Shown here in pieces: positions 1 through 64,000 of a stretch of 64,000 nt of DNA (the stretch's first letter is position 1; each line of letters begins with the position of its first letter). The notes under the pieces are model-generated. The model was not told the origin of the DNA. It searched no databases and saw only the letters and a list, made by a program, of their open reading frames with translations. The position numbers were made by a program, and so were the translations under genes. The DNA comes from Paramacrobiotus metropolitanus (Eukaryota; Tardigrada; Eutardigrada; Parachela; Macrobiotidae): positions 1,302,001 through 1,366,000 of the forward strand of contig NW_026570239.1 in the NCBI RefSeq assembly GCF_019649055.1, read 5' to 3'.

Positions 1-18
1 AACCGTGTATTTTTTCAG

Positions 19-327
19 GGTAAAAATCTGAGTTATTTTGGAACGGGTGAATCATTTTTATTCGCGCTATTCCCCGAGCAGAAGATTTACCAGTGGGTGG
101 GGCTCGGAAAGGAGGTGACGCCCAGTCCGAGTAGCTGCCTGTTCATGGCGGCCGATTCGAATTGTCTGATTATCGGCGGCGGCGGCGGATTCGGCATCCG
201 CTTCGACTCCACGTTGGCCATGGGCCGCACCGAGACCTGCACCACCTTCGCCAGTCCGCCGCTGTCCGATGCGCCGTCGGGCGATTTCCAGTGCACCGTC
301 GTCGAGGTCTTCGGATTCGCCAATTAA
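19..327 (+). CDS. TBC1D24: Last exon of a TBC1D24/Skywalker-like TBC-TLDc protein (5' part outside window)
   Basis: The exon follows a pyrimidine-rich acceptor ending at 18 and is open in phase 0 for 102 codons to TAA at 325-327. It encodes the C-terminal half of a TLDc domain: GTGESFLF, then MAADSNCLIIGGGGGFGIRF, then the Cys-Thr-Phe and EVFGF tail. This matches the end of vertebrate TBC1D24 and fly Skywalker, which are TBC-domain proteins of synaptic-vesicle and endosomal traffic with oxidation-protective TLDc domains. The family is supported by the TBC end, linker and TLDc start seen in paralogous copies in this window (20365-22342). This is the only copy whose visible exon has no defect; the rest of the gene lies to the left. 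The family name is confident; one-to-one orthology is not tested. Confidence 0.85.
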   Translation, partial: GKNLSYFGTGESFLFALFPEQKIYQWVGLGKEVTPSPSSCLFMAADSNCLIIGGGGGFGIRFDSTLAMGRTETCTTFASPPLSDAPSGDFQCTVVEVFGFAN

Positions 328-329
328 TT

Positions 330-1250
330 CCCCGAATTTATCCTGAATTTAATCCGAAAAATCACAGAAGTTATCCAAGTAATTTCTGAATTTATCAGGA
401 TTTATTCGGAAAATTGGCCAATAATTGGCGAATTTATCAGGAATTGTCTGGCAAATATCGGAAGAAATTGTTCAGTAACTTTGGGATTGATCGGGCTCGC
501 GGGAAAATTTACAGAAATCATCCAAATAATTTCGGATTTTGTTTTTCAAAAAAAAAATCCGGAATAATCCAGCATATATTCTGCATCAGAATTACGACTG
601 CGGAGAAACTGAAAGAAATTTCGAAGCTTTGAAATTGTTCTTTATTTTGAATGTCTGGAGATCTCTCTTCATTTGTGGCAGACAGCTTTCCCGGAATTTA
701 TGATTATTTTTGGGTGGAAAAATCGCTACGAAATGTTGGAAAAATTCCGGGAAAACATATGATTACTATTTTTCTCTTGGATTTGGGAGAAATTGGAGAA
801 GTCGACATGTGATTCGTCTGTGCAGATTTTTGATTAATCTACCGTTGAAACCAAAGCCGTTTCCCTCATTTATGCACACACAATTCAAGACAGTTCCTAT
901 TTCACAAAAATGCGATTGATGAATTTGACGCTGCGCTTTCGTGTTGCCGTTGGTGGATTGTCGTTGGCCCGATTTTGCTTCTTGTGTGCGTTCACTAACA
1001 TTCCACGGTGGTTGTTGAATTTTGTTTTGTACATAAACCATAGTCAAAGTGTGTCGCCACAATAACGGTTGAAATGTGATGATTTAATTACTTTGTCTAT
1101 TCGTGCGCTCCGCATTGGCCGCTTACAGGATCCCGCCGGTTCCTGTTGTACCGTTTCTCTTCGTTTGTGCCAATGTTTTCCTAATGGTTTCTAGTCATTT
1201 TGTGCGATACGTTATGGTGCCCATGTAATAAGCGGACTGCGATGTGGAAT
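330..1250 (+). repeat. Duplicated 3' flank of the TBC-TLDc gene (copy 1)
   Basis: No coding potential. The stretch is AT-rich, with runs of GAATTTAT/GGAATTT motifs after the stop codon. It then continues into a block also present at 23012-23960, in two parts at 33632-34131 and 36976-37170, and in part at 52287-52460. The shared core reads around 'cgctttcgtgtt-ccgttgg' and 'aaagtgtgtcgccacaataacgg'. It is probably the 3' UTR and spacer carried along when the gene was duplicated. Confidence 0.7.
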
Positions 1251-1479
1251 AAACAACTCTCTTATGAAGAATACATTTTTTTAAAATGTGCAATAAATTA
1301 TGCCGATACTTCAAAAGATATAAGATGTACGAACAGCTCTTATTGAAACGATATAATGATAATAATAACGGAAAATAAAAATGTCGATCACGCTTACCAA
1401 TAAAGACTAAGTAAAACTTCCAGCGGGTTGTTGCCGTTAAACTATAAAAAACCTTTGTCACGAACCATCAAACGAATAC

Positions 1480-1635
1480 GTACTGTACACATTCTCCGCT
1501 GTGTATTTCATCGGCACACAAGTGAAGAAACGCTTGCATGCGCCTTTCAGCTGTTTGCTATTAAGTACATTTTGCCAAAATCTATCATCCGGATTGACCG
1601 GGTCCATCACAATACGCTTTCATAATGATATTATA
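1480..1635 (-). repeat. Duplicated 3' flank of an astacin gene (copy 1)
   Basis: Contains 'gtgtatttcatcggcacaca', a Cys/Gln-like short ORF of no apparent meaning, and 'atccggattgaccgggtcca'. A diverged copy lies at 52990-53150. A reverse-complement copy lies at 30500-30665, downstream of the + strand astacin gene. Its position after the last astacin exon in both orientations suggests an astacin 3' UTR or downstream sequence. Confidence 0.5.
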
Positions 1636-1789
1636 ACATTGTACATGTATTGTACATCAGCGGCGTCAATAGCAAACACAGGCACCGATGCGGCTGTACC
1701 ATGCACGATATCAGACACTATAATACGAGTAAAAATGAGGTTACCGGTAAGCGCAGAAGGACTGAGGTTTGGCTCAGTTGTTGTAGTGT

Positions 1790-2778
1790 TCTGTCGTAAT
1801 TTCGTTGATTGTCGTTAGATTTACTCCGTTAAACTCCTGGGCGTTCCACGTGTTGCCCATACGATTAGGGACATATTCAGATTCGTACCGCGATACGTTC
1901 GACAACCGAGTGGGAATTGGCCATGTCCCAGCTTTAGACACCTTTGCGGTCATTCCATCGGTACACGCTGATACGGTACGTGCCGGGCAGTTGCTTCTTG
2001 ATGAGGGTACTGTCGGCCCACGCTGAAGCGTAGTCGTTATGAATCAGATTATCAGCACTCAGTCTCGCTCCCTAACATTCCACACGAGTACGCTGTTGGC
2101 TATATTGCAGTGGTCCTTCGACCACCAGCACCATAAGGGAATATCTGATATTGAAGAGAAATATACGAATGGCATCGTAAGACACGTCCGGCATCAGTGA
2201 CTGGGCGGTGCCTAAACCGTCTCCACTGAAAACGACCACTGGGAAAGATTTCGGTATGTATCCTACCGCGCTGACAGTTGCCGTATCCTGCGGGTAGACT
2301 TTGCACCCACATACCATATTGAACCGATGTCGTTGTCGCGAGAATAGGCCCGGAAACATTGTTCAGGCCGTTACGAATGTTAATATTTACCGAGATGGCA
2401 TGCACACCATGCAGATGGCCGTCACAGCCATCAGGTGTCATATATCGGAGCTGGCCAAAGCCAGTCCCGTTTCCGGCCAAGGTTTCGTTGATCCACAACA
2501 AGGGGTCCATTGACACCTTGGCGTCCAGGCTGAGATCGCGATGGAGGTCTTGTAGACGAATCGGAAAGAAGCCAGGCATCTCGAATGTTATGGTGTAGGT
2601 GCTCGTCACTGGTAAGGACAACGTCAGTTCACCGATAGCATTTGTTGTTGCAGTTTGACTGTCGAACAGCAGATCGTTTGCATCTCTCAGAGTGGCATAC
2701 ACCGTTGAACCGTTCCGTTATTGATTGACTCAAAAGTCTTTGCATTCCTGGAGTGCCAAACGGCTGTTACTCTTCGCT
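1790..2778 (-). pseudogene. Astacin C-terminal exon, pseudogene copy
   Basis: Minus-strand homologue of the last exon of the intact astacin genes at 3678-4684 and 29364-30367. It starts after an acceptor at 2779-2780 and retains recognisable blocks: VYATLRDANDLLFDSQTATTNA, TITFEMPGFFPI, INETLAGNGTGFGQLRYM, NIRNGLNNVSGPILATTTS. Frame changes near 2330 and again near 2080 break it. No catalytic exon was found upstream within 2779-3677, so this looks like a partial duplicate of the last exon lying just downstream of the intact gene. Confidence 0.75.
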
Positions 2779-2779
2779 C

Positions 2780-3677
2780 TGCAAACAGCCAGTTGGTTTA
2801 TGCTCAAGAACCAACCCGGAACGTCACAGCATTGTGTCATAGCACCAGTATGCTTTGCCAAAACTGCTGAACATCCATTGATAAATCTTTCTTACGCTCT
2901 TAACTGTCTCGGAGAATGGAATTTGTGACACTTTCGTCACCAGTTGTTGCACCGTGTCCCAAAAATTTTTTATCCCTAAAGTTCCCGTGCATGTAAATAC
3001 ATCCGACATCAATTTGGTTCCATGTAGCGGCACACTTCTCCTCTTCCGGGCGATAAAACTTTGCGAAATTTAATGCTTTCGCTACTACACACAATCATTG
3101 AAAAGGTCGGTGTACAACAAATTAAATATCTTCAGTTTTTCGTTTCTGTTAATAACAGTTTTTGGAGCTAGTCGAACGATTTTCTTCATTTTGATAGTGT
3201 TTTGTAAGAAAAGACAAAGTAATCTTTTTGTCGAAGTCTGCGTTAAAAAATTTGGTTTTCTTACACAGTTGCACTACACTATTTTCGAATATTAACTGCT
3301 CCACGTAACAGTTTTAAAGGATCTTTCAAGGTCACCTTGAACTCATGCCTGTACCGGTACGGCATTCGAGCGATGGTCCCAGGGTAGATATTTTCGAAAA
3401 CAAAATGCATATGGGACCCTTTCGCAACATGCTGAGTTTAGTGGTGAAATCGGTTTTTTAATCTGTTTAGTGGTTTTTTCAAGCCACGTTCCACGGGGCG
3501 GCCGAGCATAAAACAGATCTATTTCCTTGATAATTTTATACTCGTAACATTCCTATTTGCTTTTTTCAGTCGTTACCCGCGTCCGTTGCAAACATAGGCC
3601 CGAATGTGTGAAGCAGTAGCAGGCAAGATAGAGGACAACACAATGCAAATTATGGTTAAACATAGAAGCAACTCTGG
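2780..3677. other. Spacer with a shared unexplained exon-like block
   Basis: No gene is supported. On the minus strand at about 2895-2970 there is a short open stretch (FWDTVQQLVTKVSQIP). It resembles LLDTLHQLVAKVSQMP at about 39075-39140, which sits in the equivalent place upstream of another astacin last exon. It may be relic coding sequence dragged along with the duplication. The remainder shows nothing recognisable. Confidence 0.35.
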
Positions 3678-6600
3678 TTAGCCATAAATGTTGTGCTCCA
3701 ATGTCGTAATTTCATTTATTGTTGTAATATTTAGCCCGTTAAACTCCGCCACGTTCCACGTGTCGCCAGGACGATTGGGGACATAATACCTTGCCCATAG
3801 ATTTTTACCACGATGGAGTTCGACAACAGAAAGGGAGTTAGCCAAACGCCAGCTCGTTACTCCGTAGCGGTCATAATAGTATACGCTGATCCGGTACGTG
3901 CCTGGCAGCTGCTTCGAGATGACGGTGCTGTCGGCCCACTGCCCACAATAGTCGTTACGAATCAGCTTATCAGCGCTCGATTTCGTTCCCTGACATTCAA
4001 CACGTGTACGCTGTTGGCTGTCTTGCAGAGGCCCTTCGACCACCAGTTGCATATAGTTATGCCGAGCACTGAAGAGGATTATCCGAATGTCATCGTAAGA
4101 CACGTCAGGCATCAGTGACTGAAGGGTGCCTAAGCCGCCTCCACCCCAAACGACGACCGGGAAAACTTTCGGCATGTGTCCTGTCGCGCTGACACTTGCC
4201 GTGTAATACCCCGATGGTAGATCCTGACTCCAGTGACCAATCGAATCCGTTCTGGCTGTCGCGAGAATGGGCCCGGAAACATTGTTCAGGCCGTTGCGAA
4301 TGTTAACAATTACCGAAGGGGCGTATGTGAAATCATCGTAGCTATCAGACTGCATGTATCTGAGATTTCCTTGGGCTGTCCCATTTCCGGCAAATGTGTT
4401 GTTGATCCACAACAATGGCTCCATTGTGCTCTTACCGTCCAGCTGGAGATCGCTTTGGAAACCTTGTAGGAAAATCGGAAAAAACCCATGCATCTCGAAT
4501 GTTATAGTGTAGGAGCCGCCTACTGGTAAGGACAGCGTGAATTCTCCGAAAGAATTTGTAATTGCAGTTTGACTGTCAAATGGGAGATGGCTTGCATCTC
4601 TCAGAGTAGCATACACCGTTGCGCTGTTGATTGGCTTCCAAGTCCGTGCATTCCTGGATAGCCAGACGGCTGCTATTCTGCGCTCTGCAACCAATCAGTT
4701 ACTTTTTGCTCGCTAACGATGCTGGGCACCACCATCTGCACGCTTAGAATAAGCCATTTCCCAAATTCATAATACAGCCATACCGGGCGAACATGCATAT
4801 TTTCCATGTTCGGTACCGTACTTCGATTGTAACTTGTAGGCAGCGCTCGGCCCTTGCTACTGACAACCCGACGCTGTTCAATGTTTAGCAAGGGGCAGAC
4901 CCATTATACAGCTGTAAGATGCCAGGTTTCACTACTTTAACATCCGCAGCCTCCTGTGGAAAAAGTTCCCGGCGTTTTTGCTCATTGCGAATGTTAAAAA
5001 GCTGCTAAGAGGCGCGAGTACAACTTAGAAAAAGATATATTCCTAACCATGGCATGGGCACCGCCTTTTCCGTCAGAAAACTTTCGTTTTTTTGTATGAA
5101 GACAGTTATCGAGCTTTGGATTACGTACCTGAGGCTGGAGTTAGCGCACAAAACAGCATTAAACAGCAGCAACCGAATCAATTCTGAATAATAAGCTAAT
5201 AAGTAACAACATGAAATAAAAATATTTCAAACTGCTAAGGGAGTTACACAAAACGAAAAAAGTGAGGAGGCAAATCTTATTGGGTAACATCATGCTAAAA
5301 AAGATTTTTAACGGCGAGACTAGAACAATATGGCAAGCAATGCAATGCCAATGCATAGGATACCGGTATCCTCAAAACTGCTTTTTCGCCACGCCCACTA
5401 GATCATTGTCGATGAAGCTATTTTTTTAAGTATTACCATCGCCCTACTCAAGGGGCTTCACTGTATTGCATACAGTGAAGATTGTATGAAATACAATACA
5501 GCCCCTAGAGAACCGCGTTGATATTCCGTAACATATAGTGTTTTCAAACAAAAAACGACATTTTTCTGAGGGAGAAGGTGATGACTATGCCCCGGTGAGT
5601 GAAATATTTAAGAGGGCAGGTACATTACCAGATCTCTCTGTCGCTGTGTAGGTCAATGTGGTTATGCTTGAATCTGTTGACGATGTTTCTGTTGTAGCAG
5701 GCAGCGGGCTAACTGATGGAATCTGAATGTTGAGTAGCCCTAGAAATTAAAGAATGAAAATCGATGTTTTATTTTACGTAGGCGCAGTTATGAGGTTGCC
5801 AAAAAAGCACAATGCTGCTGTACCGCACAATGCTGCTGTATGCTCACCTGTGAAACTGCTTGCTGCGGCAGCCCGGCACCCGAAACGTCGATGGATTCTC
5901 GCCACATCAAGCGGACTCAGGTTGTCATGCTGGCCTGTTCGGGATCGGCGGGCTTTCGGCACCACCGTTGGCATTTCATTGTTTTTGGCGAACGCGTTGA
6001 AAGGGTAATGCATGATGGATTCATAGTCATAAGGAAGTCCGTACGTGTTACCCGCTTCGTACTTTGCGAACTGGTTCTTAGCGCCTGGACAACCGACACC
6101 ATTAGGGAAAAACCGCAGCACCAGCGGAGTAGTGATTACATGCAGTACTGGTTACATGCAGTTATTATATGCAGTGATTATATGCAGTGATTATATGCAG
6201 TGATTATTAGTATGTACTATGTAGTGATTATATGCAGTACTGGTTAGTAGAGTTACGGTAAGCAATGAAGTAACAGAACTGCAACTGCTGTTGCGGTCGC
6301 CGTAACATAGTGATTCCATACCTTCCGCTATATTTTCGTCGATAATAATGACATAATTATCTCTATCCGCTCGCGACTGTTCGTGAAGAAATCCCAAAGC
6401 GTGCATTATTTCATGCTGGACATCGCCGTGATGCTTTAAGCAACTGGGCGCCAAGGCTATTTCCTGCCGTTTCCCAATGCGTCCGATACTAGACATACAT
6501 CTAAAAGAAAAATTTTGAAAGTTTAACTGCTAAACCATTTTATCAGAAGACCACAGGCCCGTAGCGAGTTCCGACGGATGGGGGGTGCGCAAATTGGCTG

Positions 6601-8222
6601 CGCCAGCTGCGCCCGTTTTGAAGTTCGGCCAGCGCCCACTGCGCTCTTGGGTTTGAAAGCCTGCGCCCGTTGCGCACCCCCTATTCCTCGGGTTTCGCTT
6701 CAACCCTGCTCCCTTTGGACAGCAGGTCAAAGTCTACTGTGTGCCTAATTCCCAAATTTACAAAAATTTCTACTTTTTAAGGACATTTTAGTCTGTCATA
6801 CAATGTGAATTCTCTGACAGCGGCGATAAAAGTGCTATTTTAGCTTCTGTATACCCTTATTGTAGCGTTGAAGTTTGTTTCTTTTTGTAAAATTGTAAAT
6901 AAAATTTACAAAAATTTTATTCAAATTTGACACGGCATTGCGCATGCGCCACGGGCGCACTTGTACCGGCGCCCGTTGCGCCCTTAAAAAATCTCTTGAA
7001 TTTTGCGCCATCGCGCCCGTGCACAAGTTTCGGGCGCAAAATAAATTCACAAGTTAGCCGATGAGGGGGGTGCGTGCGCCCGTGCGCACCCCCCCTCGCT
7101 ACGGCCCTGGAAGACCATGAATCAATCTTAATTTTTACTTACTGAATGCCTCTCACAAACATAATATAATCGTCTTCGGTAGTCCGCGGAACAAATTTCA
7201 CACACTTTCCAGTCATGAGACTGATAATGCTCATGGATTCCAAAATAATGAATCTCTCTCTGCAGGAGCTAGCAAATTTGGCATTAAATAAGCACTTTAG
7301 TTATTGCCAATCAAGCAGTCAACAAAAGCCTACTAAATGAGGCAAACTGCTTCCGGGTAAATTCGTAGGGGACGGTGTTATTCGGCCATAAAAGACCAAC
7401 ATCATTCATAGCGTTGGCAGCACCCTACAGAACAAGCACACGCACGCTACGTTGTACGGCACGAGTTCGGTACGGCCCGCGCTCAAGCTCTGACTCAGAC
7501 TCTGACTCTGACTACTCAAAGTCTGACTCTGACTGTTCAAACTCTGACTCTGACTGAATTACTGTACCTAAGAAACCTAAGAAACCCAGGAATCATAAGA
7601 AACCTAAGAAAGCTAAGAAACCTAAGAAACCTAAGAAACCTAAAAAACCTAAAAAACCTAAGAAACCTAAGAAACCTATTAAGAAACCTAACAAACTTTC
7701 AGAGTCAGAGTCAGACTTTGAGCGGTCAGAGTCAACTTTGAGTAGTCAGAGTCAGAGTTTGAGTGGTCAGAATCAGAGTCAGAGTCAGAGTTGGAGTCTG
7801 GCCGTTCGGTGGGTATTGCACAAGCTGTTCTGGTGAAAAACATGGTTCAGTATGCGGATTCGATCACCCTGACTGGATTAATACACAAAAATAAGGATAT
7901 TCTTAACAATTAGAAAATGAGCATGTGACAGAAACTGGCGCTATTCGTCGTACTTGCGTCTGGATTGTCTCGATCCCTACAATGTCTCCTTCCGCTAAGT
8001 CAATGTGAAAACGATCAGGGTTTGCGTCGCCATTTGCTGATATCATCTCGGGATGGATAAAATCGCGCCAGTCTAAAAAGAACAACTTTAGAAATAGCGT
8101 TATAAAGGGCTCCAAGAGGACAAATTTATGGCAACCGAGCTGAGGATCGTACTTGGGGGCAACGTGCTGGCCGTTGCCAGCGTCCAGACAATAGAAATTG
8201 CAGCCGTAATCAACCGTATCAT
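3678..8222 (-). CDS. Secreted astacin-family zinc metallopeptidase, 8 exons, 638 aa, intact
   Basis: Exons (minus, 5' to 3'): 8222-8153, 8072-7954, 7424-7348, 7259-7143, 6500-6322, 6084-5848, 5739-5629, 4684-3678. All junctions are GT-AG. Phases agree and the sum is 1917 nt, exactly 638 codons plus stop. A signal peptide (MIRLITAAISIVWTLATA) is followed by a propeptide with an EGD motif near residue 53, a candidate aspartate-switch zinc ligand as in proastacin. The catalytic domain starts near LWPNNTVPYEF (residues ~74-84). It has [12 protein letters not shown] (157-168) and the Met-turn SIMHY (210-214), with Tyr214 as the usual extra ligand. A Ser/Thr-rich linker (~270-303) joins a 334-residue C-terminal exon of beta-rich repeats. 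Its likely role is extracellular proteolysis; the substrate is unknown. Intron 4 holds a hAT-like element and intron 2 a low-complexity foldback. Confidence 0.9.
5848..6084 (-). CDS. Exon 6 of the 638-aa astacin (Met-turn exon)
   Basis: Encodes the second half of the catalytic domain, starting GAKNQFAKYEAG and running through YGLPYDYESIMHY to LSPLDVARIHRRFGC. The Met-turn methionine (residue 212) and Tyr214 are canonical. This distinguishes the gene from the other astacins in the window, which have Leu at the Met position. It ends at a GTGAGC donor. The next exon supplies a Thr-rich linker instead of the EGF/CUB modules usual in tolloid-type astacins. Confidence 0.88.
6129..6250. repeat. Tandem ~14-bp repeat in astacin intron 5
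   Basis: Imperfect repeats of 'tatatgcagtgat' and 'tacatgcagtactggt' fill half of the 237-nt intron between exons 5 and 6 of the 638-aa astacin gene. Such a minisatellite is likely to vary in length between individuals. It does not disturb either splice site. Confidence 0.8.
6554..7109. mobile_element. hAT-like non-autonomous element in astacin intron 4
   Basis: 556-bp insertion with inverted ends: left CAGGCCCGTAGCGAG, right (reverse complement) CAGGGCCGTAGCGAG, followed on both sides by G-rich GGGGGGTGCGC. It is flanked by an exact 8-bp direct repeat GAAGACCA at 6546-6553 and 7110-7117. An 8-bp duplication and CAGGG-type ends are the hallmark of hAT transposons. There is no transposase ORF, so it is a MITE-like derivative. 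The interior is rich in 'tgcgcccgt' motifs. Removing the element and one duplication leaves a 78-nt intron, close to the 64-nt homologous intron of the sister gene. Confidence 0.9.
7480..7800. repeat. Low-complexity foldback: (tctgac)n arms around an (aagaaacct)n core
   Basis: The left arm (7487-7557) is made of ctctgact units. The core (7565-7692) is about 14 copies of the 9-mer aagaaacct. The right arm (7699-7797) is agtcagag units, the reverse complement of the left arm. Read on + in one frame it spells Ser-Asp repeats, one TGA at 7555-7557, Lys-Lys-Pro repeats, then Ser-Glu and Ser-Gln repeats to a stop near 7834. It lies in intron 2 of the minus-strand astacin gene. A decayed low-complexity coding exon or a non-coding foldback are both possible. 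Confidence 0.75.
8153..8222 (-). CDS. Signal-peptide exon of the 638-aa astacin
   Basis: ATG at 8222-8220. The exon is 70 nt (23 codons plus one base) and ends at a GTACGA donor. It encodes a charged N-terminus, a hydrophobic core (LITAAISIVWTLA) and an Ala-Ser cleavage region. The length is identical to the signal exons of the two sister astacin genes (70 nt each at 27775-27844 and 46400-46469), which supports this start. Confidence 0.8.
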
Positions 8223-8518
8223 GTTGCTAAGACTAATGAGTTTGACTGCATTTGCCTAGAAAAGCGCTGCTTTGTTTCGTAGTAGTTCGCGTTTGGAATA
8301 TACTTGGTTATTAAATGCACAGCCTATGCTCAAGCTTCTTGCGAGACCCTAGCGCCTGGGGCCGTGTTGCAAAGCAGGTTTGGTCTTTTGCTGCGGGCCA
8401 CACAACCGGTATTTTATGCGTTAAGCGCCAATGCGTTACTATATGACCGTGCATAAACTTGCGTCTGTGAGGCCGATATAAACGATATTTCGTTATTTCC
8501 CCGCGAAATATTGAAACT

Positions 8519-8960
8519 TGTTTCCAGCATTTTTTCAGATGTCTGACGAAGATTTTTTGACGATGTAACATGATATGGTCAGGCATTCACACGAAAAGGT
8601 GTACTATGTATTCCATCCGACAATGAGCCGGTTTTGCTGATTGGCCAGCATTGATGGAATGCCTTCCCCGCGCACGACAATATCGCCCTTCCGGGTAGTT
8701 TGCTCGTTCGCTGGTCTGCGTCCGGTGCATTTTGGGCATCTGAACTAGATTTCAGTTGCTACAACCTTTTTCTATGTTGCCAGCCAGGCACATTGGGTGG
8801 GAGCTTGGGCGAATATTGCGTTTTCTGGCGTGTACCCTTGCACAATTTCTCACTGCCAAGCGCAGACCATCGACCTGCATCGATTCCATTGATTCCTGCC
8901 AGGTAACTGTCCCTGCACAACCGGAAACCTAGAGCATGGATAACCGAAGGAGGATGTGCT
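8519..8960. repeat. Dispersed repeat X, copy 1
   Basis: About 430 bp with a diverged second copy at 14640-15055. Shared stretches include 'tattccatccgacaatg', 'gcccaagctcccaccc'-type sequence on the minus strand and 'gcagaccatcgacctgcat'. Both copies lie just upstream of a TBC-TLDc fragment. Neither copy has a long ORF. Conserved short reading frames exist on both strands, so the origin as gene or transposon is undecided. Confidence 0.7.
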
Positions 8961-9189
8961 CCGGATGCGTGTGTATTGGTGACCAGATGTGTATCTGCAC
9001 CTAAAACGTAGTGCAACGGCTCTGGGCGCCAAAATTCGGACCACTGCCAGTCTGTCCGTGATGAGTCTGGCTGTCTGCTCTAGTGTTTAATGATTATAAC
9101 ATTTTCCGGTTGATTCTTTTTTTTTATATTTTCACTCTGACTTGTTTTATTTTTTTTATCTATTTCTTAAAACATACTTTGTATATATT

Positions 9190-11622
9190 TCTTATAAACT
9201 TTATTTAATGTAGGTTCGAATCGTGGACTGGTATTTAGACGAAAGTTTGAAAATGCCGAAATCTAAAACGCGCACCGAGGCGCAGCAAACACCAGACTGA
9301 CAAGTAAGGATTCTGCAGCCAGTGCAACTGTGCTGCAGATCCGTAAAAAAACCGAAGAAATAATATATGGGGTGGAAATTCCCAGAACAGCAAAACACAA
9401 CGGCAAATGGCCTATCAAGAGGGCGGAGCTATCGACCCTCACATTCGGGTAATTCTAATTTTATCATAATGTTTTACAGAAGCCCGATATTGTTTTTCCC
9501 AGGCCAACCGGCATCCCTGGCGAATTTATCAGTGGCCATCTCGCGTTACTGCCGCGAATGGCCATCGCACAGCCGCAGCATCGAACTGTTGAGAGTGGGC
9601 TTCGCGCTCTAGCGGCTGTCGCACAAGCCGATCCTGCTGTTGATCCGCGACTACCTGCAGGTCATTAAATCCGCGTCCGCCGCCGATCTCCTAAACCAGC
9701 ACAGCGCCACCGCCCTCCGCCCGCGAGGGCTAGAGCACCACCGGCGCAGTCAAAGCGTCCCGCTGCCTTTCGTCCCCGCCGAATTGTTACAGCGCAGTTG
9801 CATCCTCAATCAAGACCAGGTAACGCGCTAAAAATATAATATACCTAACCTACAGATAGTTCGTAATTTTGGGGGTGAGAATTTTTAATTTGATAAAGTT
9901 TCCTGAATTTTCGGGAAATTTTTAATATACATTTTGTGGGATAAATGAGGGAGGGAATTTTTTTATGTTTAGGCAAAGAATGCATAAAATTTAAGTAAGT
10001 TAAATCAGCTCAGAACAATCTTGAGGTCATTGTTTTGATTTAATAAAATTCATAAAATAATTTTATTCGACTAAAATTTTGCGCCCATTTTTAATGTGAT
10101 TCTATCAATAATTTTCTGATAGTACTTGCAAAAATTATCCATTTCTCAATTCACTTTTCGTCTTTTCTGTACTTCTGAGCATACTGCGTATCCAGCACGT
10201 ACTGGCTCATTTGTGTAGCCACTGTACTGCGATTTTCTATGCGTGTAAATATAACAGCTTTTGATCTTGAAGCTTTTTTAAGGGTTTTTGTCACAAAAAT
10301 GCAGGATTGCTGAATAATAGTTTTTAGGCTGGAAAATTCTTCGATTACTATTACTGTATTTTCACAAGTTTAAGGAACATGGTGGGGTCGTGGCCAGTGT
10401 GGCCGGACCGTCGGTTACTTTGATTTCAAAGGGGCCGACAACCCGTGCGCACGGCCCGGCCCCTGGAGCGTTCCTTAAACTTGTGAAAATACAGTAGTTC
10501 CTTGCTGCGTGTTTACAATTATTTGTGAAATTTTTCCCAACGTTTCCAACAATTTTTCGGTGAGTTTTATCGGGTGTTCTGAGTCAGAACTAAATTTGCT
10601 AATATGCCAGCGGAGTCCATGGTTCTGACCATTAAAAATTTGTACAGCTATGGAAATTGATAAAAATAAGTAAGTCATTAATATGGAAATTAGCAGGCTT
10701 TATGTTGCAGTTGTACTTTCTGTGGCAATTGCAGCAGAAAGTGCATTTTCGAAATATTTTTGAAATTCCTCAGACCTGACCTTTCACGGTTCAGGTATCA
10801 GAACGGTTGATTTTTCAATTTTTTGCCTTGCGGCACCGCATCTGCCAGCCGACTCTGCTGTACACTTCGGAGGAGCACGGCGTCAGTCTGGTGATTTTTT
10901 TTTCAGCAGTGCGCCAACAACGAGCCGACGCGCCTCATCTTCAAGACCAAGCAGGGCGACGTCTTCGGGGCCTTCTGCAACCACAGCTTGGAGAAGCGCC
11001 ACCTGGGGATCAGTTACTTGTCTTCATCAGCAGTTTGTTCTTCTGGAAAAATCCGTCACGCAGCAGTGTATAAATCATAGGTAATAATGGTCAAAATCTC
11101 CGCTTTTATGTACGATGAGCAATTTTGTAGTGGACTGGCTAAAAACTTCCGTGCCTTCGCTTTCCGTACTCTGTGGTCATGACGTAATCAGTCGTTCATT
11201 CTAAATGATGAAATCCGCGTTACAATTTTTTATGTTAAAATTGTCAGCTTTCTTAGATTTCTTTATTCTGTGGTCCCAATATTTAGGGTAGATAATTAAA
11301 ATAAACACTTTTGATATTTTTTCAGGGTAAAAATCCTAGTTATTTCGGAACCGGTGAATCCTTTTTATTTCCGTTGTTCCCCGAGCAGAACATCTACAAG
11401 TGGGTGGGGCTGGGAAAGGAGGTGACGCCCTGCCTGTTCATGGCGGCCAATTCAAATTGGCAAATTATCGGCGGCGGCGGTTGATTCGGCATCCGCTTCG
11501 ATTCCACGCCGGCCATGGGCCGCACCGAGGCCTGCACCACGTTCGCCAGTCCGCCGCTGAGCGACGCCCCGTCGGACGATTTCCAGTGCACCGTCTTCGA
11601 GGTCTTCGGGTTTGCCAAATAA
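9190..11622 (+). pseudogene. TBC-TLDc (TBC1D24-like) pseudogene, copy B
   Basis: The exon carrying the end of the TBC domain survives only as its first bases, near 9213-9260 (RIVDWYLDES). The linker exon 9503-9819 (GQPASLANLSVAI... to ILNQDQ) has a TAG at 9610-9612. The TLDc-start exon (10709 to about 11012) is interrupted by about 100 bp after its first codons and has a +1 shift in a T-run near 10900. The last exon 11326-11622 is in frame but has a 12-nt deletion and a TGA at 11482-11484 in the Gly-rich motif. The donor after HLG is AT instead of GT. At least four independent lesions mean it cannot encode a full protein. Confidence 0.88.
10354..10494. mobile_element. 141-bp MITE with 26-bp perfect inverted ends, TA flanks
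   Basis: Ends CTGTATTTTCACAAGTTTAA and the exact reverse complement, 26 bp including the shared flank base. They are bounded by TA at 10352-10353 and 10495-10496, the target preference of Tc1/mariner-type elements. The GC-rich middle (gtggccagtgtggccgg, cggcccggcccc) can fold further. It lies in an intron of the TBC-TLDc pseudogene. It is too short to encode a transposase. Confidence 0.85.
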
Positions 11623-11674
11623 TTCCCCGAGTTTATCCAGAATTTATTCGGAAATTGTCGGGTAAACAGTCTGT

Positions 11675-11845
11675 CAGTCAGCAAAATGTCGTCAGCAAAT
11701 CGTCAGCGAACTGTCGTTCAGCAAAATGTCCTTCAGCGATTTGTTGTTTCAACAAACAAACTGTCGGGTCAACTTTTTGTCGGTCAGCAAATAGTCGTCA
11801 GCAAGTTGTCGGTCAGCTAGATGACCGTCAGCGAGCTGTCGGTGT
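11675..11845. repeat. Degenerate short tandem repeat (gtcagcaaatgtc-like)
   Basis: About twelve imperfect 11-14-mers related to 'gtcagcaaatcgtc' and 'gtcggtcagcaa' lie between the TBC-TLDc pseudogene stop and the convergent astacin pseudogene. The other module copies have a ~1-kb 3' flank here, so this repeat replaced or arose within that spacer. Confidence 0.65.
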
Positions 11846-11849
11846 GTCC

Positions 11850-13492
<1,643 letters not shown>

Positions 13493-13774
13493 CTGGAAGT
13501 TTAAACAAGGATAGCACCTCAATCGTAATGCGGAAATAAGAAAATGTTCGCGAAAAGTTTAAACTGATTCGCCACGATTTTTTTGTTTATATGGAAACAG
13601 TACCGTAACGGGAACGATGGGCTTTGGCAAATATATGACACTCCAGTAAAGTATGCAACAAAACCTATTCACACACAAGAACTGTTTAATATTTACTACC
13701 TTGTAAAACGGGCGCAGTTGGGGTAGCAGTATCACGCTTACATCTGTTTTGCGTCCCAACAAGTTGTGACCGAC

Positions 13775-13870
13775 ATATTGCTGATTAGCAACCCAAGCCG
13801 CTAGCCTTGTATCCTACCAGGCAGCAACGGCAAACGGGATCGCCGTCAACGAGGAACCTCTTCCCGCCGG
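13775..13870 (-). pseudogene. Fragment of the 8-cysteine secreted protein gene
   Basis: Minus-strand translation gives PAGKRFLVDGDPVCRCCLVGYKASG. This aligns with LPGQKRCPVDGDPHCHDCVAGYKTSD of the intact gene at 55900-56810. Only about 90 bp is recognisable and it is followed by a stop. It shows that this family once also existed beside the astacin modules. Confidence 0.55.
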
Positions 13871-14639
13871 CTTCAGGAAACTATTTAAGAGGTAAGCGCA
13901 CCCGCTTTACAATTAGTCTAGCAATAAAGGACCGAAGTAAAACCAGAAGCGTAGTGTACTGCATAAGACTCAAAATTAATAAAACCTCATTCAGCTGCAG
14001 CACGGAAAACAGTTTCCTGAACGTGTAAATAAAAGGTGAGCATAGTGCAACATAGTCAGCAGACCAAAGGGCATGATTTGGAATCGGTCTGCCTGAATCA
14101 GCCTCCACGTTTCCTTTTAAAGCGATTACATTCCTAAACATTACTTACTGAAGGCTGATGGGGAGTGAAGCAAAGAGACGAGAATTTTGTCAGAAATTTG
14201 AAATCAAAGGAGCCTTGTAAAACTCCAAGTTCGAAGACTTTATTGACACATGGACATATAGATTCAGCAGCGAATTCCATTATAAGCGATTGCAATAAAC
14301 AATAAAGCTTGTCTAAAACGTTACTAGAAGTCAAATCTTTTTTCCCTGTTTTTCTGTGGACCCGACTTTCAAGCAAGTACATAATTATTAAAAGTTAACC
14401 TTAATAGTTCTTCATTTGTCGTATTCTTCTAAATTTTCGGTACCAGCAGGGTAAATATTATAGTTTTTCTGTTAACGGTTTTCAACAAAAATATTTTTAC
14501 GTGTGCTGATGTTTTATTGGGTGAGTCTACAGGTACAGTACCCCCTTTTGCGCCCTGTTCTGCTATAGGCACCCCTTATCTATCAGATAATTCTTGCACC
14601 CCGGTTTTTTTCCGCGGACTATTTACACCTGTTTCTAGT
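13871..14639. other. No recognisable gene
   Basis: AT-rich sequence with short spurious ORFs only. I see no domain, repeat or RNA gene that I can support. Confidence 0.5.
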
Positions 14640-15055
14640 TTTTTCCCAGATGGCTGACGAAGACTTGACATGGGCAAACATTCACACAAAAAGGTATACT
14701 ATGCATTCCATCCGACAATGGGCCGGTTTTTGCTGATTGGCCGGCACTGATGGAATGCGTACGGTATCTTCCACGCGTACGACAATATCGCCCTTCCGTG
14801 TAGTTTACTGCATCTGGTGCGTTTTGGGAATCTGAACTAAATTTCAGTTTCTAAAACCTCTGCCAGCCAGGCACGTTGGGTGCAAGCTTGGGCGAATATT
14901 GCGTTTTCTGCCATGTACCCTTCCTGGGCCTTCCACAATTTAACACTGCCAAGCGCAGACCATCGACCTGCATTGATTCGTGCCGAGCAACTACCTCTGC
15001 ACAACCGGAAACGTAGAGCATGGATAACTGAAGGAGGATGTGCTCCGGTAATAAA
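14640..15055. repeat. Dispersed repeat X, copy 2
   Basis: Second copy of the block at 8519-8960, with several indels relative to it. It is again immediately upstream of a TBC-TLDc exon fragment. This argues that X belongs to the duplicated module and is not an independent insertion. Confidence 0.7.
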
Positions 15056-15239
15056 TTATTTGACTTCTTTAAAATTCTCTAAAGTCATGAAAATTTGCCC
15101 TTAAAATATAGCAACGGTGAACAGGGAATGCCTGTAGCTTTCCCACGCGACAAATTGCAAAGATTAACTAATTGAAAAGGGGTGCTAATCCGTGTTATAG
15201 CCTAACTTGGTGCAAAAGGGGGAGCCTATAGCGATGGAA

Positions 15240-15475
15240 CTATACACATATGACTGTAATTGTAGCTCTCCTGCCTGTGGCAATGGCTGCCGCTGCGGCA
15301 CCACATCTGCCAGCCGACGCTGCTGTACAGCGCGGCGTCAGTCTGGTGACCTTTTTCCAGCAGTGCGCCAACCACGAGCCCACCTCCTCATCGTCAAGAC
15401 CAAGCAAGGAGACGTTTTCGGGGCTTCTTGCAGTCACTGCTGGAAGAACCTCCTCCTGTTGGTCAGTTACGCATA
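15240..15475 (+). pseudogene. TBC-TLDc exon fragment, copy E
   Basis: Homologous to the TLDc-start exon: L-R-H-H-I-C-Q-P-T-L-L-Y, then a 10-nt deletion that removes the SEEHG codons, then VSLVTFFQQCANHEP in another frame. A further frame change follows near 15390. No neighbouring TBC-TLDc exons are present within 1 kb downstream. It is a relic. Confidence 0.78.
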
Positions 15476-15559
15476 TTCATCATCCATTTTTTTTTCTTAC
15501 AAATTCACATTTAGCAACGAGTCAACCATAATTTTTAATAGTGGTCAATAAATTTTGAA

Positions 15560-16740
15560 GTGTATTGGCTAAATGTCATGCAGGAGGATATTCACCGAAA
15601 TTTAGTAGTGGAACGGCTAAAAATTCTTATGGATTTCCCTGCAAGTTAAGACGTAATCCTAACACATTTAACGTCTCTTTGGCTATGAATCTATGATCAA
15701 TAAAGTTCGTGTTACATGTTTTTTCTCTTTAGGTTACATATTAGCGTAAAATGTCTTGATGTTATGCAGTTTTTAATTTCGAAGTTTTATAGGTATACGA
15801 ACTGTAACTTAAAACTGGGTATAAAACTTTGCTTTGCAGATGTTTATACTGGCCAGATTTTTTAAGGAAGCAGCACTTCAGTTAAATCTGAAAATTAAAA
15901 CGGAGTGCGAGAAATTTTGGAAAAATTGTGCAATTTTCGGAATTTTTTATTCTCGTTTGGTGAACTTTAATCGCAATTTGTGCACCAGTGTTTGTTGTGT
16001 TTCTGATTCGTGGGAAAAATTAAAACGCGATTTCCCGGCAAATACATATAAATGATATAATACGAAATTCCATTGACGCCGCAGTATTATGCTATCAATG
16101 ACGAATTCAGCTATCGATGATGTCACATTTGTCGGCGCGATATTCAGCGCTTTGCATTATAATCAAACGCTGGCGTCAGAAAAAAAAACAGATACTTTTG
16201 CTTGGATTAACTCCATTATTCGACCGAAATACAAAATGTTAATTGAGCGCACATGTTTGGCTTATGTTTGCCAAAGCGGATGTGATGCTATTCTCCATTG
16301 CAAAAATGTTGCCATAAATTAAAGCGGACTGGTGCGGCAACATTGTTGTCCCGTTTAACGGCGTGTGTAATATATTGATCCTGAACGCTTAATTAATCAC
16401 GTTTTTCCATGTTTTATTAATTCGTCACATCACTTCTCCATTCGCGATCAGTGACACAGCAGTGCTGATGCAGTGCTGATTCCGATTAAAATTCGCTAGA
16501 ATATTTAACTGTTATTTTGAAAAACAAACAGAAAAATAAATAAGTAATAATTTCGAACAAAAATCTAAAATATCCTTGGAATCCTATAAATGGCAAAATT
16601 AGCAGGAAATTATGAAAAATGGCTTGTATGAATCAGAATTAATTAAAGCACAGAAAACCTTTGAAATCCAGAACAGCAAAGTTTACCAGAAAATTATGTA
16701 AAGCAAAGTTTATCAGTAAATTATGTAAAAATCATTTAGG
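15560..16740. other. No gene recognised
   Basis: AT-rich sequence between a TBC-TLDc relic and the 3' side of a LINE. Two short ORFs (15834-16055 and 16089-16322, +) have no recognisable features. The LINE 3' UTR probably begins somewhere near 16750, but I cannot place its end. Confidence 0.45.
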
Positions 16741-16842
16741 TAAGTATAAATAATAGCACAAAGTGAAAACCTTTAGAACTCAGAAATGTACGTTTATTAC
16801 CTGTGGTACAACGGTTATGCAACAGCTTAAAACAACATAATT

Positions 16843-19718
16843 TTACAACATGAAAATTTCATTTAACTTTTCTGCTCCTTCCATCGTTCCCAAAACTGAT
16901 GCAGCGTTTCCTCGTTGTATCACTAGTGACAGTCTTTGACGTAGAAATTCATGGGAACGTCTTTCGCCTGTGTGTTGCTCCAGTCGTTTGCCCAATTCTT
17001 TAATGATGGCAATGGCTGACGGTCCCCATGGGCCCATTGTTTCGAAAGCAATTGGAGAAAAGTGTATCTGCCGTTTAAGTACGAGTACAACTGAGACTTC
17101 TTCTGTTCTGCTTCCACCGCAGCCGCACTTGCGTGAGTTGCTGTTTTCTTGATGTGAGAAGGGGCAACAGTGTCTACGCAAGTGACATCCCACGCTAAAC
17201 ACAACCCTCTCTGCCAGGCAAAAGTTGTGCATCCGTCAGGGCGTCGTTCAGACGTATGCGACGTGCCACGTGGCTCCAGTTTTGCCGGAATCCCAGCTGA
17301 AACACACGCGCGACAAACGATGTCGTTTAATCCACCATGTCGTGGGAGTCTACCAGCAGAGAACGCGCAAGACAGACCATGGTGTCCGTATTTGTCTACA
17401 TGCTTTTGGCACTTCATGCATTCGTGGGGTTCACATATTGCAACTCCAAGTCTCAGACCGACGGAGATTTTCAGAGTATCGTCATCAAGGAGGTTGCCAA
17501 TATGGGCAGAAGGCAATGCATTTAACCAGATGCCGGCTTCCGGTGTTGACTGGGCAAGAAGGCGGGCTTTATTAATTTCGTCGTCGCGGTAAATCTCCAG
17601 CAGCGTGGACAAAGATATGTTACACATTGGGATGTCCCAGGTCCTCTGTTGCTTACGGAAATTAGGTTCAGGCAGTTCAGGTTGTCGGGCGTTTTTCTTC
17701 CACAACTCGAGAGCGCCTGTGAGGTCGACGGCCGCATGTCCAGGTAGTAATAAGGATACCATATCGGATACGGAGAAAATCGAAGCCAGAAAGGCTGGAA
17801 GTGCTAATTCCTCCGACCGACGTATCCCAATACCGCCTCTGCAAACGGGAAGGCTAGCCTGTCGCCAACACGGGTAGTCATCATGAGCGGTTCTTACGTT
17901 GCACAGCGTCTGGAAACAGGAGCGTAACTTTTCATCTATCTCGTACAGTTTCTCTGGATACTTCCACGCATTACAACATCGTAACATGTATATGACTTTT
18001 GGCGCGCCAAGACAAAACCTGAGAAGGTACAACGCATGGTGACGTGGAAGCAGTTGAAGTCGCTCGCACATTCTTGTCAGTGTTGCAGCTTTTTCAATGA
18101 GCGATGGCCCAATCGCGTCATCCAACACGGGGGCTCCGAGCAGCGTCAAAGTGGAGCTTGATACAACACGCAGCTGGGGGTGTCGTACATTAAACTCAGC
18201 AGTCACATGCTGTTGGTTGCTTTCTGTCCCTCCGCAGACAAATAATTCACACTTGGCAATGTTGACATCCAGCCCGATGGAGTGTGCCTCTGCAATAATC
18301 CGATCAAAGTTGGCCAGCACACTAGCAGGAGAACCGCCTAACGTCCCGTCATCCAAAAACCATGCGTTGAGCTCCGTGGTAAGAGTGATCACTAAAAGGT
18401 GCAGAACTAGACAAAATAGTAATGGTCCCAATGGATCTCCCTGCTGTACACCGGATTCAGATGACAAATTATACTGGTCCAGGAACAGAGACGAATGATA
18501 TCCGTATGCTGACTGTAGGAATGCACTGTATTCCGGGAAATGTGCATGAGCGGCGTTCAGCACGGCTTCTCTGGAAACTGTGTTAAACGCATTCCTAAAA
18601 TCTATCTTCAAAATAGCTTTTACAGTCTCAGGATCAGACTCGGCGAATTTTCGGGTTCCGTGGACAATGGCCTCTGCTCCACCACGAATGTTGAATCCTA
18701 GCTGCAGTGGACAGAGGGTGGCGGTTACACGGTCGGCCACTTTAGTGCACACAATTTTTGCAACTATACGGCGCAGCGTCAATCCAACCGCAATGGGACG
18801 TAGGCCACCGTCTTTCTTGCGCAGGGCAATCAGTTTTCCCCCAAAAAAGGTCGGACGGATATCGGACGGTATCTTCCCGTTAACAACTATATTTAGCACA
18901 GATGCCAGAGCTTCACAGAATTGACTGCTGTGGACATCCATTTTTGGGCCTACAATGTCCAGAAGATGTTGCGGCCGCAGACCGTCTGGCCCAGCGGCAG
19001 AACCTCGTGGGAAGCTGTGAATTGCTGCAAAAACGTCTGCGGCAGATATAGGTGGCGCTGCAGATCCAGGGTCGAGCGGAGCCATAATGGGGGGCGTACA
19101 TTTAGGGTGTTTCGTCCTGAGCTCATCGAGAACATCCGCATTAACAGCTGCGACCGAATCCGTAGACGAAATAACACGCATTGCGCCAGAGACAGATCCG
19201 TCGTCAATTTTGAGACCGACTTGACGAACGAGATCATCCTGACTGTTCCGCTTCTTCTTGGGGTTCAGGGGTGGCGGGGGTGGTGAAGCAGGGATCTCGA
19301 TGTCGCGGTCGAAAAGATCCAGATTTTTCTTCACTGCTGTTGCCAAGGAAACAGCGCGCTCGGATTTCGTTTTAGCAGGAAGCCGAAGAGCGTTAGGGGC
19401 AAACGCTAGCAACTTTAGCCAGGAACTGCTGTCGTTCTGGCTCGCCACTCGTAAAAGGGTCCTCTGCAGTGAAGCTCTGGCGGTCGGTCTTGCGCCGTGT
19501 GGGATACGCCGCATGATTCTCTCTTTGGTGGGACGAAAATCTGGAGCTGCTTTGGGCGGTGCAGGCGGCGTAGGCGCAGCTCCGTTAGAGTTGTTACCCA
19601 TGGCGGAGGGAGCAGATCCAGTTGGTCGTGATTTGCAGGCACGCATGTGGCTTGCAAGGCCAGCTCCCCTACAATACAATTTCTGACAAAAGGGGCAAGG
19701 TTCCTTGTCGGCGGCCAT
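16843..19718 (-). mobile_element. Non-LTR retrotransposon with restriction-like endonuclease (LINE-1), near-intact ORF
   Basis: A single long ORF starts at 19718 (MAADKEP). It opens with a C2H2 zinc finger (C8-P-F-C11 ... H24-M-R-A-C28), then a Pro-rich spacer. The reverse transcriptase has GGLRPIAVG, LKIDFRNAFN, SGVQQGDPLGP and the catalytic box WFLDDGT. It ends in a zinc knuckle (HECMKCQKHVDKYGHHGLSC) and an R-P-D...D-V-T-C nuclease motif. That order is typical of RLE-type LINEs such as the R2/R4/NeSL grade. The first frame runs to 16923. The homologous tail (SPIAFETMGPWG ... EKLNEIFML, ending at 16843) is in another frame, joined at the A4 run 17058-17061, so one base appears missing. About 200 bp of GC-rich leader lies upstream. 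Confidence 0.92.
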
Positions 19719-20364
19719 GAGGAATCAAGGATCTAAAGGAAAGCGACTGACCTGGAGTGATTGTATGGACGCTGGATACCTAGGAGGATCAGGCCCGCCG
19801 GACCCGTAATGAGGCACGGTCTCGCCAGTGAGAATCCGCACCACGTTTAGATCCTCCTGGCCACCCTTTCAACCAAGAGGGATCTATCCCCGATTTGGTG
19901 AACTGGGAAATTTAGTCACTTGCAAGTTAATCCACAGAAGGGGAACGCGACACAACACTGGTTGATATCAGCGCGTATAATCGATAGGAAAACAGGCTTT
20001 GCCGATTTTATAAAAATTTTATATAAAATCAGAATGAAGAAATAACGAGAAAATGTTTTGAATAAAATGGTGTCCCAAATCACCAGCATTACTGCTGGAA
20101 AAAAACATTGAACGAACCGAAGTTGAATTATTGCTGACCAGTGGCTGCTATTTGTACATGCTGGAATGTAGTGCAAGGGCTCTAATAAATGAACAAGGTT
20201 GTCGCTCGATGTCACTTACGGGTTTCTTCTTAGTTTGCCTGCTGTTGTCTCTAATAATAATATTATTTTCTGACTGGTTTGTTTTTTTTTGTAATTTTAC
20301 TAGATTTTATTTTAATTTTGTAGATTTATTTTAAATTGTTTTATATAAATTGTGTCTATTATAG

Positions 20365-23011
<2,647 letters not shown>

Positions 23012-23012
<1 letters not shown>

Positions 23013-23960
23013 TTCCCGAATTTGTCTGGAATTTATTTGGAAGTTACCCAATTAAATTTCCGAATTCATAAGGAATTTATCCGGAAAATTGTCCAATAAT
23101 TTTGGGGGTTATCCGGAATTGTCTGGCCAATATCGAAAGAAATTGTCCAGTAAACTGGGGATTTGTCAGGATCGCGGAAAAATTCACAGCAATCGTCCAA
23201 TTAATTTCGGATTTTTTTACAAAAAGATCCGGTATAATTCATAAATTATTCTGCATCAGAATGGCGACTGCGGAGAAATTGAAATAATTGGAATTGTTCT
23301 TTATTTCGAAGCGATGGAATTGTTCTTTATTTCGAATGTCAGGAGAACTCTCTCAGTTATGACAGACAGTTTTCCCGGAATTTATGATTATTTTTGGGTG
23401 GAAAAATCGCTGCGGAAATTTTTTCTGGAAAAATTCCGGGAAAAAAATTACTATTTTTCTCTTGGATTCGGGAGAAATTGGAAAAGTCGACATGTGATTA
23501 ATATGTGCAGATTTTTGATTAATCTACCGTTGAAACCAAAGCAGTGTCCCTCATTCATACACACACAATTCAAGACAGTTCCTATTTCACAAAAACGAGA
23601 CTGATGAATTTGACGCTGCGCTTTCGTGTTTCCGTTGGTGGATTGTCATTGGCCCGATTTTTGCTTCTTGTGTGCGTTATAATCCGCGCAAACATTCCAC
23701 GGTGGATGTTGAGTTTTTTTGTACACAAACATTAGTCAAAGTGTGTCGCCACAATAACGGGTTGAAATGTGATGATTTAATTAGTTTTTGTCTGTTTGTG
23801 CGCTCCGCATTGGCCGCTGTAAAGGATCGCGCCGGTTCCTGTAACCTGTTGTACTGCTTTCTTCGCGTCTGTGCCAATGTTTTCCTACGGATTCTAGTCA
23901 TTTTGTGCGATACGTTATGGTGCCCATGTAATGAAATAAACAGTGGGATATCGAATAAAA
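23012..23960 (+). repeat. Duplicated 3' flank of the TBC-TLDc gene (copy 2)
   Basis: Collinear with 330-1250, including the post-stop GAATTTAT-rich part, 'ttcccggaatttatgattat' and the 'gtgtgcgtt...aacattccacggtgg' core. It leads into an astacin last-exon copy on the opposite strand, as in module copy 1. Confidence 0.8.
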
Positions 23961-24034
23961 TTATAAAGCCACTTATAAAGGTCATCCGCATTGAGCAGGT
24001 CCACCAAAGCACGGCTGCATTTACAGTAACATGG

Positions 24035-24635
24035 TTAGTTGGTTACTTCTTTTCTTTTCAAAGTTATGGCCACGTGCGTTGCACACATAAGCACGGATGT
24101 GTAAAGCAATAAGCGGCATGATATCAGACAATATAATATGAAATTTATATGGTTAAACACCGAAGTAATTATGCTTTGGTCTAAATGTTTGCGGTACTCG
24201 GTCGTCATTTCGTTGATGGCCGATAGATTAACTCCGTTAAACTCCGCCACGGTCCACGGGTTGCCCATATATACGATTGGCGGCATAATATCTCGCCCAG
24301 AGATTCTGACCGCGAATCCGCGATACAGTTCAACAACAGAATGGGAGTGGGCTAAGGCCCGGCTTGGTTCTCCCTTGCGGCGCCGCCGATCGTGTACACG
24401 GATCCGATAGGTGCCGGGCAGTTGCTTCTTGATGACGAAACTATCGGCATGCAATCCAGCATAATCGTTGTGAATCAGATTATCACCGCTCAGGCTCTCT
24501 CCCCGACATTCCACGCGTGTCCGCCGTGGGCTATCCTTCAGCGGCACTTCGACCACCAGCTCCGTATATCCCATCCTAAGACCAAAGAGAATGATCCGAA
24601 TGTCATCGGACCGGAGCGTGACTTGAAGGCTTTAA
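24035..24635 (-). pseudogene. Astacin C-terminal exon, truncated copy
   Basis: Minus-strand translation LVVEVPLKDSPRRTRVECRG ... NDYAGLHADSFVIKKQLPGTYRIRV ... WTVAEFNGVNL matches the last ~150 residues of the intact astacins. The 5' part is absent: homology stops at about 24635, where a LINE 3' tail begins. It runs open, but without the rest of the exon or any catalytic exon it is a fragment. Confidence 0.82.
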
Positions 24636-24850
24636 TTATTATTATTTATTATTATTATTACATTAAGAGCCAAATCAGCTCTAGAGCTGATTTGGCCCAC
24701 CTTTCAGCTTCGAGATCTTTGAGTTACTGTAGTTTGGCTACTTTGAGGTACAAGAACGTTTCCGGCCGTTGCTCCAAAACGTTGCTCAAAAACGCTAATT
24801 CTTAGCCCTACTCACAGTCGCGTCGTAAACTGCTGTACGCCTGAACGTAA
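24636..24850 (-). mobile_element. Short LINE 3' end with (TAA)n tail and 26-bp perfect palindrome
   Basis: A degenerate TTA array (24636-24660) is followed by 'cattaagagc' and the perfect palindrome ccaaatcagctct/agagctgatttgg (about 24671-24696). This layout matches the LINE at 20661-21950: array, 'cat(c/t)aagagc', hairpin. It is therefore the extreme 3' end of a related element on the minus strand, 5'-truncated to about 200 bp. Its outer boundary near 24850 is approximate. Confidence 0.7.
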
Positions 24851-24867
24851 ACCGCTTTGATTAAAGT

Positions 24868-25111
24868 TCGTGGTCCGTGTGGGTGGCAGGAGCGCTTTCC
24901 TCTGGGTCAGGTATGGTTAAACTCATTCATGTAAGAAGGTTCTTTCATTCATTGTGTGGTCCAGATGACGCACTGCTGTTACATAACGACATCATTTGGG
25001 ATGTCGACACGGATGGGTTCAAGAATTTCCTCCCTTTAACGGGATTTCTCGGACCAGAAGGCTACTGGCCAAACAGTGGGCAAGGTATCCCCTATGAAAT
25101 ACACGGATTCG
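24868..25111 (+). pseudogene. Astacin exons 1 (partial) and 2, isolated 5' fragment
   Basis: A remnant of the signal exon (WVAGALSSGS, ending at 24910 before GTATGG) is followed by exon 2 (24965-25111, 147 nt). Exon 2 has the conserved acceptor CAG|ATGAC and donor TTCG|GTGAG. It encodes DDALLLHNDIIWDVDTDG ... GYWPNSGQGIPYEIHGF, parallel to exon 2 of the 609- and 597-codon astacins. No exon 3 or later follows on this strand. It is probably a decapitated duplicate. A distant or lost partner cannot be excluded. Confidence 0.7.
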
Positions 25112-26131
25112 GTGAGAATTTATTATACTGTATTAATTTATTATACTTTATTATATAAGTAAAGTTTAGAAGTTTGCCAATGCACGCAAAAGTGCATTTT
25201 CCTAGTGTGAAAGGCGGCATTGGCATTGTACGTAAAGATGTACAGTAATCTGCTTCCGTTACAACAGCGGAGCTGATTATATCGAGTAACTGCGGATATT
25301 GCGCAAACTGATTTTGCACACTCGCGTAAACACGCTTCGGCCTTTGGCTTTCGGCAGCCACTACTGCTTTACGTTTGCCGACACTTGCTCGTTTTTTTTC
25401 GTTTTATTTCGGGGCGGCGTTAACTGCGCGGTAAAGGCCTAAAACGATCAGTGTGGTAAGGCACACCGCCATCGTGATCGGAAGACCTGTTGCCACAGCA
25501 TCAAATAAAGTCGTATATAAGTGGAAAATGCCTTCATATGATCCTACAGCGAAGCAAGTTCAAGGTATTCTTAGAGAAGAAATCCCCGGCTTTTGCGATC
25601 TCAGCTACGGAGTGTGAAAAAGATAGTTTGTTTGTTGTTTGCTGAAGAATGTTGTTGTAAGCTGTGTATGTTAGTCTAATAAAAACAGCAACAGCATAGC
25701 AGCAGACAGAACACTCGTATTTTCGCACCGAAGACGGCTGAGGTATGCGTAAGACCATTATTTTGGGTCGTCGCTGAATTACATCCGATAAATCTTGGTG
25801 CATGTTTATTAGCAAGAAAGTACCGACAAAATGTCAAAAAATCAATACTGCATCTGAGCAGCAAATTCCTTAATCCAAATAATGCGCTCTTTTAACCCGG
25901 TCCATATGTAGAGACTCTGTTGTCGATATTCTCAAGCGTAGGGTGGTTGTCAGATTCGAAGCGAATCTCGCTGTGGTACGGTTGCTGAATACAGGGGCCA
26001 CGTCTACAGATACGGTCGGCTGCAAAACGAAAGCACTGAACGCCGGTGCTAAAACGTAATTTACGTGGCGACGCCGCCGGCGATATTCTACTTACTGATA
26101 GTCCACAGGCAAATCGCCCGTTGTAATAAGC
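25112..26131. other. Intergenic, one shared motif
   Basis: No gene seen. The string 'tgcacgcaa-agtgcattttcctag' at about 25180-25205 recurs at about 36950-36976, where it forms the right edge of an insertion into a duplicated spacer. That suggests both mark the end of the same unrecognised repeat. Confidence 0.45.
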
Positions 26132-26588
26132 ACCAGCCTATTTCAGACTGCACGGTTTGTGTTAGTTTCGGCTCCGGTTCCATGTGGAACCTTTGGTTCC
26201 GGGTTGTTTTACGTCCGCTCGCGACGTTAGCAGCTGTAACCTAGCGTCGTGCGGTGACGCGTAAAACCTATCTGCCTTCCGCGGATGCTTGCAACGGCTC
26301 AGACACATGAGTGAATGGCAGGCCAGCGTATGCTGCCCGTGGATCTTTTTTGAGCACTCAGACCGCCGACCGTTAGCAGGGTGGTCACGTCCTCGCGCGC
26401 ACTCGCACTCGACCCGATTAATTTTTTCGTTGCTGTACGTGACCAAAGTGTAGGATGAAAACGGCTTCAGATCTTTGTGAGGTCCGCACAAAGATCTGAA
26501 GCAGTTTTCATCCTGCCAACGTACTGCATGTCTGACGCCGTGCGATTCTATGTACGGAGCCTCTACCGTATGCAATCTGAAATAGGCT
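26132..26588. mobile_element. ~457-bp imperfect foldback element
   Basis: The outer ends are inverted: AGCCTATTTCAGACTGCACGG on the left, and AGCCTATTTCAGATTGCATACGG as the reverse complement on the right. A central hairpin at about 26451-26514 has 28-bp arms with two mismatches (AGGATGAAAAC..CTTCAGATCTTTGTG and complement). No clear target duplication and no ORF of note. It is best read as a non-autonomous foldback transposon. Confidence 0.65.
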
Positions 26589-26739
26589 ACTGACTATGCT
26601 TATCCGTTGTATGGAGGTCAGTCCTTTAGTGGACTTTCTTTCGATCGTCATTCTTTCAGCCAAACCCCACGTCTCTGTCCAGCAGTTATAGTATGACCCT
26701 TGAGATGATTTCCTAAGAAACAGCTGCAGCTCTACAACA

Positions 26740-26805
26740 CGAAGACTGAGTATGTCTGGCTAGCCAGACGATTGTTATTTTTGCTCTACAAACCATCAGT
26801 TGGTT
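26740..26805 (-). pseudogene. Relic of an astacin last-exon boundary
   Basis: 'tggctagccagacgattgttatttttgctctacaaaccatcagttgg' corresponds to the acceptor and first ~12 codons (AVWLS) of the C-terminal exon, minus strand, as at 4650-4700. Only this edge survives. Confidence 0.5.
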
Positions 26806-27489
26806 TTTTATTAAAGAACGAAGTTGGAAAGTTACTTGCTTACCCTTGCTGGAAGCACCAAAGCGTTACCATGTGGCCGTGCATAACTGTTTGGCAACTT
26901 CCTGCTGGCCGACGTGGATGATTACAATGATATTGATGTGGAAATTAGCGTGTTTGTGACTCAGACATTAGCCTGTGGGTCGGCAGAATGGCGGATGCGA
27001 TTTCATTGAACATCCACCATCCACCCGTCCACCTTTCTACCGGCTACAAACGTCTCATACACCGATAAGGTCGACGCCTGGAAACGAGCCCCATGTTGAG
27101 CTTAGTACCGATCACGCTAGACAGTACCAGTAGTCGATTGTGGACGGAGAGGCATGGCTTAGATGATCTACCGTTTTATGTATCTCGCGTAGAAGTTGTC
27201 CTTTAAAAACCAAAATGTTCTTTGTTATGCCGATGGTTATCGCTCGAGGAATATGGCAACTGCGCTAAAAAGGACGCAAACACTGCATTCCAATTTCCAA
27301 ATGTATCCCTTTTATGTGAACAGATAGATTTTGTTGCTTACTTCTACTCGTATATAATTTTTTAATTCAACAATCTAACTCTTTTATCGAAGCGGCTTCC
27401 GGAGCCAAAGGTCGAAACCTCTCAAGCAGAAACGATTTCCGCATATATCCGATATGATCACCACTGCTGCTCATATTTCTTAGCTGTTC

Positions 27490-27660
27490 TTGATTATATC
27501 GGCGTTATACACAACTGTCGCTCTCGTGCGGCGGACACAGTTAAGTGTCGTGCAGATTCAGCATGATGTGTCAATTGTAGATGCATGGCTGCCGCGAACT
27601 AGAACTAACGTAAACTGCTCTTGTAAAGTCTTTGCCAAACATTCGCCGGCTTTCTCTTTC
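27490..27660 (+). promoter_or_regulatory. Conserved upstream block of the 609-aa astacin gene
   Basis: This 5' flank shares ordered blocks with the flank of the sister gene on the minus strand (46750 down to 46569): 'gattatatcg', 'gtgcggcggacacagttaa-tgtcgtg', 'gccgcgaacta', 'aaactgctcttg'. Conservation ahead of both start codons is consistent with a shared promoter and 5' UTR. It could also simply reflect recent duplication. I see no certain TATA box. Confidence 0.5.
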
Positions 27661-27774
27661 TGTTTGCATTAGGATACACTGTATTCTAAAGCGAACCTAG
27701 TGCTGAGTCCTATATTGTTAGCATTCGTACAAACCAGTGAGTGAAGGCAAAGACTTCTCGTTCAGGCAGGAGTG

Positions 27775-30367
27775 ATGCATTCTCCATCTGCTCTGCTTAT
27801 TTCGGGGTTTCTGTGGATCGCTGGATCAATGTCCTCTCCGGCTGGTAAAGTATTCCTGTTTCCTCTCGCCACATTCAAATCTAGAATTTTAAGCATTTCC
27901 CTATTTTTTGAGACAGATGACAAACGTCTGTTGATCAACGATATCTGGGACGACGACGACGAGGGCAGCACCGGATACAATAGCTTCGTTTCCGGATCGG
28001 GCTATCTTGCACCAAGTGGCTACTGGCCCAACAACGGACATCAAATTCCTTACGAACTAGCAGGATTCGGTGAGCGGATCACTTAATAAAGTGGCAACAT
28101 ATTACATCAAATATCGTGATATTTGTGATTGGTATAATTCTGATCAGGTTGCATAGAGGAAATAGTTTTGTTGGGATTCATATTTTAGCTTTGTTTGCGC
28201 CTACTTCTGTCACACTGAAAATAGGTACCCAAATCAGCGCAGGGTACCTTTTGCCTAAAAGCCTACTTTTGCAAAACAGCGTAGAATTCACAATTGAACC
28301 ACTCGTCCCCTGTGATAAGAGCGATCGTGAAGGCTGCCCGCAAAAATGACTTTGCATAAATTTGCTTGTTCTCGCATCCCGGTTACGCTGCTATGTTTCT
28401 GCTAATTTCAGACACCGAACAAATAGATGTGATTGAAAGTGCGATGCAAACTCTAGAATTTCGAATCAGCGGCTGCGTAACATTCACGAAACGCATCTCA
28501 ACTCAGAAAGAATATATTCTGATCCAGCATCACACGGGATTCACGCCAGTGTAACCAATGTCGCTGCTTCACTGTACCCGTTATGAACCTCCCCGATTAA
28601 CTGTTGTTTAATAGATGTAAGGCAGACATTGGTCGAAGTAGTGGTCGTCCAACCAGAGTCAAACTGCATTCCCGCTGCTTGTCACCCGGGACCATCCAAC
28701 ACGAGATCTTGCACGCTCTAGGATTCCTACACGAACACAATCGCCCGGATCGGGACGATTACATCAGCATAGTACCCGGTAACATGGTGACCGATATCCC
28801 GGAGAGGAACTTCCGCAAAATGCCTCGAATGGCCACTTTCGGCCTTCCTTATGATTTAGAGTCGCTGTTGCATTACGGCCCTGAATTATCCAAGAGCCCC
28901 GACAAACCGGCCATTGTGTCCAAAGTTAGCAAACCGCCGCGATGGATGGGTCAAAAATACGGGCTCAGTCTACTGGATGTGGCCAGGGTGAAGGCTGCTT
29001 ACAACTGCATCCAGAAAGACGTTACTGCTGTGCCACAGCATTGCCCGAGGCCAGTCTGCTCTGACTCCTCTAAAGAAGGCGAGTACAGTAATTTTCAGTG
29101 ACTTTCAGGAAATTTGGTAAGTTCCTGGTTGTACAGTATCTCGTCAGAAAGCTTTTTGCTACGATATCGCCATAGCAGTGCCAAGTTTTGATGTTTTCGT
29201 TTCAAGGATCCTAAGTTGCGGGCGAGCGTATGCTTACAGCGGAACAGTTGGGTAGTTCAACGTATGTTGCAATTCGGCAACCGTTCTACCGTTAAAAAGA
29301 AAGTGTTGCTGTACAGATAGGCATCGGTTTCTTCCCGATTATTAATCGACGTACTGCTTGCAGAGCATAGAATAACAGCCGTTTGGTTATCCAGGAATGC
29401 TCAGACTTGGGATTCACTTAATAACGCAACGGTGTATGGCACTTTGAGAGATTCAAACGATCTGTTGTTTGACAGTCAAACCGCAACAACAAATGCTTTC
29501 GGTGAATTCACGTTGTCCTTACCAGTGAGGAGCATCTACACCATAACATTCGAGATGCACGGGTTCTTTCCGATTCATCTACATACTTTTCATCGCAATC
29601 TCAGGCTGGACGGTAAGGTAACCATGGAACCTTTGTTGTGGATCGACAAAACCTTGGCCGGAAACGGGACTGCCCATGGAGGCCTGAGATACATGGAATT
29701 TGGTAGCCATGATTTAGGTGTATATGCCCCTTTCGTAAATATCGCCATTCGTAACGGCCTGAACAATGTCTCTGGGTCTATTCTTGCGACAACCACCGCA
29801 AATGAAGATGGTTACTGGAGACAAAGTTTACCATCGGGATATTACACGGCGACTGTCACCGCTACAGGACACCTACCGAAACATTTCCCAGTCGTCGTTT
29901 GGAGTGGAGGCGGCTTTAATTCCGTTCAGTCCCTGATGCCTGACGTGTCTTACGATGACATTCGAATAATTCTCTTTAGTGAAAGACATCACACTTTGGA
30001 GCTTGTGGTGGAAGGGCCACTCCAAGACAGCCGGCAGCGGACACGTGTTGAATCTATCGGAGCGAGAATGAGCGCTGATAACTTGATTCACAACGACTAT
30101 GCTGGAGCCTGGGCCGATAGTACCGTGATAAAGAAGCAACTGCCCGGCACGTACCGGATCAGCGTGTACGATTGGCATCATCGCAAAGGAGTACAGAACT
30201 GGCGTTTGGCCAATTCCCACTCTGTTGTCGAAGTCTATCGCGGTAAAATTTTGTGGACAAAATATTATGTCCCCAATCGTATTGGCAACACGTGGAACGT
30301 GGTGGAGTTTGACGGAGTAAATCTGACGACCATCAATGAAATTACAACATTGTACCACAACACTTAA
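27775..30367 (+). CDS. Secreted astacin-family protein, 5 exons, 609 aa, Leu in Met-turn
   Basis: Exons 27775-27844, 27917-28069, 28412-28550, 28615-29078, 29364-30367 sum to 1830 nt, 609 codons plus TAA, with consistent phases (1,1,2,1). There is a signal peptide (MHSPSALLISGFLWIAG) and an Asp-rich stretch (NDIWDDDDEG), but no propeptide of the usual length. The catalytic core has [12 protein letters not shown] (150-161) and R-P-D-R-D-D-Y. The Met-turn reads S204-L-L206-H-Y208: Met is replaced by Leu. The C-terminal exon (277-609) carries FGEFTLSLPV..YTITFEMHGFFP and SGYYTATVTATG, which resemble carboxypeptidase-regulatory-like repeats. It then has LELVVEGPLQDSRQRTRVE...GTYRISVYDW, a jelly-roll-like tail. 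The intron 4 donor is GC (AAG|GCGAGT). Activity is likely but not certain. Confidence 0.87.
28615..29078 (+). CDS. Catalytic exon 4 of the 609-aa astacin
   Basis: Begins after a 64-nt intron (donor GT|GTAACC, acceptor ATAG) that is the same length in the sister gene at 45126-45759. It encodes the zinc motif, the SLLHYG turn and the domain end LLDVARVKAAYNC. It finishes GAAG before a GC dinucleotide where both relatives have GT. The intron position before Cys122 is shared with the 8-exon astacin, so it predates their split. Confidence 0.85.
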
Positions 30368-31374
30368 CTCGTTTTTAACCCAATCCTGGATCCTTATGGG
30401 TTTAAGATCTTCTTAATTGTATTGCACAATACCAAGCGTAGTACAGCTTACAAATCCGAGCCTATGTTTGCAACTGATGCGGGTAATATTATGAATTACT
30501 GTAAACTGAAAAAAGCAATGTTAAATGAAATTCGGTTGTGGTGGAACTGGTAAATCCAGATGACATAGTAGATTTTGTCAATACATGGAGCATTTTGCTA
30601 GCATTTTTATACAAAGAAGGTGCATTCTTTGCGCTTTTTTATCTGTGAGCCGATGAAATACGCAAGGGAAATGTGTTACGTAGTATTTGATACTTCACGG
30701 CACAAGTTTTTTTTGAAGTTTAGCATTACTGACCTACCGGAAGTTGTACTCTGCGAGATGCAACTTCCGTCGTTCTTCTTAACCGACACCTAGATTTCAG
30801 TGCTCATTATGTCCTGTGCATTGTCGGCATGCACTACCTCTTGCAGCTGTCTGCAGTGTAAGCCTTCCTGTTTTTCAAGTATCAAAGAAAGAAAGATCAG
30901 GAATGCGTTTTTGACACGAAAGGTCAACTAATAATAACTGTTTCGCTGATACTGATAGTGTTCCTGCTACGCGGGTGTGCTAATTGTCAATAAAATTAGC
31001 ATTTTTGCAAATTGAAACAGAATGCTGCTATACAGTGTCGGCTTATAAGTACAATCACCACTGTACTATAATTTTTTGCTAAGGGCTTTATAATAAATAT
31101 CAGTACAATAAAGAAAGTCTTTGTAAGGGCGGGACGCCCCGCCCTCCTGAGTAGCTATTCGCTGTTTCTGGGGATTTCCACCCCGCACATTGCTGCACTG
31201 TTTTGACGGATCTGAGCACAGTTGCACTGGCTGCAGAATCCTTCCTTGTTAGTCTGGTGTTGCTGCGCCACGGTGCGCATTAGATTCGGCATTAAAGCTT
31301 CATCCGCGTTCACCGCTGTTCGCTGTCGAGGACACGCGTGGCGCCCATACGGCCCCGCGTTATATCTTTGTTCG
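30368..31374. other. 3' flank of the + strand astacin; start of a duplicated segment
   Basis: 30500-30665 is the reverse complement of the astacin downstream block at 1480-1635 and 52990-53150. From about 30700 onward, fragments ('gcgggtgtgctaattgtcaataaaattagc') recur near 55400. No gene recognised. Confidence 0.5.
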
Positions 31375-31806
31375 ATAATGTTGCGAAAGTTTTACAGTTC
31401 GGGCATAATCGAAAATGCTTGTGTTATCAATCTGTTGCGAAAGCAGAAAATACCAATCCCGATAGTAATACGTGCTGATATTCCAATAACAAAAATTGCA
31501 ATATTACGGCATTCTGATGATATAAATTACGAAAACAATGAATTCGGAAACTTTAAATTTTATGCAAAGCAGACTTGTGGCGCCTGCCGCCTGGTAAAGT
31601 GCAAAACAACGGGCGCTAATACTGGCAGCTTTTCTCAGGGCTACGAATGCACAGAACGGGAATTATATTTGCTTAGTATAGCAAAAAGTATCAATTACGA
31701 CCGAAGAGAAGCAGCATCTGCTGCTTCAGTTTCCTTCAATCAGAGAAAAAAAAGGCCAGAGGCAGCCGGTCAAACACAGCAACAAAATATTGAACATTTT
31801 GCTTAG
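31375..31806 (+). CDS. Candidate exon of an unknown protein with a frame-conserved paralogue
   Basis: Open to TAG at 31804-31806. The middle part (LLRKQKIPIP ... DIPITKIAILRHSDDINYEN ... FGNF ... KQTCGACRLVKC) aligns with 53640-53790 on the same strand. There every length difference across ~150 bp is 3 or 6 nt and most changes are conservative (I/V, K/E, D/E). That points to former selection on protein. The second copy then suffers a 7-nt loss and stop. C-G-A-C-R-L-V-K-C resembles the end of a nuclear-receptor second zinc finger, but the other zinc ligands are not visible. Start and splice sites are unknown. Confidence 0.35.
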   Translation: MMLRKFYSSGIIENACVINLLRKQKIPIPIVIRADIPITKIAILRHSDDINYENNEFGNFKFYAKQTCGACRLVKCKTTGANTGSFSQGYECTERELYLLSIAKSINYDRREAASAASVSFNQRKKRPEAAGQTQQQNIEHFA

Positions 31807-32204
31807 AACCAACTTACTATAGTGTGAGAAGGACTGGTCACCTACCGTTTGACGTTATCACTCTCGCATACACGGGATGGCGGCTGACATGGCGACAGAT
31901 GCGCGTTTTTCACGATTTTTCGTAGTTTTTTCAGAATATTTCCTTTCTCTTCTATTTCTAGCCCTTCATGTTTGGGTTTTTTAATTCAATTATGATCTGT
32001 TAAAATATCAGAAAGCTTTAGAGGAGAAAGGAACTGAGAATATCTTTTAAAAAGGACAAGAAAATCTGTGGTCCTATGGTAAGCAATGGCACAGCAGTGC
32101 ATTCTGTATGCGACAGTGGTGACGTAGTCGACCGTTGCCCAGTCGGTTCCCAGTCCTTCTACCTATAGCAAGTTCTTGTTAGAACAATCAATTCTTGAAG
32201 TTTA

Positions 32205-32480
32205 ACTAAATCCGGCTATGGAACGCAATGTTGGAGCATGCAAAGAATATCTGTGCCTTTTATGGCTGGCTGGTGTTGTGCTTTCGCCAACCTTTACCGC
32301 GAACCCGCCTCTATTTCAATTGGCACTGCCGCTTACCCAGAAAACTATCTGATAACACTGCAAATTCAATGCGATTTTCCTAATACTACGTCCGTAATGT
32401 TACGTCCGTAATATTATGCTCGTATTATTCCGTACGTTTCCGTGCGATGAACACCCGGCTAATTTTAAGCCGTTTGCATT
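32205..32480. repeat. Copy of the upstream region of the 8-cysteine protein gene
   Basis: 'gtgctttcgccaac-tttaccgcgaac-cgcctct' and following sequence recur at 54720-54960 and 56880-57230. At 56880-57230 the block is the 5' flank of the intact minus-strand gene. No coding exon accompanies this copy. It includes a direct repeat of 'tacgtccgtaat'. Confidence 0.65.
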
Positions 32481-32723
32481 TAAACTGTGATGTTAGTAGC
32501 GTCGCGACCTACGGCTAACCGGCTGTTCATCGCAGCTCAGTCATGCAGGGGGTGTTAACAGCACCCAATGGTCCTCGTATTATAAATTTTTCTTGACATT
32601 TTCCATAGATTTTGCGGTGAGTTTTAGCGGTTATTCTGAACGGTGAAAACTTGTGCAGCTATGGAAAATGCTAAAATTAATCAAGGTATTTAATGTGGGA
32701 ATTGACATGCCGGTCATTTGCAG

Positions 32724-33632
32724 TTGTACTGTCTGTGGCAGTGGCTGCCGTTGCGGCACCGCATGCCAGCCGACGCTGCTGTACGCGTCGGAAGAGCACA
32801 ACGTCAGTCTGGTGACCTTTTTTCAGCAATGCGGGAATACCGAGCCCACTCTCCTCATCGCCAAGACCAAAACCAGCGACGTCTTCGGCGCCTTCTGCAG
32901 TCACAGCTGGGAGAACCGGCACCTGGGGTTCAGTCACCTGTAGTCATCATCCATTTATTCCTCCAAATATCATCATCACATAAATTTAAATAGATATAAT
33001 TCACAAGTAAATGCAACAAGTATAATTACTTCACTAGTAAAACTGAGAATTGACTAAAACGACGCTTACTTTTTGAAAGTGGTAGAATGCGATATTTGCA
33101 GCAATACTGTAGTGCACTGGCCGAAAGAAAGTCTCGCATTTTCACTCGTTTTCGGTAGCGTTCAATCGTAACAAAATCTGCTACTCATTGTCAACGATGG
33201 ACTTCGTGACTCGGGTTAGGCTTTTTTATTTTTTTACTGTGCAATTTAAAGCCTTTTTTATGCCAAAAACTGCGAATAATTTATGTGTATGATGAAACAT
33301 TCATCATGGGATATTCTGATGAATTCCTTAACATAGATTTACTTACTAGCGCAGAATACTAAGGGATTTAACTATGTACATTAAACTATCGTAAATTATC
33401 AGCGGAAAATGTTTTGGATAATTTAATATAGTGAATTGTTTTAATGAGTTAATTATCATAAAAAAATCAATGTAGGCTATGAGGATAAAAATTAAAAATG
33501 GACGCTTATCCAGATATTTTAATGGTTTGCGTGAAAACTGGATATTTTTTTCGGGGAACAATTTTGAATCATTTTGAAACCGGTTAGTCCTTTTTATTTA
33601 CGCTATTCCCCAAACATGAGATGCTTCAGAAT
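32724..33632 (+). pseudogene. TBC-TLDc pseudogene fragment, copy D
   Basis: The TLDc-start exon (32724-32928) opens LYCLWQWLPLRHR, parallel to the WSWVPERFALCQP region of vertebrate TBC1D24. It loses 2 nt, then continues QPTLLYASEEHNVSLVTFFQ ... FCSHSWENRHLG. The donor is TT instead of GT. About 600 bp later a stub of the last exon (about 33550-33630) jumps directly into the duplicated 3' flank, deleting most of the Gly-rich half. No linker exon is present upstream. Confidence 0.82.
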
Positions 33633-34131
33633 TACGACTGTCGAAAAACTGAAACAATGAAATTGTTCCATGTTTTGGATGTCTGGAGATCTCTCTTTTA
33701 ATGGCAGAAAATTTTCCAGGGAATTCTGATTGTTTCTCTGCATGCAAAAATTGCTGTTTTTGTGTATTTTCTGACAAATTTCGGGAAGAAATTTATTGAT
33801 TATTATCTCTTGGATGTCCTGGAGAATTGTGGAGAAATCGAGTTGTGATTCGTCTGTGCAGATTTTTAATTAATCTACCTAAGAAACTAAAGCAGTTTCC
33901 CTCATTCATACACACACAATTCAAGACAGTTTCTATTTCAGAAAAATGCGTTTGATGAAGCTAACGCTGCGCTTTCGTGTTTCCGTTCGGGGATTGTCGT
34001 TGGCCCGATTTTGCTTCTTTTGTGAGCGTTTGAATCCGCGCAAACATTCCACTGAGGTTGTTGAGTTCTGTTGTACATAAGCATTAGTCAAAGTCTGTCG
34101 CCACAATAACGGTCTCAATGTGATGATTTAA
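33632..34131 (+). repeat. Duplicated 3' flank of the TBC-TLDc gene (copy 3, left part)
   Basis: Collinear with 23225-23780 up to 'gatgatttaat', where it is interrupted. The remainder of the block resumes at 36976. The interruption therefore dates from after the module duplication. Confidence 0.75.
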
Positions 34132-34208
34132 TCGACCGGAGCTCAGCGAAGGTCCTCTAATTCAACAAAAAGGGAAAGCTGTCTGTCTGTCCGTTACGGA
34201 AGAGTGGA

Positions 34209-34285
34209 AGATCACTTCCTTATTACGCAATCACTTCCTTACTGCGTCACTTCCTTATTACGTCATCACTTACCTATCCCGTAAT
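34209..34285. repeat. Short tandem repeat, ~19-bp unit
   Basis: Four imperfect copies of 'atcacttccttattacgca'. An apparent TATAAAG lies 25-30 bp beyond at about 34307, so a promoter role (for instance of a retroelement) is possible but unsupported by any downstream gene. Confidence 0.6.
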
Positions 34286-35684
34286 TTCCGCATTAGCTTT
34301 ACCATATAAAGTACTCGGTGCGGGGATGGTAAGTCATCAGACCTAGCAAGTAAGTGAACAGAGTCCCAACTGTCCCGAGGATGTTAAGACAATCGCGCCC
34401 GAAGAGCAGAGACGGAAATGAGAGGCGAGCAAAGAAAGGTCACGCAGCCACAGGCAGAAAATAAACACACGTCCAAAAGCGGTTAAAAAATTCCAAGTGA
34501 CGCACAGTGGAGCTATGTAGCTTGCATACTGCTATTACGGCTCCAAAGAGCGGCAACAGCCGCAGATTTTCCAGTTCCGCTTTGGAACGGAAGATAAATG
34601 CTCTGAAATGCCTCTCTTGTACTGGAATTCGACTTGTCGCAGATTTTGATCACTCTGGATGTGGGTTTCCATCGGTAATAGGGTGTTAAAATTTCTTCAC
34701 CAAACGAAAATATATGAACAACTTTCTTAATGTACAACACCTGCTACGCCAAGTTCGGACAGTAACATATATTTCTCATCTGCGACCGTTGATATCTAAA
34801 CTTCTGATTTGATTTTTTTATGACAGATTACAATCAATAGCAACTTTCGAAATTATGTTTCTATGCAAAAAGCTACCATGCCGGAAACGGGAGCAAAAGT
34901 TTTACTAGAACTTTTTTTCAAAAAAACGCACTGCTTACGAAAAAATCACCATGTTCAATAGATAGTAGTTTAAAAATTCTGGAAAATTGGAAACTTCCAA
35001 GTGGTAATGCGATTTACAAACGGTCCCTTTCTAACATCTATTTAAGTACTAACATCTTCCCAAAAGCGATCAGCGTACTAGGCAGCCACATTCTTGGTAG
35101 GTACCTTTTAACATACAAGTCTATGGGTGACAGATCTTCCTTCGAGCTCACCTGGCGCACTAATCGCGTAGTGCTCTTTTGTTAGCCCGTGCTAGAGACC
35201 TTGTCGGTCAGTGGTCACTGAAAAGATTTCGATATTGTTCGCACAAAACTATTGGTTGGGAATTTTACGGGAGCTGCCGATATAAGCAGTTCGGTAATGA
35301 CCCTTACTCCCTAACCCTTTAATTTGCCCCTGTCTCCTCGCTGACAGATAAGAAGATTCCGAATTTAATATTGCCAGATTCGCGATAAAAAGTTATACTA
35401 GAAAAAATGAAAGAGCGACACAAAACAGGAAAAACGAATATTTTATAATTTATTTTCAAAAGTGTCCGAAGTTGGCGTAGCAGGGCTGTATTACAAAACT
35501 TCGCTCAATAAATTTTATCCAAAACAATTTGTTAAGAGGAAATGGGCTGGGCGCAGTGCAGGAGAATACTTGTACAAATTTCTTTCATCGTTCAACGTAA
35601 ACAAATTTCAAAAATTTCCCGTTTCTAAAAATTCTGGCTCGTTTTCGGGTCGTTTGGTCAGCGGTCATATATGCAACCCACCAT

Positions 35685-35785
35685 GCACTGGTGTAGTGGT
35701 TAGCCGGTCCCGCCTTTTTCACAGGGCCGCGGCCCTCGGCCCTGTGAGATCGAAGGGTCACGGCCCGGGATGTAGCCCGCAGTGA
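35685..35785 (+). repeat. tRNA-like / SINE-like sequence
   Basis: 'ggtgtagtggttagccgg' closely resembles a tRNA A-box region. 'gagatcgaagggtcacgg' about 50 bp later is a weak B-box (GATCGA instead of GTTCGA). Between them is a strong hairpin cacagggcc/ggccctgtg. It cannot fold as a normal tRNA with a clear anticodon, so a tRNA-derived SINE or a tRNA pseudogene is the best guess. Confidence 0.35.
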
Positions 35786-36975
35786 ACGACAGATGACAGT
35801 GCAGATGACAGCCTGGCGTTCTGGCCAGGCTGGCCTAACAAACTCTAAGCATGAGAAGTGGTAGCCAGCGACCATGCAGTAACAAAAGTATGAAAACGTG
35901 AATTTAAAGTAAACAAATATGCAACCAATGTTCGCCAGTGCTGAAACTGGGTTCGCATAATCAATGCGGCCATTGCAACAAGGTTACTCGAAGGACTCAG
36001 AAAATTATGAAGTGGATCCCGGATAGGTGTAATATTAAAGCCATAGAGGACCAAATGGTTGTCCGTGTCCATCCACTGATTTCTGTTTATAAGCTCGGGA
36101 AGCATTATTGACTTCCGCCAAGGTGCCGGCAGATTTGCCAAGACCTTGTCGCATCATTCTGCAACCCTGACGGAAAATTTTCGTCGAATTTTGTTCTTCT
36201 TTTTTACGACATATAGACGAAGAAACGCTTCAGTGGATCATGGGAAAACTTTTGAATATGTTATAATTATGTCTTATCAGTACTGTCGCGTAACTAAAGG
36301 TTAGCTGAGACTCGGTGGCTATGACCTTTATCTATTGCTAATTGCTACAACGTGAAAGCGGCGACAACTGATCCGACCCAACGACCTTTTATTCAGATTA
36401 GCAGACACAAACAACTCGAATGCTAACAGAACACATGCAATGCTAAAAAGGCAGATATTCCATGGGAAGTTGATCCGAGGCTGGCTGGTGATGTACTAAA
36501 TCATTTGACAACTTCATCACACACTACGTTTTTAGCCAGGCACTTAATACATGTTACGAGAGATAAAACATTGCAGACAACAAAGACACACTATTGGTTT
36601 ACACAATGATTCATTCCTTTCTTCACGCTCAATCATTTGCTTGTTATCGTCAAACCACAACCTTTGACTTGCTCACAACAACAAACTATCCTGCACTCAA
36701 CCACAACAACCAACCGCATTCAACCGCATCCGCAACTGTATACATTTTAAGCACGCCCGTTATGATGATGAATATGTATGTGATTCATGATGCATGCTGC
36801 TCATGACCCACAGAACACGCTTGCGCTATATACTCGCGCAACAGTACATTATATTATTAATTTATTATAAAAAACGCAACGACTAGCCAAGTATTGTGTA
36901 CGCGTCAAAAAATTACTTCCAATCCTTAACGTTGCGCTCGGGTCAACTAATGCACGCAATAGTGCATTTTCCTAG

Positions 36976-37170
36976 TTATTTTTTGTCCGTTTGTGCGCTC
37001 CGCATTGGCCGCTGTACAGGATTGCGCCTGTTCCTGTTGTAACGTTTTTCTTAACCTATGTGCCAATGTGTTTCCTAATGGAATCTACTGAGTAGTCATT
37101 TTTTTCGATACGTAATGATACCCCTGTAATAAGCGGCCTAGCTCGCTTGTGGAATAAAACTAGTTGTAAA
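36976..37170 (+). repeat. Duplicated 3' flank of the TBC-TLDc gene (copy 3, right part)
   Basis: 'gtccgtttgtgcgctccgcattggccgctgtacagga' continues the block interrupted at 34131 and matches 1100-1240 and 23790-23950. Confidence 0.75.
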
Positions 37171-38969
37171 ATTAATTATTAATTACGCTGTTTCTAATAA
37201 AAAAATATTTAATATAATAATTAAAAGTAAATAAAAACGTCCCGACAGAAGCTAAAAAATCGGTTTATTGGAAACAAACTAATTAGGATGTCGAAGGGAA
37301 ACAATCATAAGAAAAACGTTGGAACAGATAAATGTTCAAAATACCGACAATGATAACAGGTAATCAGCGAACATGCAGGACGTCGCAAATGTTGAACTAG
37401 TAAAATCGTCCATTCTGAAATACCCAAAATCGAATGAGTCGATAATGTCGTGTTTGGGCAAATTTGCGGCACGCGGAAGCAAAAAATCATTTTCCGTTAT
37501 GCATTTCTTCAGTTATCAGGCAAACGCGATGAATGCACCATTTTTTTGTGTGGTATGTCTACGGTAGTAAATTAAACCGGGAAGGCGTGGACGGACAAAA
37601 TTCTTTGTGACCAAACAAAACCTTTTTTTCTACTTCTTTGTTAGTAACCACGTCAGACGCAAACAATCGTACGGATGTGCGAGTATAAAGCAATACCTTG
37701 CATGATATCAATTAACACAGAGAAAAGATGGCTAAAGACAAAAGAATCATAGTTTGGCTCAAGTGTTGTGGAACACTGTCGTCATTTCATCGATGGTTGT
37801 TAGGTTTACGCCGTTAAACTCCGCCACGATCCACGTGTTGCCAACACGATTGGGGACATAATATCTCGCCCACAGATTCTTACCACGATACAGTTCGACC
37901 ACTGAAAGGGAATCAGCCAAGAGTCTGCTCTGTTCTATCTTGCGGTGATACCAATCGTACACGCTGATGCGGTACGTGCCAGGCAGTTGCTTCTTGATGA
38001 CGGTACTGTCGGCCCACACTCCAGCATAGTCGTTATGAATAAGCCCGTCCGTGCTCAGTCTCGATCCCAGACAGTCCACACGTGTGCGCTGTTGGGTGTC
38101 TTGCACAGGCCCTTCGACTACCAGCTCCATATATCCCATCCTAACATTAAAGAGAATTATCCGAATGTCGTCGTAAGACATGTCAGGCATCAGTGACTGA
38201 ACGGCGTGTATGCTGCCTCCGCCCCAAATGACGACCGGGAAAGATTTCGGTATGTATCCAGTCACGCTGACAGTTGCCGTGTAATATCCCACTGGCAGAC
38301 TTTCGCTCCATTCACCATATTCGTTCGTTGTGGTGGCCACGAGAATAGGCCCGGAAACAATGTTCAGGCCGGAACGGATGTTGACAGTTACCAAAGGCGC
38401 AACAGTTTCATCGCCATGGCTGTCAAATCGCATGTATTAGAGATATCCCCAGCCTGTCCCGTTTCCGGTCAATTTTTTGTTGATCCACAACAAGGGCTCC
38501 ATTGTAATCTTACCGTCCAGCTTGAGATCGCGATGGAACTTTTGCAGAATAATCGGAAAGAATCCAGGAATCTCGAAAGTAATGGTGTAGGCCTTCACCG
38601 GTAAGGACAACATAAATTCTCCGAAAGCATTCGTTGTTGCAGTTTGACTGTCAAACAGCAGATCGTTTACATCTCTCAGAGTAGCATACACCGTTGCGTT
38701 ATTGATTGACTCAGAAGTCTGAGCATTCCTGGATAGCCAGGTGGCTGTTGTTCTTCGGTCTGCAAGCAATCAGTTGGATTTTGCTAAAAACCAAACCGGA
38801 AAACTCATCGCAATAACTTGTAGTTAATTTGCTTCCAAATCCCAGTTACTCTGCTGGATCAGTGTTGACAAACTGTGACCGCCAGATGAACCTGCATCAC
38901 TGTCAGGTCCGGCCGCTGCCCGCCCCCAACCGGGCATCGTGCACGTTACAAAGAACACGGACCACCATG

Positions 38970-39330
38970 TGCGAATTTGCCGTACACAAAACTCTGCGGC
39001 GCCAGTTCATCTAGCAGGCACAGTACGCTGCCCCATACTTACAACCACACGAAAATGAACCGGTCTTATCTGCCTCGCATGACGGCATCTGCGACACTTT
39101 CGCCACCAGCTGGTGCAACGTATCAAGTAGTTCGCATTCGGGGTTAGTACGCTGGCCAGATCAGTGGCGGCAGCAGTGCGAGAGTGACGGCTTTTTCTGT
39201 CCGCCGGCAGGTGTGGAATTTCGTAGCAAGGGCACGATAATCATTGCCATACCAATGCTGGCCACCCTGTGTTCCAGTTTCATAGAGCTCTGTCTAATAG
39301 CATTTCCGCACGACGTCCTCCAGTGACGTC
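38970..39330 (-). other. Exon-like block upstream of an astacin last exon
   Basis: Minus-strand reading shows LYETGTQGGQHWYGNDYRALATKFHTCRR (39310-39220), a stop, then in another frame LLDTLHQLVAKVSQMPSCEADKTGSFSCGC followed by GTAAGT. The second part has a relative at 2895-2970. It does not match astacin, TBC-TLDc or the Cys-rich family. It may be relic exons of an additional gene in the module. Confidence 0.3.
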
Positions 39331-39417
39331 ACTGCAAGCCGTATGGATGCTGTGTCGGTGGGGACTTCACTGATCCCTCATTTTGTCCCAGTGGCGAGCG
39401 CAGCAATCTGCCTACTA

Positions 39418-39541
39418 ACCAGGGCACAATTTCCGGGTCCAAATTCAGAAAACTCTCATCTTTTCCAGAAAATTATGCTACCCTGGCATAATTAAAAAAA
39501 ATAATTTCATCTGCTGAGGTCCAAAGGGCGTGGCCAAACAA
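39418..39541. repeat. ~120-bp inverted repeat, left member
   Basis: 'agggcacaatttccgggtcc ... aaagggcgtggccaaaca' is the reverse complement (about 75-80% by eye) of 44466-44590. A third, more diverged member lies at 52690-52813. The pair encloses 5 kb with the foldback and LINE-2. The outer CAGGGCAC end looks hAT-like, but I see no matching 8-bp flanks. Confidence 0.7.
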
Positions 39542-39789
39542 GTTACGTAAATAGAGTACTCAGTACACCACATAATACTAAATACAGTTAGCATTCTCTG
39601 GTGCAGCATTTGTGCCAGCTGTTCTCTTAATGATAATAAAATAATCAGAAAATTCTAATCTTGTGTACGTAGAATAGTAGCACACCGTTATAATATGCTT
39701 TAAATAAATTTATGTGGGAAGGCTAGGTCGACGCACGTCAAAACCTATTGGAAATTGCTGCTCAGTGAGGTACGAGTACTGCAACAAAA

Positions 39790-40540
39790 GATTACATCTT
39801 ACAGGGGTAGTAGTACGTAGTTCGTGTTACCGGTACTGGTAGTGGTACTATGCAGTTTGCACTGTTACTGGTAGTGGCACTGGTTGTGTTAGCGGTGCCA
39901 TGCAATGGTACTGGTAATTGTACTGGTAGCCATTACGATACGGTACGTATGCCGGTAGTAGCCGTATGCTGGTAGTGGCATCAGCAGTCAGCACTCGCAA
40001 CGATGTTTAAAGTGCCGATGTTAAAAGTATTGTTGTTACGAAGCGCGTGTCACTTGTTATCTATTGTACGTAAAAGTCACTGCTGTGTTCAAATTGTTTT
40101 ATGTTGCTCTCACTTCGGTAAATCGATTACAGTTGTCACTAACTACCTAACGCACTTTTTGAACTGTACTAGGAAATGGAAAAAGTCTTTTTTAACTTCT
40201 CTATTCAGAGCCAGTATTGTGGTACTGATACTGTACTATGCAAATCATTTTTATGTGTTTATTTAAATTAAATAATAACGTGACTCTGCGTCGAAAAACT
40301 TATACTGTGTTTCAGCAGTATCGGAACAAAGCAATAGTCAAAACGCTTTGACCATTGACGGTTTTATCCATTAAGACGTCATGCTATGCCGATAATACTA
40401 CCGGCATACGTATCGTAATTGCTACCACTACCAGTACTAGTACCATAACATGGTATCACTAACACAACCCGTAACAATATTGTACCAGTACCAGTAACAT
40501 GAACTAGTACTACATGTAACCCCTATCACGGAGTAAATAC
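39790..40540. mobile_element. ~750-bp foldback element with ~180-bp arms
   Basis: The left arm (39790-39975) and right arm (40370-40540) are inverted copies built of 'ggtactggtagtggtac'-type units: 'acgatacg-tacgtatgccggtagta' on the left against 'tactaccggcatacgtatcgta' on the right. The ~390-bp middle carries an 87-codon ORF of no recognisable content. Long, internally repetitive arms are typical of foldback transposons. Confidence 0.75.
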
Positions 40541-40707
40541 TGCCAGAGTGCCAATGCCACTGTATGCATTTTGCAGATCCCTTTGTATCACCTTCTTCCC
40601 TCAAACTCGTGAAATACGAAATGAAGTACGAGGCAAGTGTCCCTTAAATTATGTAATAGACGCGTTATTCACATTATCATAGGTTAAAAGCAAAATTACG
40701 CAGTTCA

Positions 40708-43700
40708 TCATTTCAACACATAATACACTTCGTCAAGTCTCTTACCGATACAAAACGTTTCCTGAACACAAGCAGCGTTGCCTTGCATTAAAGCAATACT
40801 AATTCTCTGCTTAAGAAACTGAGTGGACCGTTTCTCCTGTGTCTTCACAAAAAGCATCTTACCGAGTGTAGACATCTTACATTTCGATTCTTTACCCCAC
40901 ACACCCATTGTTTCAAAAACCAAAGCAGAGAAATTAAAATTATCGCGTAAATATCCGTGCTTATGGTTTTTCTTCGCCTCCGCCATGGTGGCGGCAGCGC
41001 CGGCTTCCTGGGATGTTTTGGCGATGTAGCTGGTAGCCATGGTATCCGTGCAGGTGACATCCCACACCCAGGATTTTCCTTGGCTGAAGGGAACTGAGGT
41101 CATGCCATCCGGCCTTTTCTGGGTATCGCGGTAAAGGCCTGGTGGCTCGAGAACGGAAGGGATACTGGCTGACCCACAGGCGCGATGAATCACATCTCTG
41201 ATTTCGTTATGACGGGAAATTTTCGCTTTCAGACGCTTGCATCCTAATCCGTGATATCCCCATTTGTCAACATTGCTGCCGCATTTGCACCGGTGTTCGA
41301 TGCATACTGGGGCACCGATGCGCTGCGCAATGGATATCCTAACTTCCGTATTTGACAACATAGTGCCGAGGCTTGCCACTGGGACTGCATTAAGCCACAA
41401 CCCAGACTCAGGCTGGGACACAGCTAGCAGCCGGGCTTTCTGGTTAACAGAATCGGTTTGGCGAAAAACTGCTTCTTTCTGGTGAAGAACCACCGGGATG
41501 TCCCAAGCACGCTGCGAAGCACGCCAATCTTCATCAGGGAGTTCCGCGGGCCCCATTGATTTCCAAGCTTGTTCCGCACATGTTGTATATGCTTCGGTGT
41601 ACAGGTCAGTCATGTGTGGCACCAGCGAGCGCACCGAATTGACCGAGGCAAGGAATGCCGGAGCTGCTAGACGTTCGGTGCGCCTGATGCCCAAACCGCC
41701 CACCCGGACCGGTAAGGACGCTTGTTCCCAGATTTCGTCAGTAATGCTCACGTTGGTAATTTTTTCCAGACGGTTGCGTACAGCAGAATCGAACTTCGTA
41801 AGGATTTCCGGAAAACTGAAGGCGTCACTAGCTCGTAGAAGGTGCATCAGTTTAGGAACGGACAGGCAGTTCTTCAGGAGAAAGAGTGCCTGATGGGATG
41901 GCAAAAGGGGCAAACGAGATATCATCTTGTTTACCATACCGACTTTCTCTTCCAACAGTGGGCCGACCGATTCACGTGTGATCCCTGCACCAAGGAGGAT
42001 GACGGCTTGCTCGGTGAGACGCTTCATGCTTGGGTAACGCTGGACGAAAGCTGCTTCGGTCTGCGCGCGCTGTTTCGGGCTTCCTCCACAGATGTAAAAC
42101 TCACATTTTTCTTCGTTGAGTTGCAGTCCCACTTCAGCTGACATTGCCCGAACCGTGTCGACGTCTTCGCACACTACATCGAACTCTCCTCCGAAAGTAA
42201 CATCATCAAGAAATGAAACTTTTAATGTGGATTTCAGAGCTTTTGATATGGGCAGCGTAACGAGGCTGTAGAGCAGGGGTGCTGACGGGTCGCCCTGATG
42301 AAGTCCTTCTTCGGATTGGATAATATGCTCCCCGAAAGCCAAAGAAGTTGGCTTACCGTAGCCCTGATTAAAAAACTGGAAATATTCTGGCATTTCGGTT
42401 TTAACCATCTCTAGGATTTTATGCCGATAAGCACAATTAAAGGCGTTCGCGAAATCCAACTTAACAAGTACACGGCATTCACCGTTCTGACTAATAAACA
42501 TGCGCGTAGCGTGTACGGCAGCCTCGGCTCCCTCTTTCACACCGAATCCAACTTGAAATGGAAACAGCTTTTCTACCATACGCTCTTTCACTCTGCGACA
42601 AATGATTTTTGATGCGATGCGGCGGATCGTATTACCGACAGCAATGGGGCGAATTCCGCCGTTCGGTTTTTGAAGTCCAGTAAGCGTAGCGCCATACAGG
42701 GAGGGAAGGATTTCCTCAGGTACATCCCCCGAGATCATCTTCGTCACGGCACCTGCAAGTGCTGAGCAAAGTCTTTTTTCGTGCTCGTTCGTTCCGTGTC
42801 CTATCAGTAGTGATGTGCTACTACAGCTTCCTGCTACTTTACTTAATATTTACTAATCTTCCAAAAATTTTACTTATTATTACTTACTATTAACTTCGAA
42901 ATTTTTCAAATACTTACTATTCCCATTTTCCCAACCAATTACTTACTAATTATACTAAATAAATTATTTAATTTTTAATTCAATGTTATTTTCATATTTG
43001 GGACGCTTATGCATTTCATGAAGAAATAAAAAATAATAGACTTTACTCTATGCAAATCTAAGGTGTTAAAGCAAAATCTAGCATCTCAGCTGGACTGCAC
43101 ATTTGGCTTGCCAGGCTGCTGCTACATTGCAGTGTTTCACATCCGTATACTTAATTTTACGAGTACGTAACGTAACCGCAGTTTCGGGTTGGCGGTACGT
43201 TGCGTTTACGTGAACAGCAATACCACCGTCTGTTAAGGCACTCACTTTAGTATGCAACATGGTTAACGATAAACCTGCCCCAGTACAGCAATGAGTCTAA
43301 TCGCTAAAATTCGATTAGCAAATGATTATTAGTATATAACTTTTATTTAGCGAAAGCCAAAATCTTACTATTTACTTACTATTTACTATTGTAGCTGAAT
43401 ATTTATTACTTTTACTAATTTTGTATGGAAAACTTTACTGTTTACTACACATTTAATTTTAGGGAAGCTTTTACTAATTAAATAGCATTTATTTAGTTTT
43501 ATTTAGTAGCACATCACTGCCTATCAGGTCTTTTACGTGTTGAGGGCGCATACCAAACAGACCTCCTGAGGATCCGTGTGGGAAAGACCGGACGGCGTCG
43601 AGTATTTCATCAGCGGTAACGTCAGAGATCAAGAATTGTGCTTGGGGCTTGTCAACCGGTGTCGCATGGGCACACGCCCGAGGATGCTTCTCCTGCAACA

Positions 43701-44328
43701 ACAGCGCCGATTCTGGGGTTGGGCGAATAACATTATCCGTCGAGCATAAGGCTTTAACTGCGGCTGAGATAGCACAGTCCTGGAACTTGCTATTTACTCT
43801 TCGTGCAATGGCTTCGTTAGGGTTGGATGCAGCCTGGAGGGGACGGTTGTGGAGAACGGGAGCCGCGCCACCGCCAGTGAGATTTAGACGTAGGGCAGCG
43901 GTAACAGATAACTCCGTTTTCTCTGCTGGTAGGCGAAATATTTCAAACGCAAAGGTGCTTAGCTTCGTCCATGCCACAGGTGTGTTGTCTGTACAGCATT
44001 CGCTAAGCACCGTGCACAAATCATTAGCAATGGAGGTTCGTAACGCTCGGGGAACCCGGGGAGCCAACGGAGTAGCAGCACGGAGCTTTGCCAGTGTTTG
44101 AGCCTGGTTTTCGCACAACACAGTGGCGGGGATCGCAGATTTTGTTGTAGGGAGGATGTTTCGTTCTTTACTTGCTTGGGTTTTCAGACAAGTCGATTTG
44201 TTGCGATGTAGATCCAGACGGGTGAAGAGCTCTCCGCAGTCTGGGCAGGCAACTGGCTGTTTCACTGACTGGGATCGTGTAGAAGCCAGGGTTGCGCTCG
44301 AAGAGGGAGAAACGATGTTAGTCTCCAT
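40708..44328 (-). mobile_element. RLE-type LINE (LINE-2), ORF intact except for a hAT insertion
   Basis: The N-terminal piece 44328-43520 has a C2H2-like finger (CPDCGELFTRLDLHRNKSTC). It ends at GMRPQHVKDLIG, where a 712-bp element is inserted. The second piece runs 42799-40708. Omitting the insert and one 8-bp target copy leaves a continuous frame of 966 codons. The second piece has GGIRPIAVG, VKLDFANAFN, EEGLHQGDPSAPL and SFLDDVTFGG. It ends in a zinc knuckle (CKCGSNVDKWGYHGLGC) and the R-P-D ... W-D-V-T-C nuclease motif. It is the same family as 16843-19718 but a distinct lineage. It lies within intron 4 of an astacin gene in the same orientation. Confidence 0.92.
42808..43519. mobile_element. 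712-bp hAT-like non-autonomous element in LINE-2
   Basis: Terminal inverted repeats: left TAGTGATGTGCTACTA, right (reverse complement) CAGTGATGTGCTACTA. It is flanked by an exact 8-bp duplication CCTATCAG at 42800-42807 and 43520-43527. The interior is AT-rich with many 'ttactatttactta' motifs near both ends and no transposase. The reading frame of the host LINE is restored in its absence, proving it is a later insertion. Confidence 0.94.
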
Positions 44329-44465
44329 AAATCAGCAGAGGAAATATCAGCAGAGAAATGAAGTATTTTAAGCGTTTAACGGACGTAAATTTGGCAAAAG
44401 CTGAGATTTCTCTGAAGTATTATTACCACGTAAACTGCATTGTAACAGTATGTAGTAATATGTAA

Positions 44466-44590
44466 TTTGTTTGGCCACGCCCTTTGAGCCACAGCAGATG
44501 AAAATATTTTTTTATTATTCCAGATTGGTATATTACTTTTCTGCAAAAGACGAGATTTTTCCGAATGTGGACCCGGAAATTGTGCCCTTG
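44466..44590. repeat. ~120-bp inverted repeat, right member
   Basis: Partner of 39418-39541. It starts 'tgtttggccacgccctttga' and ends 'ggacccggaaattgtgccct'. It lies 138 bp beyond the LINE-2 start codon, so it may be outside the LINE and belong to an older element into which the LINE inserted. Confidence 0.7.
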
Positions 44591-45125
44591 TAAGTTGTGT
44601 CGAATTAGACCAGGGACTCGGGGTGTGCGTTTTCACTTGTGTGCCTACAAGTTTAGGTAACATGCAAGCCATACAAGTGCTGCCACTTTTAGATGGGCCA
44701 AATTGGCAGATTTGCTGGGTATGGGTGCACGCGACCGCTTAGTCTTAAAATGTAGTACCATGATATGTGAACCAAATTTTTAACGAATATAAAATGTTAC
44801 GATAGTATGAATAATATGCCCTAGAGCAGATCCTTGTTTACAGTGAAAGTGCTTACATCATGCATTTCCCCAAACCGCCTTAAGCGTCAGAAGTGTAGAA
44901 CGCTAGAAGCGTAATCACATGCATGCATTGTCGTCTCCTGTACACCGTTTGCTATATAAGAGTTTCTCTTTCACTGGTGCAAAACCATTCTACCGCTGAG
45001 CAATACATGGAATAAAGGCTTACGCAAACCACCGTGTATCAAAAACTTAGAAATTTTGATTTAATAGCGTTCAGCGTTCATTTTGCCAATACATATCTGT
45101 CCTGAAAGTTACACCAGTGGCTCAC
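44591..45125. other. Remaining astacin intron 4 sequence
   Basis: No repeats or genes recognised. It belongs to the long intron between astacin exons 4 and 5 (minus strand). It contains 'ctatataagag' at 44950, which I would not call a promoter without a gene. Confidence 0.4.
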
Positions 45126-46568
45126 CTTCGTTACGAGTGTCAAGAGGAACAACTGCAGCAGCCTTCTGGATGCAGTTGTAAGCTGCCTTCACCCTGGCCA
45201 CATCTGACTGGCTGAGGCCGTACATCCAACGCGGCGGTGTGCTCGCTTTGGAAGCAATAGCCGGTTTGTCGGGGCTTTTGGATAACTCGGGACCGTAATG
45301 CAGCAGCGACTCAACGTCGTATGGAAGGCCGAAGGTGGCCATCTGAGGCATTTTCCGGAAGTTTCCTTCGTGGATGTCGGTCACCATGTTGCTGGGCACT
45401 ATGTTGATGTAGTCGTCCCGATCCGGGCAACTGTGTTCGTGGAGGAATCCCAGCGCGTGCATCAACTCGTGCTGGATTGTGCCCGGTGACAAACAGCGAG
45501 AATGCAGTTTGATTTTGGTGGGATGACCCATAATGCGCCCAGTGTCCGCTTTGCATCTGTTAAACAATGCTTGCTCGAGAAAGTTCAAAAAAGGTACAAT
45601 GCAATTGCGACGATGGTTACACTGGCGTGAATCCCGTGTGATGCTGGATCAGAATGTATTCTTGCTGGGTTGGAGTGCGCTTTTTGAATGATACGCAGCC
45701 GCTGACTCGCCATTCCAGAGTTCTGATCGCACTTTCAATAAGAGCTATTTGTTCGGCGCCTAAAAGTTATAAGAAAATAACATCTCTACTTTAACCATAT
45801 TACGGAAATAAAGAATTCAAGATTTCGAAACTGATAGTCATCGCCGTCGCTCTTTGCTTACGGTAGAACCACGATGTAATGGAGTACTTTGCGCATGTTG
45901 GATAACATGTGGTAAAAAGGTTATATTGCCCCGAACGGAGTCCTAATGAAAAGTTTAGAACTATTATGCAGAATAATAAGCTCGAGAACTTTTGGCTGCT
46001 AAATTTTGGAAAGGCATTCTAAGTTTTTTCGAGCAGCTAACGCAGAATACGAAGGAAATTTGTTCGGCGATTTGCAGTCCAGAATATAAGAAACGCGGCG
46101 GCGAAGGTGTTTCTTGTATACACGGTAACAATGTTGCTTTTATTTTAGGTTATGTTTACAAGTTCCGCGCTTACTGAACCCTGCCAGTTCGTAAGGAATT
46201 TGTTGTCCGTTGTTGGGCCAGTAGCCGCTCGGTGCAAGATAGCCCGTTGCCGGAATGAAACTATCGAACCCGGTGCCGTCGTCGTCATCGTCCCACATGG
46301 TATCGTTTAGCAGCAGAAGTTTGTCATCTGCATCAAAAATTCACCGAAAAACTTCGAAGCGCGAACTAAATGTCGCACGAGGAATCAAAAATGCTTTACC
46401 AGACGGAGACGATAATGTTCCGGCAATCCTCAACAGCGCCGAAATAAGCAGAACAAGTGGAGAATGCATTCCTCTACCTTGAAGTACTTAAAACAGTCGT
46501 TGCGTACACTGCTGCGCAAACAGGCTTGTACACCTGTCTTCTGTCTCAGCGTAAACAGAAAGAGAAAA

Positions 46569-46750
46569 ATCCGGCGGAAGCTTGGTAAAGCGTTCACAAG
46601 AGCAGTTTCCAAATTTACGCTATTTTTAGTTCGCGGTAGTACTGATTCAGAAATGAAGCGTCATAATACTTTCTCACGACAGTTAACAGTGTCGGCCGCA
46701 CCAAAATGAAATGCCGGTACAGCAGCGATATAATCGAGAGCAGCTAACAA
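46569..46750 (-). promoter_or_regulatory. Conserved upstream block of the minus-strand astacin gene
   Basis: Counterpart of 27490-27660: ordered 'gattatatcg', 'gtgcggccgacactgttaactgtcgtg', 'ccgcgaacta', 'aaactgctcttg', and 'ctctttctgttt' nearer the start codon. These are shared by the two genes that also share exon structure. Confidence 0.5.
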
Positions 46751-48750
46751 GCAGCGGCGATCGTGTCAGATAAAAGCGGAAATCACGCTCAACGTTGTGC
46801 CTAATATTCGTGAGGTTTCGACCTTTGCCTTCGTTTGCAGCTTTTATAATGCTTTTATTTTGCTGAAATACAAAATCAGTATGTGCAACAAAAACACGAA
46901 ATCTACCTTTTTGCACAACAGGAACGTACTGTATCTGCAGAGGAAAACTGGAATGCGATGATTGCACTCGAATTATTTGATGGCTTAACTATATCAGTAG
47001 TACTCAATATGATCTTAGCATTGTCAGCACTCAGGTTGCACTATTGCGTACAAGATTTTTTTTACTGCGCGCGGCGTCCCATAGTTTTGAGATCTCTATA
47101 ACCAAAACGTCTTCCTAAAAACTGGCAAACGCCAATAGATTGTCCTCGATTAAGGACCGGGTCACATGATTTTCGTTTCATTTGTTTAAATTCATTTGAC
47201 CAGAATCGTGCCGCCACGATGCCGCAAACGATCCTACCCACTTTCAGGATGACCTTAAAAAAATTTGCGTGGATACAATAATTAAACCGAAAAATAAACA
47301 AAATGTACTTATTTTCGTGCAACACCAAACACAAAAATTTAGCTTTGTGACTTTCGTAGTACGTTAGGTCACGGTTCTAACAATGCTTGCAATTTACAGA
47401 TTTCAAGTACTGCAAGTTTATCGGGCTGTTAGATTTTGCTAAAAACACCCTTCAAACACTTGCTACAGCGGCATTTGTAAATGTGTGGTTTCTTACTAGC
47501 TCGTCCTCCACAGGAGTCAGTCTGGTCAACGTAACGGCCAGTGTGATGCGCCACTGTTAAGCGCACAACACACAACACCCAGGCCAATTTTGTGATATGC
47601 ATGCGTTTACGCGAGAGGGGAAAGCGCAACTCCCACAAAGGCTTGCCGGCAATCAGGGAGTGAATCTGCATTGTGCAGCTGGTCCAGAGATAATGCTTCG
47701 TTCAACGTTCATCATTCAAGGTCAAAGTTAGGGCACTAAGCGGTTACAGTCAGGTTAGTAGTACGAGAGCCATAGATTAATTAGGCTTTTTACTAGCGCG
47801 AAAAGCGGAAAATCAAAATCGTAACTATTGTCAAATAAATATTCAACGTTGTTGAAGTTATGGACTAACGATGATGCACAGACAGTCAGTCTGGCACCGA
47901 TGAGAATTATATGTACACATAAATAGGTACCTCGCATATAACAGTTCTAAGGAGCAAGGTTGTTACAAAGTAGCGGGTGGATGGATGACACTGTTGTACC
48001 AGAAATCTAGTACATAACGGTAAATATTGTCTAACCAGACATGATCTACGACCCAAGAAGGAGTGGCCAAGTTAAAATGAGTGCCGTGACGCAAGCAGGC
48101 GCAATTGCAGGAGTTTGGATTTTTTTGGCGTTATCCGCTCGCTTTACACTTTTTAAACGCAAAGCGTAGTCAGGTTTTTTGCTTTGCCGCTTTTTGCGCT
48201 TGTCTTCCACTGCACTGGTGTTACCGAATAAGCAAGAGGGAAGAAAAAATGTGTGATGACGCAGTAAAACCACTTTTTGTGTCAGTTTAAGAATGCAACG
48301 GTTTATTTTCAGAACGGATCAACGATTGCTAAACTCCTGACAACAGCCTCCTAGAAGGCCTTACTAGTTTTAACTTTTTGTTGCGCCGACAATACAACAT
48401 AATTTTTTACCGTGCATAAATACACTGGTAAATATTACAACGGTGCTGTTACAGCACCTCAAACCTAATTGCATGCACATGGTTTTGAGGGAGGTTCTGG
48501 TTGACCTTCATAGACTGGGAAAGGATACAAGGACACCGACTTAGACATGATTATTGTTATTAGTGTTATTCGAGAAACTCAGGATCTGTGTATGGACAGA
48601 TCGCCGACCCAACTTATCGGATCATCACGTAAAATACTAAAGATGGAAAGATAGTAAGAACCAAAACCATTGGTTTATTTTAATTACTGCTGGAGGTTGA
48701 CTATTCCAGAACGGTCAGATCTTCAAGAAGGAGTGGTCTGGCGACAATAA
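46751..48750. other. Intergenic; one possible small secreted peptide
   Basis: No family recognised. On the minus strand, 47602-47429 could encode 57 residues with a hydrophobic start (MHITKLAWVLCVVRL) and a Cys-rich end (SCGG ... KCRCSKCLKG). It has no paralogue in the window to support it. The rest appears empty. Confidence 0.3.
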
Positions 48751-48769
48751 AATCTCCATAGTCGGGCAA

Positions 48770-49165
48770 GTGCGACGACAATGGCGCGCCGCCGTGATGA
48801 CGCACTACCTTTTAGCGAGTTCGGCTACTGCGCCGAAGTTCACGGAAGTTCGGTCGATATATGAGGCAGCCAGCGTGTCCACGCCGGTGATATCCACGGC
48901 CAGCGGTTTTCCGCGCTTCCACAGTACTACGGGGATCACGTCCGGATTTTATTGTCTTTCACTTTCACGGAAAGACCTTTTGGCTCGATTTTTGCTGGAA
49001 AAAAGGCCGTTTTTAGTTCACGAGTAATCTCCCCGCTTAGTCCGTCGTATCGTGGCAGTCTACTTGTTGACCGTTTACATCGGAGCTCATGCCGGCCCAA
49101 ATCGTCCACAATACCGCGACGTACACACACGTGAGGAGCAGCGATTGGTGCTCCCAGGCGCAAAT
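48770..49165 (-). mobile_element. Fragment of an RLE-type LINE
   Basis: Minus-strand translation gives RLGAPIAAPHVC ... DDLGRHELRCKR (zinc-knuckle region), AKIEPKGLS, and in a shifted frame R-P-D-V-I-P ... GKPLAVDITGVDTLAASYID. This parallels the nuclease end of the two large LINEs. It has a frame change near 48960. Only this ~400-bp piece remains. Confidence 0.8.
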
Positions 49166-51010
49166 CGGAATTTCCAAGAATTTACGAGGAATTTCAGGAA
49201 TTTTCTAATTTCAGGAATTTACGAGAATTTGCAATCGGCCGTCAGTGGAGCACCACTGATATGCACACCACGTTCGAATTCATATCAGCGGTTCTCCCAT
49301 GTTGGCTGAGAATGGTCCGTTGTTGTAAGGGGGGCCCATGGCGCACGTCGGCGGATCAAGCCGAAAAGAAATACGAGATTAACGGAATCCAACGCTTACC
49401 TAATTAAGCCGACAAAGCTGCAGTCGTACGAGTAGACCATGTAAGCACATATAGCGGCGCAGAATTTTTAATGCTTCCTTGTAGATGCAACTTAGGAAAA
49501 CCACATTAGTGCTGATGATAATGTAATGAAAGCTAATATGTTTAGCTTCCTGTTATTTATACTTCTATAGCCTTCTATATCATGTTTTAGCACTGCAAAC
49601 TCAACCCGCGCATTATTGTGCCTGCCGGTTGTAATGATAACGTTGCATTATTTTAATTTAAAGAGCTCATTATTCTAATAGTGATAAAGTGATGAACCGT
49701 TTAGATGGTATCGTACGTAGCTGTCGATAACAGAAGTAAACCACGATGGATTTTACAGCGGAAAGTTAACAACCAATGTTTGGCCACTAAATTTTTTGAC
49801 TGTCTGTTGCGAGCGGTATCTGCACGGACCTCGTTGTAATATTTCGACTTGCTGACAATTGTATACTGCACCATTCAGCCGGTTACAGTTCCTCATGCCT
49901 TACTCTTTTTGGCGCTGTTTTCTATCGTTATACGTGAGCCTTTAAAACTGATACACTGCACAAATGTTTGTCGGCTTTGGCTTTAGGCAACTGCAACAAT
50001 TGACAATTTGTAATAGATCTGTATGGCGTAAGCAAACTGGATGTCAAGTAGGAAACATTACGCAGAATAACATTTACAAAATATTTTTCGAAAAGTGCTG
50101 TGCGCCCGGAATTTTTTCGGACGAATAGAAACCGGCCAGTATTTTAATATGCTTACCGCAAAATAAAATCAAAAGTCCCAGCTTTTGCCAACACCAGTAT
50201 TAGCAAAGCAAATAAGTAAACTCGAATAAAGCAAATACTAAAAAAAAATAACATAAATGATTGTAAGAAAAATTATTTTCATAAGAATTGATTATGCCAG
50301 CAGCGGAATTATAAAACAAGCTGTGTCGAAGCCAGCTCTGCAATGTCTAAACGCCAGTATACAATCCCATCCAGAGAGATCAACAGCCGTACTGCATATA
50401 TAGCAGGTACACCAGGCTTTTGTGATATTTTACTGGCAGATACAAGATTAAAATGCCGCCACGGCTGTTTTACAGTATACAGTATTGTACAAGTACAGTG
50501 GTTCCGTTGCGTGCTCACTGTAAGTTTCTACTTTCCGTTACTGTACCGTACCATGCGAAAGCGGTTTAACCCAACCAGATCGACCATGGCTGTGCAGGCC
50601 GCATGGCTGTAAGCTTCCTGTCTCCTGACGATCGATCGGTCGTTGCGCCGCTCTCCTCTGTAGACTGTAGCGCTGGGCTGGCGCAGGCAGTGTACAACGT
50701 TGACTTAAAGAAAGAGCAGTAATATACATGTAGGACACCGTACAAGGCTCCAGGTACATCAATAAAATCATATACATATGCAGCACTGCTATACCTGCAA
50801 ACATTTCACTGCATTGCTTCATGGCATTTTAAACACAAGTATTCTCTGTGCACTGCTGTGAAAACAACAACGTCCCCTGGAGTACCGATCACAGCATATT
50901 CGCTGCGGAGGAAAGGCCATTGCGCTCAATCGCCCGACATACTGATGATTCCAGATAATAGCAAACTGTGATGAAATTTGCCTACCGAATCAACCAAGGA
51001 ACGAAATACT
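49130..51010. repeat. Segmental duplication, copy 1
   Basis: Collinear with 60075-61411: 'ggaatttacgagaatttgca...cagtggagc', 'gaattcatatcagcggttct', 'ggattttacagcggaaagtt-acaaccaatgtttggcc', 'cattcagccgg', 'cattgcttcatggcatttt', 'gtgaaaacaacaacgtcc', 'ccaaggaacg'. Non-coding as far as I can see. A partial third relative lies around 55020-55200. Confidence 0.75.
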
Positions 51011-51387
51011 ATTATCTGGCATGAAATAATGCTACATAATATCCATCGCGACTTAGCGGCGAGAAAAGTGTAAACTTTTCGTGCTGCTAAGTCACGATAG
51101 ATACTGTACTTACCACTTTTCTACTGGCTCTGTGCAAAAGGGAAGATTGCATATTTCGGGATGGCGAAAGATAAGTCGGAATACATAATGGAATAATTTC
51201 CATATTATCCCAAACGCAGAAGGCTTTTTTGCCACTCAGCTTTCCAAGAAGCCGTTAACGTACTACCGATCCTGCACACAGCCGCAACTTTCCCTCAAAT
51301 AACTAGCCGGCGCGTTGGATCAGAATCCTTCGCCAGTAAGCCCGATGGCTCCGGAATCCTTCATCCCTGAGCGCAGTATACACACTC

Positions 51388-51403
51388 TCTCTCTCTCTCT
51401 CTA
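51388..51403. repeat. (CT)8 microsatellite
   Basis: A run of alternating CT, flanked by nothing recognisable. Confidence 0.9.
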
Positions 51404-51744
51404 AACATCGCTATGCTTGTAGAACATATACTTTGTTCACAGATGCGGGATTCAGTGTGGCGCTGTGGGAAACTCAGGCACTCAGGACTCAATCCGAACG
51501 CCACCGAGTTTCCCCTAGGGAAGGTCTTTCTTAAGAAGCTAAGAGCAACAGCGTCACTTCTTGAAAGAAGGCTGCTGTCTGGAAACACGAAAGACGTGCT
51601 CGGAAAATGTATGAGGGCGTCGACATTACGCGATGTAATGTTGGTGAAATTATTAATACGGTGTCACTCTATAGGGCTTCGTTGACGATTGGCGGGTGGA
51701 CATTTGAGCCAGTGATGAAATGCCCGCTGCAGCTCGCAACCACC

Positions 51745-51786
51745 GGGTTGCTGCAGCGCAGATAATGTATTTAATCAAGACCAGGT
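51745..51786 (+). pseudogene. TBC-TLDc linker-exon relic
   Basis: 'ttgctgcagcgcagataatgtatttaatcaagaccag' followed by 'gtaaca' matches the end and donor of the linker exon (LLQRSRILNQDQ) at 22100-22130. A duplicated 3'-flank fragment follows at 52287, so this is another collapsed module. Confidence 0.65.
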
Positions 51787-52286
51787 AACACGGGGAAACG
51801 AGATAACGTTTTTCGATGTAGGATAAAATCATTTTAAGTAGATAAATATAAAATTTTTAATGGATCACAAAAGGAAATTAAACTCCTCTATATTATCTGA
51901 CTTTTAAATGAGTTTCGTATAAAGCAAAAGAATTTTATTGTAAGAATTTAAATAAACATACATAAATTCATAAAATGTAGTTAACTAAAATCAGTTTTGC
52001 CCTTTCAACTAATCGAATACGAAACAGGAAATTCAACTCTTCTAAGTCAAATTACGTACTTTTAGTTTCGTATAAAATAAAAGGATGTTAATGCTTCAAA
52101 TTCAGATTCAAATAAATATATATAAATTCATAACATACGGCTAGCTAGAAGCAATTTTTGCTAACTTTCAGCTAATCGAATAGGAGACAGGAAAATCAAC
52201 TCATCTAGGTTAAATTGTTTCTAACTAGTAGTTTCGTGTAAAACAAAATAATTTTATAACATTAGTAAACATTGCACACACACTAT

Positions 52287-52460
52287 CAAAATCAGTTTCT
52301 GTTTCACAACATTAATGAAGCTGAACACTGCGCTTTTATGTTTCCGTTGGAGAATTGTCGTTGGCCCGAATTCGCTTCTCGTGTGCAATATAATCCGCGC
52401 TACCATTCCGGAGTGGTTGTTGAATTTGTTTTTGCACATACATTAGACAAAATGTGTCGC
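52287..52460 (+). repeat. Duplicated 3' flank of the TBC-TLDc gene (copy 4, partial)
   Basis: 'cgcttttatgtttccgttgg-gaattgtcgttggcccgaattcgcttct' matches 940-1060 and 23600-23760. Confidence 0.7.
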
Positions 52461-52689
52461 CCCTGATTTCCACTGGCTGTTTGCAATGTTCAATTCCAAT
52501 TATATTTTGCTGTTCGTGGTTTGTCTGTACATTTTCTCAAAATGAACTGCAGCCTTCGTTGTACATAATACTTCTTGATTTTTATTTTTTATTGCTACAT
52601 TTCCCGGTGTTTTATAAGGTACTCGTACGTGCGATGCAATGTATTGCCTATATGTATGCACCAACACAATCTAGAAATTACTTTAAATT

Positions 52690-52813
52690 CTGATTTGGCC
52701 ACGCCCGTTTCCCATGGCACGTGAAATAATTTTTCAAGCCTCCTATGTAATTTTTCTACCTTTATGCAAAAAATGATTTTTTTGAATTTATAGCCGGAGA
52801 ATGTGCCCTGGTA
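52690..52813. repeat. Third member of the ~120-bp inverted-repeat family
   Basis: Starts 'ttggccacgccc' and ends 'ccggagaatgtgccctgg', in the same orientation as 44466-44590. It is diverged in the middle. It has no inverted partner nearby. Confidence 0.6.
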
Positions 52814-52989
52814 AAATAGAATAAAATATACCAGTATTATCGAAGGCGATAAATCAGCTTACCGAATTATCTAAGATGCATGTCGAGCAAACAATTCCAT
52901 AGGGAAATAAAAATATCATTAATACCGACTATTAAAAACAGAGTAGAATTTCTATTAGGTCATTAACGTTAAACTCTAAAACGTTTACC

Positions 52990-53150
52990 GTAAAATACCA
53001 ATTTACGCATTTTCCCTTGTGTATTTCATCGGCACGCAGGAAAAGGGTGAAGAAGCGCAAAGAATGCGCCTTTTTTGTATGGAAATGGTATCAAAATACA
53101 CCACGTATTTTCAAAATCTAGTAATCCGGGTTGACCAGTTCCACCACAAC
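52990..53150 (-). repeat. Duplicated astacin 3' flank (copy 2)
   Basis: 'gtgtatttcatcggcacgca' and 'agaatgcgcctttttt' match 1480-1635, and the reverse complement of 30500-30665. No astacin exon remains next to it. Confidence 0.55.
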
Positions 53151-53589
53151 CAGATTTCATATCACCTGTGGCACGTTTCCGACACTCGCTACTGCAGTAA
53201 CGTACCAGCGGCTTGTATCCCATGGAATTCGTTGTATCCCGAAAACACAGTAGCCTAGCTACAGAGCACTCCATCGCGCTTTCACACAAAAATTTTGGAG
53301 GAAGTTGGATTTTAAATATAGTTTTATGTGGAAGGCATGCGACGGCGCTTCGTTATTTGTTATCGGTACTTCATAGAGCATGTTTCCGTGTAGAAATTCC
53401 TCTCCCTCGAAAAACACTTGTCGATTGAAGAAAGTGTGTCACTTTGATGATTAAGAGAAAGGGCTTTCCGACAGATGCTAGAATTAAACTGGTGTGGATA
53501 GGATTACAATAAATTTATGAAAAAGTAGGACAATGATGCTGACTCACCCTCTGTACAAAGAAAGCCTGTGTGCGATAACGCTGTGAAAG

Positions 53590-53800
53590 TTTTCCAGATC
53601 AGACATAATCAAAAATTCAAAATGCTTGTGCTTTTATCGATCTGTTGCGAAAGCAGGAAGTGCCAATACCGACAAAACGCATTGATGTTCCAGTAACAAA
53701 AATTACAATAACACGGCTTTCTGATTATGAAAACTCCGAAAACAGTGATTTCGGAACGTTTTCTGAAAAGCGAACTTGTGGAGTCTGTTAAAGTGCAAAG
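53590..53800 (+). pseudogene. Broken paralogue of the unknown ORF at 31375-31806
   Basis: In-frame translation LLRKQEVPIPTKRIDVPVTKITITRLSDYENSEN..FGTF..KRTCGVC then stop. It matches the 31-kb copy with only codon-multiple indels until a 7-nt deletion creates the stop. It is part of a duplicated segment that also carries the 5' flank and a fragment of the 8-cysteine gene. Confidence 0.5.
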
Positions 53801-54489
53801 CAACGGTCGTTAACTCTTTCAACTTTTCTGGTGGCTACGAACGCACATAACAGGAATTCTCTTTGGAGAAGTAAGAAGCTTTAAGACTGGACAGGAAGCA
53901 CCACGCCCTGTTCTTTGAGTTTCACTCAGTTAATGAACGGAGATTGACCCACAATAATACACCGATAGCAGGAAAATAATCAGTACACGTACTAGACTGA
54001 ATGATATCATTCTTTTTGTGAACTTGTTTTATTGATCAGCAAAAAACGAAATTGTTTTTTTTTGCGGGATGAATTTATGTATAAGCTTTCGGTGTTTTTT
54101 AAGATTAGGTATGCTTTTATGACCGCCAGAAACTCTGCAAATCAACGACACGTTGCATTTATTCCTTAGCAGCATCTATAGTATAGCCCGAATAGGCAAC
54201 TAAACACGAGTAACAAAGGATTATTAAAAACAATTACAGCATGCATTAGTGTTTGCTTTCTGACGTTCAGGTACCAAATATGATTTGGCCAGTATTAATC
54301 ATAATTTTAAAAGTATTAGATTGCTGCCATAAAGTGAATTATACGACACAACGAATATTCCGCCAAAAATTAAGTATAGGCCAACGGACCAAAAATTCCC
54401 GGGCAACTCGCACAAATCAAGCTCGCTTTTTATTAAATCAATTAAAACAGCAATTGTAATAAATAACCGTGATGATAAGGAAAAAATCA

Positions 54490-54720
54490 AGCGACCTTAG
54501 CAAAATGAGTGCCAAAATCCGAGCAATGTAACACCGCCTTGTATGGGCAGTTAACTTTGTATGTTGGAAAAGCGTCTTTACATTGCCATATCTCGCTAGC
54601 CGTCGAGTAATGATCGGCGTAGGGTTCTCCTTGCATCAGCAGTGCCAGATAGAAGCGGTGCGGCAGAACGTCGCGGATGGTGCGGTTATTCATCCAAGCC
54701 CGATGGTGGGCCGGTGTTGA
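54490..54720 (-). pseudogene. 8-cysteine secreted protein gene, 3'-of-exon-1 fragment
   Basis: Minus-strand HHRAWMNNRTIRDVLPHRFYL ... GEPYADHYSTASEIWQ matches the end of exon 1 of the intact gene. It is joined abruptly at about 54715 to that gene's upstream flank (54720-54960), so signal peptide and first five cysteines are deleted. Exon 2 is absent. Confidence 0.78.
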
Positions 54721-55899
54721 GCTTGTTTCATGGCCGGGGTTGAGCTTTCGCCAACATTTACCGCGAACTAGCCTCTACTGCTTCCAATATGTTCATCCGT
54801 TACCAAGAAAATTGGCTTATGGCATTGTAAATTCAAAGCGATCCTATTAATATCACGTCCGTATTCGAACTGCCTTCTTTGAAGACATGTCCATAATTCC
54901 GTCAAGTGGGATGTCGGACACTACCAGCGATAAAAGCAAACTTAATTCCCGGATTTCGGTTTTCTGTTCACGTGCCCGTCACTGGGCATCCAAGACGCCA
55001 GCCGTATTTCAGAAAACATTTGTCGGCTCACTGAAAACGAATAAAAACTGCACAATTTAGCCGGGTTTTGAGTTCATAGGCATAAATGTTTTTTCGCTGT
55101 TTTCTATCGTTACAATGAGTAATCTACTTCTGCAACTGATCAGAAAACACTGAATTTGTAGTTTCTTACACAGTAGAAACACATCTGCAGAGGGAAACTG
55201 TAATGAAATTTGTGAAATCTGTTTAGTCGATTGCACTGTTCAGTATGACCTTTGCATGGTCAGACTGCCCTACATGGAACAGTTGGTCGCAGTACAGATA
55301 TTAGCATTTCCTCCACACAGCGAATAAGGAAAAAACAAACGTTTTCCAGACAAGAAAGACCTTCATAGAAAATTGTTTATTTAATACCGATATTACCCTC
55401 CCTATGCGGGCGTGTTAATTATTAAAACTAATTTTTAATTAGTGTAAATCTGCGCTGGCGAATTATACGTATTTGACCATATGCGCCGATGGATGGCGAA
55501 GTCATCGCTGAACTTGCATAGAGTGAATAATACCACTTTTTCTGTGTACTTGTTTCGCTGATCAGCAAAAAAAAAAGATTTAATGTACAAGTTGTCGATT
55601 ACTGCTTTTTAGCAGAAGTATGCATTAATGGCTGCTGTACTCTCTGCACAACAGCGACACTCGCATTTATTCCTTTACAGTAGTACAGGCACCTAAAGAT
55701 TAAAGAATTAGAAATAAAAACATATATCAACATTTGCAAAACACATACAATGCGTGAAAGATTAGCTCAGACTTGAAAGAAAAAAAAAAGCGTGATAATT
55801 AGGGGTGCGTTCGAAAACTACTAGAGCCACCGTCGTAACCTTGTTGTTGCCAAGTCCTCCTATCTGGTAATCGGTTATCGGGTGCCAACGATACCCCCG

Positions 55900-56810
55900 T
55901 TACCAGATGGTTCCGTCTTTTCTAACATCCGGACAGGCGTTGCGCTGGCGGCACGGGATGTAGGGTCCATCAGGAATAGTCGCCTTTGGCTCCTTAGTGC
56001 ACGGATCCTCTGCATAACACCCAGACTTTACTTGATTGCTTTCGCACTATAAATTGCCGTATACGACACCACCGATGTTCTGCTTTAAATTCGGAATTAA
56101 AAAAAGTTCAAGTGGTAGCGCATAAATCACAACTGTATTTTGTTATCATAATGTTGATTACTGTATTAACGGCATCGACCAAAACTCCGCGTATCTGTAA
56201 GTCTTTGGATTACGACGAAATTATTAAAAAACCTTAGCCTGTGACGAAAAAAATTGTGATTATGAATGTAATTCAGACTTAGGAGCAACTGGAATGAAAG
56301 CTAATTCTACATAGTAGGCCACCTCACAGAGAAAGGCAGTATCGGAGAGATGCGAGTACCTTGCCATATCTCGCCAGCCGTTGCGTAACGATCCGCGTAG
56401 GGTTCCGTTTGGTTCACAGGTGACAGATGGAAGCGGTACGGCAGGACGTCGCGGATTGTGCGTTTATTCATCCAGGCCCAGTGGTGGGCGAAGCAGCACT
56501 GCGACTGCACGAAGTCGCTGGTCTTGTATCCGGCCACGCAGTCATGACAGTGAGGATCGCCGTCCACGGGGCACCGCTTCTGCCCCGGCAGCAAAGTGTC
56601 ATCATAGATGGACGGCGAGCCCTTGGAGGTTCTGTAAAGCCAACCACTTGGTTTGTGGTTGCTGCCGCCATTCGGCCAAGGTTGTTCGATGCGGACGTAT
56701 GGTGTGAAACCGGGAGATTGATTTGCCGGGATGGTGTACTTGATGTCGTCGGCATTGACGGTTGAAAGCCAGAGGCTGCCGGTCATACACAGCAAGAAAA
56801 CACGAAACAT
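55900..56810 (-). CDS. Secreted 8-cysteine protein, 2 exons, 186 aa, unknown family
   Basis: Exon 1 56810-56360 (451 nt) and exon 2 56009-55900 (110 nt), with a GT-AG intron in phase 1, total 186 codons plus TAA. Start chosen at 56810 because MFRVFLLCMTGSLWLSTVNA is a clean signal peptide and the paralogue starts at the same place; an upstream ATG at 56858 is less likely. The mature part begins DDIKYTIPANQ. It has eight cysteines in the pattern C-P-V-D-G-D-P-H-C-x2-C ... Q-C-C ... P-C ... P-C ... A-C, the last three in exon 2. No transmembrane segment or known domain is recognised. An extracellular, disulphide-bonded role is inferred. Confidence 0.78.
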
Positions 56811-56879
56811 TGTACTTGGAATAAGGTAATATACCGATAAGCTTCCGTTAAAGCACACTGTTTGAGCTGCAACGGATTT

Positions 56880-57230
56880 CAGCGCTTTTTATATCCGATT
56901 TCATGGCTGGTCTTGTGCTTTCGCCAACATGTACCGCGAACTGGCCTCCACTGCTTCTGGCGCTCCTACATACTATGTTCATTCATTCCCAGAAATATAT
57001 CTGATAGCACTGCAAAATTAAAGCGATTTTTCTCACACCCTGTCTGTGTCTGCACCGCTCTTTGAAGTACCTTCTTCGAAAACTTGTCCGTAATTCCGTG
57101 GATTCGTGAAGTGGGAATTTCGGACACTGTCAGTGATAAAAGCAGCCTGAATCGCACAATTCAGTCGCAGTTCATGCGCACGTCGTAGAAAGTCCGGCTG
57201 TATTGCAGAGAAATTCTGACCAGATACGTC
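56880..57230 (-). promoter_or_regulatory. Upstream flank of the 8-cysteine gene, repeated three times in the window
   Basis: The same sequence is at 54720-54960 and 32205-32480. It contains 'gtgctttcgccaacatgtaccgcgaactggcctc' and, farther out, 'cggacactgtcagtgataaaagc'. Its place directly before the start codon suggests it includes the promoter. No TATA element is certain. Confidence 0.45.
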
Positions 57231-57604
57231 GAGCACTCACATCTAGAGTGTAAATTCTAAGATTTTCAATATTTTATTGCTGACAGTTTCCTTTGCTCCA
57301 CCACCCACTTAACAAACCATCAGCAAATCTATCGCCAAGTATTCAATGCTGGCACTTCCCTAGTCAGCATATTGTTAGCCTGCGAAGAAAAACACTTGAA
57401 TTCAGTGTTATAAAAAATTCCTTGAATAATGTGTGATATATGGTGCCTGGGAATAGAAAGACCGGTGTTCGCTCGCTGTGCTGGCCCAATAACCTGGTAT
57501 ATAACGTGGTATATATATATACCTCACTGCATCTACCTACTTTAACAAAGCGTTACTACTACTACACCATTACGATAAACGTAAGAAGTTATTTATTGTA
57601 AAAA

Positions 57605-58366
57605 ATGTTTGGCATTCTGCTGCTGTGTATAACTGGTTTGGCAGTGTCTATGACCGTCAAAGGCGACGACATCGAGTACACCATCCCGGCAGGACAACCG
57701 TCCGGCATCACACCATACGTCCTCATCCAAAACCTTGGCCGGCCGGCCTAAGCAACCGCGGCCACGTGGACGAGATTGGTGGGCATGGAGTTAACATGGA
57801 GCAGTATTTCGACAACCGTCTCGGACCCGGGGAAGTCAGGTGCCCGGTGGACGGGTATCCTCATTGTCGTGACTGCGTGGCGGGATACAACGACAGCGAT
57901 TTCGTGCAATCGCAGTGCTGTTTCGCGCACCACTGGGCCTGGCAGCATAACCGCACCCTCCGCGATGTTCTTCCCTACCGCTTCCATTTGTCCCCCGTGA
58001 GCCAGACCGAACCCGTCGAGTATCGCGACCGGTACGCGACGGCTGGCGAAATATGGCACGGTACGCGCAACTGGTGCACTGTCTTTGCAGTGCGGTAATA
58101 TGCACTTTTGTCACTGATAAGTAATTTATTTGTGCGGGTGTAAAGCAAAGTGTTTTTACTTGGTATGCATGGCATTTCCGGCGGAACATCCGTTTTGTCG
58201 CGGAATTTAAACTGCACTAGCAATTTGTGCTTACGGTTTGGGTGTTTATGCAGAGGATGTGTGCACGAAGGAGCCTATCGCGACACTTCCTGAAGGAGGC
58301 TACATCCCGTGCCGCCTGCGCAACGCTTGCCCGGACGTCAGGAACGAAACAGGAACCATATGGTAA
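57605..58366 (+). pseudogene. 8-cysteine secreted protein paralogue with a single frameshift
   Basis: Exon 1 57605-58060 (donor GTACGC) and exon 2 58254-58366 keep the splice sites and phases of the intact gene. MFGILLLCITGLAVSM is a signal peptide. All later blocks are present (GEVRCPVDGYPHCRDC, QSQCCFAHHWAW, RTLRDVLPYRFHL, IPCRLRNACPDVR). Exon 1 is 456 nt where 457 is needed: one base is missing near the A-run at 57731-57735, giving TAA at 57748. It is either a very young pseudogene or an assembly error. It lies head-to-head with the intact gene, about 0.8 kb apart. Confidence 0.8.
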
Positions 58367-59290
58367 TTTCTGTTCGATGGCGCCCGATAATCGCAGACTA
58401 CTACCGAGTAGTTGGGCAGACTTGGAGACGACGCCGTCATGGCTGTTGTCTCGTTTTAATAACTTTTGCTCTGAGCTTCGTAATGCTTTTTTCTTTCGTA
58501 TCTTTTCTAACCTTTTTTTTCAATGTACTGTTTTGTTATCGCAAATAAATTTTGATCGTTATTGATGTATGAGATAGCAATAAAAAAAGCATCCGAGAAA
58601 GACGATGTGCATTCGTCAGCATTCTTACAGCATTCACCGTAAACTGGCCATCGGGTTCCATATCAGTACACAAGAAAGGCGAAAGGTATGGTATGTCGCA
58701 CATTGGCGATGAAATTCTCGGATAACAACCGCACGTTTTCCGAACATTTTATCTGCGCTGGAAATTAGCTGAATTTGTAAATACATGTACTAAATACCTT
58801 GTCGGAGCACTTATCTACAGACATATGGCAGCGAAAAATCATGGTAAATCATGGAGTTTTGTTCCCTCGTGTACGTTCACAGCCGGCATCTTGGAGTACG
58901 ACGAAGAGCGCATCGCTCTTACGAAATTCCGGAGTTAGACCAATAAGGTCATCGCTGACAGTGTTCAACAATACATCACCCACTTAAAACTTCTACATTA
59001 TACGAACAAGAGTTATAATATTAATGATAATATATACTTATATATAGACATTTTCGGCGCAGACGCCGATATAGCATTCGGAAAACACTTCCAATTTACA
59101 GTGTTATTAAAGAATTTTCTGGATCATGTGAGGTAAAAAACTGTCTGGCCATGCTGGCCGTTTGCTTCGTACTCGTAGAAACGATTTACGATAGAAGAAC
59201 TGCGGAAGAAAAAACATTCCCCGCATTTGCACGATCGATAGCGCACTTAAAGAAAAGCAATATCATTTCCAAATAGATGCGGTTGCGTGT
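58367..59290. other. No gene recognised
   Basis: AT-rich intergenic DNA. An AATAAA at about 58545 may be the polyadenylation signal of the preceding paralogue. Confidence 0.4.
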
Positions 59291-59294
59291 TCTA

Positions 59295-59430
59295 AAAAAA
59301 TTTTGGGCGTTTTGTTGCTGTGTGTAACAAGGTTCGGTCGTTTTCAGCAGTTAACGGCGACGATCCACCGTTTCGGAAGGTCAGCCGGTCGGCAATCTGC
59401 CATACGTTCGTATTGCAGAATCCACCGGAA
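59295..59430 (+). pseudogene. 8-cysteine gene, signal-exon relic
   Basis: 'attttgggcgttttgttgctgtgtgtaacaagg' parallels the first codons of the paralogue at 57605. Degraded matches to GQP-x-G-x-PYVRI follow. The ATG is lost. Confidence 0.5.
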
Positions 59431-60074
59431 TTGAATAAACAACGTTGACCACCAATTCGAAAACTATTATTTAAACCCTTTGCCGTTTGGAATAGAAGTT
59501 ACATTTGTTAAACTGCATTATTCCAGCAAATAAAACCTTAACATAATAGTAAGACCATCACCGGAAGATGCCTCTTGACAACTTCAGATTGTTCTACAAA
59601 ACTGTCCGGCAAAAAAAAGACATTTTTGCCGATTACGAGCGCTGTTTTTCGAGTAAACATATCGTCGGTCAGCAGACGTCGTTAACAAGTTCTCTGCAAG
59701 CAAGATAGAGGTTAACAAATTGTTGGTGTGCCATCAGGCAAGGTAGCAAGATAGCAATTAAATAAAATTAATGATGTGCAACGCGTAGCGTATAATGCGT
59801 ACTTTTAACTGACTTGTAATATTGTTATGCAGTTAGCTTCTGATCAATCTGCAGTCATACCATGCAATATGACTACGGCAGGGTTGGAAGAACTAAGAAC
59901 ATACGTCACGAAGTGCAACCCGAAACCGATCAACACTCGGAGATCTGATTGGAGACAACGGATCGTTTCACGACATAACGTTGCATAGCGTAGCAATCTG
60001 CCGCAATATCATCTCCGATCACAGCATTTTAATGTCACAGCGTTCCATTGCGACGAAAATTTAAACTTCTCGGG

Positions 60075-61411
60075 TGGTTTGTTGCAGCCCGCAGGATTTA
60101 GGAATACTTTCCGAAATTTATGAGAATCTGCATTGCGCCATCAGCGGAAGTCCTCTAGCATGTATTGCAGGTTTGAATTCACATCAGAGGTCCTCCGCTG
60201 TCGGCTATGTTCTGGGGTTTTCTGGAACTTATGGTGCACCTCGGCGGATTATGCAGTAACGAAAACCGTTCTGTAATAAATATGGATTACGGAAACTTTG
60301 TAATACGTATGTTCACCTGCTTTGTAATAAGTATGTTCACCTGCTGGTATTTATACGAGTATGTTTGCGCACTGCAAACTGCCCCAGAACACGAACATTA
60401 TTGTGTCTGTTGCTGATAACGCAGCTAAGAAATTTATGCAATTCACCAACAAACGACCGTTTAAAGAGCGACTATTTTGATAGTGAAGTAGCGATGAGTC
60501 CATTCAGAGGCTATCATAGGCCGTAGATAACAAAAAGAAATACTAGTACCACAATGGATTTCCCAGCGGAAAGTAGACAACCAGTGTTTGGCCGCTTAAC
60601 CTTTAACCATCCGCTGGGATTGAACTCTGCACGGACCGCTTTGTTCCATTCGTCGGCTCGCTAACAATTACAAATTGCACAATTCAGCCGGGTCATAAAT
60701 CCTTAAGTCTAATTAATTCTGGCGCTGTTTGCTATCGCTGCACATGAATACTGTCTGTAACTGACAACATGGCATAGACGTTTATCAGCATTGGCTATAA
60801 ACACTTGCAACGTTCGACAGTTTGTAATTGTTCTACACTTAATGGCGGCAGTGAATTAAGTAAACTGGATGTCGACTTGATAACATTATGCAGAAAAATA
60901 TTTACAAAACTTTGCGCTACGAAGACCGCTAAAACAAAATCGAAACGGAACGTGTGCATGTACCACGGTTCCGTCGCATACTCCCTGTAAGTTTCAACAT
61001 TCCACGCACTGTTGTTAAATCTGATAATAATTAAAATCGGATAAAACAACTACAAAGAGGTCGTAAAACCGGCATATGAAAACTTAGTTAAGAAGTTAAA
61101 CAATAATGCCAATTGTAAGGAAAAACATTTTCCTAAGCATTTATCGTACTCTCGCGTCGGCGTAAGCCACAAGACAAGCTGAGCCGCATCAAGAACGCCC
61201 GGTTTTGTGAGCGACGAGCAGTAATTTCATATAAAACATTGTGCAACACCTCTTCGTGCATAAAATAAATCCACGAAATCCTGCACTGCTTTAAACTGCC
61301 AAGCGCTTCTTTGCATTGCTTCATGGCATTTTGTGATTAAATATCAGTTTTCTGTGCACTATTGTGAAAACAACAACGTCCGCTCGCGTACGGATATTAG
61401 CCAAGGAACGG
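60075..61411. repeat. Segmental duplication, copy 2
   Basis: Copy of 49130-51010. It ends precisely at 'ccaaggaacgg', where a candidate LTR begins. Copy 1 continues past the same point, which supports the LTR boundary as an insertion site. Confidence 0.75.
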
Positions 61412-61867
61412 TGTTGGGCCAGTCGCTATGGCAGCCTACGAGTATGGCAGCTAGCGACAGTCCCGCTTCCGGTGCACGGCTCAGTGGTGCACAATATCGC
61501 ACACACTCACGCCTGCACGCACTCGCTCAGTCGACGCCGAATCACTGGCCTCGACTCCGCCTTGCCACACCTACGGCTTGAAGTCTTGGCCAATCAGCGT
61601 TCGCCATCGCTCGTGTTGGATCTGCCCAGTCCAGCATTAGGCTTTTGTATGTTATGGCTCGATCTGCCATTCTCTTTCATTCATTAGCGTATCATTCACT
61701 GGCCCATTAGCGTATCATTCACTGATGTGGCCAGTATCATGTCAGAATCTGACATGATACTGGCCACATCGAGCCTTCATGTGCTTTGTGTTTTGGTTCT
61801 TGCATTTATTGATTCCTCAATAAAGCCTTTGCTCACACTCGTGAGCCTTTGTTCGCCAGCTGTCACA
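61412..61867 (+). mobile_element. Candidate solo LTR, 456 bp
   Basis: Begins TGTTGGGCC and ends CTGTCACA, flanked by ACGG on both sides (61408-61411 and 61868-61871). An AATAAAG signal lies at about 61818, as expected for an LTR. The left flank matches the uninterrupted sister segment at about 50999. It contains a direct repeat of 'cattagcgtatcattcactg' and a 47-bp near-perfect palindrome. No internal retroelement genes are present. A four-base duplication is short evidence, so this is a candidate. Confidence 0.6.
61724..61770. repeat. 47-bp palindrome (23-bp arms, 1-base centre)
   Basis: gatgtggccagtatcatgtc...aga-a-tct...gacatgatactggccacatc. The arms are perfect. It would form a strong hairpin in RNA or DNA. 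It sits inside the candidate LTR, upstream of the AATAAA. Confidence 0.92.
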
Positions 61868-61907
61868 ACGGGTGGAATCAAGTTTCAGCAGTAAAAACAT
61901 TTTCGTT

Positions 61908-63771
61908 ATGATTCAACACTCTTTAAGGCATCTTGTAATTTTTACTACGGGTACTTTTCTCATACTGAAATGTTCTGCTGTTGGCAAACTCCCGAACCCC
62001 CTCTGGACCGCGAGCGTCAGTATCCCTGGGACCATCACTACAGTCCATACTGTAAAGACCATGCCAAATTATCACATAATCTAAATACGAAGTATCTGTC
62101 GCGAAACAGCGGCTTCGCCCGGAATGCGGTGGTGTCCCCATTGTACGCTGAAATTGCGCTGCTGATGCTGCACGCCGGTGTGGACGACAAAGCAAAACAG
62201 GAAATTGCCGAACTACTGGGCGTGCATCCGGTGACCCTCACGAAACGACTGCGTTTGGATTTATCCCATCTCAAGTGGAAAGAAGACGAGGACTGCGATC
62301 CTGGTCCTCCTGAAGGTGCGTGCATTTTATAACAGTACAGTAAAATCAGCGTGCATTGAACACCTGCGGTTCCAAATTTTTCGTTCAATGTAGACGCCTG
62401 TTCAATGTACAGAACAGCTGCCCCCGGGAGGCCGCCCCTGGGTGCAGTGGTTCTGTGCACTAAAACTGCTCTTGAGGGCGAACGGGCGCCGCCTAAAGGG
62501 GGATAGCCCCGTTAGTGAGCTTTTATACGCTATTTTCGCGCATAACAAATCAAAAATCGTGTGGTGTTAAAGTGGTAACGAAGCAAATGGCTTGTGAACT
62601 TTGGTCATTAAGCGCATTTTTTTGTATTTTTTCGCTCCCGAAACCAGATTCTGGCGCTTTGTTCATTTTGAAAAGGGCTAAACATTAGTAAATAATTAGA
62701 TCCGTTCCTGCTAATTTGGTCAATGCTCACTTCAGAGAAGTGCTCAATATAAGCGGGGTCCCCCCTATGTTATAGTCTACGAGACGCGCCGGTTCCGTAA
62801 TGACCGTTCAATGTACGCCAGTGTTCAATCTACGCGAGTGTTCAAAGTCACAGGTTTTACTGTACTAGCAGAACCATCGCAAATTTAGCGTCATAAAAAA
62901 GCTACAAATAAGTTCTGTAATTTGAGTAGTCTCGTGAATATGGTCGCCTGCTTTCTAAGCTTTGTACTTTTTCAGGTTCTTAATTAAGGGATACAATATT
63001 TTATTAAAATTGTAGGGAAAGATGAAAATTACCGTCTGTATTTGGCAAGTTCTCTTCTGTTGTCGCAATGCAGTCCTTCGGACCAACAGTGTACCAAAGC
63101 CTTCAATAAAATAACAATCAGCTCGGATATTTCACCGCTAAAACTCAGCGACAATCTACGGAAAGTGAATGAATTTTTTCGAGAACGCGCAATGAGCCAT
63201 GTATGCGACATACAGTTGCCGCCTGATTCAACGCGAAATCCGACACTCATCAGCAACCTGCACTTGCGCGCCAACTGGGCGCGTCCCTACTTCCGTGAAC
63301 ACCGCACGTTAACGATGGAGTTTATCACGGCTGACGGTCGCCGTTTGTAAGTCGACACAATGCATGGAATACTCAAGGTCCCCTGCTGGGTCCCCGAAGG
63401 AATGGGCGGGGCTAGGTCCCTGGAAATACCATTTGAAGACTATCACTGGAAAGCGATGTTCATAATGCCGGGAGCCGCGCGGAAGACGTGGCGCGGTGAG
63501 ACGAAACCGCTGACCATGAGCGAACTGATTGTTCTTCTGACACCACGGAGACTGGAGAGGCCATTCGGCAAATGCGCTTTTACAAAGTAAACGAAGCTAC
63601 GGTACAGATACCAAATTCCGTGTGGAGCGGAATGTGGAACTGCAGGAGATACTGTGCGAACTGGGTTTGCGAAGTCCGCTGATTTGCGGCACGGATCATT
63701 CGGGTTCGCGCATAACGGCATTATACAGCACGTTAGTTCCGGTATGGAACTTGCTTAGACTCGGAGTATAG
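61908..63771 (+). pseudogene. Serpin pseudogene lacking the reactive-centre loop
   Basis: A possible signal peptide (MIQHSLRHLVIFTTGTFLILKCSA) is in a different frame from the serpin homology beginning HNLNTKYLSRN ... NAVVSPLYAEIALLMLHAGV (to donor GTGCGT at 62316). The exon from 63017 encodes the helix/strand core (NYRLYLASSLLL ... LISNLHLRANWARPYF). A TAA at 63348-63350 interrupts before VDTMHG. Further frame changes fall near 63540 and in an A-run near 63612 before KFRVERNVELQEILCELGL. It ends soon after GTDHSGS, with no hinge or reactive loop. Several independent lesions make inhibitory function implausible. Confidence 0.8.
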
Positions 63772-64000
63772 GTTCTTGCTTAACGTCTTATGTAACAAAG
63801 GATACCTGTGACACCAGTGTTTGAGTAAAAACCTGTTTAGTGCTTAAGTAACTCAAAACCGGTTCTTGCAATCAGTGTTTCGATTCAAGAAATGTATAAA
63901 TAAGTTTGGCACGACTTATATACATTATGTTTAGACGTACACGTGGTCTAATAACGCTATCAAAACCGTCTGCTCAACTATACACAAACCAAAAACACAT

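Follow-up and report, generated by a model that had tools for sequence, protein, structure and literature searches.

The methionine of the Met-turn is a textbook-invariant residue of the metzincins. What, then, does its replacement by Leu mean in a group of astacin genes? The question is raised by a 64,000-nucleotide stretch of the Paramacrobiotus metropolitanus genome (assembly GCF_019649055.1, contig NW_026570239.1, positions 1,302,001-1,366,000 of the forward strand; hereafter the window), in which an original prediction had described three copies reading SLLHY at this turn and seen in them a distinct subfamily with altered activation. The explanation that we consider likely is a tolerated, recurrent Met-to-Leu change among predicted and probably working M12A enzymes of a greatly expanded family.

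A predicted five-exon astacin gene

The window gene is a predicted, apparently intact astacin of 609 amino acids. Its five exons on the forward strand (27775-27844, 27917-28069, 28412-28550, 28615-29078 and 29364-30367) reproduce the originally proposed 609-codon model exactly, provided that the last intron (29079-29363, phase 1) is of GC-AG type. Splicing is predicted here at a junction where relatives carry a GT donor, and the acceptor of exon 5, TTGCAG, is also found in the C19 copies L039-L043 and L047; the alternative with a GT-AG last intron yields a protein of 600 residues. Exon 1, assigned by its frame and phase-1 GT donor, carries the start codon and a hydrophobic N-terminus which, judged by eye, resembles a signal peptide. 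Exon 2 encodes a short acidic pro-segment, LINDIWDDDDEG, with a putative switch Asp in LINDI, followed by the start of the catalytic domain, WPNNGHQIPYEL; its counterparts in L011, L012, L014 and L016 are 67-75% identical. The N-terminal half of the catalytic domain continues in exon 3, which has a homologous exon in relatives and phases 1 and 2. Exon 4 contributes the zinc helix, with the zinc-binding HEILHALGFLH at 28700-28732, the family Glu, the Met-turn SLLHY at 28862-28876, with its Leu codon TTG at 28868-28870, and the C-terminal helix of the domain. A CarboxypepD_reg-like region (PF13620, 1.7e-10) and the stop codon make up exon 5.

Homology of this gene to astacins is certain, both from the Pfam profile Astacin (PF01400), against which the exon at 28604-29101 scores 113.2 bits with a curated cut-off of 22.5, and from Foldseek, where the matches to exon 4 are astacins, the best being meprin alpha at 8e-11. 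PMC9848320 defines M12A by HEXXHXXGXXH followed by EXXRXDRD, and the window gene has both. Its zinc ligands, catalytic Glu, family Glu and ExxRxDRD are in place, as are the Ser, His and zinc-ligand Tyr of the SIMHY-type turn and four catalytic-domain cysteines (in SGC, VCK, RCL and YNC), the three in exon 4 being invariant across 8 aligned sequences. What is absent is the Met of the Met-turn, a residue required by the strict metzincin definition. Judged by these other features and by its nearest paralogues, the predicted protein is an astacin by descent, a divergent relative lacking one listed residue and not a typical member.

Leu copies in the window

A six-frame scan of the window for the zinc motif and Met-turn bore out the three SLLHY copies, with zinc motif and ligand Tyr kept. 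Besides that of the window gene, an SLLHY occurs at 45295-45309 on the reverse strand, both being in frame with an upstream HExxHxxG. This 45 kb copy (45112-46328, reverse strand) has catalytic exons at approximately 46328-46176, 45754-45620 and 45588-45112, the last scoring 96.1 bits against PF01400, and at the Arg of its ExxRxDRD it has Cys. A C-terminal region at 37762-38691 (reverse strand), containing one in-frame stop codon, probably belongs to it, as order and strand suggest. Between the two, at 40708-44328 (reverse strand), lie open reading frames which by eye resemble the RVT_1 open reading frame at 16923-19718 of the window and so appear retroelement-like. The third copy (13001-13185, reverse strand) is broken, its zinc motif and SLLHY (13001-13015) falling in separate frames. 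Lesions are present in two of the three copies in the window. The neighbouring astacin of another type (6005-6415, reverse strand) keeps Met, as predicted, with SIMHY at 6005-6019, and provides a contrast within the window.

The count of three stood for the window, but more Leu copies exist: a fourth, 82% identical, lies outside it at C19:1460071-1460544. A match to exon 2 was not found in the 1.5 kb upstream of this copy. The dN/dS check suggested for the copies gave 0.124 for exon 4 between the window gene and C19:1460071, two Leu copies (dS 0.58; bootstrap range 0.064-0.210), and this does not exceed the 0.174 of a pair of Met genes, L013-L015. At this ratio, purifying selection is acting on the Leu catalytic exon. 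A scan for coupled substitutions covered 5 supported independent pairs; its output was unranked.

Recurrence of Leu across the genome's astacins

This one animal genome yielded 101 astacin domains with a length of 95 amino acids or more, with 66 Met, 25 Leu and 10 other residues at the Met-turn position. The zinc site is kept in 69 domains and lost in 32. Among the zinc-intact rows, near-copies included, 20/69 are non-Met, comprising 17 Leu, 2 Val and 1 Ile. The Leu codons TTG, CTG, CTA, CTC and CTT are all used by paralogues on several contigs, with TTA in one zinc-less row. MMP loci were also located in this genome, and viral contigs searched for relatives yielded none. A search with PF00061, made as a pointer to the phylum, returned 2 matches, the better of which is like ordinary fatty-acid-binding proteins.

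On an astacin tree built with the Met-turn column masked, the residue there switches 7 times along the best tree, well-supported branches forcing 5 of these changes, and a single change was seen in 0% of 200 bootstrap trees. A single origin, with the 17 zinc-intact Leu rows as one clade, was rejected by the AU test (p 8e-41). C19:1460071 groups with the window gene and the 45 kb copy in a single clade (support 100/98), which agrees with the original view that the Met-to-Leu change predates duplication of the C19 copies, the broken 13 kb copy being absent from the tree. Grouping this trio with the Leu gene L014 was not rejected (AU test, p 0.48). L012, the nearest relative by the tree, carries Met and shares the pro-segment. 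In a 67-row tree the Met column shows 8 changes (rank 40 of 127) against 0 for the turn Ser, 0 for the family Glu and 1 for the ligand Tyr; the zero at the zinc ligands is by construction, since zinc-intact rows were picked by the zinc motif. A tree of 79 bacterial rows gives 1 change in the Met column (rank 14 of 123), with Met at 79 of 80 bacterial loci and Leu at none, in a set that was gathered through conserved peptide patterns and is distant in phylogeny. The difference in Leu frequency, 17/69 in this genome against 0/79 in bacteria, has a Fisher p of 7e-7, for rows that are related and not independent. Taken from these trees, the Leu changes appear to have arisen several times independently within the very large astacin radiation of this genome.

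Pro-segment and C-terminal exon

The original prediction held that the ordinary propeptide had been lost, but a short pro-segment is present, encoded by an exon 2 homologous to that of relatives. Just before the acidic stretch, all 21 loci where the position is readable have an Asp with Ile, Val or Thr after it; in a subset of 8 of these loci, the residue before Asp is other than Gly or Asn in 7. This conserved Asp would be equivalent to that of the FXGDX motif, and its position is consistent with that of the aspartate switch in the pro-segments of astacins. The Met relatives L012, L015-L018 and L020-L023 likewise have this Asp with a wholly or partly acidic segment behind it. Being common to Met relatives and fitting the aspartate switch, the acidic segment would not be the sign of altered activation that had been suggested.

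The C19 copies are set apart by their C-terminal exon, which is CarboxypepD_reg-like instead of LRR-like. A coupling of Leu to this exon type was rejected, L014 combining Leu with the LRR-like type; the exchange of the C-terminal exon was independent of the Leu. The predicted structure of the region has a pLDDT of 35, and a sequence search of the PDB gave two weak matches, the best with E 0.048.

Why Leu?

The window gene would encode a secreted M12A zinc endopeptidase, kept latent through the aspartate switch of its short pro-segment, with a complete catalytic domain followed by the C-terminal CarboxypepD_reg-like region. In its lineage the Met of the Met-turn would have become Leu before the C19 copies duplicated. 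Leu may still supply the hydrophobic floor beneath the three zinc histidines, and we infer that the enzyme therefore folds and probably works. Across the astacin radiation, the Met-turn position would have been freed, by independent changes to Leu or Val, with other catalytic residues held. Against this explanation count the GC donor needed for the final intron, the missing exon 2 match near C19:1460071, and the lost performance of the M226L mutant of protease C, according to which Leu may cost activity.

We infer that Leu was tolerated rather than favoured. Selection for Leu, tuning stability or kinetics (giving, for example, an oxidation-proof protease, or a slower, shorter-lived one), would account for the recurrence, with its at least five forced changes, and for the strong bias of the zinc-intact rows to Leu. 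It is nevertheless rather unlikely, since the step from Met to Leu is conservative and takes a single base (ATG to CTG or TTG), and tolerance would give Leu too, and the coupled-change scan yielded no usable ranking of its pairs. Nor do we find it at all probable that the Leu copies are becoming pseudo-proteases, the Met loss being early decay of the active site. Zinc-less domains are indeed numerous, lesions affect most of the window copies, and non-Met residues occupy 15/32 zinc-less against 20/69 zinc-intact rows (Fisher p 0.11). However, the link of Leu itself to zinc-site loss was rejected (8/32 against 17/69, Fisher p 1.0), Met is retained in 17 of the 32 zinc-less rows, and the intact Leu gene is strongly constrained.

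The subfamily originally envisaged, with Leu and the acidic segment as its joint marks, draws on the occurrence of both in L014 as well as in the window gene and the 45 kb copy, but it is very improbable given that Met relatives have the segment too and Leu recurs in remote, well-separated clades, a single clade being rejected. Sequencing or assembly error, raised at the outset as a possible source of the Leu, or a reassigned Leu codon, is in practice refuted by the several different codons on several contigs and by purifying selection; nothing was found in its favour, and its probability is negligible.

Tolerated, recurrent change has a possible wider reading, which we offer tentatively: the Met-turn Met may have been released from constraint family-wide in the astacins of this animal lineage, perhaps after an older compensating change, with working enzymes repeatedly using Leu (and Val) and other catalytic residues fixed. 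If true, the Met-turn methionine would not be needed for function in vivo. The 20 zinc-intact natural variants, arising by several changes and having Met sister paralogues, offer ready-made paired comparisons and a natural test of why this residue is usually kept. Leu-turn enzymes of this kind would be overlooked or misread by annotation that relies on SIMHY. Among the literature matches listed there was no report of an astacin with Leu occurring naturally at the Met-turn.

Comparison with known systems

The window gene resembles M12A astacins (PF01400) in its HExxHxxGxxH, ExxRxDRD, SxxHY turn with ligand Tyr, four cysteines and short pro-segment, as well as in the fold of the zinc-helix half (meprin alpha, HCE-1, BMP1, astacin). 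It differs in having Leu for the Met-turn Met and a C-terminal CarboxypepD_reg-like region. The Met paralogues L012, L013, L015 and L016 have catalytic exons 61-75% identical to its own, and a homologous exon 2 with acidic pro-segment was found for all of these but L013; they differ in reading SIMHY or SLMHY and in their LRR-like C-terminal exon.

The reason for the conservation of the Met-turn methionine is a long-standing metzincin question, on which mutants gave mixed results, as PMC1266349 relates: MMP-2 was only slightly perturbed by Met to Leu or Ser, whereas protease C M226L kept its stability but had impaired kinetics. These engineered mutants (MMP-2 Met to Leu or Ser, protease C M226L/A/I) include the substitution seen here, in the same place in the structure, but are laboratory-made, whereas the Leu in this genome is natural, old and recurrent. 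Inactive ADAM pseudoenzymes, as portrayed in PMC11266112, likewise depart from the metzincin consensus within an expanded family. They have lost zinc or Glu residues and typically keep Met; the Leu copies are their opposite, keeping the zinc and Glu residues and losing Met.

Gene model and catalytic features

The three SLLHY turns and the contrasting SIMHY turn all lie in the window (C19:1302001-1366000) where originally reported, the assembly holding it being of 169.8 Mb. The main astacin gene is predicted to comprise five forward-strand exons (27775-27844, 27917-28069, 28412-28550, 28615-29078 and 29364-30367) coding for 609 amino acids, with intron phases of 1, 1, 2 and 1 and a GC donor in the last intron. 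Reading of related loci L012-L015 by eye finds GT at the apparently homologous phase-1 place. A GT-AG alternative for the last intron (600 amino acids) was less favoured than the GC-AG model, because the TTGCAG acceptor recurs ahead of the same C-terminal exon in all six copies compared on contig C19 (L039-L043 and L047), with a stop codon just upstream in five of them.

The gene does retain the zinc motif with its ExxRxDRD stretch (19 letters), the turn Ser and the ligand Tyr. The zinc-helix half was modelled from a 36-row alignment that combines two copies from the window with 34 sequences from bacteria; conservation in its Met column is 90% or more. The mean pLDDT of this half was 83, and all 23 PDB matches with E-values of 0.001 or better were astacin-family entries, with meprin alpha the best (8e-11) and crayfish astacin at 2e-7.

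Leucine at the Met-turn across the genome

Loci were gathered using PF01400 and the catalytic exon as queries; among the matches listed, 118 were read (L001-L038 and L069-L148), of which 101 pass the minimum domain length of 95 amino acids; split-exon astacins lie mostly outside this census. Leu extends beyond the three window copies: among the matches listed it occupies the turn position in 25 of the 101 domains, a figure including the near-copies L028/L029/L032 and L036/L037, the others having Met (66), Gln (4), Val (2), Thr (2), Ile (1) or Arg (1). The 17 listed loci below the length limit comprise nine with Met, six with Leu and two lacking the turn. A zinc site matching HExxHxx[GV]xx[HY] is kept in 69 of the 101 listed domains (Met 49, Leu 17, Val 2, Ile 1), or 68 on a strict count, which drops the Ile row (L109) for its Tyr in the third ligand place. 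A whole-genome pattern count (144 Met-type and 39 Leu-or-Phe-type turns; 0 and 2 with reversed patterns) was given no weight.

Loss of zinc-site residues (HLVLH, MVIMR etc.) is itself common, affecting the remaining 32 of the 101 listed domains (Met 17, Leu 8, Gln 4, Thr 2, Arg 1). Examples are L075, L079, L084, L103, L117 and L120, several in long open frames, and such domains apparently represent pseudo-astacin clades.

Origins and constraint

The Leu turn is real and recurrent. On a tree of 67 zinc-intact rows, built with the Met column masked and without L108 and L109 (long in a first tree), Leu requires seven changes, at least five forced by starred branches, and a single clade for all 17 Leu rows is rejected (p-AU 8e-41). 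The same picture comes from a quick tree of the full 101 rows, with 12 changes, at least four of them forced. The window gene, the 45 kb copy and C19:1460071 form a clade with support of 100/98. Joining this trio to L014 alone is compatible with the data (p 0.48); a clade that also takes in the C21 SILHY group was rejected (p 1e-6). The trio's nearest relative in the tree is L012, a Met locus, its placement being weak (92/54). Since these changes are counted on an unrooted tree, the count alone does not distinguish gain from loss; however, the surrounding relatives on the tree (L012, L013, L015-L017, L019-L024) have Met, with L014 the sole exception, and Leu is therefore likely to be the derived state around the trio.

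In the window lineage the Leu-bearing sequence is selectively maintained. The NG86 dN/dS of exon 4, which carries zinc helix and Met-turn, is 0.124 (dS 0.58) between the window gene and C19:1460071, with a bootstrap range of 0.064-0.210 and none of 2000 replicates at or above 0.5. The 45 kb copy gives 0.109 against the window gene and 0.140 against C19:1460071, and the Met pair L013-L015 gives 0.174. Constraint on the C-terminal region is weaker, with values of 0.29-0.46 across 15 pairs. The Met column shows eight changes, ranking 40 of 127; no change is seen at the turn Ser, the family Glu, two of the three cysteines or the Tyr-Asp preceding the turn, and one at the ligand Tyr, the zero for the zinc ligands being by construction.

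Pro-segment and C-terminal exons

The acidic segment LINDIWDDDDEG sits in exon 2, directly before the mature domain. By tblastn, exon 2 was also matched in the Met relatives L012 (LLRNDIAWEDEDDG), L016 (LLLNDIIWDDED), L023 (LYFNDVIWDDEDDG) and L020 (FLHGDILMDD), and no such match was found for L010, L013, L019, L024, L026, L027 or L038. We take FXGDX to be the aspartate-switch motif of astacin pro-segments. In 13 loci, the window gene included, the Asp falls inside the alignment and always follows Gly or Asn. In eight more the alignment begins just past it and the upstream residues invariably read Asp-Ile; before the Asp stands Gly once (L035), and Ala, Lys or Asp in the other seven loci. The Asp is thus kept in all 21 readable loci, whether of Met or Leu type, while the preceding residue varies; L025 and L031 are not comparable here. 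Animal astacin zymogens are reported to be kept latent by an aspartate within a motif of the pro-segment (PMC9848320). On a plain reading of the sequences, exon 2 would be an ordinary short pro-segment with a putative aspartate switch predating the Leu change. The proposal that the acidic segment and loss of the ordinary propeptide signify altered activation is not supported, and the Leu turn is no evidence for a new activation mechanism.

Downstream of the catalytic exon, six loci (L012-L016 and L021) carry open stretches homologous to one another at 29-67% identity. These bear a weak likeness to leucine-rich repeats (LRR_8 6.8e-5, under cut-off and in L021 alone), and scanning assigned four of the six to no family. 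In L023, immunoglobulin domains (Ig_3 1.1e-26) are found there. In the window gene (29364-30367) and C19:1460071 a CarboxypepD_reg-like exon (PF13620) follows instead, for which the genome search listed 71 matching stretches. C-terminal exons (CarboxypepD_reg-like, LRR-like or Ig) thus appear to have been exchanged beside the catalytic module, presumably at the phase-1 intron, each pair of catalytic and C-terminal exons probably forming one transcript. Because Leu occurs with both exon types (L014), the sequences indicate that its appearance and the exchange were separate events. The C-terminal region recurs in the window, in part as broken copies, at 2100-2702, 3678-4694 and 24035-24574 (reverse strand).

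Other features of the window

Three retroelement-like reading frames lie on the reverse strand, at 16923-19718 (RVT_1 8.7e-15) and, recognised by eye, at 21278-21931 and 40708-44328, this last separating the two parts of the 45 kb astacin copy. A long simple repeat (20578-21312) generates spurious open frames of Tyr, Ile and Leu, three frames being affected. Two frames on opposite strands, 56307-56858 (reverse) and 57625-58098 (forward), share a Cys/His-rich segment, CPVDG.PHC.DCVAGY..SDFVQSQCCFAHHWAW, and have no Pfam match. A serpin-like exon occupies 61970-62332 (PF00079 7.7e-4, under cut-off).

Comparison with known metzincins

Among 80 bacterial loci returned by the search the turn residue is Met in 79 (53 called by pattern, 25 by eye, plus L176), Glu in one and Leu in none; a quick tree built from 79 loci (without L213) has one change in the Met column, which ranks 14 of 123. 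The locus without Met, L211, reads SVEHY. The literature searched, in which subscription journals are thinly covered so that absence is unproven, yielded no account of an astacin with a naturally occurring Leu Met-turn. One source notes typical conservation of the Met-turn in inactive ADAMs (PMC11266112). Another terms the methionine invariant, noting it in over 700 members, and records that MMP-2 tolerates Leu or Ser at this position and that protease C M226L is stable, yet impaired (PMC1266349).
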